From positions 1 through 59,057 of the forward strand of contig NZ_PPTQ01000018.1 of NCBI RefSeq assembly GCF_003340345.1: DNA of 59,057 bases. Reading direction: 5' to 3'. The translations under genes were made by a program, and so were the position numbers. The stretch comes from Paraeggerthella hongkongensis. Its GTDB lineage: Bacteria > Actinomycetota > Coriobacteriia > Coriobacteriales > Eggerthellaceae. Under the pieces are notes generated by a model. It worked only from the letters and a program-made list of their open reading frames with translations, did not search any database and was not told where the DNA came from. Shown here piece by piece: positions 1 through 59,057 of the stretch (position 1 is its first letter; each line of letters opens with the position of its first letter).

Positions 1-90
1 GGATCACCCGGTCCCATTCCGAACCCGGAAGTTAAGACCGCCATCGCCGAAAGTACTGCAGCGCAAGGCTGTGGGAGGATAGGACGTCGC
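1..90 (+). rRNA. rrf: 5S ribosomal RNA, 3' part (5' end outside window)
   Basis: The first bases carry the conserved 5S core (CCCATTCCGAACCCGGAAG, then GTTAAG) and the closing helix partner near GGGAGGATAGG. The 5' third of the molecule lies before base 1. The 3' end near base 90 is estimated. This places the whole envelope locus directly behind an rRNA operon. Confidence 0.9.
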
Positions 91-134
91 GCTCGCGCAG
101 GGCGCTCGGCGTATTCCGCGCGGGCCGCGGGGAG

Positions 135-170
135 GGGCCCCGGAGCCGTAGCAGGTTCCGGGGCCCTTTT
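135..170 (+). terminator. Rho-independent terminator of the rRNA operon
   Basis: A perfect 10-bp GC-rich stem (135-144 pairs with 157-166, GGGCCCCGGA / TCCGGGGCCC) is followed by TTTT at 167-170. It lies about 45 bases behind the 5S end and fits termination of the rRNA operon. Confidence 0.85.
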
Positions 171-297
171 CTGCGCTTGGGGGCGCGCGAGAGCTGCGCG
201 GGGCCGCCCGCCGCTCGAGGGGGGAGCCTTATCCTTAACGGTTATTAGTATGCTAAACTTTGAAAAATGAATTAGATTCTCATGAAAGGCTGACGTC

Positions 298-2523
298 ATG
301 GCAAGAGTTAGCTCATTTCGCTTTCGGGTGCTTGTTGCTGCATTAGTATCCTGTCTTGTGGCGACCTTCCTGTTTTTGAGCGTTTCGTATCCGAGAGTTG
401 CTTTTGCAGGGGATGACGGTAGCGTTGCTCTTCACGAGAATGAATTTCTCGAAGAAAAGGCTAATGATTCACAGGAAAAGAGCGAAGGCGAAAAACCCGG
501 CAGTTTATATGTGCCTGGCTGGAATGAACTTGACGGTATGAAGTACTACGCCGATGACCAGGGGAAACTTGTGAGCGGATGGCTCTCTGATCAGGGGAAG
601 CGTTACTATTTGGATCCTGCTAACGGTAATGTTGCAGCTTGTGGTTTTATTTTGCTCCAGAACGAAATCTATTATTTTAATAATGATGGCACGCTTTATG
701 ACAAAGGGTGGCTGTCGATAGAAGGCACATGGTATTACGCAGCCGCATCTGGCGAGATCGAAACTGGCTGGTTGAAACTGGGTGAAGCTTGGTATTATCT
801 TGATCCGGCTCAAGGCGGCGCAATGCTTTCCGGGAGCTATCGAGTGGGGTCGACCCTTTATCACGCCCATCAAAACGGAGCTCTTCTTACGGGTAATGGC
901 TGGGTGCGTACGGAAGGATCTTGGTATTACGCGACTCCGTCGGGTTCGCTTCGTACGGGTTGGCTTAAACAGGGCGGCGCCTGGTACTGGCTCGATCCCG
1001 AGTCCGGAGCGATGGCGACCGGCTGGTACCGGGACGGCGCCGCCTGGTACTACTCGGACGGCTCGGGGGCCATGCTGGCGAACCGCTGGCTCAAGCAGGG
1101 CGGGACGTGGTACTACCTGAACCCCTCGGGGGCCATGCGCACCGGATGGCTCCGCGACGGGGGCTCCTGGTACTGGCTCGATCCCGAGTCCGGAGCGATG
1201 GCGACCGGCTGGTACCGGGACGGGGCCGCCTGGTACTACTCGGACGGCTCGGGGGCCATGCTGGCGAACCGCTGGCTCAAGCAGGGCGGGACGTGGTACT
1301 ACCTGAACCCCTCGGGGGCCATGCGCACCGGATGGCTCCGCGACGGGGGCTCCTGGTACTGGCTCGACCGCACGTCCGGGGCCATGGCCACGGGGTTCGT
1401 GGACGACGGCGGAACGGCGTACTACTGCGACGGGTCCGGCCGCATGGCTGCGAACCGCTGGATCAACGAGAGCGGTACTTGGTATGCTTTGAGTAAGTCG
1501 GGCGCTGTTCGTACAGGTTGGTTTCAAGAGGGTTCTGCTCGCTATTGGCTAGATCCTCAGACTGGCGCGATGGCTGTTGGTGAGCGGATTATTGACGGTA
1601 GACAGTACTTTTTCTCGAGCAGCGGTGCAATGGTCAATAATGTATGGGTATCGCTGGGAGACGGCACCTGCGGTTTTATTGATGCGTCGGGGGAGGTTGT
1701 TCTTGTTGGAGAGTATGACGATCAAAATCGCATTGTTTGCCTAGATGGCCAAGCTGGCTGGCGCACTGCTGGCGGTAAGCTTTTTTACTTTGATCCGGAA
1801 GATAAGGGCGTCCTGCGGACTGGATGGTTCGAAGTAGATGGACTGCGCTACTATGCAGATGCTTCAGGCATTAAGCAAGTCGGCTGGGTTAGCGTTTCCG
1901 GGACTTGGTATTATTTAGATTCTTCGAATGGAGTCATGAAGACCGGTTGGATTTGCGTGGATGGCACTTGGTACTATCTCGAGCCTATGACTGGGGCAAT
2001 GCAGACAGGATGGCTTCAGGAGAATGGGGAATGGTACTATCTGAAAAATAGTGGAGCCATGACGGCTAATTCCAGCGTGAGAATTTCTGATGGTACATAT
2101 TGGTATATGAACGGGTCTGGTCGGCATGATCGTCAAGCAGGCATCGACATCATTATGCGTACGGCTCGATCTCTTCTGGGTGTTCCCTATGTGTGGCTTG
2201 GTGTATATCCGCAAGACGGAGGCATGGATTGCGCTTCGTTTACCTGGTACTTGTATAAGCAGCTGGGAATTGATATTGGGTTTGAAACGTATGATCAGAT
2301 GCATAGTGGCGTAAGGGTGTTCGGCGATGCTCAGCCAGGAGATATCATTCTTATGTACTACGGCGCATGGCCGAACTATAATCCCATATTGCCTGAGCAT
2401 GTTGTTTTGTATGCGGGGGGCGGTATGATTTACGAGGAGCCTACGTTTGGCGGGCGTTGCCAGTATGTATCGCTTGCGTCGAAAGGTGCTTCCACGACTA
2501 CGGTGCAGAGGATCTTGTCGTAA
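298..2523 (+). CDS. Secreted choline-binding-like repeat protein with C-terminal NlpC/P60 peptidase domain
   Basis: A 741-residue exported protein. A signal peptide (hydrophobic residues about 10-37, ending near AFA) is followed by an acidic linker. Roughly residues 60-610 are aromatic/glycine repeats of the type GWLKQGGTWYYLNPSGAM, the pattern of choline-binding (CW_binding_1) modules. The last ~125 residues form an NlpC/P60 domain with catalytic Cys in DCASF and His in PEHVVLY, so it should cut peptide stems of peptidoglycan while held to the wall by the repeats. AAAGG lies about 10 bases before the ATG. The repeats at 966-1460 are far more GC-rich than the rest of the gene and nearly identical to part of the convergent neighbour. 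The natural ligand of the repeats is not proven by sequence. Confidence 0.9.
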   Translation: MARVSSFRFRVLVAALVSCLVATFLFLSVSYPRVAFAGDDGSVALHENEFLEEKANDSQEKSEGEKPGSLYVPGWNELDGMKYYADDQGKLVSGWLSDQGKRYYLDPANGNVAACGFILLQNEIYYFNNDGTLYDKGWLSIEGTWYYAAASGEIETGWLKLGEAWYYLDPAQGGAMLSGSYRVGSTLYHAHQNGALLTGNGWVRTEGSWYYATPSGSLRTGWLKQGGAWYWLDPESGAMATGWYRDGAAWYYSDGSGAMLANRWLKQGGTWYYLNPSGAMRTGWLRDGGSWYWLDPESGAMATGWYRDGAAWYYSDGSGAMLANRWLKQGGTWYYLNPSGAMRTGWLRDGGSWYWLDRTSGAMATGFVDDGGTAYYCDGSGRMAANRWINESGTWYALSKSGAVRTGWFQEGSARYWLDPQTGAMAVGERIIDGRQYFFSSSGAMVNNVWVSLGDGTCGFIDASGEVVLVGEYDDQNRIVCLDGQAGWRTAGGKLFYFDPEDKGVLRTGWFEVDGLRYYADASGIKQVGWVSVSGTWYYLDSSNGVMKTGWICVDGTWYYLEPMTGAMQTGWLQENGEWYYLKNSGAMTANSSVRISDGTYWYMNGSGRHDRQAGIDIIMRTARSLLGVPYVWLGVYPQDGGMDCASFTWYLYKQLGIDIGFETYDQMHSGVRVFGDAQPGDIILMYYGAWPNYNPILPEHVVLYAGGGMIYEEPTFGGRCQYVSLASKGASTTTVQRILS
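991..1362 (+). repeat. Two tandem 186-bp nearly identical coding repeats
   Basis: Units at 991-1176 and 1177-1362 each encode 62 residues, that is three choline-binding-like modules. Read by eye they differ at about one base (GGCGCCG against GGGGCCG). Such identity at silent sites points to recent duplication or gene conversion. Confidence 0.85.
1141..1457 (+). repeat. Left arm of a 317-bp nearly identical inverted repeat
   Basis: This segment reappears as its reverse complement at 3726-4042 in the convergent repeat gene. Only a few differences are visible: around 1321, at the CTCCGC/CTCTAC codons, and at 1367-1374. Both copies are in frame with their host genes, so exchange or inversion would keep both proteins open. 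Confidence 0.85.
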
Positions 2524-2525
2524 TA

Positions 2526-2569
2526 AAGTCCAAGGCCTCCCGCTTTTCCGGGCGGGAGGCCTTGGACTT
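2526..2569. terminator. Strong hairpin between convergent genes (possible bidirectional terminator)
   Basis: An 18-bp perfect stem (2526-2543 with 2552-2569) encloses an 8-base loop directly behind the stop codon of the NlpC/P60 gene. A clean T-run is lacking on either side, so terminator function is inferred from stem strength and its place between convergent genes. Confidence 0.7.
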
Positions 2570-2626
2570 GCGAATACTTCGTTTTGGTAGAGATGCGTCA
2601 AACGTTATGCGTCTTCGAGAAATAGT

Positions 2627-4753
2627 TTAGCGGTACGTGTACACCTTGGTTCCAGTAGGGATGTTGTCGTAGATCCATTTTGCCTGATCGATTGGCAGTC
2701 GTATGCATCCATGAGAGCCCGGAACGCCCATAGTCCCTTCCATCCAGGTGAACGTGTTTTGATAGTACACTTCTGAATGAATAAGGTAATCGCCGTAGAA
2801 CTGAGTCCACCAATAGCAAGTGAAGCCGCTGCCGAACGAATAGCCTTTTAGGCCGACGGTGTATTCTCCAAGAACCGTGGGAGTTGACGCCTTGCCAGGA
2901 CTGCAGGGCCAAGACGACACTGAGGTCCAATTCCCCGCTGATCCCTTGAAAATGCCGAGCATGCAATTTGTCGTGTCAATCATGATTAGCCAAGGCGTGC
3001 TGCTATGGAATTGCTGGGCAAGATTCGTCATGCGCGCATCGGAGGAGACCCAAGCCCCGCTTGAGTCAAAGTAGTAGCTTACGTTTCCGATCGTTCGCCA
3101 TCCAGTCGCCATCGCTCCGCTTGATTCGAGGTAATACCAGATATCTCCGAGCTTCAGCCAACCGGTTGCCATGGCGCCGGAATCGTGCAGGTAATACCAA
3201 GTGCCCCCCAGTTTCTGCCAACCCGTTTTCATTGCTCCGTCGGAGCCGAGTAGGAACCAGGTGCCATCGAGCTTCACCCAGCCGGTCTGCCGTACTCCTT
3301 GAGAATTCAGGTAGTACCAGGTATTGTCAAGCTTGAGCCACCCGGTTGCCATTTCGCCAGTGTCGGGATTCGCGTAGAAATAATGGCCTCCGATAACCTG
3401 CCAGCCAGAGAGGGGACTGCCGTCGGCGTTGACGAACGAGAACGCTCCCGACGAATTCTTGAGTTGCCGCCCTTCCAGGTAGCCTTGACTATTTGCGTAT
3501 CGGCGTTCGTTCGCATCGATGCTTACCCAGCGATTCATGTACAATGCTCCATCGGCGTCAGAGAAGCATTGATTGTCTCCGACGCTGTACAGGCCTGTTT
3601 TTGCACGGTGCTGAGGACTTGCTGGATCAAAGTAATACCATTTGCCCGACAGGTATCCCCATCCTGTTGCAAGGGCGCCGTTGGCTTGGGCCCAGCACCA
3701 ACCGCTTTTCGTGCTACCGAGCCAACGGTTCGCAGCCATGCGGCCGGACCCGTCGCAGTAGTACGCCGTTCCGCCGTCGTCCACGAACCCCGTGGCCATG
3801 GCCCCGGACTCGGGATCGAGCCAGTACCAGGAGCCGCCGTCGTAGAGCCATCCGGTGCGCATGGATCCCGAGGGGTTCAGGTAGTACCACGTCCCGCCCT
3901 GCTTGAGCCAGCGGTTCGCCAGCATGGCCCCCGAGCCGTCCGAGTAGTACCAGGCGGCGCCGTCCCGGTACCAGCCGGTCGCCATCGCTCCGGACTCGGG
4001 ATCGAGCCAGTACCAGGAGCCCCCGTCGCGGAGCCATCCGGTTTTTGCGGCTCCGCTGGCTTCGAGCCAGTACCAAACTCCGCCGGAACGATGCCATCCG
4101 TTGCTCAGCATCCGTCCGCTAGGATCGGACAGGTAGGTGCGGTTGCCGTCCGAAAACGTCCCTGTTTTCATTTTTCCGGTTTCATCCAGGTAATACCAGC
4201 TGCCACCCGTTTTGACCCAGGAATTCTCGGTGGCATAGGGGCTTTTGTTGAACCAGTACCAAAAGCCTTCGTGGAGCACCCATCCAGACTGAGCGGTTTC
4301 CTTTCCGTCGAAGAAGGCGGTCAAGTGAGGGGAAGTGTCGCTCGCATGAAATGCCAGCCCCTTTTCCATGGGTTCTGAGGGGTCAGTGGGGGATTGAGCG
4401 GCTTGATCGTCGTCTTCGGCGTTGCCGTTCTTTTCATCATCTAAAGGATCATCTTTTTGGGAGGCGTTTTCGCCGCTGACTATGTTTGGCAGTGGCTGTT
4501 CGGAAATGCTTACTGGCTTGTCTATCTGCTTTTTACTATTCGAATCGTTTTCTTCAATTCGTTCGACGGTGTCATTCTGAAGTGAATCTTGTGTCGTGAT
4601 AGCGGAGCGGTTTTCGGTATTTGCGTACGAGGGCTCGGCGAAAGAGATTATTGAAAGCAGAACCGCAGTGCCAAAAAGAACGACCAGCATACGAAAAATA
4701 CCTGTTCGCATGAACTGCACTTCGGGTGGTGAAGAGGCGATTGCTCGTTTCAT
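2627..4753 (-). CDS. Secreted choline-binding-like repeat protein with C-terminal L,D-transpeptidase (YkuD) domain
   Basis: A 708-residue protein starting at MKRAIA, with AAGGAGG six bases before this ATG. That favours it over the ATG ten codons upstream. Residues about 20-45 are a signal segment, followed by an acidic, low-complexity linker, then about 15 choline-binding-like modules. The final ~130 residues form a YkuD fold with the SHGCIRLP active-site motif (catalytic Cys). The family forms 3-3 peptide cross-links or attaches proteins to peptidoglycan. It converges on the NlpC/P60 repeat protein and shares with it a nearly identical GC-rich segment (3726-4042). Confidence 0.9.
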   Translation of the reverse strand: MKRAIASSPPEVQFMRTGIFRMLVVLFGTAVLLSIISFAEPSYANTENRSAITTQDSLQNDTVERIEENDSNSKKQIDKPVSISEQPLPNIVSGENASQKDDPLDDEKNGNAEDDDQAAQSPTDPSEPMEKGLAFHASDTSPHLTAFFDGKETAQSGWVLHEGFWYWFNKSPYATENSWVKTGGSWYYLDETGKMKTGTFSDGNRTYLSDPSGRMLSNGWHRSGGVWYWLEASGAAKTGWLRDGGSWYWLDPESGAMATGWYRDGAAWYYSDGSGAMLANRWLKQGGTWYYLNPSGSMRTGWLYDGGSWYWLDPESGAMATGFVDDGGTAYYCDGSGRMAANRWLGSTKSGWCWAQANGALATGWGYLSGKWYYFDPASPQHRAKTGLYSVGDNQCFSDADGALYMNRWVSIDANERRYANSQGYLEGRQLKNSSGAFSFVNADGSPLSGWQVIGGHYFYANPDTGEMATGWLKLDNTWYYLNSQGVRQTGWVKLDGTWFLLGSDGAMKTGWQKLGGTWYYLHDSGAMATGWLKLGDIWYYLESSGAMATGWRTIGNVSYYFDSSGAWVSSDARMTNLAQQFHSSTPWLIMIDTTNCMLGIFKGSAGNWTSVSSWPCSPGKASTPTVLGEYTVGLKGYSFGSGFTCYWWTQFYGDYLIHSEVYYQNTFTWMEGTMGVPGSHGCIRLPIDQAKWIYDNIPTGTKVYTYR
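3726..4042 (-). repeat. Right arm of a 317-bp nearly identical inverted repeat
   Basis: Reverse-complement partner of 1141-1457, inside the L,D-transpeptidase repeat gene. About 2.3 kb separates the arms and contains the C-terminal catalytic domains of both genes. Confidence 0.85.
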
Positions 4754-4783
4754 AATGACCTCCTTGCTTTGGCGCCAATGCAA

Positions 4784-5143
4784 CTACTTATTTCATTAGA
4801 ATTAGTTTAGCAGGTTTGAGCGCTGCACATGGTTGCATGGGCAGCGCGTTGCGTAAGATCGGTGAGAGATATAAGTCCGTTATGCAAGCTGTTCGGCGAA
4901 TATGCGTAATGCAATGCCATGGAACCGCTTTTGCTCGATTGACTCTTGCTCGGTCAACTGGAGATCGGTATTGACTCGATATGCATGGCTGGATGCGTGA
5001 TGTATGCGAAGTTCGGCAACGTCCAGTCGAAATATCATTCCGAGGCTATCTTCTTGTCGGGTGTTGTCGATGGGTCTGGTTTGCAGCAAAGGGATATCGG
5101 TTGGGTGATTTGTCGTACTCGAGAGGGGCGTGCGACGCGGCTT
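4784..5143. other. Intergenic stretch without a convincing gene
   Basis: This stretch lies between the L,D-transpeptidase gene and the end of licD, both on the minus strand. It should hold the former's promoter. On the minus strand TGCTAAACT occurs near 4802-4812, and the same string precedes the NlpC/P60 gene on the plus strand near 251-260. Short ORFs here lack ribosome binding sites and family resemblance. Confidence 0.5.
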
Positions 5144-5992
5144 TTATTCAGCTGACCAAGATGTACCGTCTCCGAAATCAAGATATTTAGGTAGATGCGT
5201 GTGCCTGTCTTCTACAGATGGAAGTTGCTCCCAATTTCCATAAGTGGCTTCCAGGAACTTTTTCCACAGTGCGGGCGCAGGGAACTCGTGTTTCTCGAAG
5301 GGGAGCATGGTTGCGGGGAGCAGGTCGCTTCTTCTGAATCCGGGAACATTAGGCCATGGAAGAGAGAGGTACAGAGACGACGAATCTCCTTCCCCAAAAA
5401 GGATGGATCGTTCGAAGTTCTTTCGAATCGAGTTCGGGTTGCAGAGTTTCGATACAATGAGATGAGCGGTTTTGCACATGCCCCTCTCTGCTGCACCTAG
5501 CAATCCCTTGTGCGGTACAACGATTTTTCCAGTGTAATATAGGTAAAGAATCGATTGCCATATTCGGGCGTTACGAATTTGTTTTTTTCTGAGGTCAAGA
5601 GTGTTTTCGAGCCGGTCGTAGGGGAAAACATCAACGAAAATTCCCTGGTTGCATCCCGCTTCTATAGTTTCTTCGGTGTAGTATTTTGTCCCGTCTTTAT
5701 AAACCTTGGCAAACATGGCGGCATAACCGGGGGTGTTGGACCCATCGTGGAAAGAAAAGCCTGCTGGAAGCCTGGTTTTTGCAAGGGATACGAAACGATC
5801 GTAGTCTTCGCGGATCATGCCGACGTCGATGTCGTCGTCCCAAGGGATGAAGCCTTGGTGGCGCGCTGCCCCAAGTGCTGTACCGCCGTCGAGAAACCAT
5901 GCGATATCGTGCTGAAGGCAAAAGTCTTTTAGCACGAGCAGGATTTCAAGCTCGATACCCTGAAGTTTTTTCAATGCTTCTGAGTTGTCCAT
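5144..5992 (-). CDS. licD: LicD family phosphotransferase
   Basis: A 282-residue protein with the LicD signature near residues 36-60: GGTALGAARHQGF, then WDDDIDVGM holding the metal-binding aspartates of a nucleotidyltransferase fold. LicD enzymes transfer a phospho-alcohol, classically phosphocholine from CDP-choline, to teichoic acid or capsule. The substrate cannot be read from sequence, and no choline uptake or activation genes (licA/B/C) are in the window. The gene is last in a minus-strand operon behind GT2, DUF2304 and GT4 genes (22-base gap). Its location next to two choline-binding-like repeat proteins makes a phosphocholine-like decoration attractive. Confidence 0.88.
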   Translation of the reverse strand: MDNSEALKKLQGIELEILLVLKDFCLQHDIAWFLDGGTALGAARHQGFIPWDDDIDVGMIREDYDRFVSLAKTRLPAGFSFHDGSNTPGYAAMFAKVYKDGTKYYTEETIEAGCNQGIFVDVFPYDRLENTLDLRKKQIRNARIWQSILYLYYTGKIVVPHKGLLGAAERGMCKTAHLIVSKLCNPNSIRKNFERSILFGEGDSSSLYLSLPWPNVPGFRRSDLLPATMLPFEKHEFPAPALWKKFLEATYGNWEQLPSVEDRHTHLPKYLDFGDGTSWSAE

Positions 5993-6014
5993 ACTTGTCT
6001 CCTACGTGGTTTCT

Positions 6015-7193
6015 TTAGAGCGTTTCATGAAGTGCTTCTGCATTGCGCTCTTGCGCAGTGGAGCAGGCAAGAGATGTTAAGCGCGCTGTTTCGTTCCAAG
6101 AGAATTTATCTATTACCAGCTTGTTGATGCTTTCTCCCATGGCGCGGCACCGAGCGCGATTTCGGTTGAGATCGCGTATTGCGTCGGCAATCGTTTTACC
6201 GTCTGCTGAAGGGAGTATTACGCCGAATGCATCGCTTGGTACAAGCTCCTGCACGCCTCCTACATTGGTGACAAGGGGCGCCGCCTTGCAGGCTGCTGCT
6301 TCTAATAGAGAGGTTGAGAATCCTTCCGAGCGCGAGGGTAGGCAGAATATATCGGACTCTTTAAGCAGAGCCGATATATCCCGTGCTTCCAGACGTCCAA
6401 GGAAGGTTACGTTTGAGAGTGGTTCTTTCGTTAGGGTTTCTTTAAGAGGGCCTTCTCCTGCAACGAAGAAATGAATCAAAGGTTCGTCAACTAGCATGCG
6501 TGCTGCTTCTGCGAGTGCGGGTATGCCCTTTTCCGGGATCAACCTTCCGGTAAAGGCTACGGCAAATGCATTGTTCGACAAATTGGCCTCACGTCGGAAT
6601 GATCGATGCGAGGCGCTTTCCGCAAAAGCTAGCGCATCAATGGAATTGTTGAGCACGCCGCATGCTTCGATGCCAAAATGCCGGAGCCATTCAATACCCG
6701 CTTGGGAAACGGCGTAGTAGTCGGCAGAATGGCGCTTTACCAACTCGGTGACAGCGTGTTCAACGATGGCAACAAAGGGATCGACTATCTTGTTACCCAT
6801 GGTTAGGTGAGCGGATCCATGATCTACGATGATTGGTCGGATGCCCTTAAGCTCAGCTAACTTTACTCCTTCGAGACTGTGACGGTAGAAGCGAGTGTTG
6901 ATGGTTATGTAGTCGATGCTTTGCTCGAGGAGATAGTTCGCGAGCTTTCGATAGGTGCTGTTATGACGCGTGATTGGATATCTCCCATTGAGGAACTTGT
7001 AGCAGGGCAGGCGAACTATTTCGATTTCTTGCTCAAGGAGCTCTGCATTGGGGAGATCGTGCACGTTCGAAGTAACGATGATCACGCGGTTCCCTTGTTC
7101 GGACAGTGCGCGAGCGAGATGCTGGGTGTATTTTTCTACCCCTCCGACGTGTGGAAGGTAGTGGGCGGAAAATATGCAGAAGGTTTTCTTCAT
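6015..7193 (-). CDS. GT4 family glycosyltransferase
   Basis: A 392-residue GT-B protein. The N-terminus has the GGVEKYTQHLARAL acceptor-side motif, and the C-terminal half carries the nucleotide-sugar site with AFTGRLIPEKG and the EGFSTSLLEAAACKA E-x7-E type motif. It should transfer a sugar from an activated nucleotide donor in the cytoplasm onto a lipid-linked glycan. It sits 28 bases behind the DUF2304 gene and 22 before licD in the same direction. Donor and acceptor are unknown. Confidence 0.88.
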   Translation of the reverse strand: MKKTFCIFSAHYLPHVGGVEKYTQHLARALSEQGNRVIIVTSNVHDLPNAELLEQEIEIVRLPCYKFLNGRYPITRHNSTYRKLANYLLEQSIDYITINTRFYRHSLEGVKLAELKGIRPIIVDHGSAHLTMGNKIVDPFVAIVEHAVTELVKRHSADYYAVSQAGIEWLRHFGIEACGVLNNSIDALAFAESASHRSFRREANLSNNAFAVAFTGRLIPEKGIPALAEAARMLVDEPLIHFFVAGEGPLKETLTKEPLSNVTFLGRLEARDISALLKESDIFCLPSRSEGFSTSLLEAAACKAAPLVTNVGGVQELVPSDAFGVILPSADGKTIADAIRDLNRNRARCRAMGESINKLVIDKFSWNETARLTSLACSTAQERNAEALHETL

Positions 7194-7221
7194 GATCCGA
7201 ATAGCTTCTTCGTATGTTGGC

Positions 7222-7599
7222 TTAGGATGCGTCAGTGTCGGAAGGGTTTCGCGGGCTTTCGTCTTTATTATTGAGTTCCTTTATTAACAATGCTTGCTCT
7301 TGCACGAGGTTCTTGATCATGCCTGCCTGTTTGCTTGCAATCGAACTGAGCGAAAGTGAAATGGCCAGCAGGAAAAACAACCCAATAAAGAAGATGAAAT
7401 TGGAGGGCGTTTCGAAGCCTAGCAGGGCTGAGATTTGGTACAGAGGCAGCGGGAACAAAGCGCATAGTAAAATAGCAATCGTGAGCGCCATCCAGAGCAA
7501 AGAGTATTTGAGGAGTAGCTTTTCTCGTGCAACGAGGTGGATGACGTATGCAAAAAAGGCAATGCACAAGATGATTGCAACGACCTGAAGAACAAACAC
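7222..7599 (-). CDS. DUF2304 small membrane protein
   Basis: A 125-residue protein with three hydrophobic segments (about residues 3-20, 32-52 and 66-84), then a charged, helical C-terminus. The pattern matches DUF2304, whose members are usually coupled to polyprenyl-phosphate GT2 genes, exactly as here (14 bases behind the GT2 gene). It starts with GTG, with GGGAGAGGG just upstream. It is likely a membrane partner of the GT2 enzyme; its precise role is not established. Confidence 0.8.
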   Translation of the reverse strand: MFVLQVVAIILCIAFFAYVIHLVAREKLLLKYSLLWMALTIAILLCALFPLPLYQISALLGFETPSNFIFFIGLFFLLAISLSLSSIASKQAGMIKNLVQEQALLIKELNNKDESPRNPSDTDAS

Positions 7600-7613
7600 G
7601 AAACCCTCTCCCT

Positions 7614-8348
7614 TTATGATCGTGCACGCTTGTGCGAAAAGCTGACAATTGAGATAGCAAGTGAAACTTTGATCATGTAGTACAGGCTGGAAAGTCCTCT
7701 GATGGATGATTTCCCGCCTTGACGTTCGTGCATGATGACGGAGGCTTCGTCGACGGACAATCCTGACTTGATCGCGAGCATGATTGACTCAGGTTCCGGA
7801 TAGTCGGTTGGATAGTTTTCGCAAAACAGCGTCAGGGCTTTTCTGCTTGAAGCCCGAAAGCCTGACGTAGGGTCGGTTATGCGCCTGCCGGAGAACAGCC
7901 TTATCCAAAAAGACAACCAAACAATGCCCAACCTTCTAAGGGCGGTCGATTGGAAGCCGTCAGTGTCGTTCACAAAGCGGGATCCGATAGCTAGGTCAGA
8001 TCCCGCTTCGACGAGGCTGACGAGATGCGAAATGAAGGCGGCATCGTGCTGTCCGTCGCCGTCGAATTGAATATCTACGTCATAGCCATTACGCAGTGCG
8101 TATTTATGGCCTGCCTGGACGCAGCCGCCTATGCCGAGGTTTTGGGGGAGGTTCAGGATATTGAATCCATTTGCTTCGCATATGGATTTGGTTTCGTCCG
8201 TCGACCCGTCGTTGACGACGATATAGTCGTATCCTGCGGCAATTACATCGCCTACGACCGAGGCAATGCTCTCTTGCTCGTTGTACGCGGGGATGATTAC
8301 CAGAGCTTTCAGGTGCTGCTTGTTCAAATGTGTATCTGAGGTATTCAT
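7614..8348 (-). CDS. GT2 glycosyltransferase, dolichyl/polyprenyl-phosphate sugar synthase type
   Basis: A 244-residue GT-A enzyme: IIPAYNEQESI at the start, VNDGSTDET for nucleotide binding, and QFDGDGQHD as the DXD metal site. It resembles polyprenyl-phosphate mannosyl/glucosyl transferases, which load a single sugar on undecaprenyl phosphate for use outside the membrane. It has no membrane segments of its own; the DUF2304 protein next door may supply them. First gene of the minus-strand operon ending with licD. The start has no strong ribosome site. Confidence 0.85.
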   Translation of the reverse strand: MNTSDTHLNKQHLKALVIIPAYNEQESIASVVGDVIAAGYDYIVVNDGSTDETKSICEANGFNILNLPQNLGIGGCVQAGHKYALRNGYDVDIQFDGDGQHDAAFISHLVSLVEAGSDLAIGSRFVNDTDGFQSTALRRLGIVWLSFWIRLFSGRRITDPTSGFRASSRKALTLFCENYPTDYPEPESIMLAIKSGLSVDEASVIMHERQGGKSSIRGLSSLYYMIKVSLAISIVSFSHKRARS

Positions 8349-8556
8349 GCTTTGAAGTATACCGTGTCGGAACGATAAGGGGTAGCAAAGTGGCGAAGCT
8401 GGCGAAAAACACGTTAAGTCCTTGAGGGTTTTCGACGAAGCCCGAAGGACGATCCGGTGTTTTTTGCCCTTCCCTTTTTGCTAAGCGATGTGAGCGTATT
8501 TGGATTATACGGACGCCTTATTGAATAAAGCGGTGACGTTGGCTATCATTCATGTA

Positions 8557-9426
8557 ATGGAAGACATCTGCATATTTACCCCTACTTATAATCGGGCTTA
8601 CATGCTGGAGGCTTTGTTCGAAAGCTTGAAAGCCCAGACCTCCCAGCGGTTTTACTGGCTCATTGTCGATGACGGGTCCACCGATGAGACGCGTTCTTTG
8701 GTGGAGCGGTTTTCTTCCGAATCTTCGTTTAGGGTGGTGTACGTCAAGCGGGAGAACGGCGGAAAGCAGCGGGCGCATAACACCGGGGTAGAGTGTTGCG
8801 AGAGCGAATTGTTCTTTTGTGTAGACTCCGACGATGTGCTTGTGCCGTGCGCAGTTGAAGTGATTCTGGATGCATGGGAGGTCTATCGAGCGAATACTTC
8901 GGTCGCTGGGCTTGTGGGACTATGTGGTCGTGATGAGAATACTCCGCTTGGCACGCGCATGCCACAAGGTGAACGGACTATCACTTTTTGGGATCTGTAC
9001 TACAAGAAGGGGCATAGAGGGGATTCAGCACTCGTTTATCGTACCGAGATCCTGCGGCGCTACCCGTTTTTCGTTGCGGAAGGCGAGAAGTTCATGGCGG
9101 AGCCGTATGTATATCACCAGATAGATCTCGAATATACACTCGGAGTGGTTGATTCAGTGTTCATCGTTCGGGAGTATCTTGAAGATGGCTATACTCATAA
9201 CGTTCGGGAAATCACGAAGCGGAATCCTATCGGATACCGGATTCTTAAGCGCATGTATATCGAATATTCAGATACCTTGTACCTAAAATTCTATAATTCC
9301 ATCCTTTATTTGGTTGGATGTAAGCTAAGCGGCATGAAAAGCGGCGTAAAAAATGCTCCCAATCCCATCATTGCTGCATTCGCCTATCTGCCGGCGGTTT
9401 TGCTGTGCAAGACCGTGTATCGTTGA
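8557..9426 (+). CDS. GT2 family glycosyltransferase
   Basis: A 289-residue GT-A protein starting at MEDICIFTPTYNR. The open frame extends 19 codons upstream, but that stretch has no family resemblance. Typical GT2 elements are visible: VDDGSTDETR, the RENGGKQRAHNTG donor-side segment and FCVDSDDVL with the metal-binding aspartates. It heads the plus-strand block that also holds the flippase and is divergent from the GT2-to-licD operon. Substrate unknown. Confidence 0.85.
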   Translation: MEDICIFTPTYNRAYMLEALFESLKAQTSQRFYWLIVDDGSTDETRSLVERFSSESSFRVVYVKRENGGKQRAHNTGVECCESELFFCVDSDDVLVPCAVEVILDAWEVYRANTSVAGLVGLCGRDENTPLGTRMPQGERTITFWDLYYKKGHRGDSALVYRTEILRRYPFFVAEGEKFMAEPYVYHQIDLEYTLGVVDSVFIVREYLEDGYTHNVREITKRNPIGYRILKRMYIEYSDTLYLKFYNSILYLVGCKLSGMKSGVKNAPNPIIAAFAYLPAVLLCKTVYR

Positions 9427-9440
9427 GCAAGGAGCAGTCT

Positions 9441-9842
9441 ATGCGAGAGATTACTCTCGATGGGGCGAAATGGCTCAAATTCGAAATTACGATGGAAATC
9501 GATGCTCTCTGTCGAAAGCGTGATTCGGTATCTTGCCTTGATGCCGGGATGTTGTTTGGCGTCGTGTCGCGCAAGGAATCCAAGAGTGAACGCGAGTGGC
9601 TAACGTCGTATTGGGGTGAGCCTGCAACTCCCCTCTTTTTTAGGGTCGCCGATGAGAACATGGTCGTGCCTGGAAAACGCATTGGTTCGTGTTGTAGCTT
9701 CGATTCGCGGGCTTATGCTTTCTTTTTGGGCCGTAGGGCTAATTCGACCGTCGCTTTTGGGGATTGCACGGGGTCTTTCCCCTTAGCATGCAGATCTATT
9801 TCACTTTTGCCGCACTTATTAGAGAGGCGACGGATCGCATGA
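9441..9842 (+). CDS. Hypothetical 133-residue protein of unknown function
   Basis: Translation signals look real: AAGGAG lies seven bases before the ATG, and the stop overlaps the start of the flippase gene as ATGA, suggesting translational coupling. The product has no recognised domain, signal peptide or clear membrane segment; it is rich in Cys and Arg. The second half looks less protein-like, so this may be a decayed gene whose frame has shifted. It is 14 bases behind the GT2 gene. I cannot assign a role. Confidence 0.45.
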   Translation: MREITLDGAKWLKFEITMEIDALCRKRDSVSCLDAGMLFGVVSRKESKSEREWLTSYWGEPATPLFFRVADENMVVPGKRIGSCCSFDSRAYAFFLGRRANSTVAFGDCTGSFPLACRSISLLPHLLERRRIA

Positions 9843-11122
9843 GCAGTGATTGGCGTGAAAGTCGGTCGATGGCCGAGAATGGGGTGGAGCCCCTGTCCAT
9901 CAGGCAGAACATGCTGTGGAATTCCGGTGGGTCGATTACCTATCTGGCTTGCCAATGGCTCATTACCATTTTGGTGGTTCGCCTGTCAGACGGATACGAG
10001 GCTGCAGGTACCCTCTCTCTCGCGATGTCGGTGTACAATATATTTTCACCTCTTGCTATCTACCGCATGTACACTTACCAAGTATCCGATGTGAAGCGCG
10101 AGAATTCCGTCGGAGAGTATCTTGCCTTCCGTGCTATTACGTCTTCGGCAGCTTTGCTCGGATGCCTCGTCTATGCTGCATTGACCTGCCCGACGTCGAG
10201 CCTTCTTGCTGTTGTGCTGTATGCGGTATACAAGGTTGCGGGGCTTTTGATTGACGTGCTCCACGGTCTCGACCAAGTGAACAGACGTATGGATTACATC
10301 GGGAAGTCCCTTATCATCCAGGGCCTTTTCACTCTTGCGGCATTTTGCTCGGTGTTTGTAGCTACGTCGAGTCTCGAGCTTGCGCTTGTTTCGATGACGG
10401 TTGTCACAGTGCTGGTGGGCGTGCTGTATGATTACCCTCGCTCGAGTCGGTTCGAGTCGATGAAGGTTGGGATCTCGCGAGAAAAAGCCCTGCACCTGCT
10501 CAGGTATTGCTTTCCTATTGTGATAGCTGCCGTGGCTTGTGCGGCTGTTCCTTCGATTCCGCGTCAGTTCTTGTCATTTTCGCAGGGCGAGGCAGCGCTG
10601 GGCATTTATGCTTCGGTTGCCGCCCCTGTTGCTATTATCCAGATGGGCGCGAGTTATATCTACAGTCCTTTGCTTAGCGTTTTCTCCGAACAGTACGCCG
10701 AAAAGAGGGCTAAGGATTTGACTGTCACATTTTGCAAGGTTGTGCTTGGCGTTGCGGCGATCGGAGTTGTCTGTGCCGTCGGTTTCGAGTTTTTGGGCCC
10801 CTGGCTTCTGACGCTTATCTTCGGTCAGAGCATCGAGCCGTACACGTACTTGCTGATCCCTATCATCATGAGCGCTATTGTCTCGGCTTACGTATGGTTT
10901 TTTAACGATTTGCTCGTCGCTCTTCGGTGTTTTAAGGGGAGCTTTGTCGGAAATACTCTATCTGCGGTCGTCGCGCTGCCGGTCACGTTTTTTTTCGTGA
11001 ACGCATTTGGCATGAATGGCGTGAGCTTTACCATGATTGTGTCCTATGGAATAGGTGCCGTGGTCATGGCGTTGTATTTGATTGCGTTGGTGAGGCGTGG
11101 CTTGAGGGAAGGGTCTTTCTAG
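9839..11122 (+). CDS. wzx: Wzx-type polysaccharide flippase (MOP superfamily)
   Basis: A 427-residue polytopic protein with about 12 hydrophobic segments starting near residue 26, in the style of oligosaccharide flippases. These move undecaprenyl-linked repeat units across the membrane. The start at MSSDWRE overlaps the upstream stop (ATGA); the open frame extends 25 codons upstream without support. A flippase implies a Wzy-type or single-unit route in addition to the two ABC export routes. No classic Wzy is obvious; the next gene (DUF2142) is polytopic and may do related work. Confidence 0.85.
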   Translation: MSSDWRESRSMAENGVEPLSIRQNMLWNSGGSITYLACQWLITILVVRLSDGYEAAGTLSLAMSVYNIFSPLAIYRMYTYQVSDVKRENSVGEYLAFRAITSSAALLGCLVYAALTCPTSSLLAVVLYAVYKVAGLLIDVLHGLDQVNRRMDYIGKSLIIQGLFTLAAFCSVFVATSSLELALVSMTVVTVLVGVLYDYPRSSRFESMKVGISREKALHLLRYCFPIVIAAVACAAVPSIPRQFLSFSQGEAALGIYASVAAPVAIIQMGASYIYSPLLSVFSEQYAEKRAKDLTVTFCKVVLGVAAIGVVCAVGFEFLGPWLLTLIFGQSIEPYTYLLIPIIMSAIVSAYVWFFNDLLVALRCFKGSFVGNTLSAVVALPVTFFFVNAFGMNGVSFTMIVSYGIGAVVMALYLIALVRRGLREGSF

Positions 11123-11344
11123 CGGGTAGTTTCAAACTTACGACAGTGCTCGATTCTTGCTTACCTTATTGGAGGATATGCAGGTTAGTTAGTGGTTTGT
11201 TAAAAGTTTGTTTGGTGGCGGTAGCTAACGTTTAGTATGAGAGAATGGCACTTTGCTGGAGCTGGTAGCAATTCCTTTTTTTGGCGGAGATGCTCTTGGT
11301 TGAAAGGGCGTGCCGGGAGTACGCAGGGTTTTCTAGAGGCGAGG

Positions 11345-12928
11345 ATGATGGCTAAAGTGCTGATGCGTTTTGTTCAGATGCATAAGACCGATATGCTGCT
11401 TGGTGGAGTTATCGTTGCGTTGGCGGTTCATGCCTTGTACTGCTTTTCTTTCAGCGACTCTCGTATTGCCCTTGCGTTTGCGATTGTCTCAGCTGGGTTG
11501 GTTTGTGTCGTATATTCGGCTTCTCAGATTCTACGTTCCAAAGGTAAGCTCAAGGTTGAAACGCTTTTTCTGCTGAGCATAATATGCTGCGGGTTGTTGT
11601 ACTCGCTTGTATTTGCGCCTGGCACGGTTCCCGATGAGAGTTATCATTTTCAGGCTTCGTACAAAATGGCAGACCAGCTTCTGTTTTTGGGCCCTACTTC
11701 GGATAATCTTCCGATGAGGGCAGATGACGCCCAGCTCCTTCGGGCCATGGATGAGTCTCAAACGGTGGGGTATGAGAAGTACGACATGATGGCACGTAAC
11801 TTTGTCCTGTTTGCTGGACAGGTTGATTATGTCTCCTTCACCCCCAGGTCGGTTTTTGACTGGGGTGCGAATCCTCCTTACATCAAGTTGCCGTCAGCTT
11901 TGGGGATTGTGTTAGCTAGCTTGCTTAATCTTGGAAGCTATCCGTTGTTTTATCTGGGTCGCTTTTTCAATATGATGATGTTTGCTTTATTGGCATACTG
12001 TGCAGTTCGTATCACGCCTGTTGGAAAAAACACGATGATGGTTGTGGGCTTGCTGCCGATGACGCTGCATGTAGTGTCATCATATTCATACGATGCTGGC
12101 ATCATAGGGCTGGCATTTTTGCTTACGGCGTTGTGCTTCAGGGCTTTGTACGGCGAAGGTCAGATGAAGCGCCATGATAAAGTGGGCCTTGTCATTGTGG
12201 CCGCCCTTTTGGCTCCTTGTAAGGTTGTGTACACGGTTATCGCTTTACTGGTATTGTTTATCCCTAATAAGCGCTTTGCTTCGAGGCGCTCTGCATTGCT
12301 GTACAAGTCGATCGTGATAGCCTGCTCACTTGTCGCGGTTTTGGGTACGCGGATGGCTACGCTTCTTCAGATGGCTGATGTGGGATCTTCCGTTTCGGCC
12401 GGGCTGGATGTTCGAGGGGAAGAGCAAGGGACATTCTATAGTCTCTCTGGCATGTTGTCCGATCCTCTCGATGCCGTTCTTCTTTATTTGAGAACTTTTG
12501 ATGCCATGGGCCCCTTTTATTTGGACACTCTGGTAGGTGGCTCTCTAGGGTGGTTTCAGCCCGAAATCCACGCTCCGTTGTTCATTACTCTGCCACTATT
12601 TTTTGCGCTACTCGTTTCCGCCCAAAGGAGCGAAGATGATCGTGCGTTGGTTCCGGGGGTCCATCGCGTCGTTTTCGCGGTCCTCGCTATAGCCGGTTGG
12701 CTGGCTGTGATGTTGTCGATGACGGTTGGATGGACGTTTGTAAGCGAGAGGGTTATTCAAGGTGTTCAGGGTCGATACTTCCTTCCCCTGCTCCCGATGG
12801 CTCTCGTTGCGGCTAGAAGCCGGCACGTGTCAATAGATGTCCCGACTGGCTTTCTTTTTGTGTATGGTTTGCTCGCGCTGAACATCGCTTACATGGCTCG
12901 AGTGTTCTCTATCGCTGTCGGGGTTTGA
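11345..12928 (+). CDS. DUF2142 polytopic membrane protein, probable envelope glycan enzyme
   Basis: About 527 residues with some 12 membrane segments. The PDESYHFQASY segment in the first external loop matches the acidic loop typical of DUF2142 and GT-C-like proteins, which use polyprenyl-linked sugars on the outer face. The start at MMAKVLMRF sits behind GAGGCGAGG; the longer frame from 11237 has an unlikely N-terminus. It could be a GT-C glycosyltransferase or polymerase; sequence alone does not decide. Confidence 0.75.
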   Translation: MMAKVLMRFVQMHKTDMLLGGVIVALAVHALYCFSFSDSRIALAFAIVSAGLVCVVYSASQILRSKGKLKVETLFLLSIICCGLLYSLVFAPGTVPDESYHFQASYKMADQLLFLGPTSDNLPMRADDAQLLRAMDESQTVGYEKYDMMARNFVLFAGQVDYVSFTPRSVFDWGANPPYIKLPSALGIVLASLLNLGSYPLFYLGRFFNMMMFALLAYCAVRITPVGKNTMMVVGLLPMTLHVVSSYSYDAGIIGLAFLLTALCFRALYGEGQMKRHDKVGLVIVAALLAPCKVVYTVIALLVLFIPNKRFASRRSALLYKSIVIACSLVAVLGTRMATLLQMADVGSSVSAGLDVRGEEQGTFYSLSGMLSDPLDAVLLYLRTFDAMGPFYLDTLVGGSLGWFQPEIHAPLFITLPLFFALLVSAQRSEDDRALVPGVHRVVFAVLAIAGWLAVMLSMTVGWTFVSERVIQGVQGRYFLPLLPMALVAARSRHVSIDVPTGFLFVYGLLALNIAYMARVFSIAVGV

Positions 12929-12977
12929 TGGCTTTTGCTTCTCGGATATCGATGGCGACGTTGAAAGGTGATTGTCG

Positions 12978-15959
12978 GTGGGAAAAATCGAAAAAGTAAA
13001 AACCCTTGCCAGGCTTTCCGTGAAGCAGCCAAAGAGCGTTGTCAAGGCTCTGGGGTATTTGGGCAAATATGGTTTTGTGGGACTTCGGGAGCGTTTGTAC
13101 CAGGAAGTTGTTCTTGAGGACGAGTCAATTCCGCTTGTTTTTGGCGAGCCGGGTAGCGCGGGCGGCGGTATCAAGTTCTCTGTTCTTATGCCTACTTACA
13201 ATGTTGACGTACGCTGGCTCTCGAAAGCTGTGAAATCGGTAGAACAGCAGGTGTACGGCAATTGGGAGCTTTGCATTGTCGACGATTGCTCTACTGACGA
13301 TTCCGTGATGTCTTACCTTCGTTCGGTTGAAAGCGACAGAGTGAAGGTAATGCGGCTCGATCGCAATGGTGGTATATCGAATGCTACGAATGCTGCAGCA
13401 CGAATGGCTGACGGCGATTACATGGTGCTGCTCGATAATGATGATCTTCTTGCTCCGAACGCTTTGCTGGAGTTCTATCTTCGCCTATCGACTACGCAGG
13501 CGGATGTTGTCTATAGCGACAATGATGTCGTGGACGAGAATGGCACGAGGCTCGCCGTGCTGCACAAGCCTGACTGGTCGCCTGATCTGTTGTTGTCGCA
13601 GATGTATGTTGGGCATTTGCTTGGGTTTAAGCGATCTTTGTTCGAGGAGGTCGGAGGGTTTCGCCCGGAATTCGACGGAAGCCAGGATTACGACCTGCTC
13701 CTACGTCTTGTCGAGCGCTCGAGTCGGATAGAGCATATTTCCGAGATCCTTTATTCGTGGCGGGCATTGCCTACGTCTACCGCTGCTAACCCAGATTCGA
13801 AACCGTATGCGCAGACGGCAGGCCTTCATGCTGTTCAGAGTCATTTGGATAGGACGTTGGGGGAGGGTAAAGCCTGTGCATGCGAAACCGATTCGCTATA
13901 TGTGTACGACGTGCGTTACGAATTGCGCGACAAGCCAAAAGTCTCCATTATTATCCCTACGAAGGATCATGTCGATGATCTGAGGGCTGCGATCGAGAGT
14001 GTTTTCGATAAAACAGAGTATCCTTCGTATGAAATACTGATTCTCGACAATAATTCGGAATTATCGGAGACAAAGGCATACCTTCGTTCGCTCGAACAGG
14101 AATTCGGCAACGTTTCGGTCATTGATGCTTCGTATCGATTCAATTGGTCGAAGTTGAACAATCAGGGGATTGAAGAAGCGAGCGGAGATGTTTTTGTCTG
14201 TTTGAACAACGATGTGGTAATTAGATCTGCGGACTGGCTCGACCGGTTGGTCGAGAATTGCATCCGCGAAGACATCGGGGTAGTCGGGGGTCTTTTGCTT
14301 TATCCTGATGAAACCATTCAACATGCGGGTGTTGTTGTGGGAATGGGCGGCTGGGCTGATCATGTGTACAAGGGTGCAGCTCCCGTTCATTGCGGTAATC
14401 CGTTCATTTCGCCCATGGTAGCACGCAATGTTTCGGCTGTGACAGGTGCTTGCATGGCGTTTTCAAGGGATACCTGGGAGCGCATCGGGGGCTTCAATGA
14501 AGACTTTGTCGTTTGCGGAAGCGACGTGGAGTTGTGTCTTCGCGCGGAGCGCAATGGTCTTCGAAACCTGTACCTTCCCGGCGTGGTTCTGACTCATTAC
14601 GAGTCGAAAACTCGTGACCCGAAGGATATTCCGGAAGTCGATTTCAGCTTATCGAAAGCTATGTATCGTAGATATGTTGCTGCGGGCGATCCGTATTACA
14701 ATTCAAACTTGGACTACGGCTCGTGCATTCCGAAGGTGGTGTCGCGTAGGGAGAAACTGCGTCGTGCGGCGCTCGATTGTTATTCGACGGACATCCTCGA
14801 AACGCGTGCTATGAACTTTAGAAGAGTGTCGAGTGATCGTCCTCGTATAAACCTGCTCGTCCCCTCGATTAATGCAGAGGACGTGTATGGCGGTATTGCG
14901 ACGGCGCTCAGTTTCTTTGATCGTCTGGTGGCGGAAACGGGGGTGGACGCTCGCATCCTTGTGATTGACAGCGAACCGCGCATGGAGTCGCTTTCTCGTT
15001 TTCCTGGGTACGAGTTCGTTTCAATGGATGAGGAAAGCGATGCGCGATTACAGATTGTGCCCATAGGAAGAAGAAATGGCAAAACAATGCCCGCTTCTCC
15101 TAAGGACTGGTTCGTGTGTACTTCTTGGTGGTCTGCATATTGCTATCAGGATGAATGTGAGCGACTCAAGAAGCAGGATGGGTGTTTTCTTGAGAATCCG
15201 ATGATATATCTTATCCAAGATTACGAACCTGGATTCTACGCCTGGTCGTCGCGTTACTTGCTTGCCGAATCGACGTATAGGAGCCCTGTTCCCACTGTCG
15301 CGGTTTTTAACTCACGGGAGTTGAAGGGCCATTTCGATTCTCTTGGATATGAGTTTAAGCACTCGTTTGTTTTTGATCCGTTCTTGAATGGATCGCTTCT
15401 TGAGCGATTGGACCAGCTTGGCGGAAAAGTAGGGAAGCGTCGTCAGATCATGGTGTACGGACGTCCCGGAACTGACAGAAATGCTTTCGAGCTTGTCGTA
15501 GAATCCCTCCGTCGTTGGATCGATCTCCAAGAGGACCATGGTTTATGGGAGATTGTTTCCGCCGGGGAACAGCATGCCCCGGTTTATTTGGGGCATGGTC
15601 GCTACCTGACCTCGGTTGGAAAGCTGACCATCGAGGAATATGCTCAGCTGTTGGCTGAATCATACGCGGGCATTTCTCTTATGGTGTCGCCGCACCCGAG
15701 CTATCCGCCGCTCGAGATGGCGGCATTTGGTGTGCGTGTGATTACGAATGAGTATTCCGGAAAAGATCTGTCGGACTTTGGTGAGAGCGTGGTTTCTCTG
15801 GCTCGTTCCACTCCTGGTGAAATAGCTGCTTCGCTGCAGGAGGTGTGTAGCTCGTTCGAACGCGAAGTGCCCTGTGGTCGTGTTCGTCCGGGGTACCTGA
15901 CAAATCGCGATCTTTTTCCGTTCATTCAAGAGATTAAGAAGCTTATAGACGAGAACTAA
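12978..15959 (+). CDS. Three-module glycosyltransferase: GT2, GT2 and a WsaF-like GT-B domain
   Basis: A 993-residue cytoplasmic enzyme. Module 1 (about 65-290): SVLMPTYNVDVR, DDCSTDDS, LLDNDDL. Module 2 (about 315-600): SIIIPTKDHVDD, LDNNS, LNNDV and a GACMAFSR segment, typical of rhamnosyltransferase-like GT2. Module 3 (about 625-990): YGGIATALSF, IYLIQDYEPGFYAWSSRY and SPHPSYPPLEMAA, resembling WsaF-type rhamnosyltransferases. Such multi-domain enzymes build repeat units or chains of rhamnans, which agrees with the dTDP-rhamnose genes next door. GTG at 12978 has AAAGGTG nine bases upstream; TTG at 12972 is the alternative. Confidence 0.87.
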   Translation: MGKIEKVKTLARLSVKQPKSVVKALGYLGKYGFVGLRERLYQEVVLEDESIPLVFGEPGSAGGGIKFSVLMPTYNVDVRWLSKAVKSVEQQVYGNWELCIVDDCSTDDSVMSYLRSVESDRVKVMRLDRNGGISNATNAAARMADGDYMVLLDNDDLLAPNALLEFYLRLSTTQADVVYSDNDVVDENGTRLAVLHKPDWSPDLLLSQMYVGHLLGFKRSLFEEVGGFRPEFDGSQDYDLLLRLVERSSRIEHISEILYSWRALPTSTAANPDSKPYAQTAGLHAVQSHLDRTLGEGKACACETDSLYVYDVRYELRDKPKVSIIIPTKDHVDDLRAAIESVFDKTEYPSYEILILDNNSELSETKAYLRSLEQEFGNVSVIDASYRFNWSKLNNQGIEEASGDVFVCLNNDVVIRSADWLDRLVENCIREDIGVVGGLLLYPDETIQHAGVVVGMGGWADHVYKGAAPVHCGNPFISPMVARNVSAVTGACMAFSRDTWERIGGFNEDFVVCGSDVELCLRAERNGLRNLYLPGVVLTHYESKTRDPKDIPEVDFSLSKAMYRRYVAAGDPYYNSNLDYGSCIPKVVSRREKLRRAALDCYSTDILETRAMNFRRVSSDRPRINLLVPSINAEDVYGGIATALSFFDRLVAETGVDARILVIDSEPRMESLSRFPGYEFVSMDEESDARLQIVPIGRRNGKTMPASPKDWFVCTSWWSAYCYQDECERLKKQDGCFLENPMIYLIQDYEPGFYAWSSRYLLAESTYRSPVPTVAVFNSRELKGHFDSLGYEFKHSFVFDPFLNGSLLERLDQLGGKVGKRRQIMVYGRPGTDRNAFELVVESLRRWIDLQEDHGLWEIVSAGEQHAPVYLGHGRYLTSVGKLTIEEYAQLLAESYAGISLMVSPHPSYPPLEMAAFGVRVITNEYSGKDLSDFGESVVSLARSTPGEIAASLQEVCSSFEREVPCGRVRPGYLTNRDLFPFIQEIKKLIDEN

Positions 15960-16100
15960 GGGGCTTGTCGGGTTCGCGTGGGCGTCTGGATTAAGCAGTG
16001 GTTCGGTATAGGTTGGCTTGTGGGCAAATCGGTGGAGAAAATAGGCGACGCTTGCTGAAACGGTATACTAGATGTGTTTTCGATTGAAAGAGGTTTGGTC

Positions 16101-17003
16101 ATGAAAGGCATCATACTCGCAGGCGGGTCGGGCACGCGCCTGTACCCGCTGACCACGGTCACGAGCAAGCAGCTTCTGCCCGTGTACGACAAGCCGATGA
16201 TCTACTACCCGCTGTCGGTGCTCATGATGGCGGGCATCCGAGAAATCCTGATCATCTCGACGCCCCAGGACCTGCCCAACTTCGAGCGCCTGCTCAAGGA
16301 CGGGTCGGACTACGGCGTGAGCCTGTCCTACGCAGAGCAGCCCTCGCCCGACGGCTTGGCACAGGCGTTCATCATCGGCGAGGAGTTCGTCGGCGGCGAC
16401 AGCTGCGCGCTCGTCCTGGGCGACAACATCTTCTACGGCAACGGCCTGGGCCGCCATCTGCGCGCCGCGGTCGAGCGCGCCGAGACCACGGGCGGCGCCA
16501 CCGTGTTCGGCTACCACGTGGACGACCCCGAGCGCTTCGGCGTGGTGGAGTTCGACGAAGGCTTCAACGCCGTCTCCATCGAGGAGAAGCCCGAGAACCC
16601 CAAGTCGAACTACGCGGTGACGGGCCTGTACTTCTACGACTCCCGCGTGTGCGAGCTGGCCAAGAAGGTCGAGCCGAGCGAGCGCGGCGAGCTGGAGATC
16701 ACCACGCTCAACCAGATGTACCTCGCCGACGGCTCCCTCAGCGTGGTCACGCTCGGGCGCGGCTACGCGTGGCTGGACACGGGGACCATGGAGAGCCTGT
16801 TCGAGGCTTCCGAGTTCGTGCGCGCCGTCGAGCGCTCCCAGGGCCTGTCGGTGTCGGTGGTGGAGGAGATCGCCTACCAGAACGGCTGGATCGACCGGGA
16901 GCGGCTTCTGGACGCCGCCGCGAAGTACGGCAAGTCCGTCTACGGCCAGCATCTGAGGAAGGTCGCCGAGGGGAAGATCGTCCCGCACAAGGAGGCGATG
17001 TAG
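16101..17003 (+). CDS. rmlA: Glucose-1-phosphate thymidylyltransferase (dTDP-rhamnose step 1)
   Basis: A 300-residue enzyme making dTDP-glucose from dTTP and glucose-1-phosphate. It has the nucleotide-binding [11 protein letters not shown] motif at the N-terminus, [18 protein letters not shown], and LGDNIFYG for the metal/sugar site. Codons end in G or C almost throughout, in sharp contrast with the genes before it. It is followed after two bases by rmlD; rmlB and rmlC lie together at 23.4-25 kb. The start is MKGIILAG behind AAAGAGG, not the upstream ATG. Confidence 0.95.
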
Positions 17004-17005
17004 GC

Positions 17006-17911
17006 ATGAGGATTCTCGTGACCGGAGGCAGCGGCCAGCTAGGCAACGAGATAAGGCGCTGCCTGGAGACTATGGGCGCCGAGATCGGCCCGATCCCGGA
17101 GGCGTACGCGGGAGCGAGCGCGGAGTACGTCGACTACGACGCCCTCGACGTGTCGGACGGGGCCGCCGTGGCCGCCTGGTTCTCCGAGCGCGGGCCTTAC
17201 GACCTGGTTGTCAACTGCGCGGCCGTCACGAACGTGGACGGCTGCGAGAAGAACGAGGCGGGCGCCTACCGCGTGAACGCCCATGGAGCGGAGCACCTTG
17301 CGCGCGCGTGCGAAGCCTGCGGGGCGAAACTCGTGCACGTGTCGACGGACTACGTGTTCCCCGGCGACGACCCCGAGCCGCGCGAGGAAGGCGATCCGGT
17401 GGGACCCATCAGCGCTTACGGGCGCACGAAGTGGGCGGGGGAGGTTCTGGCGACCGACGCCTGCAGCCGCGCGTTCGTGGTCCGCACCGCCTGGCTCTAC
17501 GGATACGTCGGCGGCAACTTCGCGAAGACCATGATGCGCCTCGCGCGCGAGCGCGGCAGGATCAGCGTCGTGGCCGACCAGCTCGGGAACCCGACTTCCG
17601 CCAACGACCTGGCGTACGAGATCCTGCGTATCGCCCAGACCGAGAATTACGGCACGTATCACTGCACGAACGAGGGCACCTGCTCATGGTTCGATTTCGC
17701 GTGTGCGGTGGTGGACGGCGCCGGCATCCCGTGCGAGAAGGAGGGGCTGACGTCTTCCGAGTACAAGGAGCGCTTCCCCCAGAGCGCGGATCGTCCTGCG
17801 TACTCGAGCTTGCGCAACAAGCGCCTGGAGGACACGATCGGAAACGATATGCGTCCGTGGCGCGAGGCGCTCGCGACTTATCTGGAACGATTGCTTCGGA
17901 TAGGGGGATGA
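17006..17911 (+). CDS. rmlD: dTDP-4-dehydrorhamnose reductase
   Basis: A 301-residue short-chain dehydrogenase/reductase that makes dTDP-L-rhamnose with NAD(P)H. A Rossmann motif GGSGQLG opens the protein; the catalytic triad region shows STDYVF and YGRTKWAGE (Tyr-x3-Lys). Length is typical of RmlD. GGAGG at 16991-16995 inside the end of rmlA serves as ribosome site. It has the same strongly GC-rich codon use as the other rml genes. Confidence 0.94.
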   Translation: MRILVTGGSGQLGNEIRRCLETMGAEIGPIPEAYAGASAEYVDYDALDVSDGAAVAAWFSERGPYDLVVNCAAVTNVDGCEKNEAGAYRVNAHGAEHLARACEACGAKLVHVSTDYVFPGDDPEPREEGDPVGPISAYGRTKWAGEVLATDACSRAFVVRTAWLYGYVGGNFAKTMMRLARERGRISVVADQLGNPTSANDLAYEILRIAQTENYGTYHCTNEGTCSWFDFACAVVDGAGIPCEKEGLTSSEYKERFPQSADRPAYSSLRNKRLEDTIGNDMRPWREALATYLERLLRIGG

Positions 17912-17933
17912 CCTTCCTTTGTCGTCTCTTAAC

Positions 17934-19328
17934 TCACTGATCTTGTTTTTCGAGACGTTCGTTCTGTGCTAGCTTATTAAAAAGAGCGGTGAGAGTTTTC
18001 TTGGCTTGTGAAAAACGGGTTGTTTGAACCGTGATTACGCGATAGTTGGTTTCGCGCATGCTTTGTTGCTCGGCGGCCGAAGGGAGCTTTCCAGCTCGAA
18101 AATCCTCAATTGCCAGATAAGCCATCCCGTCGTCTTTGAAGTCTCCAATATCCGGGTTTTTTGCAATAGGGATAACTCCATATGAGAGGTATTCGATTAG
18201 CTTCGTTGGACAGGCTACCTTGTTCACAGTGGAGCTGTCTCGGAGTATGAACCCGAAATCGCTTGTAAGGTATTCTTCGCGAAGGGCTTCGGGACTTTTT
18301 GTGCCGACTGTTAGCATTGCGGGTTCAGAATGATCGCTCCATCGGGTGCTTAGCTCGGAAGTGTCGGGAAGAAAGAGTCTGTATTGGCATAGATTAGGCT
18401 GAGACTCTATCGCATCAATCATTTCATCGAATAGTTGCCACGCTTGCGTACCTCCTGCATATATGACGGTAGGAGGTACGCAAGCGGTTTTCTCGATTGG
18501 CGCTACGGGAGAGTTGTCCATGTCGAAAATCGGCATAACTAAGCATTCAGCGCCACTGCTTTCCTCGGGATGTTTCTCTTGGATATGCCTCACCATGCTG
18601 TTTGTAACTGCTACCATAACCGAAGCACGCGATACGGCTAGTTTTTCGACTCTTTCCAATGCTCGAGCCCGTTCCTCATCTCCGAAGAGTGCAAGCTCTT
18701 CTTCGGGGACTGCTCCATGGAGGTCCAAGACAACCTCGCCGTTGTAATCATTGATCAAATCGGCATCAAAGCAATGAATGCTGTGACAGTAGATGAATCG
18801 CGCTCTTTGGGCTATCGATTCGAATAGGTTTTTCACTTGATGAGCTTGCTCATATTCGATAAGGATATGGTTTTGATCAACTATTCTTGCTGATGCCCAG
18901 TGAGTCTGCGGATTTGGGTAAAAGTGTATTCGTAAGGCTTTGCCAGGAAAAAGGGAGTCGATGTTTTTGATGCGTCGGTAATAACCATCCGTGACATTCC
19001 CGCTGTTGAACATAGGGGCGAAAACGCAGATGATAGGTCGCCCTGTAAAATGATCGGTACTCAGTAGCAGTGAAAGATATGATCTTAGGGCCTCTTCGGT
19101 TGCTTCGCAAGCCGTTGCTTCCATACGGGTGGACATGAGGCGTATGTTTCCGCATCGGGTCATTGCTTCTATGAGCTTGTCATTGCGTTCGGCTTCTTGG
19201 ATGCTCCGCTGATTTAGATGTAGGCCAAAAGCTTTCTTGCGCGAGCTCGCTCGTTCTTGATTGACCGTATTCTCGATAATGTCTGCATTGGCGATGATGT
19301 CTTGCAGGAAGTAGTTCCCTCTAGGCAT
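17934..19328 (-). CDS. Putative glycosyltransferase (GT-B, GT4-like)
   Basis: A 464-residue protein. The C-terminal half has the outline of a GT-B donor domain: PPTVIYAGGTQAWQLFD, then FGFILRD and KLIEYLSYGVIPIAK, a variant of the usual E-x7-E motif region. The N-terminal ~90 residues are charged and helical with no match I know. The start overlaps the last bases of the epimerase gene (ATGCCTAG) behind AGGAGG, so the pair is translationally coupled. It converges on rmlD. Sugar and acceptor unknown. Confidence 0.75.
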   Translation of the reverse strand: MPRGNYFLQDIIANADIIENTVNQERASSRKKAFGLHLNQRSIQEAERNDKLIEAMTRCGNIRLMSTRMEATACEATEEALRSYLSLLLSTDHFTGRPIICVFAPMFNSGNVTDGYYRRIKNIDSLFPGKALRIHFYPNPQTHWASARIVDQNHILIEYEQAHQVKNLFESIAQRARFIYCHSIHCFDADLINDYNGEVVLDLHGAVPEEELALFGDEERARALERVEKLAVSRASVMVAVTNSMVRHIQEKHPEESSGAECLVMPIFDMDNSPVAPIEKTACVPPTVIYAGGTQAWQLFDEMIDAIESQPNLCQYRLFLPDTSELSTRWSDHSEPAMLTVGTKSPEALREEYLTSDFGFILRDSSTVNKVACPTKLIEYLSYGVIPIAKNPDIGDFKDDGMAYLAIEDFRAGKLPSAAEQQSMRETNYRVITVQTTRFSQAKKTLTALFNKLAQNERLEKQDQ

Positions 19329-20439
19329 TCATTCCTCCTGATGTTGCGCTCAGAATATGCTTCACGATGCGTTCTGCTGCATGTCCATCCCCGTAAGGGC
19401 AGGCGGCGGCAGCCATTGCCTGATAGAGCTTTTTGTCGTCGAGTAGTTTTTTCATCTCGATCTCTATGGTGGTCGTTTCCGTTCCGACGAGGATGGCGGC
19501 TCCGGTTTCAATGATCTCTTCGCGTTCGGTTTCTCGTCTTAGGACTAGAACGGGTTTGTCCAGGAAAGGAGCCTCCTCCTGAAGGCCTCCCGAATCCGTC
19601 ATTACAAAACTGCACAGTGCCATCAGGTTATGCATGTCGATTACATCAACAGGGTTCACCAGGATAACATTGGGAAGGTCTCCTAGGATTTCACGAACCG
19701 TATTTTGCACCGAGGGATTTAAGTGAACTGGATAGATGACTTGAGCATCGGGGCGCTGAGCGCAGACGTTGCGTATTGCGCTACATATATTTCTGAGCGG
19801 CTCCCCTAGGTTTTCACGGCGATGGGCTGTCAAGAGTATCGTTGGGCGAGAGAAATCTACTCGATTAAGCTCCGCGCAGTTGAATTTGTAGTCGTTTCGC
19901 ATAGTGTACGCGAACGCGTCAAGAGCTGTGTTTCCCGTAACCCATACTCGGTCGACTATGCCCTCTTTGTATAGCGCATCCTTGTTTTTTTGGGTGGGTG
20001 CAAAATGAAAGGTAGCAAGAGCCGATATTAGTTTCCTGTTCATTTCTTCAGGAAAAGGAGAGTATCGGTTGTGCGTACGCAACCCAGCCTCCACATGTCC
20101 TATGGGAATTTGCTGATAGAAGGCCCCGAGGGCTGCAGACATGCTGGTAGTGGTATCTCCATGAACCAAGACAAGATCGGGGCGCACTGTTTCGAGCGTG
20201 TCGGTAATGCCCGAAAGCACCCCTGTAGTAATGGAGCTGAGGGTTTGCTCGCTTTTCATGACGGCTAGATCGAAGTCGGGTTCGAGGTGAAACGCTTCGA
20301 GTACCTGGTCCAGCATTTCTCGGTGTTGACCCGTCACGCAAAGCACGCTGTCGATCAATGGCTCGCTCTCAAGTTTCTTGACTAAAGGAGCCATTTTTAT
20401 GGCTTCGGGTCGCGTGCCGAAGATCGATAGTACGCGCAT
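19321..20439 (-). CDS. wecB: UDP-N-acetylglucosamine 2-epimerase (non-hydrolysing)
   Basis: A 372-residue enzyme making UDP-ManNAc from UDP-GlcNAc. Typical features: FGTRPEAIKMAPLV at the start, VHGDTTTSMS, HVEAGLRT, TAHRRENLG, and SGGLQEEAP near the end. UDP-ManNAc feeds linkage units of wall teichoic acids or ManNAc-containing polymers. The gene follows wzt by 63 bases and overlaps the GT gene behind it. No ManNAcA dehydrogenase (wecC) or TagA-type ManNAc transferase was recognised in the window. Confidence 0.93.
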   Translation of the reverse strand: MRVLSIFGTRPEAIKMAPLVKKLESEPLIDSVLCVTGQHREMLDQVLEAFHLEPDFDLAVMKSEQTLSSITTGVLSGITDTLETVRPDLVLVHGDTTTSMSAALGAFYQQIPIGHVEAGLRTHNRYSPFPEEMNRKLISALATFHFAPTQKNKDALYKEGIVDRVWVTGNTALDAFAYTMRNDYKFNCAELNRVDFSRPTILLTAHRRENLGEPLRNICSAIRNVCAQRPDAQVIYPVHLNPSVQNTVREILGDLPNVILVNPVDVIDMHNLMALCSFVMTDSGGLQEEAPFLDKPVLVLRRETEREEIIETGAAILVGTETTTIEIEMKKLLDDKKLYQAMAAAACPYGDGHAAERIVKHILSATSGGMNA

Positions 20440-20502
20440 GAGGTGTCCTTTCTGCAGGTTGCGTTGCAGTGCGTTGGTCCGCTCTGGATGTTTAGGAGCC
20501 GA

Positions 20503-22353
20503 TCAGGATTCTGAACGCTTCCAAGCGTGGTAGAGTAGCTCTCGATCAGTGGATCCCAGAACCGATTCCCCACCAAAAAACGAAATGCCGCTAATAGTCT
20601 TGCGGTTGCGCTCCATGAACATCATGCAGGAAGAGACACTTTCGAGGTTTGTGGGGTCTTCCAAAAGCATTGCCGCACTCGTCTTTCCTGCGTATCCGAT
20701 TATCGAGAGCAGCTCTGGCCATTGACTGAGGGTTTGGGAGCCGACGCATACTTCTACAGGTGCACAGGCGTTGCGCTTCTTGGACTCGTCCAGGACCGCT
20801 TGGGCGATGGACAGGACCGTCTCCTCGTTGTTTTCGTCGGCAAGCGTTTTGACGGTGATTCCCTGCTCGGACAAGCTGGCGCAAAGAGGATGGCTTGCGA
20901 TCGATCCAACGGCAAAGATGGAGTGAATACCCTCTTCTACGAGCATTCGAGAAAGATCGCTTGCTCGATCTTTCTCCTCTCCCGTAAGCACAAAGAAGGG
21001 TGCTCGAATTCCGTACGAAAGCGGCGCGGCGCAAAATGCTTTCGCGTTATCTTCGAAAGCAGCAATCAGGGCAGTGTCCCCCCATAGGCTGCTTTGGGCT
21101 CCAAGTTGCAGAAGCTCTATCGACAGGTTCAGCGATCCGGGGCGCTTGGGAAGATAGATGACTTTAGGTTTCCACGGCAAAGACGAGACCTGCTCCAGTA
21201 CGTTTTCCGAATTGCGATCCTTATCGAGAAGCAATATCGTGGTTGGTCTCTTGCTGGAGAGATATTGCTCTATGATCTCCGGAAGATGGTCAGACCTAAC
21301 GGGTAGCACGGGCGCGTTCTTCGCCCCGGCGAACCCGCAAGCCGCGATGGCGTTTACATGGGTTGCATCGCAGACGAGCGTCACCATGTCGACGGACTCT
21401 TCGCCCCAGCCCCGAACAGCGGCCCTGACTGCGGTTCCATAAAGGCTGTCTCCGTCGATTGATGCAAGATCTTTCTGCTGGAGTGCTTTGCCGGCTGTGC
21501 TGCTCAGCGCTTCGAACACGCGCCGCTCGGCTTCGGGGCTTCCGGTGCGCCCGCCTAGGCCACCGTAGACGCGGCAGACGGTGGCGGCGTCGCCTATCAT
21601 GCGGGTATGGCCCTTTTCAATCCATATCGCCTTGTTGCACATACGCTCGATCTGCGCATTGCTGTGCGACACGATGAGAACGGTCACGCCGTGACGCTCG
21701 ATCAGCTCATTGATGCGATCCTCGCACTTTTTCTGGAACATGAAGTCGCCTACAGAAAGGACTTCGTCTACGACCAGAATCTCCGGCACGATAACGGTGG
21801 CGATGGCAAATGCGATGCGTGCAACCATGCCGGATGAATAATTCTTGAGCGGCATATCCAAGAACTTTTCGATTTCGGCGAATTCGACAATCTCGTCGAA
21901 GTGGTCGTCGATGAACTTCTTTGAGTAGCCCAAAAGCGCTCCGTTGAGGTAAATGTTTTCTCGTGCAGAAAGCTCCGTGTCGAAGCCTGCTCCCAGCTCG
22001 ATCAACGGGGCGATGTTGCCATTGATCTCGCATGAGCCTTTGGTGGGCTCTAGAACGCCTGCAATGATTTTGAGGAGCGTCGATTTGCCCGATCCGTTCG
22101 TGCCTATGATGCCGAACACATCGCCCTTCTTCACTTCGAACGATATATCGTCGAGCGCCGTGAACCCTTCGAAGAACAATTCACGGCGGGCGATCTTGAT
22201 AGCATATTCCTTCAAGCTATTCAGCTGTTCGGATGCCATGTTAAAGATCATCGACACGTGATCAACCTTGATCATGGTTTGGCGATTGTCGTCTGCTTGA
22301 ATGCTTTCAGAGTCGCCGATCGACAGGGCAGAGGTGTTAACGTTTTCGGGCAT
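20503..22353 (-). CDS. wzt: Polysaccharide ABC exporter ATPase (Wzt-like) fused to three CWB2-like repeats
   Basis: A 616-residue protein. The ABC domain (about 27-270) has Walker A GTNGSGKST (84-92), signature YSSGM (172-176) and Walker B ILVVDEVLS (192-200). The remaining ~320 residues are not the usual Wzt carbohydrate-binding sandwich. They read as three repeats of ~100 residues (about 299-400, 401-500, 505-612) with the cell-wall-binding repeat 2 pattern: a TAV/AL helix start, D-A or N-A-hydrophobic segments followed by AP(V/F), and a closing GG or VG segment such as ISFFGGESVLG. There is no signal peptide, so the domain should be cytoplasmic. It may recognise the finished polymer before export. 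GAAGGTG precedes the ATG; wzm lies 15 bases upstream. Confidence 0.88.
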   Translation of the reverse strand: MPENVNTSALSIGDSESIQADDNRQTMIKVDHVSMIFNMASEQLNSLKEYAIKIARRELFFEGFTALDDISFEVKKGDVFGIIGTNGSGKSTLLKIIAGVLEPTKGSCEINGNIAPLIELGAGFDTELSARENIYLNGALLGYSKKFIDDHFDEIVEFAEIEKFLDMPLKNYSSGMVARIAFAIATVIVPEILVVDEVLSVGDFMFQKKCEDRINELIERHGVTVLIVSHSNAQIERMCNKAIWIEKGHTRMIGDAATVCRVYGGLGGRTGSPEAERRVFEALSSTAGKALQQKDLASIDGDSLYGTAVRAAVRGWGEESVDMVTLVCDATHVNAIAACGFAGAKNAPVLPVRSDHLPEIIEQYLSSKRPTTILLLDKDRNSENVLEQVSSLPWKPKVIYLPKRPGSLNLSIELLQLGAQSSLWGDTALIAAFEDNAKAFCAAPLSYGIRAPFFVLTGEEKDRASDLSRMLVEEGIHSIFAVGSIASHPLCASLSEQGITVKTLADENNEETVLSIAQAVLDESKKRNACAPVEVCVGSQTLSQWPELLSIIGYAGKTSAAMLLEDPTNLESVSSCMMFMERNRKTISGISFFGGESVLGSTDRELLYHAWKRSES

Positions 22354-22368
22354 GGTGCACCTTCGTCT

Positions 22369-23145
22369 CTAAACGTACAGGATGAACTTCTTTTGCTGCT
22401 TGCGGAATACGAGGACTCCCAGCAAAAGAGCGATTGCTCCGCAGCCGAAGCAAATGAGGTTGTCCATAAGACCCGGCGTGACGCCCCACATAGCTATATC
22501 GCGGAAATAGCTAACGTAGTAGTACATGGGGTTGAGCTGCATGACGGGAACCATCCACTCGGGAAGGATGTCGATGGAGTAGAACAGCGGCGTGGCGTAG
22601 GTCCACGCCGTCAGAATGACACTCCATAGATGCATAATGTCTCGGAAGAACACCGAAAGAGCGGCAAGCAGAAGACCGAGTCCCAAGCTGAACATGAACA
22701 AGTAGGTGAGGAGCACGGGCAGGAGTAGAATGTTGAACGTGGGCACCACGCGGAAAAACACCATGACGATGGCTACGGCAACAAGCGATATGGCAAAGTT
22801 CAGAAGCGCAAACACGACCTTCTCAAGCGGGAAGAGCATTTTGTTGATGCGAATCTTCTTGATAAGGGGCGCAGAATCGATGATTGATCCCATGGCTCCC
22901 GAAGTGGCGTCTGACATGAAGGTGAACAACGTCATGCCGAGAATCAGATATACGGGGAAAGGTTCGACTCCTCCGCGAAACACGACGGAGAAGACTGCCG
23001 CCAGTACGATCATCATAAGCAAGGGATTGAGCACTGACCAGGCAACGCCCAGCACGCTGCGGCGGTATTTGAGTTTGAAGTCTTTCGAAACGAGGGACTT
23101 CAGTATGAACATGTTGCGCTGCAGCGAATCTTTGGAAAAACTCAT
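22369..23145 (-). CDS. wzm: Polysaccharide ABC exporter permease (Wzm-like)
   Basis: A 258-residue ABC-2 type permease with six hydrophobic segments, starting with a basic stretch KDFKLKYRRSVLGVAWSVLNPLL that is typical of Wzm/TagG proteins. It forms the membrane channel with the Wzt-CWB2 ATPase encoded 15 bases downstream and would export an undecaprenyl-linked polymer. It is divergent from rmlB. Confidence 0.9.
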   Translation of the reverse strand: MSFSKDSLQRNMFILKSLVSKDFKLKYRRSVLGVAWSVLNPLLMMIVLAAVFSVVFRGGVEPFPVYLILGMTLFTFMSDATSGAMGSIIDSAPLIKKIRINKMLFPLEKVVFALLNFAISLVAVAIVMVFFRVVPTFNILLLPVLLTYLFMFSLGLGLLLAALSVFFRDIMHLWSVILTAWTYATPLFYSIDILPEWMVPVMQLNPMYYYVSYFRDIAMWGVTPGLMDNLICFGCGAIALLLGVLVFRKQQKKFILYV

Positions 23146-23205
23146 TCGGGTTCGAGCCCTCTCTTCTTCACTTCAGAATTGCGTCCAATTAATCGCAATC
23201 CCTGA

Positions 23206-24438
<1,233 letters not shown>

Positions 24439-24447
24439 GGGGACGGC

Positions 24448-25041
24448 ATGGCAGCAGGGAATATCGTGGAATCCGGCAACTTCGCCTTTGCCGACACGTC
24501 CATCGAAGGCGTGAAGGTCGTCGACGTCAAGTCGTACGGCGACGCTCGCGGCTACTTCATGGAGACGTACAAGCGCCCCGATTTCGTGGCGGGCGGCATC
24601 GACGTGGAATTCGTGCAGGACAACCAGTCCTCGTCGACCAAGGGCGTGCTCCGAGGCCTTCATTTCCAGATCGAGCATCCGCAGTCGAAGCTCGTGCGCG
24701 TGGTGTCCGGCGAGGTGTTCGACGTCGCGGTCGACCTGCGCCCGGGCAGCCCCACCTGGGGCAAGTGGGATGGCGTGGTCCTGTCGGCCGAGAACCGGCG
24801 CCAGTTCTTCATCCCCCGCGGCTTCGCGCACGGGTTCCTGGTGCTGAGCGAGACGGCGGAGTTCTGCTACAAGTGCGACGACGTCTACCGTCCGGGAGAC
24901 GAGGGCGGTCTTATGTGGGACGATCCGGAGGTTGGGATCGACTGGCCGGCGCTCCGGGGTGACGAGGTCTTCGATCCGTCCAAAGTGGTGCTGAGCGACA
25001 AAGACAAGGTGAATGCCGCCTTGAAGGATTTGCGCGGATAG
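24448..25041 (+). CDS. rmlC: dTDP-4-dehydrorhamnose 3,5-epimerase
   Basis: A 197-residue cupin enzyme, third step to dTDP-L-rhamnose. Conserved parts: DARGYFMETY, FVQDNQSSS, LRGLHFQ (with His), VDLRPGSPTWG and IPRGFAHGF. Length is typical. GC-rich codon use ends near its 3' end, and the next gene returns to mixed codon use. Confidence 0.94.
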   Translation: MAAGNIVESGNFAFADTSIEGVKVVDVKSYGDARGYFMETYKRPDFVAGGIDVEFVQDNQSSSTKGVLRGLHFQIEHPQSKLVRVVSGEVFDVAVDLRPGSPTWGKWDGVVLSAENRRQFFIPRGFAHGFLVLSETAEFCYKCDDVYRPGDEGGLMWDDPEVGIDWPALRGDEVFDPSKVVLSDKDKVNAALKDLRG

Positions 25042-25059
25042 CCGCGGAAAGGTTCTTGC

Positions 25060-27423
25060 ATGGTTAAGGTAGTGCGCGCTTGCCGCGGTGACGGCGTGGC
25101 TTACATCGAGGTCGCGGGGGCTACTGCTCGCGACCTCGTTCTTGTAAGCACAGCCGAGGGACGAATGCTTCCTGCATCGGTGGTTTCCCTCGGTAAGAAA
25201 ACGTGTGCGATTGTGTTCCCGCTTGTTCTGTCGTCATTCTACGTCGTTGAATCGGGTGATCGCTCCTGGTCTTTCAAGATGGGCGCTACCGAATTGAAGC
25301 TGCGTTCGAAGCTGGCGTACGCATTGCGGCGAACCGAAGCTTTGCGATTGAGGGACTGCGATCTTGAAGAGTTCGCACGGTGCTTGAATGTGCGTTTTAT
25401 TCAAGTGGTCGAGGATGGGTCGGAAGCTGTGGTGCGTGCTCGTGTTGATGTGCCGGACTCGGTTTCTAAAGATGCGCGGATATGCATAAACGTTCTAGAT
25501 GCGGTTGGTGCTGAGACGGACCTGAGGCATATCGTCATGGAGGATTGCAAGGACGCGGTGGACGAGCGCAACCGTGCAGTCCGCCGAATTACGGTTGCTT
25601 TGAGACTGCCGATTGGCGATCATAAGGTGTGTCTGACCGCCGCGGTCGAAGACGGTTCGAGCCAGCCAGGCGGGTGCGCTCTTCTCGACGATACGTACGC
25701 CGCTTTGCGCGGCGGGTTTTTGGACGCTTCAATGGATGCGATGCATGATCCCTCGTACCATGCGTGGTGGGAGGACCATCGTGCAAGCGAAGACGACCTC
25801 CGTGCACAGGCGCGCCGTTCTTTCGATCGTCCTCCGCTGTTCAGCATCGTCGTGCCCCTGTTCCGTACGCCGATTGCCTTTTTCGACGCCATGTATGATT
25901 CGGTGCGGGGCCAAAGCTACGGGAATTGGGAGCTTATCCTGGTGAATGCGTCTCCGGATGACTCATCGCTAGCTCGCAGAATTTCCTCGATCGAAGACGA
26001 GCGAGTTGTTGTGCTCGAGGTGGAGAACGGCGGGATTGCTCAAAATACGAACGTTGGCATAGAAGCCGCTCGAGGAGATTTCATCTGCTTCCTCGACCAC
26101 GACGATGCTCTTTCTCCGGATGCTTTGTACGAGTATGCGAACATTGTCGATCTTTTTCCGGATACGGATCTTCTGTATTGCGACGAAGATCGCTTCGATG
26201 CGCAGGGTCGGCACTCGGCGCCGTTTTTCAAGCCAGATTTCTCTCCGGAGCTCTTGAGGGCGCACAATTACATCACGCATTTTCTGTGCGTAAGCAGCAA
26301 GTGCGTTTCTTGCATTGGTCTTATGGATGGCCTGTTCGACGGCGCGCAAGATTACGATTTCACCTTGCGTGCCGTCGAGCGCGCGCGAAGAGTCGCGCAT
26401 GTTCCCCGAGTGCTTTACCATTGGCGCATGCACGAGGCGTCGACCAGCATGAATCCGGAAAGCAAGACATATGCGAAGGATGCCGGCTTGCGCGCCGTGG
26501 AGGCTCACTGTGACCGCATAGGGTTCAAGGCTTCAGTGGAGCGCACGGACATGCCTTTTGCGTATCGCGTTGTTCATGCTCCGCGGGATTGGGGAAGGGT
26601 CGATATCGTCATTCCCACCAAGGATTATGCGCACTTGCTTCGGGCGTGCGTTGAGTCCATCTTGAAGGTGTGCACGTACGCGAACTATCGTATTATCGTT
26701 GTTGAAAACAATAGCGAGGAGCCGGAAACGTTCGAATGCTATCAGAACCTTCAGGCTCTTGATGATCGGGTGAGCGTGGTGACCTGGTCGGGGGAGTTCA
26801 ACTACTCGAAGATCGTTAACTTCGGAGCTGCCCAAGGGAATAGCCCTTACATTCTGTTTTTGAATAACGACACCAAGGTGATAACTCCAGATTTCCTTGA
26901 AACTATGCTGGGGTACTTCGAGGACGAAGGCGTGGGCGTGGTGGGCGCAAAACTTCTGTATGCTGATGGAACCGTTCAGCATGCGGGCGTGGGCGTGGGT
27001 CTGTTGGGTGCAGCTGCGCATCTGTTCACGTCTCTTCCCCCTGATGCGGGTGGCTATTTCGATCGGGCAAGGCTTCCTCAAAACTTGTCCGCTGTGACTG
27101 GTGCTTGTCAACTCGTGAGGCGCGATGTGTATGGGCGTGTTGGGGGATACACCGAGGACTTCACGGTTGGGTACAATGATGTCGACTTTTGCCTGAAGAC
27201 GATTCGTGCGGGTTATCGTGTGGTTTGCACGCCTTATGCGCGCATGAACCATTATGAGTTCTCATCTCGGGGGCGTGATATGCGCGGCGAACGCATGAAG
27301 AGGGTCCAAAAGGAAACCGATCTTTTGCGCTCCCGATGGTCTGAGTTCTTCGAGGGTTCGGATCCGTACCTGAATCCGAACCTGTCGAAAGATAGCTGCT
27401 ACTTCGCTTTGAGAAAGGGCTGA
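25060..27423 (+). CDS. Tandem GT2 glycosyltransferase with unknown N-terminal domain
   Basis: A 787-residue protein starting behind AAAGG. Residues 1 to about 260 form a domain I do not recognise, rich in beta-type and charged segments. GT2 module 1 (about 265-500): FSIVVPLFRT, NASPDDS, FLDHDDAL. Module 2 (about 515-780): DIVIPTKDYAHL, VENNSEEP, LNNDTK, and SAVTGACQLVRR, typical of rhamnosyl/galactofuranosyl-type GT2. It directly follows rmlC by 18 bases, so dTDP-rhamnose is a plausible donor. Its two-domain core parallels the first two modules of the protein at 12978-15959. Confidence 0.87.
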   Translation: MVKVVRACRGDGVAYIEVAGATARDLVLVSTAEGRMLPASVVSLGKKTCAIVFPLVLSSFYVVESGDRSWSFKMGATELKLRSKLAYALRRTEALRLRDCDLEEFARCLNVRFIQVVEDGSEAVVRARVDVPDSVSKDARICINVLDAVGAETDLRHIVMEDCKDAVDERNRAVRRITVALRLPIGDHKVCLTAAVEDGSSQPGGCALLDDTYAALRGGFLDASMDAMHDPSYHAWWEDHRASEDDLRAQARRSFDRPPLFSIVVPLFRTPIAFFDAMYDSVRGQSYGNWELILVNASPDDSSLARRISSIEDERVVVLEVENGGIAQNTNVGIEAARGDFICFLDHDDALSPDALYEYANIVDLFPDTDLLYCDEDRFDAQGRHSAPFFKPDFSPELLRAHNYITHFLCVSSKCVSCIGLMDGLFDGAQDYDFTLRAVERARRVAHVPRVLYHWRMHEASTSMNPESKTYAKDAGLRAVEAHCDRIGFKASVERTDMPFAYRVVHAPRDWGRVDIVIPTKDYAHLLRACVESILKVCTYANYRIIVVENNSEEPETFECYQNLQALDDRVSVVTWSGEFNYSKIVNFGAAQGNSPYILFLNNDTKVITPDFLETMLGYFEDEGVGVVGAKLLYADGTVQHAGVGVGLLGAAAHLFTSLPPDAGGYFDRARLPQNLSAVTGACQLVRRDVYGRVGGYTEDFTVGYNDVDFCLKTIRAGYRVVCTPYARMNHYEFSSRGRDMRGERMKRVQKETDLLRSRWSEFFEGSDPYLNPNLSKDSCYFALRKG

Positions 27424-27425
27424 CC

Positions 27426-27614
27426 GTGGATGTTGAAGCGGCCCGCTTGGCGGAGGACGTAGACGTTTCTCTTGCGATCGCCCGAAGAGCTGTTCAAGTC
27501 TTGCGTGATGACTTGTCGCGCGAGGAGGACGAGCTTGAGGCCGTTGACCGCGAGTTTCGCAAATCGTTATCGTATCGGATTGGGAGCATGCTGTGCCCGA
27601 ATTTTCGTTCGTAA
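27426..27614 (+). CDS. Small coiled-coil protein resembling a detached glycosyltransferase tail
   Basis: A 62-residue ORF starting with GTG two bases behind the upstream stop; its end overlaps the next GT start by 22 bases. It is a charged helix rich in Glu, Asp and Arg ending in SLSYRIGSML. The same ending occurs at the C-terminus of neighbouring GTs (SRAYRVGRML at 28.7 kb, NSWRIGRAV at 42.0 kb). It may be the former tail of the upstream protein, split off by a stop codon, or a separate oligomerisation peptide. Expression is uncertain. Confidence 0.5.
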   Translation: MDVEAARLAEDVDVSLAIARRAVQVLRDDLSREEDELEAVDREFRKSLSYRIGSMLCPNFRS

Positions 27615-28762
27615 TACCGGTTTACAATGGGATGCCTTATCTGGAGTCGTGCCTTGGCAGCCTGCTTGATCAGACGTTCGATGATATTGAGGTAATCTGC
27701 GTTGACGATTGCAGCACCGATGGCTCGCTCGAGGCTTTGGAGGCTTTTTCTCAAAGAGATTCGCGGGTTCGTGTTTTGAGGCAGCCTGAGAATCGTGGAA
27801 GCGCGCGGGCGAGAAGACGGGGTGTTCTTGCATCGTGCGGTGAGTACGTGCTTTTCTCCGACCAAGACGATTCGTATGGCCGTGAGGCTTGTGAGGTTGT
27901 GCGACAATTGCTGGCCGAACGGCCTGTCGATATTTTGCAGTACGGGACGCTTGTCGTTAACGAAGGTGGAGTTGAGCAGGGGGAGATCGCTGGACTTGAA
28001 AGCTGGTTGGAGCCGTATGAGGGGATCTTGCTCGGTCGCTCCATCCTGGACGAGTGCTTCGTGAATTTGACCTTCGGGTATTCTATTTGGAACAAAGCCT
28101 ACAGGGGGGAACTTGCTCGTCGGGCGTTCTCGTCCATGGAGGATGTTTCGGTACCCTTGGGGGAGGATAACTACGAATCGTTCGTATTGTTCTACTTTGC
28201 GGAAACCTATCGAGGTGTATCCCGTCCGCTGTATCGATACCATTACGGACGGGGCTACACTGGGCACGTACGACAAACCGCCGATTCGTTTCGCCGTACG
28301 TGCGGCCTTTCGGTTGCCGCTGATCTCATGAAGTCGTTTCTTATTTCTGAGGGCAGTTTCGACGAGTACGAGGAGACGTATGGGGCTGCGCGTCGGCACA
28401 TGCTTCGCTATACGTTTGATCGGTGGGCCGTCGAGGTTCCCGATAGCGACAAGATCGAGGCTTTGCGCTACCTCTTGGAGTCGTGGCCGTATGTGGAAGT
28501 GCTCGAGTACGTGGCTGAAGATAGGCCTCGAGATCTCACAGGGTTGCTCAATGCGCGCTTTGGCTCTTGCGATGCGGAGGTCCTTTCTGCTGCGAATGGA
28601 CGGGAATTGTTCGATTTAATGCTTGAACTGAGTGAGTTGTCGCGTGCGTGCAAGGAAAAGGATGATCGCATTGCCGCCAGACGCCAAGATTTTGAAGGCT
28701 CTCGTGCGTATCGTGTTGGCCGCATGTTGACTTCGCCTTTGCGCCGTATAAGGGGAGAGTAA
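27593..28762 (+). CDS. GT2 glycosyltransferase with coiled-coil tail
   Basis: A 389-residue protein with GTG start. GT-A domain in the first ~230 residues: FSFVIPVYNG, VDDCSTDGS, ENRGSARARRRGV, and FSDQDDSYG at the metal site (DQD). The middle is helical; the C-terminus is a short charged helix ending in the YRVGRML motif and a basic patch, which suggests membrane-surface attachment. Its N-terminal domain is clearly related to that of the GT2-GT4 fusion at 39.7 kb (both have RPVDIL/KPVDIL and ARxRGV segments). Substrate unknown. Confidence 0.85.
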   Translation: MPEFSFVIPVYNGMPYLESCLGSLLDQTFDDIEVICVDDCSTDGSLEALEAFSQRDSRVRVLRQPENRGSARARRRGVLASCGEYVLFSDQDDSYGREACEVVRQLLAERPVDILQYGTLVVNEGGVEQGEIAGLESWLEPYEGILLGRSILDECFVNLTFGYSIWNKAYRGELARRAFSSMEDVSVPLGEDNYESFVLFYFAETYRGVSRPLYRYHYGRGYTGHVRQTADSFRRTCGLSVAADLMKSFLISEGSFDEYEETYGAARRHMLRYTFDRWAVEVPDSDKIEALRYLLESWPYVEVLEYVAEDRPRDLTGLLNARFGSCDAEVLSAANGRELFDLMLELSELSRACKEKDDRIAARRQDFEGSRAYRVGRMLTSPLRRIRGE

Positions 28763-28847
28763 AGGGTTCGAGCTTGTTCTTCACGCGCTGAGCCGGCATG
28801 ATGAATACGACCGTTCTCCATCTTACGAATCGTTAACAATTTGGTAC

Positions 28848-28856
28848 TGGTATAAT
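28848..28856 (+). promoter_or_regulatory. Extended -10 promoter of the wecA/teichoic-acid operon
   Basis: TGGTATAAT (extended -10, TATAAT at 28851-28856) lies about 42 bases before the wecA start in a 135-base gap. No good -35 is seen, as is common for extended -10 promoters. Confidence 0.6.
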
Positions 28857-28897
28857 ACGCAGGTTGGATATCTATACTGGAGGCGACCGGAGCGTTT

Positions 28898-30022
28898 ATG
28901 GAATGGTACCAAGCGGCTATCGTGTTTTGCGTGGCTTTTGCAGTCACGTGCTGCATGGTGCCCGTTTCCAAATGGATCGCCGTTAAAATAGGCGCGATCG
29001 ACTACCCCGGAAATCGCCGGGTCAACGTCGATTCGGTTCCTCGCTGCGGAGGGATAGCTCTTTATACGGGCCTTTTGGCGGCATGCTTTTCGATCTACCT
29101 TGGGGTTCGCTTTTTCGACTGGAACATGCATGACTTATATGTCCTGGGAGACATAAACTACATCGTGCTGTTCCTGGGTGTTACGGCCATGTTCACAGTT
29201 GGGCTGGTCGATGACATCACGCAGCTGTCTCCGGGAACCAAGCTGCTCGGCCAGGTTCTTGCTGCCGCTGTAGTGGTTTTGTCGGGTGTTGGTATAGGGG
29301 CAGTTCGTGCGGTGGTTGTAGGCGATTACTTCTCTTTCGGGTGGCTCGACTATCCGCTGACTGTTCTGTATCTCGTCGTGTTCGTGAATATCACTAACCT
29401 TATCGACGGTTTGGACGGACTGGCGTCAGGCCTTGTTGCTATTGCTTCTTCGAGCTTGCTGTATCTTGTGTGGATGCGTGGGAGTTTCACTCTGGTTCTA
29501 GTTTGCATTGCCCTTATCGCAGTTTGCTTGGCTTTTCTTCGGTTCAATTTCTTCCCGGCTTCGGTGTTTATGGGCGACTCGGGATCCCATCTTTTAGGTT
29601 TGTCCGTGGGAATAGTCTCGGTTGTGGGCGTGGTACGAACGCAAAGCTTTGTCGTCATGCTAATCCCGTTAATCATTGCTGGGGTTCCGGTGCTGGATAC
29701 GTTATCGGCCATCATTAGACGCAAAAGGGTTCATAAACCAGTCGATCAGGCGGATTTGGGGCATATCCATCATCGTCTCATGCGCGCTGGATTAAGTCAA
29801 AAGCGATCCGTTGCGGTGTTGTGGCTCTGCTCTGCGGCCCTCGCGTTGACGGGATGCCTTATAGGGAGTTTTTCGGGAGCGGTTCAAGGAGCCATTATTG
29901 CGGCTCTTGCGATTGTGCTGTTCTTCGTGATTTGGAAGTTCGGCTTGTTCAAGCCTGTTTTGAGGCACCACTACGACAATAAGGGAAGGCGGGGGCCTCG
30001 CGTACCTCGTCATACGAGATAG
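28898..30022 (+). CDS. wecA: Undecaprenyl-phosphate GlcNAc-1-phosphate transferase (WecA/TagO)
   Basis: A 374-residue polytopic MraY-family enzyme that starts lipid-linked glycan synthesis by moving GlcNAc-1-P to undecaprenyl phosphate. Family motifs: VGLVDDITQLSP (Asp pair), NLIDGLDGLASG, FMGDSGSHLLG, and HIHHRLMRAG in the last cytoplasmic loop. Around ten membrane segments. Placement before LCP, exporter and TarIJ genes supports the TagO role for wall teichoic acid, though it may serve all glycans here. Confidence 0.93.
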   Translation: MEWYQAAIVFCVAFAVTCCMVPVSKWIAVKIGAIDYPGNRRVNVDSVPRCGGIALYTGLLAACFSIYLGVRFFDWNMHDLYVLGDINYIVLFLGVTAMFTVGLVDDITQLSPGTKLLGQVLAAAVVVLSGVGIGAVRAVVVGDYFSFGWLDYPLTVLYLVVFVNITNLIDGLDGLASGLVAIASSSLLYLVWMRGSFTLVLVCIALIAVCLAFLRFNFFPASVFMGDSGSHLLGLSVGIVSVVGVVRTQSFVVMLIPLIIAGVPVLDTLSAIIRRKRVHKPVDQADLGHIHHRLMRAGLSQKRSVAVLWLCSAALALTGCLIGSFSGAVQGAIIAALAIVLFFVIWKFGLFKPVLRHHYDNKGRRGPRVPRHTR

Positions 30023-30034
30023 GCTGCACGGCGT

Positions 30035-31024
30035 ATGACGGATACGATCGACATACAGAAAAAGCGGTCTGAGAAAATGGCCGCCGTGGCCGTGGCGATG
30101 GTTGCGGCGTTTTCTCTTGCGTTCATCGGCCTGATCGTGGTTTTGGAAGACGCGGCGAATCGGTCCGTGAACGGGCGTACGTATGTTGCCGAAGCGACTT
30201 CCGCCGAGCCGTTCTATGTGCTGCTCATAGGATCCGATTCAAGGAAGGAAACCGCTCTGTACACGGGCAAGAAAACGGAGCACGCGCAAGTGGACCAGCA
30301 TTTCGACGTAATGACGCTCATGAGGGTCGATCCGGAAACCTATACGGTCACCCTGGTTTCCGTTCCGCGCGATACCGTGTTGAAAGGGTCAAGCACCAAG
30401 ATAAACAATGCGCTTCTTGATAACAACCCTGAAGAAGTAGTGGAAGCTGTTGAGTCTTTGACAGGAGTGGACATCCCGTATTACATGATGGCGACGTTTA
30501 CGTCGTTTCAAGTGTTTATCGATGCAATAGGCGGCGTTACGGTTGATGTTCCCAAGGATGTTAAGGTGCCGGATTCCATGACCGCTGAAGATGTAAAGTT
30601 AAGTGCGGGGAAGTCTCAACACCTTGATGGGTCGGAAGCGCTTGTGCTGGCGCGCGCTCGCAAAGAGTACGTAGTCGATCAAGACGCGCTTCGCCAGGCG
30701 AACGTTCGAAATCTTGAGGTGGCCATCTTGCAGAAGGCATTATCTGTGAGCGACGAGGAGGGGGTTAACGATCTGCTTGCTGATCTTGCGGAAAATGTGG
30801 TCACAAACCTTGATATATCAGAAGTGGGATATCTGGTTGCCGATTTTATTACGAATCGCGATTTGGTGACTATATATTCCTGCACGGGTCCATGGCGGGG
30901 AGGCGAAAACATGGACGGTCTTTGGGTGGTTGAAGAAGATCCAGAAACATGGGCCGAGCTTATGGCGGTGGTGGATGCAGGGGGGAGTCCTGTCGGGATT
31001 GTGGAGGAGCCGAAGCATTTGTAA
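30035..31024 (+). CDS. LytR-CpsA-Psr (LCP) family glycopolymer ligase
   Basis: A 329-residue protein with one membrane segment (about 15-37) and an extracellular LCP domain: LLIGSDSR (about 63-70), SVPRDT with catalytic-site Arg112, and the ARARKEYVVDQDALRQ stretch with conserved Arg residues. LCP enzymes move polymer from undecaprenyl pyrophosphate to peptidoglycan. It follows wecA after 12 bases and is one of three LCP genes in the window. Confidence 0.92.
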   Translation: MTDTIDIQKKRSEKMAAVAVAMVAAFSLAFIGLIVVLEDAANRSVNGRTYVAEATSAEPFYVLLIGSDSRKETALYTGKKTEHAQVDQHFDVMTLMRVDPETYTVTLVSVPRDTVLKGSSTKINNALLDNNPEEVVEAVESLTGVDIPYYMMATFTSFQVFIDAIGGVTVDVPKDVKVPDSMTAEDVKLSAGKSQHLDGSEALVLARARKEYVVDQDALRQANVRNLEVAILQKALSVSDEEGVNDLLADLAENVVTNLDISEVGYLVADFITNRDLVTIYSCTGPWRGGENMDGLWVVEEDPETWAELMAVVDAGGSPVGIVEEPKHL

Positions 31025-31120
31025 GAAAATGCATTAGCTTATGATCCTCATGGGTCCGCTGTGAAACGAAGCTGTGCTAACATCTGAGGTTGTTTGTTCG
31101 GATTGTTGAATGGGAGCGTT

Positions 31121-31942
31121 GTGCTGAGTACTCTTACGACGATATTACGAGACAATTGGGAGTGGCGTAGGCAGGTCGGGCATCTTGCCATCTTTGAGCT
31201 TAAGAAAAAAGCTCGCGGTGCTGCATTAGGCTGGGCTTGGCTTGCAGTTAAACCGATTGTGTTTATTGCTGTGTTTTGGTTTGCCTTAGAAGTGGGCTTG
31301 CGAGCTGGTGATTCCTCGAGTCCCGAGTATCCATACTTTGTGTGGCTGGTTGCTGGCTTGATTCCGTGGTTCTATATTGCTGACATGATCGGGACGGGAT
31401 CCGATGTCCTCCACCGATATTCGTATCTGGTTGATAAGGTGAAGTTCCCCTTGAGTTGCATATCGACTCTGTATTCTTTGTCGACGCTTATCATCAACGC
31501 CGTACTTTTTGTCCTGCTGTTTGTGATTTATGCACTCTACGGTATGCCTTGGGATATCTATTTACTTCAGGTTCCGATTCTCATGGTTCTAATGTTTGCG
31601 TTTTGGAACATGGTTTCTGTCATGATGTCGCAGCTTTCGGGTATTAGCAAAGACTTCGGGCAGCTTATGAAGGCTCTTTCGCAGCCTTTGTTCTGGCTGT
31701 CGGGCATTCTATTCAATATGCAGGTGCTTGCTCCTGCAGGTTTTGGTTGGGCTGCGGATGTGATGTTGTTTAATCCTATAACGTTTTTCGTCACAGCCTT
31801 TCGCGGTGCATTGTGCGATAAGGTGTGGTTTTGGGAAGACCCGGTGTTTTTTGGTTCCTTTGCCGTTGTGTTCGTGGCGACGTTAGTAGCTTCAACTCTT
31901 ATTTATAAGCACTTCAACGAGGAGGTGTCCGATGTCCTTTGA
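31121..31942 (+). CDS. tarG: Teichoic-acid ABC exporter permease (TagG/TarG-like)
   Basis: About 273 residues with six hydrophobic segments, opening with a basic cytoplasmic part (FELKKKARGAALGWAW) and ending LIYKHFNEEVSDVL. It is an ABC-2 permease. A GTG start at 31121 behind GGGAG is preferred over the upstream TTG at 31094. The last bases overlap the ATPase start, so the subunits are coupled. Only distantly similar to the other permease (22.4 kb), so the two are separate export systems. Confidence 0.88.
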   Translation: MLSTLTTILRDNWEWRRQVGHLAIFELKKKARGAALGWAWLAVKPIVFIAVFWFALEVGLRAGDSSSPEYPYFVWLVAGLIPWFYIADMIGTGSDVLHRYSYLVDKVKFPLSCISTLYSLSTLIINAVLFVLLFVIYALYGMPWDIYLLQVPILMVLMFAFWNMVSVMMSQLSGISKDFGQLMKALSQPLFWLSGILFNMQVLAPAGFGWAADVMLFNPITFFVTAFRGALCDKVWFWEDPVFFGSFAVVFVATLVASTLIYKHFNEEVSDVL

Positions 31943-32723
31943 GGAAGCGGAGGCAAACCTGCTCGAGTCTTTAGGGCCACGCTCGGCAGTTGCTGATGAG
32001 GCTGTCATCAAGTTCGATCACGTGACCAAGACGTATCGGTTGTACAAGAACGATCGCAGCCGGTTCCTGGGTCTTTTTACGCGCAGCACCAAGGAGCTGG
32101 TGGCAGAGGTAAATGCCAACGATGATCTGTCTTTTGAGGTGCGGCGGGGCGAGGCTGTCGCTTTGATAGGTCGAAACGGTGCGGGCAAGTCAACCGCTCT
32201 GAAAATGGTTACGCAAGTGTGTCATCCTACGAAGGGCACTGTTACGGTCAACGGTCGCGTGAGCGCGCTTCTCGAACTGAATGCTGGCTTTGACGGACAG
32301 TTGACGGGGCGCGAAAATCTCTTGCTCAGAAGTCAGGTTTTAGGCATGAGCAAAGCGGAATATCGTGATATGGAAGATCGGATTGTCGAGTTCGCCGATT
32401 TGGGCGTGTACATTGATCAGCCGATGAAGTCATATTCGAGTGGCATGAAGGCTCGTCTTGGCTTCGCGTTCGCAGCTTCAATTGATCCTGACATTCTAGT
32501 GGTTGATGAGGCCCTGTCGGTAGGGGATCGGCAGTTTAAGGAAAAGTGTATCACGCGCATGCGCAGCATTATGTCGAACGAGAACGTTACGGTGTTGTTC
32601 GTCACGCACGAGTCAAAGGCTGCGCAGGAGTTTTGCACGAGGGGGATTGTCTTGCACAAGGGAAAAATGATGTTCGACGGCCCCATCGACGAAGCTACGG
32701 CGTATTACGAAAAGAACTACTAG
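31932..32723 (+). CDS. tarH: Teichoic-acid ABC exporter ATPase (TagH/TarH-like)
   Basis: A 263-residue ATPase: Walker A GRNGAGKST, signature YSSGM, Walker B ILVVDEALS. It ends right after the ATPase core (YYEKNY), without a C-terminal recognition domain, unlike the Wzt-CWB2 protein. Such short ATPases usually export polymer as it is made. It overlaps the permease gene and lies nine bases before tarI, which supports a role in ribitol-teichoic-acid export. Confidence 0.9.
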   Translation: MSFEEAEANLLESLGPRSAVADEAVIKFDHVTKTYRLYKNDRSRFLGLFTRSTKELVAEVNANDDLSFEVRRGEAVALIGRNGAGKSTALKMVTQVCHPTKGTVTVNGRVSALLELNAGFDGQLTGRENLLLRSQVLGMSKAEYRDMEDRIVEFADLGVYIDQPMKSYSSGMKARLGFAFAASIDPDILVVDEALSVGDRQFKEKCITRMRSIMSNENVTVLFVTHESKAAQEFCTRGIVLHKGKMMFDGPIDEATAYYEKNY

Positions 32724-32732
32724 GAGTTTCTT

Positions 32733-33464
32733 ATGAGTGCAGGCAGCAATGCGGGGACAAATGCGTATGCGGCGATTCTTGCCGGGGGCTCGGGCGCTCG
32801 CATGGGCAACCCCGAAAAGCCCAAGCAGTTTTTCATGCTGGGCGAGAAGCCCATACTTATCCATACCGTAGAGAAATTCTGCGCCTTCCCGGATTTTCAA
32901 AAAGTGCTGGTCATGTGTCCCCAGGTGTGGCTGCAGCAGACGCAAGATTTGATAAGGCGCCATTGCCCGCAGTACGAGGATCGGATCGCGCTTGTGGCCG
33001 GCGGTGCCGAGCGTAACGACACGGTGATGAACGCTATCGCTTACGTGGAGCAGAACTGCCCGGTCGACGACGGTACTATCTTGGTAACGCATGATGCGGT
33101 ACGACCGTTTGTGTCTCATCGCATTATCCGGGATAACATTGCAGCTGCGCGCAAGCATGGCGCGTGCGATACGGTCGTACCAGCTACGGACACCATTGTG
33201 GAGAGCATGGACGGTCGCGCTATCTCGGCTATTCCGAACCGAAGCGTGCTTTATCAGGGGCAGACTCCGCAATCGTTCAACTTGCATAAGCTCAAAGAGC
33301 TTACCGGTAGCTTGACCGATGAGGAGCGCGCTACGCTAACCGATGCTTGCAAGATATTTGTTTTGCGAGGCGAGCGCGTTGTCCTGGTGGAGGGCGACGT
33401 TGCGAACATGAAGATCACGTATCCCCAGGATATGCGTGTCGCGACTTCTTTGATGGGCAAGTAG
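32733..33464 (+). CDS. tarI: Ribitol-5-phosphate cytidylyltransferase (TarI; IspD family)
   Basis: A 243-residue enzyme expected to make CDP-ribitol. It has AAILAGGSGARMG and PKQFFMLG at the CTP site and THDAVRPFVS in the middle. IspD (isoprenoid synthesis) has the same fold, but the coupling to a TarJ gene directly behind decides for TarI. AGGAG lies six bases before the ATG. It has the N-terminal extension SAGSNAGTNAY ahead of the domain. Confidence 0.88.
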   Translation: MSAGSNAGTNAYAAILAGGSGARMGNPEKPKQFFMLGEKPILIHTVEKFCAFPDFQKVLVMCPQVWLQQTQDLIRRHCPQYEDRIALVAGGAERNDTVMNAIAYVEQNCPVDDGTILVTHDAVRPFVSHRIIRDNIAAARKHGACDTVVPATDTIVESMDGRAISAIPNRSVLYQGQTPQSFNLHKLKELTGSLTDEERATLTDACKIFVLRGERVVLVEGDVANMKITYPQDMRVATSLMGK

Positions 33465-34490
33465 ATGCTGAATTGTGCCTACAGATTGGTTGCTCCGCGA
33501 ATGTTCGAGCCCGTGGTTTTGGAGATGCCCATGTTTCCTAACCGGGTGATTGTCAGGCCGACCCATTTGTCTATCTGCAATGCTGATCAGCGCTACTACC
33601 AAGGCCGACGCAGCGCCGAAGTGTTGGCGAAAAAGCTCCCTATGGCACTTGTTCACGAAGGGATCGGCACGGTTGTCGAAGACGCTTCGGGTGTATATGC
33701 GCCGGGAACCAGCGTGGTTATGCTACCAAACAGCCCGCGTGAAAAGGACGACTTCATAGCAGAGAACTATCTTCGTTCCAGCGAGTTTTGCGGCAGTGGC
33801 TTCGATGGCTTTATGCAGGAGCACGTAGCTCTTCCGCCTACGCGTGTGGTGCCGCTTCCTGCGGGCGTCAATAAGAACGTTGCGGCATTCACCGAATTAG
33901 TGAGCGTAGCCGTTCATGCCGTTACCCGCTATGAGGCCATAGCGCACGGTCGGCGTGAGGTCGTGGGTATTTGGGGTGACGGGAACCTGGGGTTCATCGT
34001 TGCGCTGGTGTTGCGCATGCTTCATCCCGCGACGCATTTGGTGGTGTTCGGGCGCAATGTGGATAAGCTGGCTGACTTCACGTTTGTGGATGAGACGTAT
34101 TTGACGTACGACGTATCTCGCGCGCCACTGGTTGACCACGCTTTCGAGTGCTGCGGTGGAGACGGTTCGGCTTCGGCTATCGACCAGATTATCGATCGAA
34201 TCAAGCCCGAAGGTTCCGTTTCTCTTTTGGGCGTGTCGGAGAACCCCGTCCCCGTGAACACGCGCATGGTTTTGGAAAAGGGCCTGCGCTTGTTCGGCAG
34301 CAGCAGAAGCGGCAGGGACGATTTTCAGCGGACGGTACAGATGTACTACGACCATCCGGTGGTTTTGGATTACTTGACGTCCCTGGTGGGAGCGATTCTG
34401 CCGGTTGGTTCGACGCGGGATATGGCGCAAGCTTTCGAGGCCGATATCCGCAAGTCCATGGGCAAGACCATCATGCTTTGGGACGTGTAA
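33465..34490 (+). CDS. tarJ: Ribulose-5-phosphate reductase (TarJ)
   Basis: A 341-residue medium-chain dehydrogenase that makes ribitol-5-phosphate from ribulose-5-phosphate with NADPH. Typical TarJ features: the SICNADQRYYQG segment with the zinc-site Cys, LVHEGIGTV with the His-Glu pair, and VGIWGDGNLGFI for the cofactor. The start codon directly follows the tarI stop. With TarI it supplies CDP-ribitol for the TarL-like genes behind. Confidence 0.9.
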   Translation: MLNCAYRLVAPRMFEPVVLEMPMFPNRVIVRPTHLSICNADQRYYQGRRSAEVLAKKLPMALVHEGIGTVVEDASGVYAPGTSVVMLPNSPREKDDFIAENYLRSSEFCGSGFDGFMQEHVALPPTRVVPLPAGVNKNVAAFTELVSVAVHAVTRYEAIAHGRREVVGIWGDGNLGFIVALVLRMLHPATHLVVFGRNVDKLADFTFVDETYLTYDVSRAPLVDHAFECCGGDGSASAIDQIIDRIKPEGSVSLLGVSENPVPVNTRMVLEKGLRLFGSSRSGRDDFQRTVQMYYDHPVVLDYLTSLVGAILPVGSTRDMAQAFEADIRKSMGKTIMLWDV

Positions 34491-34494
34491 TCGT

Positions 34495-35700
34495 ATGCGC
34501 TTTGCACTGAAAGCGGGCATGGGGGAAGCGGTGGAAAAGGCCGTGGTAGCCGTTGCTCGCTTCTCCATCAATGCTCTGTACTTCGCATGCTGCGCCCTTC
34601 CGCGCAGAGACGAGGCAGTGTTCGTATCGCGCCAGGCCAATGAGCCATCGTACGATTTCAAGGCTATCGGTCGTGAATTTGAACGCAAAGGGTTTCGCGC
34701 GGTGTTTTTAACGCGAAAGCTGCAGAAGAGGACCATCGTAAGGTACGCATTTCATGCGGTGCGCGAGATATACCATCTTGCACGCTGCAGGATATGCTTT
34801 GTCGATCGATACGATCCGGTTATCAGCCTGATGAACTTCCAGTGTGAGCCGCAGCCTGCTTCATGCGACATCCCTGTGGGGGTGTATCGCGAGTTCCCTG
34901 TTCGACCGGTGGTGGTTCAGCTGTGGCATGCGTTCGGTGCGTTCAAGTGCTTTGGGTTTCAGTCTCACGATACGGTGGAGGGCCATACATCCAAGGCTAT
35001 GGAGCTTTATCGCATCCATCGCAACTACTCATGGGTTCTCTGCTCGGGCGAGGGGTGTCGCCAGGCGTTTGCACAGGCGTTCAACTGCCCGGTGGAGCGT
35101 GTTGTCGCTTTGTTGAGGCCCGGTTATGACGAGTTTGCGCGGTTGCGTACGGCGGCTCTTGCCGAGCGCGGTGCCGGAGAAGAGCCAGGGCTTTTGGTGC
35201 TGTTCGCTCCCACGCTGCGTAAAAGTTCGGAGTCTCGGCACCCGTTTCGCGATCTTGCTCAGGAGGGCGGTTGGAAGAACTTGTCTGACGTGGCTCGAAT
35301 CGAGTGGGCTTTTCACCCGCTCGAACAGGAGGGCGTGGCTGCGGGGACGGTGAACCAAACGCTTCTGGATGCGTCGATTGTGGTTACGGATTACTCGTCT
35401 ATTGCGTATGAAGCGTATTTGCTTGGAAAGCCGGTGGTGTTCTATGTGCCGGATATCGACGAGTACCGCGCGTCTCCTGGCCTTAATTCCGACCCGCTCA
35501 AGCTATGTCCGCGTATTGCTTTTACGGACGAGCGGCGCCTGTTTGCGTTTTTGGAGGATTGTTTAAACGATCCGGAACTGTATCCCTGGGATGCGTTCGA
35601 GGCTTTTGCCGGTTCCGCCATCGACGAATGCGATGGTCGTGCGGTCGATGTATTGGTGGAGGCTGCTTTTGGGTGGCTTGGGCGAGGAAGATGCGAGTAG
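34495..35700 (+). CDS. CDP-ribitol/CDP-glycerol phosphotransferase (TarL/TagF family), first copy
   Basis: A 401-residue enzyme of the teichoic-acid polymerase family. Visible motifs: VVQLWHAFGAFKCFGF (catalytic His), LFAPTLRKS, FHPLEQ, and VTDYSSIAYE near the C-terminus for the CDP donor. It should add polyol-phosphate units to a lipid-linked primer at the membrane. It starts four bases after tarJ, so ribitol phosphate is the likely substrate; whether it is primer, primase or polymerase enzyme is open. Confidence 0.87.
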   Translation: MRFALKAGMGEAVEKAVVAVARFSINALYFACCALPRRDEAVFVSRQANEPSYDFKAIGREFERKGFRAVFLTRKLQKRTIVRYAFHAVREIYHLARCRICFVDRYDPVISLMNFQCEPQPASCDIPVGVYREFPVRPVVVQLWHAFGAFKCFGFQSHDTVEGHTSKAMELYRIHRNYSWVLCSGEGCRQAFAQAFNCPVERVVALLRPGYDEFARLRTAALAERGAGEEPGLLVLFAPTLRKSSESRHPFRDLAQEGGWKNLSDVARIEWAFHPLEQEGVAAGTVNQTLLDASIVVTDYSSIAYEAYLLGKPVVFYVPDIDEYRASPGLNSDPLKLCPRIAFTDERRLFAFLEDCLNDPELYPWDAFEAFAGSAIDECDGRAVDVLVEAAFGWLGRGRCE

Positions 35701-35704
35701 TTTC

Positions 35705-36907
35705 ATGAGTGATGTGAGCGCTCAAAAGAGAAGTGCGTTGAGCAAAGCAAAAGACGCGGTCAAAGGATTGGTGAAAGACGCGACGTTGGGCTTTGCGTTC
35801 CCGCGCTCGTACGCTCATGCTGCAAAGGACCCTGTCGATCCTCGCAAAGTGGTGTTCTTGGAATCGAAGCAACAAGAAGTACCGGATAGTTTTCGCGTCC
35901 TGCTGGATCGGCTGGACGCCGATCCGCGCTTCGAGGTCTACTATATTTCTTTGGGACAGCATCGTGTATCCCGAGCGCGGTACTTGGCGAATTGCGCCAA
36001 TGCCTTGAGGCAGATAGCCACGGCTCGATGCGTGTTTTTGAACGACGCCTCCGATGTGGTGAGTTGTGTGGCCTTGAGGCCTGAGACTCGGGTGGTTCAG
36101 CTATGGCATGCTTGCGGCGCGTTCAAGAAATGGGGTATGAGTACGGCCGACCTTGAATTCGGGGGTTCGCGCGAACAGATTTTACGACATCCGTTCTATG
36201 GGAATTTATCACTGGTGACGGTGAGCAGTCCTGAGGTGATATGGGCGTATACCGAAGCTATGGTGCTAGAGGACCGCCGGGATATCATTAGGCCCTTGGG
36301 CGTGAGCAGAACGGATGTGTTTTTTGACGAGTCGTTTCTCTCCTGTGCTCGAGCGCGCGTGTGCGAGGCTGTGCCGCAAGCGCGTAGCAAGAAGGTCATG
36401 TTGTACGCCCCCACGTTCAGGGGCCGTGTATCAAAGGCCCTGGGCCCCGATCAGCTTGATATCGAGGCGTTCTGTACAGCATTTAACGATGAGTACGTAC
36501 TGCTAATAAAGCATCATCCGTTCGTCAAGGAGCGGCCTGCTATCCCTGCAGGATGCGAGTCGTTCGCGTTTGACATCTCAGATGCTGTATCGATAGAGGA
36601 TGCCCTGATTGTGGCCGATGTTTGCATATCGGACTATTCCTCGCTCGTGTTCGAGTATTCTCTTTTCGAGCGCCCGATGGTGTTTTTTGCGTACGACAAG
36701 GAAGAGTACGACGATTGGCGCGGGTTCTACTACGAGTACGAGGACTTGACCCCGGGACCGGTGTTCTGCGAGAACGAACCGATGATCGAGTATTTGCAGC
36801 ATGTTGAGCAGCGTTTCGATAAAACGCGCGTGGCGCAGTTTCGCCAGCGCTTCATGAGCGCATGCGACGGTCATGCGACGGATAGGATAATCAAGGAGGT
36901 TCTGTAA
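35705..36907 (+). CDS. CDP-ribitol/CDP-glycerol phosphotransferase (TarL/TagF family), second copy
   Basis: A 400-residue paralogue of the previous gene: VVQLWHACGAFKKWG (catalytic His), LYAPTFRG, IKHHPF, and ISDYSSLVFEYSL. It starts at MSDVSAQ four bases behind the previous stop; the open frame reaching back to 35591 overlaps that gene and is not supported. Its stop overlaps the next start (TAATG). Two adjacent copies suggest a primase plus polymerase division, as in TarK/TarL or TagB/TagF pairs. Confidence 0.87.
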   Translation: MSDVSAQKRSALSKAKDAVKGLVKDATLGFAFPRSYAHAAKDPVDPRKVVFLESKQQEVPDSFRVLLDRLDADPRFEVYYISLGQHRVSRARYLANCANALRQIATARCVFLNDASDVVSCVALRPETRVVQLWHACGAFKKWGMSTADLEFGGSREQILRHPFYGNLSLVTVSSPEVIWAYTEAMVLEDRRDIIRPLGVSRTDVFFDESFLSCARARVCEAVPQARSKKVMLYAPTFRGRVSKALGPDQLDIEAFCTAFNDEYVLLIKHHPFVKERPAIPAGCESFAFDISDAVSIEDALIVADVCISDYSSLVFEYSLFERPMVFFAYDKEEYDDWRGFYYEYEDLTPGPVFCENEPMIEYLQHVEQRFDKTRVAQFRQRFMSACDGHATDRIIKEVL

Positions 36908-39570
36908 TGCGGGAGAGTGGTTCCGGCCGTGATGTGCTGGTCAGCGTCATTGTGCCCGTGTATAACAAGGAGCAGTCGCTGCAGTCTTGTATGGATTCGC
37001 TCGATGCGCAGACCATTGACAAAAGCCTGATGGAGGTAATCCTGGTCAACGATGGGTCCAGTGACGGTAGCCTTGCGGCGTGCGAGCGCATTGCGCAAGA
37101 GCGCTCCTATTTTCGTGTGTTCACACAGGAGAATCAGGGCGTATCGGCTGCTCGTAACGCGGGGATGGCGCAGGCTGCGGGTAAGTACCTGATGTTCCTT
37201 GATGCCGACGACTCTTTATCCAAGCATACCGTGAAGAGCGTTTCGACGTTTTTCGAGCACCATCAGGACCAGGTAGACCTGGTCACGTATCCGCTTTGCT
37301 ATTTCAATCCGCAAACCGGCAGCAAGCGCCCTCATAAGCGCGAAGAGTGGCTGACTGAAGAGGGCGTGTACGACCTTGAGGAGAATCCTTTTGCCGCTCT
37401 TACCACCATGAACATCTGCGTAAAAAACCGTGGTGAAGGCAATCTGCTGTTCGACCGGGCGAAGAAAATGGGAGAAGACCAGCTTTTTATTGCCGAAAGC
37501 TTGAAAACGAAGGCAACGGTTGGTTTCTGCATGCATGCAGAGTACGTGTATGTGAAAGATGGAAACAACTCGTCCCGGATAGGGACCAACCCTTTGTACT
37601 CCTACGATGATACGATGGGATTGTACCAATCGTTCTTGCGCATAGCCGAAGAGAACCCTCGGATGGCTCGATACGTTTGTCAGACCATCCTCTACAACGT
37701 GGACTGGCGTTTGCGTGGGGATATGCTGTTCCCTGCATTCTGTTCGGGCGAGGAGCGCGACCGTCAAGAAGAACGGCTTGCTCAAATCATGAGGGCCATT
37801 CCTGCATGCGAATATGCAAGCAGTCCTTATCTTAATGAGTTTCACAAGGCTTTCCTTTTGGATAGGTACGGGTTTGCGAAGAGTTCCGCTCGCATTGAAT
37901 ATGCGGATGGAACAAGCGTGACGTTGGAGGACGGCTACGTATGGGAGACAAAGCCGCCGACCGTATGCATAACGTACTGCATGAGGAGTGGTGGCCGCTT
38001 CGAGCTGCGCGGACGACTTATGTGCCCGTCATTTTTATGGGAGGAGAAGCCTAGGCTATTCGTGTGCACTGCATCCGACGAGGATGAAGAGGTGTTTTTG
38101 GGTCCGTCTTCGTTTGACTACAGCAGTTCCAAGGTGAAGACAGCAAAGTGCTACAGCTTCGCTTTCACGTCGTCCTCTTTATGGGAAACATCGGATTGTG
38201 TGATTCGCTTTCGGGTTGCAATCTCGTCGAGGGATGTTCCGACTGTGGGGGTCGAACTCGCCTTGCGCCGTCACAATGCGCGTGCCACGGAGGGCTCGCT
38301 TGCATTTAGGGATTGCTTCGTGACGGTTGACGGGGATTCATTGAAGGTCAAGCGTAAGAGTGTCATGGACAGTGCAAGATCGCTGCTTGAAGGGTGTATG
38401 AACGATCGCGCGCTTTTGGCGAAGCGAACCGCACTGAGGTTGTTCCTGCTGAGGAGCCGATCGAAGCGGATTTGGCTGTATGCGGATCTTCCTACGTCCA
38501 TTTCCGAAGGAAATGCGCTTGTTCAAATTCTGCACGATCTGAACCTGAACGACGGCGTAGAGCGCTATTACATAAGTAACTTCGAAGATGAGCTTGTCGA
38601 GAAGTACCCGGTTCTGTCCGGACGTATTCTGAAATGTGAATCGAGGCAGCACGTGTACTGTTCGTTCAAGGCGGAGGTCGTCCTGGCTTCGTATCTTGAG
38701 AGTTTCACGTTTCGTCCGGTAAGCCAGAAAACGTTCAATGGGCTTGGCGATTTGCTGCAGCCTCAGCGGTGCGTGTATCTGCAGCACGGTATACTACATG
38801 CACATATGCCTTGGTACTTCTCGTATGATCGAATCTTGTTCGATTATGTGGTGGTATCCACGCGATTTGAGATAGATAATCTGACCAAAAACTATTATTT
38901 TCCCCGCGGCGCGCTCATTGAATCGGGGATGCCTCGCTTCGATTTGCTGCAGCATAATTTAAATAAGGACTCCAAGAGGATAATGTTTGTCCCTTCGTGG
39001 CGCGCGTATTTGGTTGCGGGCAAGGCTTCCGAGCGCGTGGGTGTAGAAGGGGCATTTTTGGCCTCGACGTTCTACAAGGGCGTGAAGGGGTTCTTGGACC
39101 GGCTTTCATCAAGTGGTTTATTGGAGAGGTACGGATGTTCGTTGGATGTCAAGCTACATCCAAATTTCACATGCTACAAGGATCTATTCGAGTCGGACGA
39201 CCCTCGTATTCGCCTCGCACCTGAGGTCATAGACGAAGGGAAATACTCCGTCGTTGTATCGGACTTCTCTTCATATGTCTATGATTTCATCTACGGCGGC
39301 AGCAAAGTGCTCTACTTCGTGCCTGACTATATCGAATTCAAGGCGGGTTTGAACCAGTATTCCGAGCTAGATCTTCCCTTCGAGGAAGGCTTCGGCCCGT
39401 TCTGCACAGACCCAGATGATGCAGTGAGGGTTTTGGAGGGGATCTTGGGCGAAGGGGCTTCGGCGTATCGGGATCCTTACGCTCGGCGTCGAGAAGGATT
39501 CTTTTTGCATACCGATCTCATGAATAGGGAGCGGTTATATTGCTCGATAACAAATGATATACCCGTATAA
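36907..39570 (+). CDS. Bifunctional GT2 glycosyltransferase - TagF-like phosphotransferase fusion
   Basis: An 887-residue protein. N-terminal GT2 domain (about 10-230): VSVIVPVYNKEQ, VNDGSSDGS, ENQGVSAARNAG, FLDADDSL. The middle (about 320-490) is a beta-rich region of unknown role. The C-terminal TagF-like domain (about 510-880): VYLQHGILHAHMP with catalytic His, FVPSWRAY, KLHPNFT, VVSDFSSYVYD. It could add a sugar and a polyol phosphate in turn and so build a polymer of the type sugar-polyol-phosphate. It is translationally coupled to the gene before it. Confidence 0.87.
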   Translation: MRESGSGRDVLVSVIVPVYNKEQSLQSCMDSLDAQTIDKSLMEVILVNDGSSDGSLAACERIAQERSYFRVFTQENQGVSAARNAGMAQAAGKYLMFLDADDSLSKHTVKSVSTFFEHHQDQVDLVTYPLCYFNPQTGSKRPHKREEWLTEEGVYDLEENPFAALTTMNICVKNRGEGNLLFDRAKKMGEDQLFIAESLKTKATVGFCMHAEYVYVKDGNNSSRIGTNPLYSYDDTMGLYQSFLRIAEENPRMARYVCQTILYNVDWRLRGDMLFPAFCSGEERDRQEERLAQIMRAIPACEYASSPYLNEFHKAFLLDRYGFAKSSARIEYADGTSVTLEDGYVWETKPPTVCITYCMRSGGRFELRGRLMCPSFLWEEKPRLFVCTASDEDEEVFLGPSSFDYSSSKVKTAKCYSFAFTSSSLWETSDCVIRFRVAISSRDVPTVGVELALRRHNARATEGSLAFRDCFVTVDGDSLKVKRKSVMDSARSLLEGCMNDRALLAKRTALRLFLLRSRSKRIWLYADLPTSISEGNALVQILHDLNLNDGVERYYISNFEDELVEKYPVLSGRILKCESRQHVYCSFKAEVVLASYLESFTFRPVSQKTFNGLGDLLQPQRCVYLQHGILHAHMPWYFSYDRILFDYVVVSTRFEIDNLTKNYYFPRGALIESGMPRFDLLQHNLNKDSKRIMFVPSWRAYLVAGKASERVGVEGAFLASTFYKGVKGFLDRLSSSGLLERYGCSLDVKLHPNFTCYKDLFESDDPRIRLAPEVIDEGKYSVVVSDFSSYVYDFIYGGSKVLYFVPDYIEFKAGLNQYSELDLPFEEGFGPFCTDPDDAVRVLEGILGEGASAYRDPYARRREGFFLHTDLMNRERLYCSITNDIPV

Positions 39571-39739
39571 TTAGAAAATTGATTCAAGGAGATAAGGATA
39601 ACCATATTTCCTAGCGAAAGGATAGCGATCGGAGCTGCTTCTTGTTCGGTACACTGTGTTTAGTGGCTAGGGATTCAAATGGCTTATAGTGCCGAGCGTT
39701 AGCGCTCTTAGCAAAGAACGACGAAGATGGGGGTTTGAT

Positions 39740-42076
39740 ATGACGGAGTTCTCGATAGTAATCCCTGCATATAATTGTGAAGCAACGATCAAGGATAGTA
39801 TCGCTAGTGCTTTGAGACAGACATTCAGCGATCTTGAGGTGATAGTTGTGGACGATGCAAGTACCGATGGTACGTATGCGGCGGCGCAGGAGATGGAGAA
39901 GATCGATAGTCGCGTTAAGGTAGTCAGATTGACGCAAAACGTCAAGGCTGCAAGCGCGAGAAAGAGAGGGGTAGCCCATTCTTGCGGGAGGTATGTCCTC
40001 TTCCTAGATGCGGACGATGCTATCGTTCCTGCCGCATGTGGCGAGTTGCATAAAGAGTTTGAGCGAAAACCCGTCGATATTCTTCATTTTGGTGTCAAGG
40101 TTAATTCGCCATCGAAGGCTTCTTGCGAGAGTGCGGAAGATTTTCTGAAGCCTTTTTTAGGGGAGATTGCTGGGAAGGGCGAGATCTTCGAAGCATGCTT
40201 TGTTGATGGGAAGTATAAATGGAATCTGGTAAATAAAGCTTTTAACGGTGATTTGTGTAGAAGATGTTTCGGCGATCTTCCAGAGCGCTTCGTGCAGAGG
40301 GGCGAAGATTTGCTGGCGTTTGTCCTTCTCTCGTATCATGCCGAATCATATCGGGGATTGGATGCAAAATACTATGTGTACAATTTTGGTTCGGGACAAG
40401 ATGGCGACAAAATCGTGACGTTGGACGATTTTGCGTCGCTATGCGATTCTTGTATTGCGGCGGAAGCGATAGAAGATCTGCTTGCTAGTTGGAATGCGCC
40501 CGAAAAGTGGAAGCGGGGTTTTAGGGGAATAAAGAGCAGTTTGATTGGCAACTGCGTCCATAAACTGCGCTTTTTTGTCTCTGATCAAGATAAACCTGAA
40601 GCAATAAGGATCCTTTTACGGAAATGGGGAGCTCAGGAGTCTATAGCGGCTTTAGCTAGGGAATATTGGGTTGACCAGGGCCAGCTTGCCAGGGTTGTGA
40701 AACCTCTGCTGGTCGATCATCCTACTTGCAAGCCCGTGAAGCATATTGCTACATACTACTATGCCTACCAAGGCGGTGGCGCGGAAGGTGTACTTCGAGA
40801 ATTGGTTCGCCTCTGGCAGGATTTGGGATACGAGGTCACCCTTTTTCTAGACGAAAAACCTACCGGGGAGGTTTCGTTAATTAAAGGAGTTGATATTGTC
40901 ATCCTCCCGAAGACCACGAATACTACTCCTGAAAACTATCTAGAACGCTCACAGGTCTTCGCTCGTGAAATCAAAGCAAGAAAAATTGATACCGTCGTGT
41001 ATCAGACTTGGCTCAATCATCTTATGCTTTGGGACGCGCTGACGATAAAGGCGGCGAAGGCTAATTTCATAATTCACTGCCATGGGCTTTTCACTAATAA
41101 AATGCGCCTTTGCAAGAAGTATTTCTCCCAGATGCCTTATGTTTACACTCTTGCCGATGGGGTCGTTTCTTTAAGTGAAACAGACAAGCGGTTTTGGCTT
41201 CATTTTAATAGTAACGTATTCGTAACGGAAAATCCGCTGTCCCTGGATCCTCAAAAAGTCAAACCTTGTGAATGTTTGGATAAGAGGGTTCTTTGGCTGG
41301 GGCGGATTTCTCCGGAAAAACATCCTGAGGATGCTCTTAGAATATTCGAGGTTATTCATAGCCTTGATCCTGACGTTCGCTTTAGTCTTGTTGGGGGGGC
41401 GACCACGCAGGAGTACGAGGATAAGATTATTGCCATGGCCGAAGAACTCGGCCTTTCAGAGGTTATTGATATGCCTGGCTGGTGCGATGCTGGGGGGAAG
41501 ATTGAAGCCTTCCAGAACGCAAGGGTGTTCTTGATGACCTCGGAGGCTACTGAGGGATATCCGCTTACGCTTGCTGAGAGCAAAGTGGCTGGCGTTCCCT
41601 GTGTAATGTACGATCTTCCATATCTGACGATGCTGGAAGATGCTCGCGGGATAGTGACAGTGCCTCAGGGATCGGTGGCGTTTGCCGCACATGCTGCACT
41701 TCAACTACTTGAGGATGATCAGTATTATCAGGAAATGTCCGCTCAGGCTCGAAGCAGTATAAGAACTGTATTGGAATTTGACTTCAAAGCCTTTTGGCAG
41801 GAAGTGTTCCGTTCGGCGGAAAAGGGCCTGGAGGAGGTTGTAGATCCGGACGCTTTGTTGTGGGATTCCTTGTTCGAGGCATACAGCGCCGGAGTTGATA
41901 GCATTTGGGCATCGAGGAATTGGTGGGAAGGCCAAGCAGGGCTGAAAGATCGCAGGATTTCTCAACTGGAAGCAGAGGTCTCTAGGATTAAGAAGGCGAA
42001 TTCCTGGAGAATTGGTCGAGCGGTAACTTACATTCCGCGCAAAACGAAGAAATTCATGAAGCGCAAGAGGAATTGA
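39740..42076 (+). CDS. GT2-GT4 fusion glycosyltransferase with coiled-coil tail
   Basis: A 778-residue protein starting at MTEFSIVIPAYN; the upstream in-frame ATG at 39689 lies in non-coding-like sequence. GT2 domain (about 1-230): VDDASTDGT, ASARKRGV, FLDADDAI. GT4 domain (about 345-690): YQGGGAEGVLRELVRL at the start, RVLWLGRISPEKHPEDAL, and ATEGYPLTLAESKVAGVP (E-x7-E). The tail is a coiled coil ending NSWRIGRAV plus a Lys/Arg cluster, probably membrane-attaching. It could add two successive sugars. Confidence 0.87.
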   Translation: MTEFSIVIPAYNCEATIKDSIASALRQTFSDLEVIVVDDASTDGTYAAAQEMEKIDSRVKVVRLTQNVKAASARKRGVAHSCGRYVLFLDADDAIVPAACGELHKEFERKPVDILHFGVKVNSPSKASCESAEDFLKPFLGEIAGKGEIFEACFVDGKYKWNLVNKAFNGDLCRRCFGDLPERFVQRGEDLLAFVLLSYHAESYRGLDAKYYVYNFGSGQDGDKIVTLDDFASLCDSCIAAEAIEDLLASWNAPEKWKRGFRGIKSSLIGNCVHKLRFFVSDQDKPEAIRILLRKWGAQESIAALAREYWVDQGQLARVVKPLLVDHPTCKPVKHIATYYYAYQGGGAEGVLRELVRLWQDLGYEVTLFLDEKPTGEVSLIKGVDIVILPKTTNTTPENYLERSQVFAREIKARKIDTVVYQTWLNHLMLWDALTIKAAKANFIIHCHGLFTNKMRLCKKYFSQMPYVYTLADGVVSLSETDKRFWLHFNSNVFVTENPLSLDPQKVKPCECLDKRVLWLGRISPEKHPEDALRIFEVIHSLDPDVRFSLVGGATTQEYEDKIIAMAEELGLSEVIDMPGWCDAGGKIEAFQNARVFLMTSEATEGYPLTLAESKVAGVPCVMYDLPYLTMLEDARGIVTVPQGSVAFAAHAALQLLEDDQYYQEMSAQARSSIRTVLEFDFKAFWQEVFRSAEKGLEEVVDPDALLWDSLFEAYSAGVDSIWASRNWWEGQAGLKDRRISQLEAEVSRIKKANSWRIGRAVTYIPRKTKKFMKRKRN

Positions 42077-42146
42077 GCTTTGCATGTGTGCAGGCTTATT
42101 GGAGTGCGGATGTAGACGTGCGATCTGACACGATGGGAGGCGGGAT

Positions 42147-43802
42147 ATGGGTGGTTGTCTCGATTGCGATAGCGCGAGTAAGGTGATTGAGCATTTAAAC
42201 AATTCGTCTCTGAAAGAAGCGCTTAAGACGTTTCGATTGCCCGATGTGATTGCTGCGTGTGCGGTTGGCGGTGAAAAGTGGAAACCGTACTGGACCACTG
42301 AGATAGCCACAATGTTTGTCGCATCGCCGAACTCTCGCCCTATAAAAACCATAGGCCTTGTGTATCGCCGCCTTAGGAGCGGCGGCGTGGAACGAGTCAT
42401 GGCTCTACTGTCTTTTATGCTTGAGAAAAAGGGCTTAAAGGTAGTGATTTTGACAGACGAGGAGCCTTCTCCGGATGACTATGAAATTTGTAGTGCAGCT
42501 GCTAGGGCAAGAGTTGTTGCGGTAGGCGATGCTCCTGGTTTCAAGAATTATGCTGCAAGAGCGATGTCTTTCGCGGAAGCTGTTTCGAGCTTTGGGATAG
42601 ATACATTTGTGTTTTCGAATTGGCTTGATAGGTCTTTGTTTTGGGATCTGGCGACGGTGAAGAGCTTGGGCGCGAAGGCAATCCTCCATATACATGGAAG
42701 CGCTTCGTGCATATTCAACGGTACGTTTCCGTTTTGCCAGGCGCTCGATCTATGTAGATACATCGATTTATTTGATGCTGCTGTTGTTCTTTCGGAGAGC
42801 GAAATGGCATTCTGGAGTACTTTTTCCAGAAAGGTGCGTTACATACCGAATCCAACTATTTTTAAGGACTCTTGTACAATTAAAAAAGGGAAGGTTGGGG
42901 ATGGACATGGTGAGGTTGTCTGGGTTGGAAGACTAGAGGAGGAGAAAAAGCCCCTGGACGCGATTCGCGCATTTGCCACTGTTGTGGATAAATTGCCGAA
43001 GGCCCATCTTTCCATGGTGGGAGACTGCTTCGATCTGGGTCTTAAAAGTAAGATTGAGGATCTGGTTCTGAAGCTGGGGCTTCGAGAGAATGTGGAGATC
43101 GTTGGTTTTACTGCAGATGTGACTAGGTATTATGAAAAAGCCGACCTGATGCTCTTCACATCCTCGTTTGAGGGTTTCCCTCTGGTTATCCTGGAAGCGT
43201 TTAGCCTAGGCTTGCCCGTTGTGATGTACGATCTGCCGTATTTGGCGCTGACGCGATCGGGTAAAGGTTGCATTGCTGTAGAGCAGGGTGATTTTCTCGC
43301 CGCTGGTAATAAGGTGCTGGAGATTCTTAGCGATAGCCACCTCCTTGAAAGCATGAGTAGAGATGCGTTGTTGATCGCTAATGAGTTTAACTCCCAAGAT
43401 GTAGGCGCCGAATGGGTCGATCTTATGAACGACGTTAGCGGTGGATGCCTAGAGTCGAGTTTGTCTTGCGATGTCAGGGATTATCGGGGCATTCTTGTCG
43501 GCATTCGCGATAACTACAGGATATGTTTAACTCGATTGGAGCGAATGGGGGCTGATTGCGCAGAGCTTCATGCTTGGGCTGAAGAATTGCAGTCGTCAAA
43601 AGACCAGATAGAGAGAGAATTCAGAGCTTTGCAGGAATGGGTTGAAATACTGCAGTCGTCAAAGGACGAGCTTGAGAGGTTGCTTAACGAGCAGGTCGAG
43701 CAATACGAAGAGCTCCATAGCTGGACGGAGCAGCTTCAAAAAAGCAAGGACTGGCTAGAGGATAGATGCAGAAAATTGGATGAGAGCACACATTGTACTT
43801 AG
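42147..43802 (+). CDS. GT4 glycosyltransferase with repetitive C-terminal coiled coil, possibly truncated
   Basis: A 551-residue protein. After about 65 residues the GT-B core begins with RRLRSGGVERVMALL, later VVWVGRLEEEKKPLDAI and FEGFPLVILEAFSLGLPVV. Residues about 470-545 are a coiled coil of three similar units with the pattern L-x2-W-x-E-x-LQ-SKD. The protein then stops at ESTHCT without the YRIGR-type ending of its neighbours and about 1 kb of non-coding sequence follows, so the tail may have been cut by a past rearrangement. Related to the GT4 half of the preceding gene (MYDLPYL segment in both). Confidence 0.83.
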   Translation: MGGCLDCDSASKVIEHLNNSSLKEALKTFRLPDVIAACAVGGEKWKPYWTTEIATMFVASPNSRPIKTIGLVYRRLRSGGVERVMALLSFMLEKKGLKVVILTDEEPSPDDYEICSAAARARVVAVGDAPGFKNYAARAMSFAEAVSSFGIDTFVFSNWLDRSLFWDLATVKSLGAKAILHIHGSASCIFNGTFPFCQALDLCRYIDLFDAAVVLSESEMAFWSTFSRKVRYIPNPTIFKDSCTIKKGKVGDGHGEVVWVGRLEEEKKPLDAIRAFATVVDKLPKAHLSMVGDCFDLGLKSKIEDLVLKLGLRENVEIVGFTADVTRYYEKADLMLFTSSFEGFPLVILEAFSLGLPVVMYDLPYLALTRSGKGCIAVEQGDFLAAGNKVLEILSDSHLLESMSRDALLIANEFNSQDVGAEWVDLMNDVSGGCLESSLSCDVRDYRGILVGIRDNYRICLTRLERMGADCAELHAWAEELQSSKDQIEREFRALQEWVEILQSSKDELERLLNEQVEQYEELHSWTEQLQKSKDWLEDRCRKLDESTHCT

Positions 43803-44715
43803 AGCAACACAAAGGGCGGATGGAGGGAGTTGTCGCATCTGTCCTCTGTCGCTCGATGAGGATAAGGGCGCTTCAAAGAAGTAGACGCTGTGGGTTGTGG
43901 TTTCTTGCCGCAAATCCCATGTTTTACACTTAAAGGGGCTCCAGGCTTGTAGATTGTCTGTTCAACGGATAATTCTGTTTATCTTGGAGCCTCCTGAAGC
44001 GTGGTGATTCTTCAGCATCCCTTGATGTACGTGCGTTAGCTACCGTGCCCTTCGCTGCGCACTTGCTCAAACTTCATGGTGTGCAGCGTGGCTACGATTC
44101 GATTGCGGGTGGATTTGTCTTGAGCCTCCTCTCCGCGATGCGTAAGACCAGGAGCGGATGCAGCAGGTGAGGCTCGCGGATGCGGCCTTCGCGCGATAGG
44201 CAGACTGGGTGGGATTTGAATGGCTGGTGGCTCTGTCTGAGGCTTGTGTAATAATTTGTGTACTTTTTATAAGACTTACGCTGCTTTGGTCGCTTCTCTC
44301 GCGTCGGTGCCATGCTCTCGGGCAACGGTCGACTCCTTGTCATGCGAATATCGAAGTCCATTGCGATCGAGAAATGCAATCAACTTCGCTCCGTGTGCGG
44401 GCAAGGTCATTTCGCTTGCTGTCTCTCAGGCTGGGCAGAGATGGCGCAGCCTTCAGTTACTGCCTATATTTGACGGTGAATTCGGTCCTTTGAGTCATGC
44501 TCGGATTGCTCTATCAATCAACGCCTGCTATGAGGTCTTGCTAACTGCGTTTCTTTTTACTGCATGTCTGAAGGCACGACGCGAGTCATCTTGCTGTGCG
44601 GGTGGCGTGCTGGCGCTTGCGGCCTTAATTGAATTTGTAAGTTGAGTACCGGTTGAGCACCTGTCCAGTTTGATCTTGCAGTTGGTTTTCAGCGCGGTGA
44701 TACGCGCATGACGCA

Positions 44716-44724
44716 TGCTATAAT
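44716..44724 (+). promoter_or_regulatory. Extended -10 promoter of the methyltransferase operon
   Basis: TGCTATAAT (TATAAT at 44719-44724) lies about 105 bases before the methyltransferase ATG. No clear -35 is seen. The leader that would follow contains an AGGAG plus two-codon ORF (ATG CTG TAG, 44751-44759) and a perfect palindrome GGAGCGCTCC (44781-44790). Confidence 0.55.
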
Positions 44725-44780
44725 ACTCTGTTATTTAGGAGATCGTTCATATGCTGTAGGCGAATTTTCTCGCTTTATCA

Positions 44781-44790
44781 GGAGCGCTCC
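44781..44790. promoter_or_regulatory. Perfect 10-bp palindrome in the methyltransferase leader
   Basis: GGAGCGCTCC is its own reverse complement and lies between the promoter and the start codon. It could be an operator, or a binding site through which the methyltransferase limits its own expression. Chance occurrence is possible. Confidence 0.3.
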
Positions 44791-44829
44791 CTTGGACGGG
44801 TTTGATAGAAGCTGAGGAGGGTGAGGGCA

Positions 44830-45864
44830 ATGGCGAAGCATACGGCCGTTGATTTATTCTCCGGTGCTGGTGGCCTCTCCCAGGGGCTGCGACAGGCAGG
44901 GTTCAAGGTTATTGGAGCCCTTGAGGTGGACAAGGATGCTGCTGAGGTTTTTTCGATCAACCATCCGAAAACGAAGGTAATAGAAAAAGATATCTCTTCA
45001 GTATCCGTTGAGGAGGCGGCTCGATTATGGGGTCTCGAAAAAGGTGAGCTGGACTTGCTCGCGGGGTGTCCGCCGTGTCAGGGCTTTTCGACAATTGGAA
45101 CTCGAAATCGCGAGGCAGCACAAGACGACCCCCGTAATGAGCTTATTTTCGAAATGTTGCGTTTTGCTAGGGAGTTGCTGCCGAAGGCCATAATGATCGA
45201 AAACGTGCCAGCGCTGGCAAAAGATGAGCGTCTGAGGCGGTTTTGCAGCAGTCTAAAAGATCTGGGCTATGACTGTGACGTCAGGGTGCTTAACGTTCAG
45301 CAATACAAAGTACCGCAGCGTAGAAGGAGGATGATCCTTCTTGCCTCACGTGTGGGCAAGGTGACCGTTCGAGATGTTGATCTGACGGCGGGTAGTCCTA
45401 GAACTGTAAGGATGGCTTTCGGTAATCTGAATCCCGACTTTGTGCGCAGGGACTCTCTGTCTAGGTTGCATGGACGTCATTCTCAGCATGTTATGGACAT
45501 TATTCGTGCCGTCCCCCACGACGGGGGTGGGCGGCATGATCTTCCGGATTCTCTTGTGTTGGATTGTCATAGGAAAACCAGCGGTTTCAGGGATGTATAT
45601 GGAAGAATGTCGTGGGATTCTCCGTCTCCAACCATAACGTGTGGCTGCGCGAACCCTTCGAAGGGCAGGTTTCTTCATCCCGAGGAAGATCGGGCGATTA
45701 CATTGAGGGAGGCAGCGGTTTTGCAGACCTTCCCTTTGGGCTATTGCTTTCCGGTCGAAAAGGGGAGGCAAAGGCTGTCGACAATGATAGGAAACGCTCT
45801 CCCGCCGACGTTTATTGAATTCCATGCGCGCTGCGTCAAGGCTGTTTTGTCGCGTTCTTTCTAA
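44830..45864 (+). CDS. DNA (cytosine-5) methyltransferase
   Basis: A 344-residue C5 methyltransferase, complete by motifs: I FSGAGGLSQG (about 10-19), IV GCPPCQGFS with catalytic Cys83, VI IENVP (123-127), VIII QRRRRM (163-168), IX-X region LREAAVLQTFP and GNALPP near the end. The target recognition region lies between about 200 and 260 and is short. The ATG is preferred over GTG at 44821 because GAGGAGG (44814-44820) is nine bases upstream. The ATPase/nuclease gene starts ten bases behind, so the pair forms a restriction-modification-like unit. The methylated sequence is unknown. Confidence 0.93.
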   Translation: MAKHTAVDLFSGAGGLSQGLRQAGFKVIGALEVDKDAAEVFSINHPKTKVIEKDISSVSVEEAARLWGLEKGELDLLAGCPPCQGFSTIGTRNREAAQDDPRNELIFEMLRFARELLPKAIMIENVPALAKDERLRRFCSSLKDLGYDCDVRVLNVQQYKVPQRRRRMILLASRVGKVTVRDVDLTAGSPRTVRMAFGNLNPDFVRRDSLSRLHGRHSQHVMDIIRAVPHDGGGRHDLPDSLVLDCHRKTSGFRDVYGRMSWDSPSPTITCGCANPSKGRFLHPEEDRAITLREAAVLQTFPLGYCFPVEKGRQRLSTMIGNALPPTFIEFHARCVKAVLSRSF

Positions 45865-45874
45865 GGGGTAAGCC

Positions 45875-47701
45875 ATGTCGACATCTAACGATGCTAAAGA
45901 TATTGAGGCTATTCGCAGCATGAAGGCGGCTGGGCGGTTTGATCCGTACATAGAAGAGATCTCCTTTCCTCGTTTTAAGAGTCTAGAGCGCGGGCTGTCG
46001 ATCAGGTTCGATTTTCCCGTTACCGCTCTTGTCGGGCAGAATGGTACGAACAAGTCATCGATCTTGAGGGCCCTTCAATCATGCCCTGATCAGAATTCGA
46101 TAAGCGATTACTGGTTCGATACGGATCTTGACCATATCGAAAGCGAGCCAAACGACCGGCAACGATACATCCATAGATACAAAGTGCCTTCTGGAAACAC
46201 AGCGGAGGTTATAAAAATACGCATCCAGAAGGAAAGCAGGGGGGAGGATTACTTCGAGACGGCGAAACCGAGAATTCAGGATGGCATGCGTAGGATGCCG
46301 GACATGGTCGATGAGGACGCGCCGCATAGGGTGGGGACTCGCTGGCGGCCGATAAAGAAAGAAGTCATATACATCGATTTTAGAGCTCAGCTTCCTGCGT
46401 TTGATATCTTGATGAGCTATCAGAATCGTAAGAGCAGACGCGATGCAGCTCATCGCAAATCGTTGGTGCGTCTTAGGTCTCGTAGGTTGGAAGAGGTGAT
46501 TCGGAATTCAGTAAAAACGAGCACCGTGCGCGGTACCGAGCGTTTGCTGAGCGAAGTAGTGTCTTTGGGTGTTGAAGAGTTAAGGGATGTAGGAGAAATT
46601 CTTGGCAGAAGCTACGAGTCTATCAAGCTCGTAAAGCACGACTTGTACGACTATGAGGGATGGACTGCAAAGCTGGTGACTGCGGGTCTCGATTACTCCG
46701 AGGCTTTTGCAGGTAGCGGCGAGTTTGCCGCTATCTCTATCGTTCATGCATTGCATGAAGCTGAAAAGGGAAGCCTGATCTTGCTTGATGAGCCTGAGAC
46801 GTCGCTTCATCCCGGCGCTCAAGCGGCACTCTGCACGTTTTTTCTGAAAATGTGTAAGCGCAAGTTGTTCCAGATTGTTATGGCAACCCATTCGCGGGAA
46901 ATGGTGCAAGGCCTTCCGGCCGAAGGGAGGAAGCTGTTAGGGGTTGTACCTGGTGGATCGCAGATATCACTCATCTCTTCGAGTGCTTCGCTCGAAGAGG
47001 CTTCTTTGCGTCTGGGTGCAGACTTTGTGCAGGACGCTGTATTTGTAGAGGATGGCCTAGCCGCTGAGTTTCTTAAACATGCTTTTCGAAAAAAAGGGGA
47101 GGATGCTGTTGGCTCGGTTAGTATTGAGCCTATACCTGGAGGGGCTCAAACGATTAGCACTAGAATAATACCGGTGCTTTCCCAGCTCGACGCGAACGTC
47201 ATGGTTGTTTTAGACGGCGATCAGAACCCTGAACTTAGCTTTCAGGCTGCCTTGCCGACCGTTCATGAATGTTCTGAAGTATTGAAGGCGTTCGGGATAG
47301 AGTCCAAGCACATTCTAATGAATGGCGGAGATGGTGATAATGAAGGGCATCGGCTTGAGCAGATGAACAAAGTTCTTCTCTGGATTGAGCATCATGTTCG
47401 ATATTTGCCCGGGAAAGATCCAGAAGGTCTTTTGCTATCGATAGTCGATGGCGTTCCGATTGCGGACGATCGGGATAGGCCATCTGCTAGGGGGAATAAG
47501 GAGATTTGGCGCGAGAGGGCTGCTCGTGAGTATTCGAAATGCAAATGCGAGACGATTGATTCTGGGGAAATATTTTGTTACCAGAAGATGGAGCTTTCGA
47601 GGGCTTTTTCTGACGAATCGAATGATGTGGCGCAGGGCGTGATGCGAGAGTTGCTTGCGATCGTCGACGAACTGCTCGGCGACAGTCCTGGCAGACAATA
47701 G
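45875..47701 (+). CDS. OLD-like ATPase with C-terminal Toprim nuclease domain
   Basis: A 608-residue protein. The ATPase core has Walker A GQNGTNKSS (54-62), an ABC-type signature AGSGE (279-283), Walker B LILLDEPETS (301-310) and THS (338-340). The Toprim part follows: FVEDGLAAEFL with Glu392, then VVLDGDQ with Asp447 and Asp449, the metal-binding pattern of OLD-family nucleases. Family members cut or nick DNA in phage defence (OLD, GajA). The N-lobe insert (about 65-275) is unlike those I know. It lies ten bases behind the methyltransferase, so it is the likely restriction or sensing partner. A non-defence repair role is possible. Confidence 0.85.
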   Translation: MSTSNDAKDIEAIRSMKAAGRFDPYIEEISFPRFKSLERGLSIRFDFPVTALVGQNGTNKSSILRALQSCPDQNSISDYWFDTDLDHIESEPNDRQRYIHRYKVPSGNTAEVIKIRIQKESRGEDYFETAKPRIQDGMRRMPDMVDEDAPHRVGTRWRPIKKEVIYIDFRAQLPAFDILMSYQNRKSRRDAAHRKSLVRLRSRRLEEVIRNSVKTSTVRGTERLLSEVVSLGVEELRDVGEILGRSYESIKLVKHDLYDYEGWTAKLVTAGLDYSEAFAGSGEFAAISIVHALHEAEKGSLILLDEPETSLHPGAQAALCTFFLKMCKRKLFQIVMATHSREMVQGLPAEGRKLLGVVPGGSQISLISSSASLEEASLRLGADFVQDAVFVEDGLAAEFLKHAFRKKGEDAVGSVSIEPIPGGAQTISTRIIPVLSQLDANVMVVLDGDQNPELSFQAALPTVHECSEVLKAFGIESKHILMNGGDGDNEGHRLEQMNKVLLWIEHHVRYLPGKDPEGLLLSIVDGVPIADDRDRPSARGNKEIWRERAAREYSKCKCETIDSGEIFCYQKMELSRAFSDESNDVAQGVMRELLAIVDELLGDSPGRQ

Positions 47702-47915
47702 CGAAGCAGTACTCATTTTTTGGGCGTGGTCAAGTATCGAGAAATCGTAGCTTTATGCACAGGTTGGTTGAACTCGGGTTCGCGCCGCGCGCATTGTCTT
47801 GCCCACACCCGAAAAGCTGCAATAGGCAGCAACAGTCTCGATGACCGGGACGTTCGCTCTTGCCAGCGCGAATAATGTTGGTGTGGGCCATTGCCTGCAG
47901 AAGCACTTCGGAGTA

Positions 47916-49133
47916 TTACAATCCAAGATAAAACCTGTAGATCTCTTCGTTCATCAAGGACCAGCCGTAATCGCTGGGATGGCAGTTATCTCGAAGGAAG
48001 TAGCTGCTCGCACTATAGTCTGAGAAGTCGGCAATCTTCACACCGTATTTCTCGCACGTGGCTCGCATTAGGTCGTAGTACATAGTGCGGTACTGGCTCG
48101 TATAGACGCTTTGGTCGTAAAGAATATCGCTTGAAGGGATCAGCATGACCAAAGGTTCGACGTTGCATTCCTTGCAGACTTGCAAAAACAATTCAAAGTC
48201 TTCCACTTCGCTTTTATTGAAAATGTTCGTGTCGTCCACAGTCCATTTTTCGGCGGCCTTTTGCCATTTTTCGTAAGCATTGTTGTAGAACCATTCGTCA
48301 AGGAATACGTCATTTTTTGACGCACGCGATTTGGTGTAGGCAAGGGCATCTTCTTGGATTGCCGTCCAATCCGGTTCTTCGGGATCGCCGAATCTTGTCG
48401 AAGGTATCGATTGGCTGAGGGTCTTCTTTTTGTTGAGCGTGATCAATTCGTCGCTGTTGGCAGGGGTGTTCAGGATATCGTAACGAAGCCGCACTGAGCT
48501 AGCGGCATCTGCGACTGCCGCATCTATGGCTTTGTATGATGTTGTGAGCGCGGTGGTGACGGGTGTTGTAGCGGTGAGAAACTTGCATTCGTAAGAGTCG
48601 AGTTTTTCTGAGACTTTCGCCTTGGTTTCGTTGGAAATTTCTTCGTTTTCAAGGAACTCACGATAGGCTCCTTTAGAGAAAGTTTCATTCAGCACGTCAT
48701 TTGAGTATTTGGTTCCTTCCATAAACCACTGCATGGAAGGAATTAGAACAACCTTGTTGCCGACGATTCCTTTGTTTGCGAAGGCTCCAACTACAATGGC
48801 GTCCCATAGATCGGAGACATGCGCGTATCCTTCAGCCATGATGTTCATTCCGTAGTTGTGGTCGGTCCAGAACCGGGCGGTGTACGATCTGTCAACGTAT
48901 GTATTAAGTTCGGAAGATGCCAGTACCAGCACTGGGTTGTCACCTTGCTCCACCCTGGCATCGTAATTTGCTCGTTGTAAATTGAAATCGCGAAGCTGTT
49001 CGAGCGAGCTGCAAACTATTAAGGGCTTGTCTTTGACCAGGTTGTCGTATGATCCGGCCGTTGTCAGAAATCCTCCTAAAACCCCTATTACAAGGGCGAA
49101 CCCGCCGAATAATCCTATAAAACGTTTGCTCAT
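47916..49133 (-). CDS. dltD: D-alanine transfer protein DltD
   Basis: A 405-residue extracytoplasmic protein with an N-terminal membrane anchor (about 7-28). The SGNH-like active site appears as LASSEL (Ser nucleophile) and DNCHPSDYGW near the C-terminus (Asp-His). DltD acts at the outer face in the last step of D-alanylation of teichoic acids. It is the last gene of the minus-strand dlt operon; AGAGG precedes its ATG. Confidence 0.92.
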   Translation of the reverse strand: MSKRFIGLFGGFALVIGVLGGFLTTAGSYDNLVKDKPLIVCSSLEQLRDFNLQRANYDARVEQGDNPVLVLASSELNTYVDRSYTARFWTDHNYGMNIMAEGYAHVSDLWDAIVVGAFANKGIVGNKVVLIPSMQWFMEGTKYSNDVLNETFSKGAYREFLENEEISNETKAKVSEKLDSYECKFLTATTPVTTALTTSYKAIDAAVADAASSVRLRYDILNTPANSDELITLNKKKTLSQSIPSTRFGDPEEPDWTAIQEDALAYTKSRASKNDVFLDEWFYNNAYEKWQKAAEKWTVDDTNIFNKSEVEDFELFLQVCKECNVEPLVMLIPSSDILYDQSVYTSQYRTMYYDLMRATCEKYGVKIADFSDYSASSYFLRDNCHPSDYGWSLMNEEIYRFYLGL

Positions 49134-49142
49134 GGCAACCTC

Positions 49143-49418
49143 TTAGAATCCTTCGTAAATTGGCTCGGTTGGAGTGCCGAACGGCGAAATGAAGAAAAAC
49201 CACGTCAGTAGAGCAAGACATACGAAAGCAACGAATAACCACATGAGGGCAGCTACCCACGAATCACCGAAGAATGTGACTCTTGTTTTTTCGGCAAAAG
49301 CGTAAGCCTTCGTTTTACAGTTTTCGTACCAAAGGGTAGCGGTGCTTTTCCGCATGGACCTGGCAGGCTTCTTCTCTGTTTCGTTGTTTTTCTTGATAAC
49401 GGGATTGGCGCTTGTCAT
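49143..49418 (-). CDS. dltX: DltX-like small membrane protein
   Basis: A 91-residue protein with a single membrane helix (about 55-78) and the C-terminal end TEPIYEGF. Firmicute DltX is about 50 residues with one helix and a conserved C-terminal FIYNEF-like motif that takes part in D-Ala transfer. The end here is a clear variant, with an extra ~45-residue basic N-terminus. In Firmicutes dltX precedes dltA; here it lies between dltC (three-base gap) and dltD (nine-base gap). Confidence 0.75.
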   Translation of the reverse strand: MTSANPVIKKNNETEKKPARSMRKSTATLWYENCKTKAYAFAEKTRVTFFGDSWVAALMWLFVAFVCLALLTWFFFISPFGTPTEPIYEGF

Positions 49419-49421
49419 GTC

Positions 49422-49661
49422 CTATAGCCTGATTTCTATTTGATGGATGATCTTGTTGACCGAATTCATCTCTTCGCGTTCCACGGCGGTGGGGGCTATC
49501 TCCACTCCGAATTCGCTCTCGATACCGACGAGCAGTTCGATAGCACCCATGGAATCGAGCAGTCCCGCTTCGAACAGGTCGATATCGCGTTCTTCACGTA
49601 CTACATCGTCCGCGCAGATCTCTTCAAGTAGATCCAACGTCTTCTCTTCAATGTTGTTCAT
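49422..49661 (-). CDS. dltC: D-alanyl carrier protein DltC
   Basis: A 79-residue acyl-carrier-type protein with the phosphopantetheine attachment Ser in DSMGAIELL and typical acidic composition. It receives D-alanine from DltA and presents it to DltB. Its start overlaps the dltB stop (TAATG), giving coupled translation. Confidence 0.93.
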   Translation of the reverse strand: MNNIEEKTLDLLEEICADDVVREERDIDLFEAGLLDSMGAIELLVGIESEFGVEIAPTAVEREEMNSVNKIIHQIEIRL

Positions 49662-50842
49662 TACAGGAGTCCTTTCACTATGAGAGCGGCTTGCCCGCTA
49701 AACAAGCTGAAACCAAGCATGATCAAGTTCAGCGTAATTATCCAGGATATGGCTTTAAACCAGATTTCGTTTTTATAACGCTTGTAGAAGCTCGACTTCT
49801 TTTGAAAAACGTCGGTTAGGGCCAGGAGAACGCCGTGGTATGCACCATAGAGTAGATAATCCACTGTTAGGCCGTGCCATGCGCCCATGAGCGTCATGTT
49901 GATGATGTAGCCGCAGCAGGCGCTTGTCAGGCGGTTCTTTATCAGCTTGCGCTTAGTGACGGAGCGGACGAAGCGCATGAACACGAAGTCGCGCAGCCAA
50001 AACGAGAGCGTGATATGCCACCGGTTCCAGAAGTCCTTCATGTCGAGCGCCGCAAACGGTGCGCGGAAGTTCCTCGGAGTTTTGATTCCGAAGCAGTAAC
50101 TTGCCCCTATGGCCATCATGGAGTAGCCGGCGAAGTTGAAGAATAAGAATAGCCCATAGAACCAGGCGTCCTTCCCGGCTGCTGCTATATTGAATAAGAG
50201 CGATTTTGTTTCCCGGAACTCATGAAAGTCGAAAAACTGAGTGCAGAGCGTAGCGATAACCATCTGGTATACAGCGCCAACAAGCAAGAGGAGGATGCCG
50301 CGACTAAGCAGATCGGCATACTCCGACTTACTGAAACGCTTGGCTGCATCTTCCATGAAGCGGCGTGAGCGGTCGATGGGACCTGAAGTGATCACTGGGA
50401 AAAAAGATATGAAATACAGATAGTCCAGTAAGGTCATGTCCGTGATAAGCCCGTCGCGGATTTCGATGACCACTTGTGCGGCTTTGAACGTTACGTATGA
50501 TATGCCGATGAAGCCTAGCAAGCTGCTGTCAAGAAGGCCACTTATTTTGTAGATGATCAGAGGCGCGATGGTTGCGGCAAGGCAAGTTCGATAGACCGCG
50601 ATGGATTTCTTCCCTTTTGTCCAATTATGCTGAGTGATGAAAGTGGCGCTTGCTGCCACGAGAAGAAAGATGCCGAACATGGCCAGCTGTTTAACGTCGT
50701 CGGCAAACAACAATACGACGAACAGCGTCGTTATCGCCATGCCGTATGGTCGTATTCTGCGACCAGAGAAGCCCAGCATGGCTGCGGGCACGATGCTTAT
50801 AGCCAGTAGAATGAAAAAGGATGGAGATGTGTAAAAGCCCAT
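49661..50842 (-). CDS. dltB: D-alanyl transfer protein DltB (MBOAT family)
   Basis: A 393-residue polytopic MBOAT enzyme with about ten hydrophobic segments, FWNRWHITLSFWLRDF and the catalytic His region MGAWHGLTVDYLLYG. It moves D-alanine from DltC across the membrane. The start at MGFYTSP is preferred; the frame extends 17 codons upstream into the dltA end with an unlikely sequence. Confidence 0.93.
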   Translation of the reverse strand: MGFYTSPSFFILLAISIVPAAMLGFSGRRIRPYGMAITTLFVVLLFADDVKQLAMFGIFLLVAASATFITQHNWTKGKKSIAVYRTCLAATIAPLIIYKISGLLDSSLLGFIGISYVTFKAAQVVIEIRDGLITDMTLLDYLYFISFFPVITSGPIDRSRRFMEDAAKRFSKSEYADLLSRGILLLLVGAVYQMVIATLCTQFFDFHEFRETKSLLFNIAAAGKDAWFYGLFLFFNFAGYSMMAIGASYCFGIKTPRNFRAPFAALDMKDFWNRWHITLSFWLRDFVFMRFVRSVTKRKLIKNRLTSACCGYIINMTLMGAWHGLTVDYLLYGAYHGVLLALTDVFQKKSSFYKRYKNEIWFKAISWIITLNLIMLGFSLFSGQAALIVKGLL

Positions 50843-50855
50843 AAGTAACGCGTCC

Positions 50856-52430
50856 TTATGCTTTATTCTGCGCGGCGAGCACCTTGCGGTCAAGCTTGCC
50901 GTTGGGGGTGACGGGCATCGAATCGATGAATGCGATTTTTTTTGGGATCATGTAATGGGGCAGTGTGGATTTCAATGCGTCTTTCAGGGTCAAGCCTTCT
51001 TGAAAGTCTGACTTTTCTCGGGGCGAAGCGCTGACTATGTATGCCACTAAGTGGGTGAGTCGACCGTTGCGATACGCGGGCACTACGCATGCGGCGGATA
51101 CTTGGTCGAGTGCACTTAAGTGCTCCTCTATTTCGCCGAGTTCTATGCGATAGCCATTGAGCTTGACTTGCAAGTCGAGCCGGCCACGAAAATGCAGTTG
51201 ACCGCAAGGGTCGAGCAATCCTTCGTCTCCCGTGCGATAATACCGCGTCGGCCCTTGACGACCAGTAAGCCAGGAGCCGTCCGATTCGCCGAACGACTTC
51301 GCTGTAAGGTCGGCACGTCCGAAATAGCCCTTGGCTACGGTATCTCCTTCAATGACGATCTCGCCCCATTTTCCGTTAGGGAGATCGCTTCCGTTGCAGT
51401 CTACGATGCGGATGCGGGTGCCTGTGCGCGGCGAACCGACGGTTAAGGGTTCTGGCGATTCGATCATCTCGGGGGATACTTCGACGGATGTTACGGCCAC
51501 GGTTGATTCTGTGGGTCCGTATGTATTCATGATGCGCAGCTTGGGGAAGCGTTCGGAAACCTTGTGCGCGGTTTGGTTGGTCAGGGTTTCGCCACAGAAC
51601 ACCATAGTCGCAAGATCTGGCATGAGGTTGCGACAAAAATCCTTGTTTGCTAGGCATATATCTGCGAACGAGGGCGTAGATACCCATATGTCAGGACTTG
51701 TTTCTTTGAAAAACTGGAGCATTTCTGCAGGGTGATCAAGCGTTTCTTTTTCCAGGCATAGAAGAGTGCCGCCGCTCGCCAGCGCCATGGTCAACTCGTA
51801 TACCGATAGGTCGAATGAGAATGGCGCTTGGTTGAGAAACTTCATACTCGTCTTGTCGACGCATGCGATTTCGAGCGCCCATGGGAAGAAGTTGTCTACA
51901 CACGAGGCGGTGACTTGAACTCCCTTGGGAGTGCCGGTTGATCCTGAGGTAAATATGATGTACATGAGGTCTTCGCCTGATATAGCGGTTTCCCCGCATT
52001 CGAATAATGTTCCTTGGTTTGCGATGTTCTGCAGGGCTTCGGGGGCTATGACGGTCAAGTTTTGGACTGTCGTCTCAGGAAAGGGGAGGGAAGCCAAAAC
52101 CAGGACCTTTTCGGCTTTCATTTTGATCTGCTCTGCTATCGACGACACCCTGTCTTCGGGAACGGAGTGGGCGTCGATGGGAACGTAAGCGTGGCCTGAT
52201 CGCATGCATGCGAGGAAGCTTGCCAGCATGAGCGACGATTTGTGTCCATATGCGATTACGGGGTCGTTGTTCGCCGGTAGGATTTCGTTGATGTGTGCGG
52301 CGATCGAACCAGAGTACGACCAAAGCTGACCGTAGGTCAGCGAACTGTTGGAACGGGTTGTCGAGCCGATAAGAACTGGTGCGTTGGGTTGTTGCTTGCT
52401 GAGAATGCGCACCCTGTCAAGGAACTGCAT
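50856..52430 (-). CDS. dltA: D-alanine--carrier protein ligase DltA
   Basis: A 524-residue adenylating enzyme that activates D-alanine with ATP and loads it on DltC. Motifs: YIIFTSGSTGTPKGV, NTYGPTESTVA, YYRTGDEG, GRLDLQVKLNGYRIELGEIE, and the C-terminal Lys in NGKLDRK. I choose ATG at 52430 (MQFLDRV) because the frame from 52493 runs through a TATAAT promoter element at 52482-52487 and would exceed the usual length of about 505-515. First gene of the dlt operon. Confidence 0.93.
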   Translation of the reverse strand: MQFLDRVRILSKQQPNAPVLIGSTTRSNSSLTYGQLWSYSGSIAAHINEILPANNDPVIAYGHKSSLMLASFLACMRSGHAYVPIDAHSVPEDRVSSIAEQIKMKAEKVLVLASLPFPETTVQNLTVIAPEALQNIANQGTLFECGETAISGEDLMYIIFTSGSTGTPKGVQVTASCVDNFFPWALEIACVDKTSMKFLNQAPFSFDLSVYELTMALASGGTLLCLEKETLDHPAEMLQFFKETSPDIWVSTPSFADICLANKDFCRNLMPDLATMVFCGETLTNQTAHKVSERFPKLRIMNTYGPTESTVAVTSVEVSPEMIESPEPLTVGSPRTGTRIRIVDCNGSDLPNGKWGEIVIEGDTVAKGYFGRADLTAKSFGESDGSWLTGRQGPTRYYRTGDEGLLDPCGQLHFRGRLDLQVKLNGYRIELGEIEEHLSALDQVSAACVVPAYRNGRLTHLVAYIVSASPREKSDFQEGLTLKDALKSTLPHYMIPKKIAFIDSMPVTPNGKLDRKVLAAQNKA

Positions 52431-52481
52431 GGGAGTGGGGCCTTTCGCGCCGGAGTGCTGTATTCGTGAATCCAAAAGGTC

Positions 52482-52487
52482 ATTATA
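52482..52487 (-). promoter_or_regulatory. Possible -10 element of the dlt operon
   Basis: TATAAT on the minus strand about 52 bases before the chosen dltA start. A weak GGACAA sits about 20 bases upstream as a candidate -35. It would make the 22 codons before MQFLDRV largely untranslated leader. Confidence 0.45.
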
Positions 52488-52493
52488 CAACAT

Positions 52494-52908
52494 GGAAACG
52501 GCGTGTTGTCCGATCGGCGGTTAGGTGCCGTTGGAATGCTCCTGCTGCAATCCCTCCGAAATCTATCCGAAATTTATGAAACCTGGAATCAAGCCACGAG
52601 GGGCGTTTGCGCTTGTTTTGGCGAAACGAGACTCCCACTTGACTGCGGTGCTTCCAAGTGCGGCATTGTTTATCAGTAGCTCACGGTTTGTGATAGTTCT
52701 TCTCGTGGAATCGCAACGTGGGAATTGGCGGTAATCGATTTGCGATATGAATAAGGCCTAAGCTTTTCGAGCCTAATTTATACTATTGTGGGTTTTGTAT
52801 AAATAAGAACACGGACCCTCGGGACTCTAATTGCGTCGAAGCCTTCGTGCGGCATGAAAGATCGTCGATTCCTTGCTTGGACAGATGCCGCGTCTGTTGC
52901 TTGTTTTC
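52494..52908. other. Intergenic stretch without a convincing gene
   Basis: Lies between the dlt operon promoter and the 3' end of the large membrane protein gene, both on the minus strand. It includes an AT-rich part (about 52735-52815). Short ORFs here lack ribosome sites. Confidence 0.5.
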
Positions 52909-54930
52909 CTATTGATCGATTTCGTACAACCGCATGTTTCCCTCGCTCATAAGGAGCGTGAAACCGGGGGTCTTCTCGTCGATGGATTCGATGCCTGCCC
53001 AGTTCTCCTTTTTGTATCGCATGCCAGTGGTCGTGCGGTCGTTGCTTGTGATTTCATCCAGCATGAGGACGTATCGTGCGTCCAGTCGATCCACAACGTT
53101 TCGCACTTCGTCGGATACGCTGATGTCGCAAAGTTGCGTTCGGATGATCTTGCTGTCTTCCGCTCCGCTCATGCCGGTGTTCGCTGAGCGGCGGAAGTAA
53201 GTGTTGATCCCTTCCACACCGTAGCTCCAGCAGCTGCCATCGCTTGGCACGTTGACGACGAGCGCGTCCTCGGGAATCTGGCCCATGACTTTCTTGATGA
53301 ACGCGTCTTCCTCGCCGGTTAGAATACGATCCCAGGAATAGCGGGCGGTCACCTCGCTGCGAATCTTTGTCAGGCCTGCTGCTAAGTCTACTTTTTCAGT
53401 CAGCTTCACGTTGCCGGGAAGGAACTGGCAGGCTGCGAGCAGGATGAGCAGCATGCCCAGAGATAAGCCCGCGTTCATGTCTGTAGAGCTGCCCTTGAAC
53501 ACTATTCCTAGCCAGGTTTTCAGGGCTTTCAGCATCCAAGAGAATCCCAGAGCGGCAAGGGGTATGGCGAAGAACGCAGCCATAGCCCCCAAACGATGAT
53601 AGTCGGTGTACCAGAACCCCGCAATCACATGCTTGAACACGCCATCGGTCGACACGCTGACGAGGTATGATAGCAAGGCGAACGCATAAGCTACGCTAAG
53701 CCAGAGGTATCGCTTGTTTCTGCATGTGTGGATGATGCCAACAAGCACGACAATGCTGAGAAAGGGCTGTACGCCGCCTCTTGACGTGAACATGAAACTC
53801 AGGCCGCTTGCAAGCGCCACTGCAGGAGACAAGGTCGCTTCCCAAGTATATTGAACAACAGTTTGCATGAAGGGAGCAAGGTGCAAGATCGCCCAGGCGG
53901 CGCATGCCGCGGCGAAAAGTGCAATGGCACCTGCAATGCGCTTGCGAGATAGGTTCGGCTGCTTGCTGCCGGGCGCGTAAAAGATTCGATTCACGCAGTA
54001 CAGCACGACCCAAATTCCGAATGTGAATGCTCCGTTTGGTTGGCAGAGCGCAATGGCTACGAGCCCTATGATCGATACCGCGGCAAGTTTGAGCTTGTCG
54101 GATGCGCGTTTCGCCTCAATTGCTTCTGCGAGGGGGACGAACGCTAAGGGTATGAGCATGAACGAGACCATGTTCGAAAACAGCTGACCGAATACGATGA
54201 ATCCCCAAGGGAACCCGCAGAACGCTACGGTGAAGAGCGACCCTGCCAAGACGGTGCGTTTGCGTTGCCCGAAGATCTTCAAGAGCAGTAGACACATACC
54301 CAAAGGAAACACGATAACGACGAACGTCACGACCGAGGCGTTCGCGGCCAGCGCGACATTGTTGTCGAATAGCGATGCAACAACGGCTGTTACGACGTGC
54401 CATCCGGCCGGATAGTACCAAGAATCGGGGTTCTGCGCTAAATACGAGCTGACATGGAGGGTGGAGTAGGTTCCCGTGTCTAGAAACGAGCGTACTACGG
54501 AAAGATGCACAGTGGTGTCGTCGTTTCTGGAGAACGACTCCGGACCATCGATGGGCAAAAGAAACGTCAGGGTTGTGATTGCGAAGGCTACGGTCAGATA
54601 AAGGGCTGCCGTCTTGCATGCTTCTTTGGTGTCGCCGACTGTTGCGAGGCATTCTCGATTATCGACGCCCCGAACCTTTCTCAAGCACCTCGCACCGAGC
54701 ATCGCGATTAAGCAGATACCCGCTGTCATTGTAAGCAGGCCGAAGCCGGAAGACGCAACGTCCAGTTCGAAGAGAGCAACGCCTAATACCGTAAAAACGA
54801 AGATGGATAGGGCGGGGGCGATAACGGCGGCGGCAAATCGGTCGATCGAGAATGCTCGCGCAAGCATGAAGCCGGGTACGTACAGCGCGATGGCGTAAGC
54901 CAAGATGGCAAGGGCAAGCGTAAACCACAT
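52909..54930 (-). CDS. Large polytopic membrane protein, DUF6541-like, probable glycan enzyme
   Basis: A 673-residue protein starting at MWFTLALAIL behind AAGGAG; the frame upstream of it is not protein-like. About 12-14 hydrophobic segments fill the first ~510 residues. An early external loop contains SRNDDTTVHLSVVRSF and WYYPAGWH, resembling GT-C type enzymes and their lipid-sugar loop. The last ~160 residues are soluble and probably extracellular. Such proteins in Actinobacteria are often found in arabinan, rhamnan or other surface polymer loci. Role is inferred only. Confidence 0.75.
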   Translation of the reverse strand: MWFTLALAILAYAIALYVPGFMLARAFSIDRFAAAVIAPALSIFVFTVLGVALFELDVASSGFGLLTMTAGICLIAMLGARCLRKVRGVDNRECLATVGDTKEACKTAALYLTVAFAITTLTFLLPIDGPESFSRNDDTTVHLSVVRSFLDTGTYSTLHVSSYLAQNPDSWYYPAGWHVVTAVVASLFDNNVALAANASVVTFVVIVFPLGMCLLLLKIFGQRKRTVLAGSLFTVAFCGFPWGFIVFGQLFSNMVSFMLIPLAFVPLAEAIEAKRASDKLKLAAVSIIGLVAIALCQPNGAFTFGIWVVLYCVNRIFYAPGSKQPNLSRKRIAGAIALFAAACAAWAILHLAPFMQTVVQYTWEATLSPAVALASGLSFMFTSRGGVQPFLSIVVLVGIIHTCRNKRYLWLSVAYAFALLSYLVSVSTDGVFKHVIAGFWYTDYHRLGAMAAFFAIPLAALGFSWMLKALKTWLGIVFKGSSTDMNAGLSLGMLLILLAACQFLPGNVKLTEKVDLAAGLTKIRSEVTARYSWDRILTGEEDAFIKKVMGQIPEDALVVNVPSDGSCWSYGVEGINTYFRRSANTGMSGAEDSKIIRTQLCDISVSDEVRNVVDRLDARYVLMLDEITSNDRTTTGMRYKKENWAGIESIDEKTPGFTLLMSEGNMRLYEIDQ

Positions 54931-55161
54931 GACGGGACTCCTTGAGGGGACGTTCGGTCTCGATCGTAGGAATAGGCGAGACAGAAGGCCATTATAGATG
55001 CTCCCATGGATCCTGTCTGCTCTTTTCGTTCTGGAGACTGTATCCAAAACGAAAAGCAGCAAGGATCCCCATGCTATTATGGTTCGTCGGTTATCGGGAA
55101 ATGCGAGAGGGGTGCGTGCTTGTCTGGTTCGGACAACGGGTCGAGGAGGACGCAGTACCGG

Positions 55162-56319
55162 ATGACGACTGGATCTCCGGGGTTGAACCGCGCTCGAGAA
55201 GAGCGTCGGCTCGAAGAATCTTCGCGTGTTTCGCAGGGGGCCTCGCGCCATGCGCTGATGCCTTATCGGCCGAATGCCCGAGTTCTATATCCCGACTACA
55301 TAAGGAAGCGCAAGCGGAGGAGGATTGCAAAGCGGATCTCCTTGTGCGTGCTTGCGATTCTGCTGGCGGTCGTTTGCGCGACGGGCGGCTACGCGGCTTG
55401 GTATTCGTCGGCGCTCGATAGCGCTCTGTCTATGGGTTCCGAGCAAGATGCTTCCGTGGACGAGGCGCTTTCCCTCAGCGTGGCCGATCAGCCGTTCTAC
55501 GCGCTTGTGCTGGGGTCGGACTCGCGTGAAGGGTCTGGCACGTCCAGCAAAGAGGCGGAGTCGGGTGGTAATCAACGCTCCGATGTGATGATTTTGCTGC
55601 GTGTGGACGCACGTGCAAATCAAGTCACTATGGTGTCGATCCCGCGTGATACGCCGTATGCGCTCGACGATGGCAGAGTCGTCAAGGTTAACGAAGTGTA
55701 CAACATAGGAGGAGCTGCTGCTTCCATCAAGGCGGTTTCCAAGATAACGGGCGTTCCCGTCTCCCATTATGCTGAAATTCATTTTTCCGAGCTTCAGTCC
55801 CTTGTTGATAAGCTGGGCGGCGTGACGGTGAACGTGGATGTGGAGTTGTCGTACAAGGATGCTCTTACGGGCGAGAAGGTTACCGTTTCTCCGGGAGTCC
55901 AGACTATCACCGGGCAGCAAGCGCAGATATTTGCTCGTGCGCGGCATGAGTACGTCACCGACCAAGATGCCCATCGTCAAAACAATGTGAGGTCGTTGGC
56001 GATGGCTATCGTGAAGAAGGTTCTCGACCGGCCTGCTTACGAGCTTCCGGGCACGGTGCTGGATCTGGCCTCGTACGTTGGCACGGACATGAAGACTGGC
56101 GATATAGTGTCGCTTGCTCTGGCTTTTTCGAAAGGGTCGGGCGCTCCGGTTATGTACAGCTGTTCGGGGCCGGACAAGGGGGACATCAACGAAAGCGCAG
56201 GCGGAATATGGCTGTGTTACGAGAATCCGCAAGGATGGGCCGATCTTATGGCGGTGGTTGATTCTGGCGGGAATCCTGAGGGAATGGACGTGAACGCGAC
56301 GGCGATCGTTCCCGAATGA
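55162..56319 (+). CDS. LytR-CpsA-Psr (LCP) family glycopolymer ligase
   Basis: A 385-residue protein with a basic cytoplasmic N-terminus (RKRKRRRIAKR), a membrane segment at about 57-80, and an LCP domain: LVLGSDSREG, SIPRDTPYA with the conserved Arg-Asp, and FARARHEYVTDQDAHRQ. It is expected to attach glycopolymers to peptidoglycan. The start at MTTGSPG follows GAGGAGG by about 12 bases; the upstream frame to 55006 is less likely. Divergent from the membrane protein gene before it. Confidence 0.9.
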   Translation: MTTGSPGLNRAREERRLEESSRVSQGASRHALMPYRPNARVLYPDYIRKRKRRRIAKRISLCVLAILLAVVCATGGYAAWYSSALDSALSMGSEQDASVDEALSLSVADQPFYALVLGSDSREGSGTSSKEAESGGNQRSDVMILLRVDARANQVTMVSIPRDTPYALDDGRVVKVNEVYNIGGAAASIKAVSKITGVPVSHYAEIHFSELQSLVDKLGGVTVNVDVELSYKDALTGEKVTVSPGVQTITGQQAQIFARARHEYVTDQDAHRQNNVRSLAMAIVKKVLDRPAYELPGTVLDLASYVGTDMKTGDIVSLALAFSKGSGAPVMYSCSGPDKGDINESAGGIWLCYENPQGWADLMAVVDSGGNPEGMDVNATAIVPE

Positions 56320-56426
56320 GTCGGCAAAGAATTTGAGGCGCCGTGAAATGAAGGCGAAAAGCGTCTCGCCCGAAAGGGCGTAGAGTGATAACCTGATCCG
56401 GTTGCTTGTACGAAGGGTGGAATTAT

Positions 56427-57395
56427 ATGAGTATTAAGAAGAAGGTTGTTGCGCTTCTAGGGTGCGCGGCTCTCGCATTTTCGCTGATTGGATGTCAGCA
56501 AAGCGAGACAAAGGAGCCTGAGCCAACGGACGTTCAATTGATGCAGGATGCGGGCGATACGCGCATGGATCAGCCGTTCTACGTTCTGGTGGTGGGCAAC
56601 GATTCGCGCACCGGGACTGTTGAAATCGACAAACCTGATTATGCAGACGGATCCGGCCGGTCGGACACTACGATGCTTGTGCGCGTCGACCCTACCACCT
56701 ATCAAGTGGGGATCGTCACAATTCCTCGCGATACCGCTATCTCGCTTAATGGGCAGACTATGAAGTTCAACGAAGCCTATCATGCTGCCGGCATCGAAGA
56801 AACCTTGCATCAGGTCAAATTGCTTACCGGCGTCTCTCCTTTGTACTATATGGACATGAGCTTCGTCCAGTTCGAGAAATTCGTGAATGAGCTTGGCGGG
56901 CTGACGGCAAATGTGCCCATCGATATGGGGTTGCAAGATATTGTGTCCGGCAGCAAAATCTCGCTTTCCGCGGGCGTGCAAGATCTCGATGGCGCGGAAT
57001 CGCTTGTTCTGGCGCGCTCTCGCAAGGTGTACGAGGTTGATCAGGATGCTTGTCGTCAGATCCAGGATCGCCAGCTGGTGGAGGTTGGCATTAAGAAAGT
57101 AGCGGCTGACCCTGCGGGTGCTGCGGCGCACGTGCAGGCGCTCATGTCCAATGTGAATACGAACTGGCCTGCCGACGATTTGGCTAAGACCGTAGCGGAC
57201 TTTGCTGCGAATGCGGATAAGATTGCATTTGTATCCGGCACGGGGCCGTACGGCGGCGATATTGATGAAGCGGCTGGTGGTATATGGCTTGCTACGCGTG
57301 ACGAGGCTGCGTGGAAGCAAGTCATCCAAGCAGTCGAGGCGGGAGAGGATCCCACCACCGTAGTTCCTTTGCCTCAGATTATTGCCAAGAACTAA
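56427..57395 (+). CDS. LCP family glycopolymer ligase, predicted lipoprotein
   Basis: A 322-residue protein. The short signal peptide ends in a lipobox (FSLIGC, Cys at about 23), so it should be lipid-anchored instead of carrying a transmembrane helix as most LCP proteins do. LCP domain: LVVGNDSRTG, TIPRDTAIS, LARSRKVYEVDQDACRQ. The Ser of the usual GSDSR is Asn (GNDSR). GGTGG lies seven bases before the ATG. It follows its paralogue in the same direction. Confidence 0.88.
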   Translation: MSIKKKVVALLGCAALAFSLIGCQQSETKEPEPTDVQLMQDAGDTRMDQPFYVLVVGNDSRTGTVEIDKPDYADGSGRSDTTMLVRVDPTTYQVGIVTIPRDTAISLNGQTMKFNEAYHAAGIEETLHQVKLLTGVSPLYYMDMSFVQFEKFVNELGGLTANVPIDMGLQDIVSGSKISLSAGVQDLDGAESLVLARSRKVYEVDQDACRQIQDRQLVEVGIKKVAADPAGAAAHVQALMSNVNTNWPADDLAKTVADFAANADKIAFVSGTGPYGGDIDEAAGGIWLATRDEAAWKQVIQAVEAGEDPTTVVPLPQIIAKN

Positions 57396-57422
57396 ACCCT
57401 TTGCTTGACGAAGGGCGGCCGA

Positions 57423-57465
57423 AGCGACCGAGAAGGGCGGTTACCGTCCCTCTCGGTCGCTTTTC
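57423..57465. terminator. Terminator hairpin between convergent genes
   Basis: AGCGACCGAGA (57423-57433) pairs with TCTCGGTCGCT (57451-57461), followed by TTTTC on the plus strand. It ends the LCP transcript; its right arm also encodes the last residues (KKSDREGR) of the convergent GT gene. Confidence 0.75.
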
Positions 57466-58550
57466 TTCGCCAGATATTCACGCAGCGTCTTCCAGGTGAA
57501 TGCGGGTCCGACGTTCTTGAGGTTGTAACAGCCCTGCTTCACGAGGCCCCATGCGTAGGGGAGCTTGCTTGGATTGGGGTCGGGCAAACCGCGGAGCTCC
57601 GCGAACAGGCGCTTGCTGCCGGGAGATATTTCCGAATCGGACAGTACCAGATCGGCGTTCATGCGTGCGAGCATAGAGGCTGCTTCGGCTCGCAGTTCGG
57701 GATTGTCGAGGCTTACCTCTTCCAGGACCCCTCCCAGGTACGTGAATCCACGGCTGTTGTGCGCGCGCAAGATACTTTCGTCGTGAACATGCAGGTTTTC
57801 CAGCACATCCATCATGTCGTTCCAGCGCGCGAAGGGCAGCATCGTGTTGTTGAGGGCGAACGCCTTCGATTTTTCCGGCGTTTCCTCGCGATAGCAGTAG
57901 TAGGGCGTGTCCAGGTACCCGATACGGTCGGTCTGGCATAGGGTTTCCAGTAGGAACGGGTTGTCGGCCCAGCCAGCTCCTGGATATTCGCGGAAGCGTA
58001 TGCCCCGATCGTCCAGGAAGCTTTTGCGATAGACGGCTGACCAGATGGAAGGATGGTGCGAGAGCAGGTGGGCTGCCTCTCGTATGGCGAAAGGCTGTCG
58101 CGCCGGCTTGATGCGGCTGCGGTAGCTGCAGTTCAGCTTGCGCTGCTCGGGCGTGTCGGGCATCCAGATGCGCCAATAGGGAGTTTTCACGATGTCGAGC
58201 TCTTCGTTGAACCCGTTGGCGAATGCGAGCATGTCGGCATACATGCCGGCCTCGATCCAGTCATCGGGCTCCACGATGGAGATCCAAGTGCCGGTTGCTT
58301 CTTGCAGACCGCGGTTGCATGTGGCCCCGTACCCTTCGTTTTGCTTGTCGATCACGCGAACGCGGTCGTCTTGAGCGGCGTACGCTTGCATGGCCTTCAA
58401 CGAGTCGTCCGTACTGCCATCGTTCAGGCAGATAACTTCAAGGTTACGATGTGTTTGCGCCAGGATGCTGTCCAGGCACTGCTCGAGGTACGGCCCCGCG
58501 TTGAAGATGGGGACGATAACGGAGACCAGCTCGTTGTTCGCGTTATGCAT
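57441..58550 (-). CDS. GT2 family glycosyltransferase
   Basis: A 369-residue protein starting at MHNANNELVS with AAGGAAAG upstream. GT-A motifs: VSVIVPIFNAGPYLEQC, LNDGSTDDS, KQNEGYGATCNRG, and VEPDDWIE as the metal site. Helical C-terminal part. It resembles GT2 enzymes of capsule and teichoic-acid decoration clusters. It follows the repeat protein gene by about 20 bases on the same strand. Confidence 0.87.
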   Translation of the reverse strand: MHNANNELVSVIVPIFNAGPYLEQCLDSILAQTHRNLEVICLNDGSTDDSLKAMQAYAAQDDRVRVIDKQNEGYGATCNRGLQEATGTWISIVEPDDWIEAGMYADMLAFANGFNEELDIVKTPYWRIWMPDTPEQRKLNCSYRSRIKPARQPFAIREAAHLLSHHPSIWSAVYRKSFLDDRGIRFREYPGAGWADNPFLLETLCQTDRIGYLDTPYYCYREETPEKSKAFALNNTMLPFARWNDMMDVLENLHVHDESILRAHNSRGFTYLGGVLEEVSLDNPELRAEAASMLARMNADLVLSDSEISPGSKRLFAELRGLPDPNPSKLPYAWGLVKQGCYNLKNVGPAFTWKTLREYLAKKSDREGR

Positions 58551-58570
58551 GAGGGTCTTTCCTTCTCTCG

Positions 58571-59057
58571 TTAGCGATTGGTGCATGCGCCCGAGGCGTC
58601 GAATACGTACTGTGTCTCATCGATGATGACGCTGCCTGTAGCCATAGCGCCCGTCGAAGGGTCAAAATAGTACCATGTTTCTCGGTCTTGGAGCCAACCT
58701 GTTACCATCCTGCCGGACTCGGGGTCGAGCCAGTACCACGTCCCGCCCAGGCTCAGCCAGCCGGTCTGCATGGCGCCGGAGGCGGCCAGGTGGTACCACG
58801 CCCCGCCGGAGCTCATCCAGCCGCCCGCGCGCATGGCGCCCGACCCCTCGAAGTAGTACCACGTCCCGCTCGAATCCTTCGCCCAGCCCGTTACCATCCT
58901 GCCGGACTCGGGGTCGAGCCAGTACCACGTCCCGCCCTGCTTGAGCCAGCCGGTCTGCATGGCGCCGGAGGCGGCCAGGTGGTACCAGGCCCCGCCCGAG
59001 CTCATCCAGCCGCCGGACCTCATCGCGCCCGAGCCGTCGAAGTAGTACCACGTCCCG
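58571..59057 (-). CDS. Choline-binding-like repeat protein, C-terminal part (5' end beyond window)
   Basis: At least 161 residues, cut by the window edge. It consists wholly of GW/YY modules such as GTWYWLDPESGRMVTGW and GAWYHLAASGAMQTGW, repeated nearly identically (58925 to 59050 against 58745 to 58870) in GC-rich codons. It ends right after the modules (GACTNR), so any catalytic part must be N-terminal and outside the window. The module subtype (SSGGAWYHLAASG) differs from that of the two proteins at the left end. Confidence 0.87.
   Translation of the reverse strand, partial: GTWYYFDGSGAMRSGGWMSSGGAWYHLAASGAMQTGWLKQGGTWYWLDPESGRMVTGWAKDSSGTWYYFEGSGAMRAGGWMSSGGAWYHLAASGAMQTGWLSLGGTWYWLDPESGRMVTGWLQDRETWYYFDPSTGAMATGSVIIDETQYVFDASGACTNR

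What the first reader, a model, noticed from the sequence alone, without database searches (positions are those of the whole stretch)
44830..47701. Two-gene candidate defence system: cytosine-5 methyltransferase plus OLD-like ATPase/Toprim nuclease
Seen: a complete C5 methyltransferase and, ten bases behind, a protein with ABC-type ATPase motifs and Toprim Glu and Asp-x-Asp residues, under one probable promoter. Known: OLD-family proteins act in phage defence alone or with a helicase (Gabija) or other partners. I do not know a described system that pairs one only with a C5 methyltransferase. Inference: methylation marks self DNA and the OLD-like protein cuts unmodified DNA, a restriction-modification unit with an unusual nuclease.
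Basis: partly seen in the sequence, partly recalled or inferred. Interest (0 to 1): 0.75.

Follow-up and report, generated by a model that had tools for sequence, protein, structure and literature searches.

The report
Prophage-borne methylase and nuclease defence pair
Two neighbouring genes, one that should mark DNA with a methyl group and one that looks like an ATP-driven nuclease, recur together in distant bacteria and in prophages, and most likely form an unnamed restriction-modification-like antiviral system, though no activity has yet been tested.

Summary
In detail: an intact DNA cytosine-5 methyltransferase at 44830-45864 and, ten bases behind, an intact 608-residue ABC ATPase-Toprim protein at 45875-47701. 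The pairing is real. Leaving out the window and three E. coli loci fetched with the partner in view, 65 of 67 intact relatives of the ATPase-Toprim gene (many near-identical) have a C5 methyltransferase in the same locus, and 41 of 45 non-redundant ones have it within 300 bp. All four gene arrangements occur. A near-identical E. coli form is in 31 of 5,426 genomes; the three of these I read lie in Rac-like prophages. From the methyltransferase side, 32 of 40 enzymes of one motif class lie beside the ATPase-Toprim gene, against 0 of 40 others. Key ATPase and Toprim residues are invariant in 47 members. PADLOC gives only partial matches (HEC-04 best). I found no paper on the pair, but a key 2020 ABC-ATPase survey could not be read. 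Best reading: an RM-like two-gene cassette in which 5mC marks self and the ABC-Toprim protein is the effector. Whether it cuts invading DNA or acts on host targets (its Toprim fold is at least as close to the tRNase AriB) is undecided.

The parts
44697..44724 (+). promoter-like site (GTGATA, 16 nt, TATAAT)
   Evidence: 10 of 12 consensus bases, but not above the shuffle expectation for the region; a candidate only
44830..45864 (+). DNA cytosine-5 methyltransferase, 344 aa (alternative GTG start at 44821)
   Evidence: PF00145 1.2e-57; TIGR00675 5.7e-48; the only PF00145 match at E<=1e-20 in its genome
45073..45078 (+). methyltransferase motif IV Pro82-Cys83 (Cys catalytic by family knowledge)
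   Evidence: invariant in 16 of 16 aligned members
45592..45606 (+). DVYGR segment of the C-terminal target-recognition/motif IX region that marks this methyltransferase class
   Evidence: 43 of 45 non-redundant partners have D[VM][YM]GR and 45 of 45 have [NK]GR[FY]; 0 of 29 distinct control C5 methyltransferase ORFs have either
45875..47701 (+). ABC ATPase-Toprim protein, 608 aa (putative effector)
46034..46057 (+). Walker A GQNGTNKS (residues 54-61)
   Evidence: G54, N56, G57, K60 in 47 of 47; residue 59 is Asn in 36, Gly in 10, Ser in 1
46709..46723 (+). ABC signature AGSGE (residues 279-283)
   Evidence: invariant in 47 sequences
46775..46792 (+). Walker B LILLDE (residues 301-306)
   Evidence: D305 and E306 in 47 of 47
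46985..47698 (+). C-terminal Toprim-fold region (residues 371-608)
47048..47053 (+). Toprim Glu392-Asp393
   Evidence: 47 of 47
47213..47221 (+). Toprim Asp447-Gly-Asp449
   Evidence: 47 of 47
47423..47425 (+). Glu517, candidate further catalytic residue
   Evidence: 46 of 47; catalytic role inferred
47498..47500 (+). Lys542, candidate further catalytic residue
   Evidence: 47 of 47; catalytic role inferred

Best explanation
This is a two-gene, restriction-modification-like defence cassette. SHOWN: the genes are intact, the second is predicted with an ABC ATPase head followed by a Toprim fold with all key residues, and relatives of both are kept side by side in distant bacteria and in viral contigs and prophages, usually with no third constant partner. 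INFERRED: the methyltransferase places 5-methylcytosine at a fixed motif in the cell's own DNA. The ABC-Toprim protein dimerises through its ATPase head, engages DNA lacking the mark, and uses the Toprim active site (E392, D447, D449, probably E517 and K542) to nick or cut it, so an entering phage genome is attacked and the cell or prophage carrying the pair is spared. Prophages would carry it to exclude rival phages.
For: Pairing: in 54 of 56 viral-contig relatives a C5 methyltransferase ORF lies next to the ATPase-Toprim gene. Of 78 loci, 71 have an intact ATPase-Toprim gene and 69 of these have the methyltransferase in the locus; without the four loci chosen with the partner in view 65 of 67, and 41 of 45 non-redundant ones have it within 300 bp. 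Among 45 non-redundant pairs, 31 are tandem with the ATPase gene first, 7 with the methyltransferase first, 6 convergent, 1 divergent, so shared transcription alone does not explain it. From the methyltransferase side: 32 of 40 class members against 0 of 40 others; dereplicated 19 of 27 against 0 of 30, p=3.5e-9. Distances of the two proteins correlate (Mantel r 0.72, 0 of 5,000 permutations). Key residues invariant in 47. Vsr mismatch endonuclease genes within 500 bp of the methyltransferase in 3 of 44 non-window pairs, fitting real genomic 5mC. The ATPase-Toprim gene is broken beside an intact methyltransferase in L020, L026, L074, L077, L085 and E. coli EC11; the reverse was not seen. Methyltransferases of the same class can instead sit beside GHKL ATPases, a context published as RM-like (PMC2292703, passages).
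Against: No activity, methylation motif or phage phenotype is known to me for any member. The C-terminal fold is as near to the tRNase AriB (Z 8.1) as to OLD DNases (Z 6.4-6.8), and Z near 8 is itself only moderate. Intact ATPase-Toprim genes without a near methyltransferase exist: L011 (a good match elsewhere in its genome, probably about 30 kb off on the same contig) and L024 (a C-terminal fragment about 7.7 kb upstream at the edge of the locus); L013 (1,038 bp) and L068 (4,587 bp) are not adjacent. Eight of 40 class methyltransferases lack the gene within 500 bp. In L025, L061 and L069 a UvrD helicase-nuclease type gene lies within 3 kb of the pair as well (Pfam only for L025), so some systems may be larger. 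The broken-gene bias (6 to 0) is only suggestive: the ATPase-Toprim gene is longer, and by length alone p is about 0.07. The window's own pair is partly discordant: its ATPase-Toprim protein is sister to L009's, its methyltransferase is not (quick trees with some long branches).
Confidence: 0.6

Rival explanations
1. Methylation-guarded abortive system. The ABC-Toprim protein is a PARIS-like sensor-effector held off by the methyltransferase or by 5mC on host DNA. Phage attack on host DNA or on the methyltransferase (for example by anti-restriction proteins) releases it and it cleaves tRNA or host DNA to stop the infected cell.
For: The isolated C-terminal domain's best structural match is AriB of PARIS (Z 8.1; OLD 6.4-6.8; unrelated rows about 4). 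AriB cleaves tRNA (PMC12409363, abstract and passages). The nearest PADLOC model, HEC-04, is homologous to IbfA, described as abortive (PMC12111858, abstract and passages). In two E. coli prophages read, another C5 methyltransferase beside antiterminator Q is paired with a HEPN protein and a GmrSD_N protein.
Against: Differences in Z of about 1.3 decide little, and Foldseek ranks OLD Toprim domains above AriB. Nothing here shows RNA cleavage. A sensor of anti-restriction proteins would not obviously need one methyltransferase motif class in 45 of 45 partners.
Confidence: 0.25
2. The methyltransferase gives the specificity: both proteins act as one complex on unmodified sites (a Type I/III-like logic with an ABC-Toprim motor).
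For: The partner is of one motif class although the methyltransferase lineages differ and were probably exchanged at least once; distances of the two correlate.
Confidence: 0.1
3. Chance or hitch-hiking neighbours: a solitary methyltransferase beside an independent single-gene OLD/HEC-04-like defence protein.
For: Both gene types are common cargo of defence islands and prophages (general knowledge); HEC-04 is described as a single ATPase-Toprim protein that defends on its own (PMC12111858, passages).
Against: Recurrence in all four arrangements and in 65 of 67 loci not selected for pairing; 32 of 40 against 0 of 40 from the other side.
Confidence: 0.03

Closest known systems
HEC-04 / IbfA (Hma-embedded candidate 4)
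   Same: ABC ATPase fused to Toprim; the HEC-04 model is matched by all 16 members scanned and is the best model for the window's protein and the E. coli one
   Different: The best stretch covers only positions 114-385 of 494 of that model. R64 IbfA aligns over 208 columns at 25% identity, is 518 aa against about 600, has a canonical Walker A (GPNGSGKS), and no annotated methyltransferase gene stands near it.
PARIS (AriA/AriB)
   Same: ABC ATPase plus Toprim; best fold match of the C-terminal domain
   Different: In PARIS the two domains are usually separate genes (PMC10568477, passages); AriB cuts tRNA; the passages I saw name no methyltransferase partner.
OLD nucleases, Classes 1-3, and Gabija
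   Same: N-terminal ABC ATPase, C-terminal Toprim with invariant Glu and Asp residues
   Different: The classes are set by partner: none, UvrD-like helicase, retron (PMC10568477, passages; the words methyltransferase and methylase do not occur in its text). Here the partner is a C5 methyltransferase.
MORC/paraMORC restriction-modification systems
   Same: C5 methyltransferase beside an ATPase, often with Vsr (PMC2292703, passages)
   Different: The ATPase there is GHKL, here ABC-Toprim. Both kinds occur beside the same methyltransferase class.
Type II restriction-modification
   Same: C5 methyltransferase next to a putative nuclease
   Different: The nuclease is an ATPase-Toprim protein, not one of the usual restriction endonuclease folds.
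CxC-DndE ABC-ATPase systems with cytosine methylases
   Same: ABC ATPase recruited with a cytosine methylase (PMC10853773, passages)
   Different: Those are built on DndE and further nucleases; no Toprim fusion is described in the passages seen.

Membership tests
DNA cytosine-5 methyltransferase (PF00145) | family profile match over the whole domain with motif IV Cys, ENV and QxRxR motifs | tested here: met
OLD-like ABC ATPase-Toprim proteins | ABC ATPase head with Walker A, signature, Walker B and H-loop | tested here: met
OLD-like ABC ATPase-Toprim proteins | C-terminal Toprim fold with conserved Glu and DxD | tested here: met
   AriB Z 8.1 over 158 residues, OLD 6.8 over 156, unrelated rows about 4; Foldseek's best E is only 1.8e-3
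OLD-like ABC ATPase-Toprim proteins | metal-dependent nuclease activity | not testable with these tools
   none
Gabija (Class 2 OLD) | adjacent GajB UvrD-like helicase | tested here: not met
   the genes on either side of the pair in the window are a glycosyltransferase and DltD; the E. coli cassettes read hold only the two genes. A UvrD-type gene lies within 3 kb in L025, L061 and L069.
Class 3 (retron) OLD | adjacent reverse transcriptase and ncRNA | tested here: inconclusive
   the annotated E. coli cassettes show no reverse transcriptase; Rfam was not run
PARIS | AriA plus AriB (or the AriAB fusion) | tested here: inconclusive
   AriA and AriAB models match partly and below HEC-04 for the window's protein; the fold of the C-terminal domain is related
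HEC-04 | full-length match to the HEC-04 model | tested here: inconclusive
   best PADLOC model for P0002 (1.3e-35), in two stretches at the looser limit, the best one 180-457 on 114-385 of 494; no cut-off is given for PADLOC models
HEC-04 | acts as a single gene | tested here: not met
   a C5 methyltransferase is in the locus in 69 of 71 loci with an intact gene; this tests gene context, not function
Type II restriction-modification | methyltransferase and nuclease genes linked as a unit | tested here: met
Type II restriction-modification | nuclease and methyltransferase act on the same motif; methylation blocks cutting | not testable with these tools
   none
Druantia type II | DruM with DruE/F/G genes | tested here: not met
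   DruM is merely a close methyltransferase model; the two genes upstream and the one downstream in the window match no PADLOC model
MORC/paraMORC RM | GHKL ATPase partner | tested here: not met
   the partner is ABC-Toprim

The most novel reading that the evidence does not exclude
A separate, widespread type of methylation-dependent immunity in which a C5 methyltransferase is coupled to an ABC-Toprim effector that does not read a site by itself but senses loss or absence of 5mC (or the state of the methyltransferase). It then destroys the invader or, PARIS-like, the cell's tRNA or DNA. The same methyltransferase class would serve as a platform on which different ATPase effectors (ABC-Toprim, GHKL, UvrD-nuclease) are exchanged.
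Probability: 0.3. Interest if true: 0.8.

Novelty: new variant of a known kind. Interest (0 to 1): 0.62.

Why it matters
It would add a partner class to the OLD family (none, helicase and retron are described; here a DNA methyltransferase) and a new effector kind to cytosine-methylation-based immunity. It is present in E. coli prophages, including strain ATCC 8739 (a widely used laboratory strain, from recall), so it is testable at once with standard coliphages and nanopore methylation calls. It would also bear on the open question of how OLD-type ATPase-Toprim proteins tell self from non-self: here a self mark is encoded next door.

Tried and rejected
Direct searches of genome contigs and viral contigs with P0002 alone found no relatives, and A1 found none in viral contigs; more relatives appeared only after one distant relative (L009) allowed an alignment. 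No match in the phage records. Plasmid matches cover less than 80% of the query and are at most 34% identical. Of the three plasmid contexts read, two have no annotated methyltransferase beside the match and one (Rhodococcus) stands beside a type I RM operon.

Kin of the window's genome: besides the genome itself, one weak match among 60 relatives and one genome with weak matches among 138 family genomes. In 396 and 395 phylum genomes (largely the same sample) one full-length relative, G496, and one partial one, G474, besides the window's own. No clean empty site: with the one other genome of the genus only the dlt side aligns well.

WonAB (OLD-ABC plus PD-(D/E)XK) was considered and rejected: 'Toprim' and 'methyltransferase' do not occur in that paper's text (PMC12137116, passages). 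PAO1161's OLD protein and methyltransferase are unlinked, and the paper found the RM system independent of the OLD gene (PMC6945700, abstract and passages). A B. glumae paper lists an ATP-dependent nuclease and a cytosine methyltransferase in one region, but there a UvrD helicase gene is adjacent to the nuclease (PMC12755741, passages).

Literature: ten searches gave no paper on this pair in the listings and passages I saw; the longer listings were capped (30 of 55 papers, 10 of 114). The 2020 ABC-ATPase survey (PMC7544218) and the 2023 OLD review (DOI from memory) are not held, and the HEC preprint is outside the library, so a prior in-silico mention cannot be excluded. REBASE could not be consulted. 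PMC9122126 has no 'methyltransferase' in its text.

My first thought that exchange of methyltransferase lineages disproves a shared target was dropped when all 45 partners showed the same motif class. I did not attempt to infer the methylation motif from site avoidance.

Circularity and bias: the class motifs and model A3 come from paired enzymes; one search used DV[YM]GR as a search pattern and kept the best 80 of 484, ranked by similarity; its numbers test association, not abundance, and many of its contigs are those. In one search I also ran L133 and L134 (not class, no ATPase-Toprim gene); they are left out of the 40. L087-L089 were fetched through a search with a paired query. In one search three pairs of control loci showed the same enzyme; the recount by distinct ORF is 29 over 25 loci, 27 of them at least 300 aa, none with either motif. 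For the broken-gene count I set aside L048 (contig end) and L027 (broken, no methyltransferase in the locus).
Full report
1. What is there. The window holds an intact C5 DNA methyltransferase (44830-45864) followed after ten bases by a 608-residue protein (45875-47701). The first matches PF00145 at 1.2e-57 and is the only PF00145 match found in its genome at E<=1e-20. The second has ABC-type ATPase motifs. AlphaFold2 models it with mean pLDDT 89.6. The head resembles OLD, GajA, PtuA and SMC heads. The C-terminal domain folded alone (pLDDT 90.9) matches AriB of PARIS at Z 8.1 (158 residues), a Pyrococcus protein at 7.5, OLD Toprim domains at 6.4-6.8 and GajA at 5.0-6.2, with unrelated folds at about 4. 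Foldseek ranks OLD Toprim domains first, though only at E 1.8e-3. Walker A Lys60, signature S281-G282-E283, Walker B D305-E306, His339 and Toprim E392, D393, D447, D449 and K542 are invariant in 47 aligned members, the window's included; E517 is kept in 46. Asn replaces the usual Walker A Gly before the Lys in 36 of 47. ATPase and Toprim sites are thus conserved together.

2. Is the pair real? The gene is rare near the window's organism: besides its own genome, one weak match in 60 relatives and one genome with weak matches in 138 family genomes. One distant relative in the phylum (L009; 40-44% identity by method) has a C5 methyltransferase next to it in convergent orientation. An alignment of the two found 17 further loci in named genomes of Actinomycetota, Pseudomonadota and a myxococcal MAG. 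Enlarged to 16 sequences it found 56 loci in viral contigs. A C5 methyltransferase ORF lies beside the gene in 54 of the 56; of the exceptions, L048 ends inside the gene and L068 has the methyltransferase 4.6 kb away.

3. Counts. Of 78 loci (window, L009, 17, 56 and three E. coli regions) 71 have an intact ATPase-Toprim gene and 69 of these have a C5 methyltransferase in the locus. The window and the three E. coli loci were selected with the partner in view; without them it is 65 of 67, 63 within 300 bp. Many viral loci are near-identical. Non-redundant (<80% identity) and unselected there are 43 with a methyltransferase in the locus, 41 of them within 300 bp, plus the two without, L011 and L024, whose proteins are at most 55% identical to the others: 41 of 45. 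L013 (1,038 bp) and L068 (4,587 bp) are the distant ones. The genomes of L011 and L024 hold C5 methyltransferase sequence elsewhere: L011's a good match at 45139-46185 of contig C5, probably about 30 kb off on the same contig; L024 a C-terminal fragment at the locus edge about 7.7 kb upstream. Among 45 non-redundant pairs (window and one E. coli pair included) 31 are tandem with the ATPase gene first, 7 tandem with the methyltransferase first, 6 convergent and 1 divergent.

4. The other direction. A search with the methyltransferase alignment returned the best 80 viral loci of 484. Of these 40 carry the class motifs D[VM][YM]GR and [NK]GR[FY]; 32 of the 40 have the ATPase-Toprim gene within 500 bp, against 0 of 40 without the motifs. 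Dereplicated: 19 of 27 against 0 of 30, p=3.5e-9. Of the eight class members without it, L183 has it 1.4 kb away behind a Mutator-family transposase gene; L136, L143, L145, L176, L181 and L184 have a GHKL (HATPase_c_3) gene on that side (in L136 behind one other ORF); L144 has a UvrD helicase-PD-(D/E)XK fusion. MORC and paraMORC GHKL ATPases with cytosine methylases and Vsr were published as restriction-modification systems (PMC2292703, passages). As control, C5 methyltransferases from the 60 relatives of the window's genome (44 places in 26 genomes, loci given for 30): 0 of 29 distinct control ORFs over 25 loci carry either motif, and none of those loci has the ATPase-Toprim gene at E<=1e-5. 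Of 45 non-redundant partners, 45 carry [NK]GR[FY] and 43 carry D[VM][YM]GR. The limits of this test (shared contigs, motif used as pattern) are told under Tried and rejected.

5. Prophage cargo. In the five annotated E. coli regions read, the pair sits as a two-gene cassette in lambdoid prophages, on the strand opposite to its phage neighbours: in Rac-like prophages between Hok/Gef and DUF977 genes, and in two other prophages next to antiterminator Q. The Rac-like form (>=99% identical) occurs in 31 of 5,426 complete E. coli genomes, including ATCC 8739, all on chromosomes; I read the surroundings in three of the 31. Around 44 non-window pairs, families that recur in at least three loci within 3 kb (the first twelve listed) are phage genes by eye, Vsr (5 loci), and a UvrD helicase-nuclease type protein in L025, L061 and L069 (Pfam for the L025 copy). 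Vsr lies within 500 bp of the methyltransferase in L013, L025 and L061, and 2-3 kb off in L065 and L069. The window's own copy stands between a glycosyltransferase gene and dltD, with no phage gene among the ORFs examined.

6. Trees (quick method). The ATPase-Toprim proteins form one family; the window's is sister to L009's (SH-aLRT 99) inside a group of five, the three named ones Actinomycetota (100). The methyltransferase tree differs: the window's groups with viral-contig enzymes (54% identical to L045's) in a set of 15 (97), while L009's pairs with L025's (100) (the tree warns of long branches at L009/L023 and L013). So the partner was probably exchanged at least once, for another member of the same motif class. 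Overall the distance matrices agree (Mantel r 0.72, 0 of 5,000 permutations), though shared ancestry contributes; 20 of 43 pairs share the same nearest neighbour in both.

7. Broken genes. In L020, L026, L074, L077 and L085 and in E. coli EC11 the ATPase-Toprim gene is in pieces or truncated beside an intact methyltransferase; an intact ATPase-Toprim gene beside a broken methyltransferase was not seen. Sequencing error cannot be excluded. By gene length alone six of six would occur with p about 0.07, so this only leans towards a methyltransferase that protects.

8. Mechanism. The pairing in every orientation, the constant methyltransferase class, Vsr as occasional companion, the exchange of ABC-Toprim for GHKL modules beside the same methyltransferase class and the direction of gene decay together favour an RM-like system. 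The 5mC mark is read, directly or through the methyltransferase, by the ATPase, and the Toprim site is the effector. Whether it cuts invading DNA or acts on host targets is open: OLD and GajA act on DNA (PMC10568477, passages) and AriB on tRNA (PMC12409363, abstract and passages).

9. Known or new. In PADLOC-DB 2.0.0 the HEC-04 model is matched by all 16 members scanned and is the best one for the window's protein, but with only part of it aligned in the best stretch; ATPase-Toprim_I-B, AriA, Old, PtuA and GajA follow. The E. coli member behaves alike. PHROGs has a family of unknown function, phrog_3940, matched by all 16. The OLD review sets classes by context, and the words methyltransferase and methylase do not occur in its text (PMC10568477, passages). 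Ten full-text searches showed no paper on the pair. The ABC-ATPase survey of 2020, which a 2026 paper credits with describing Toprim-linked OLD-ABC neighbourhoods (PMC12839542, passages), was not readable here. I therefore call it a new variant of a known kind, not a new kind.

Noticed in passing
L133 (NZ_AP022298.1) 4205-7063 and L134 (NZ_CP024855.1) 4179-7040: E. coli prophages carry, beside antiterminator Q, a C5 methyltransferase overlapping a convergent HEPN_MAE_28990 protein and a GmrSD_N (DUF262) protein (Pfam for L133): another methyltransferase-effector cassette at a like place.
   Followed up: partly
L136, L143, L145, L176, L181, L184: Methyltransferases of the same motif class stand near GHKL (HATPase_c_3) ATPase genes in viral contigs; in L136, L176 and L181 these also match HEF_HK and HATPase_c.
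   Followed up: partly
L144 4962-9189: Same methyltransferase class overlapping a gene for a UvrD helicase-PD-(D/E)XK nuclease fusion.
   Followed up: no
L025 11180-14503, also near the pairs in L061 and L069: A UvrD helicase-PD-(D/E)XK type gene recurs within 3 kb of three pairs that also have Vsr nearby.
   Followed up: partly
L011 9961-11712: The Agromyces relative without a neighbouring methyltransferase is next to a convergent GmrSD-type (DUF262) gene.
   Followed up: no
L013, L025, L061: Vsr-type mismatch endonuclease genes (PF03852) within 500 bp of the paired methyltransferase.
   Followed up: yes
window 5144-43802 and 47916-58586: The pair is embedded between cell-surface polysaccharide genes (LicD, glycosyltransferases, a glycerophosphotransferase-like protein) and a dlt operon on the other strand (DltD and an AMP-binding enzyme by Pfam).
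   Followed up: partly
G000:C52 54782-55590: The genome has a second stretch 68-73% identical to part of the dlt region of the window.
   Followed up: no
P0002 residues 54-61: Walker A has Asn instead of Gly before the Lys in 36 of 47 members, Gly in 10; the effect on ATP use is unknown.
   Followed up: partly
PHROGs phrog_3940: Phage protein family of unknown function that all 16 scanned members match (best 2.1e-67); this work suggests a role for it.
   Followed up: no
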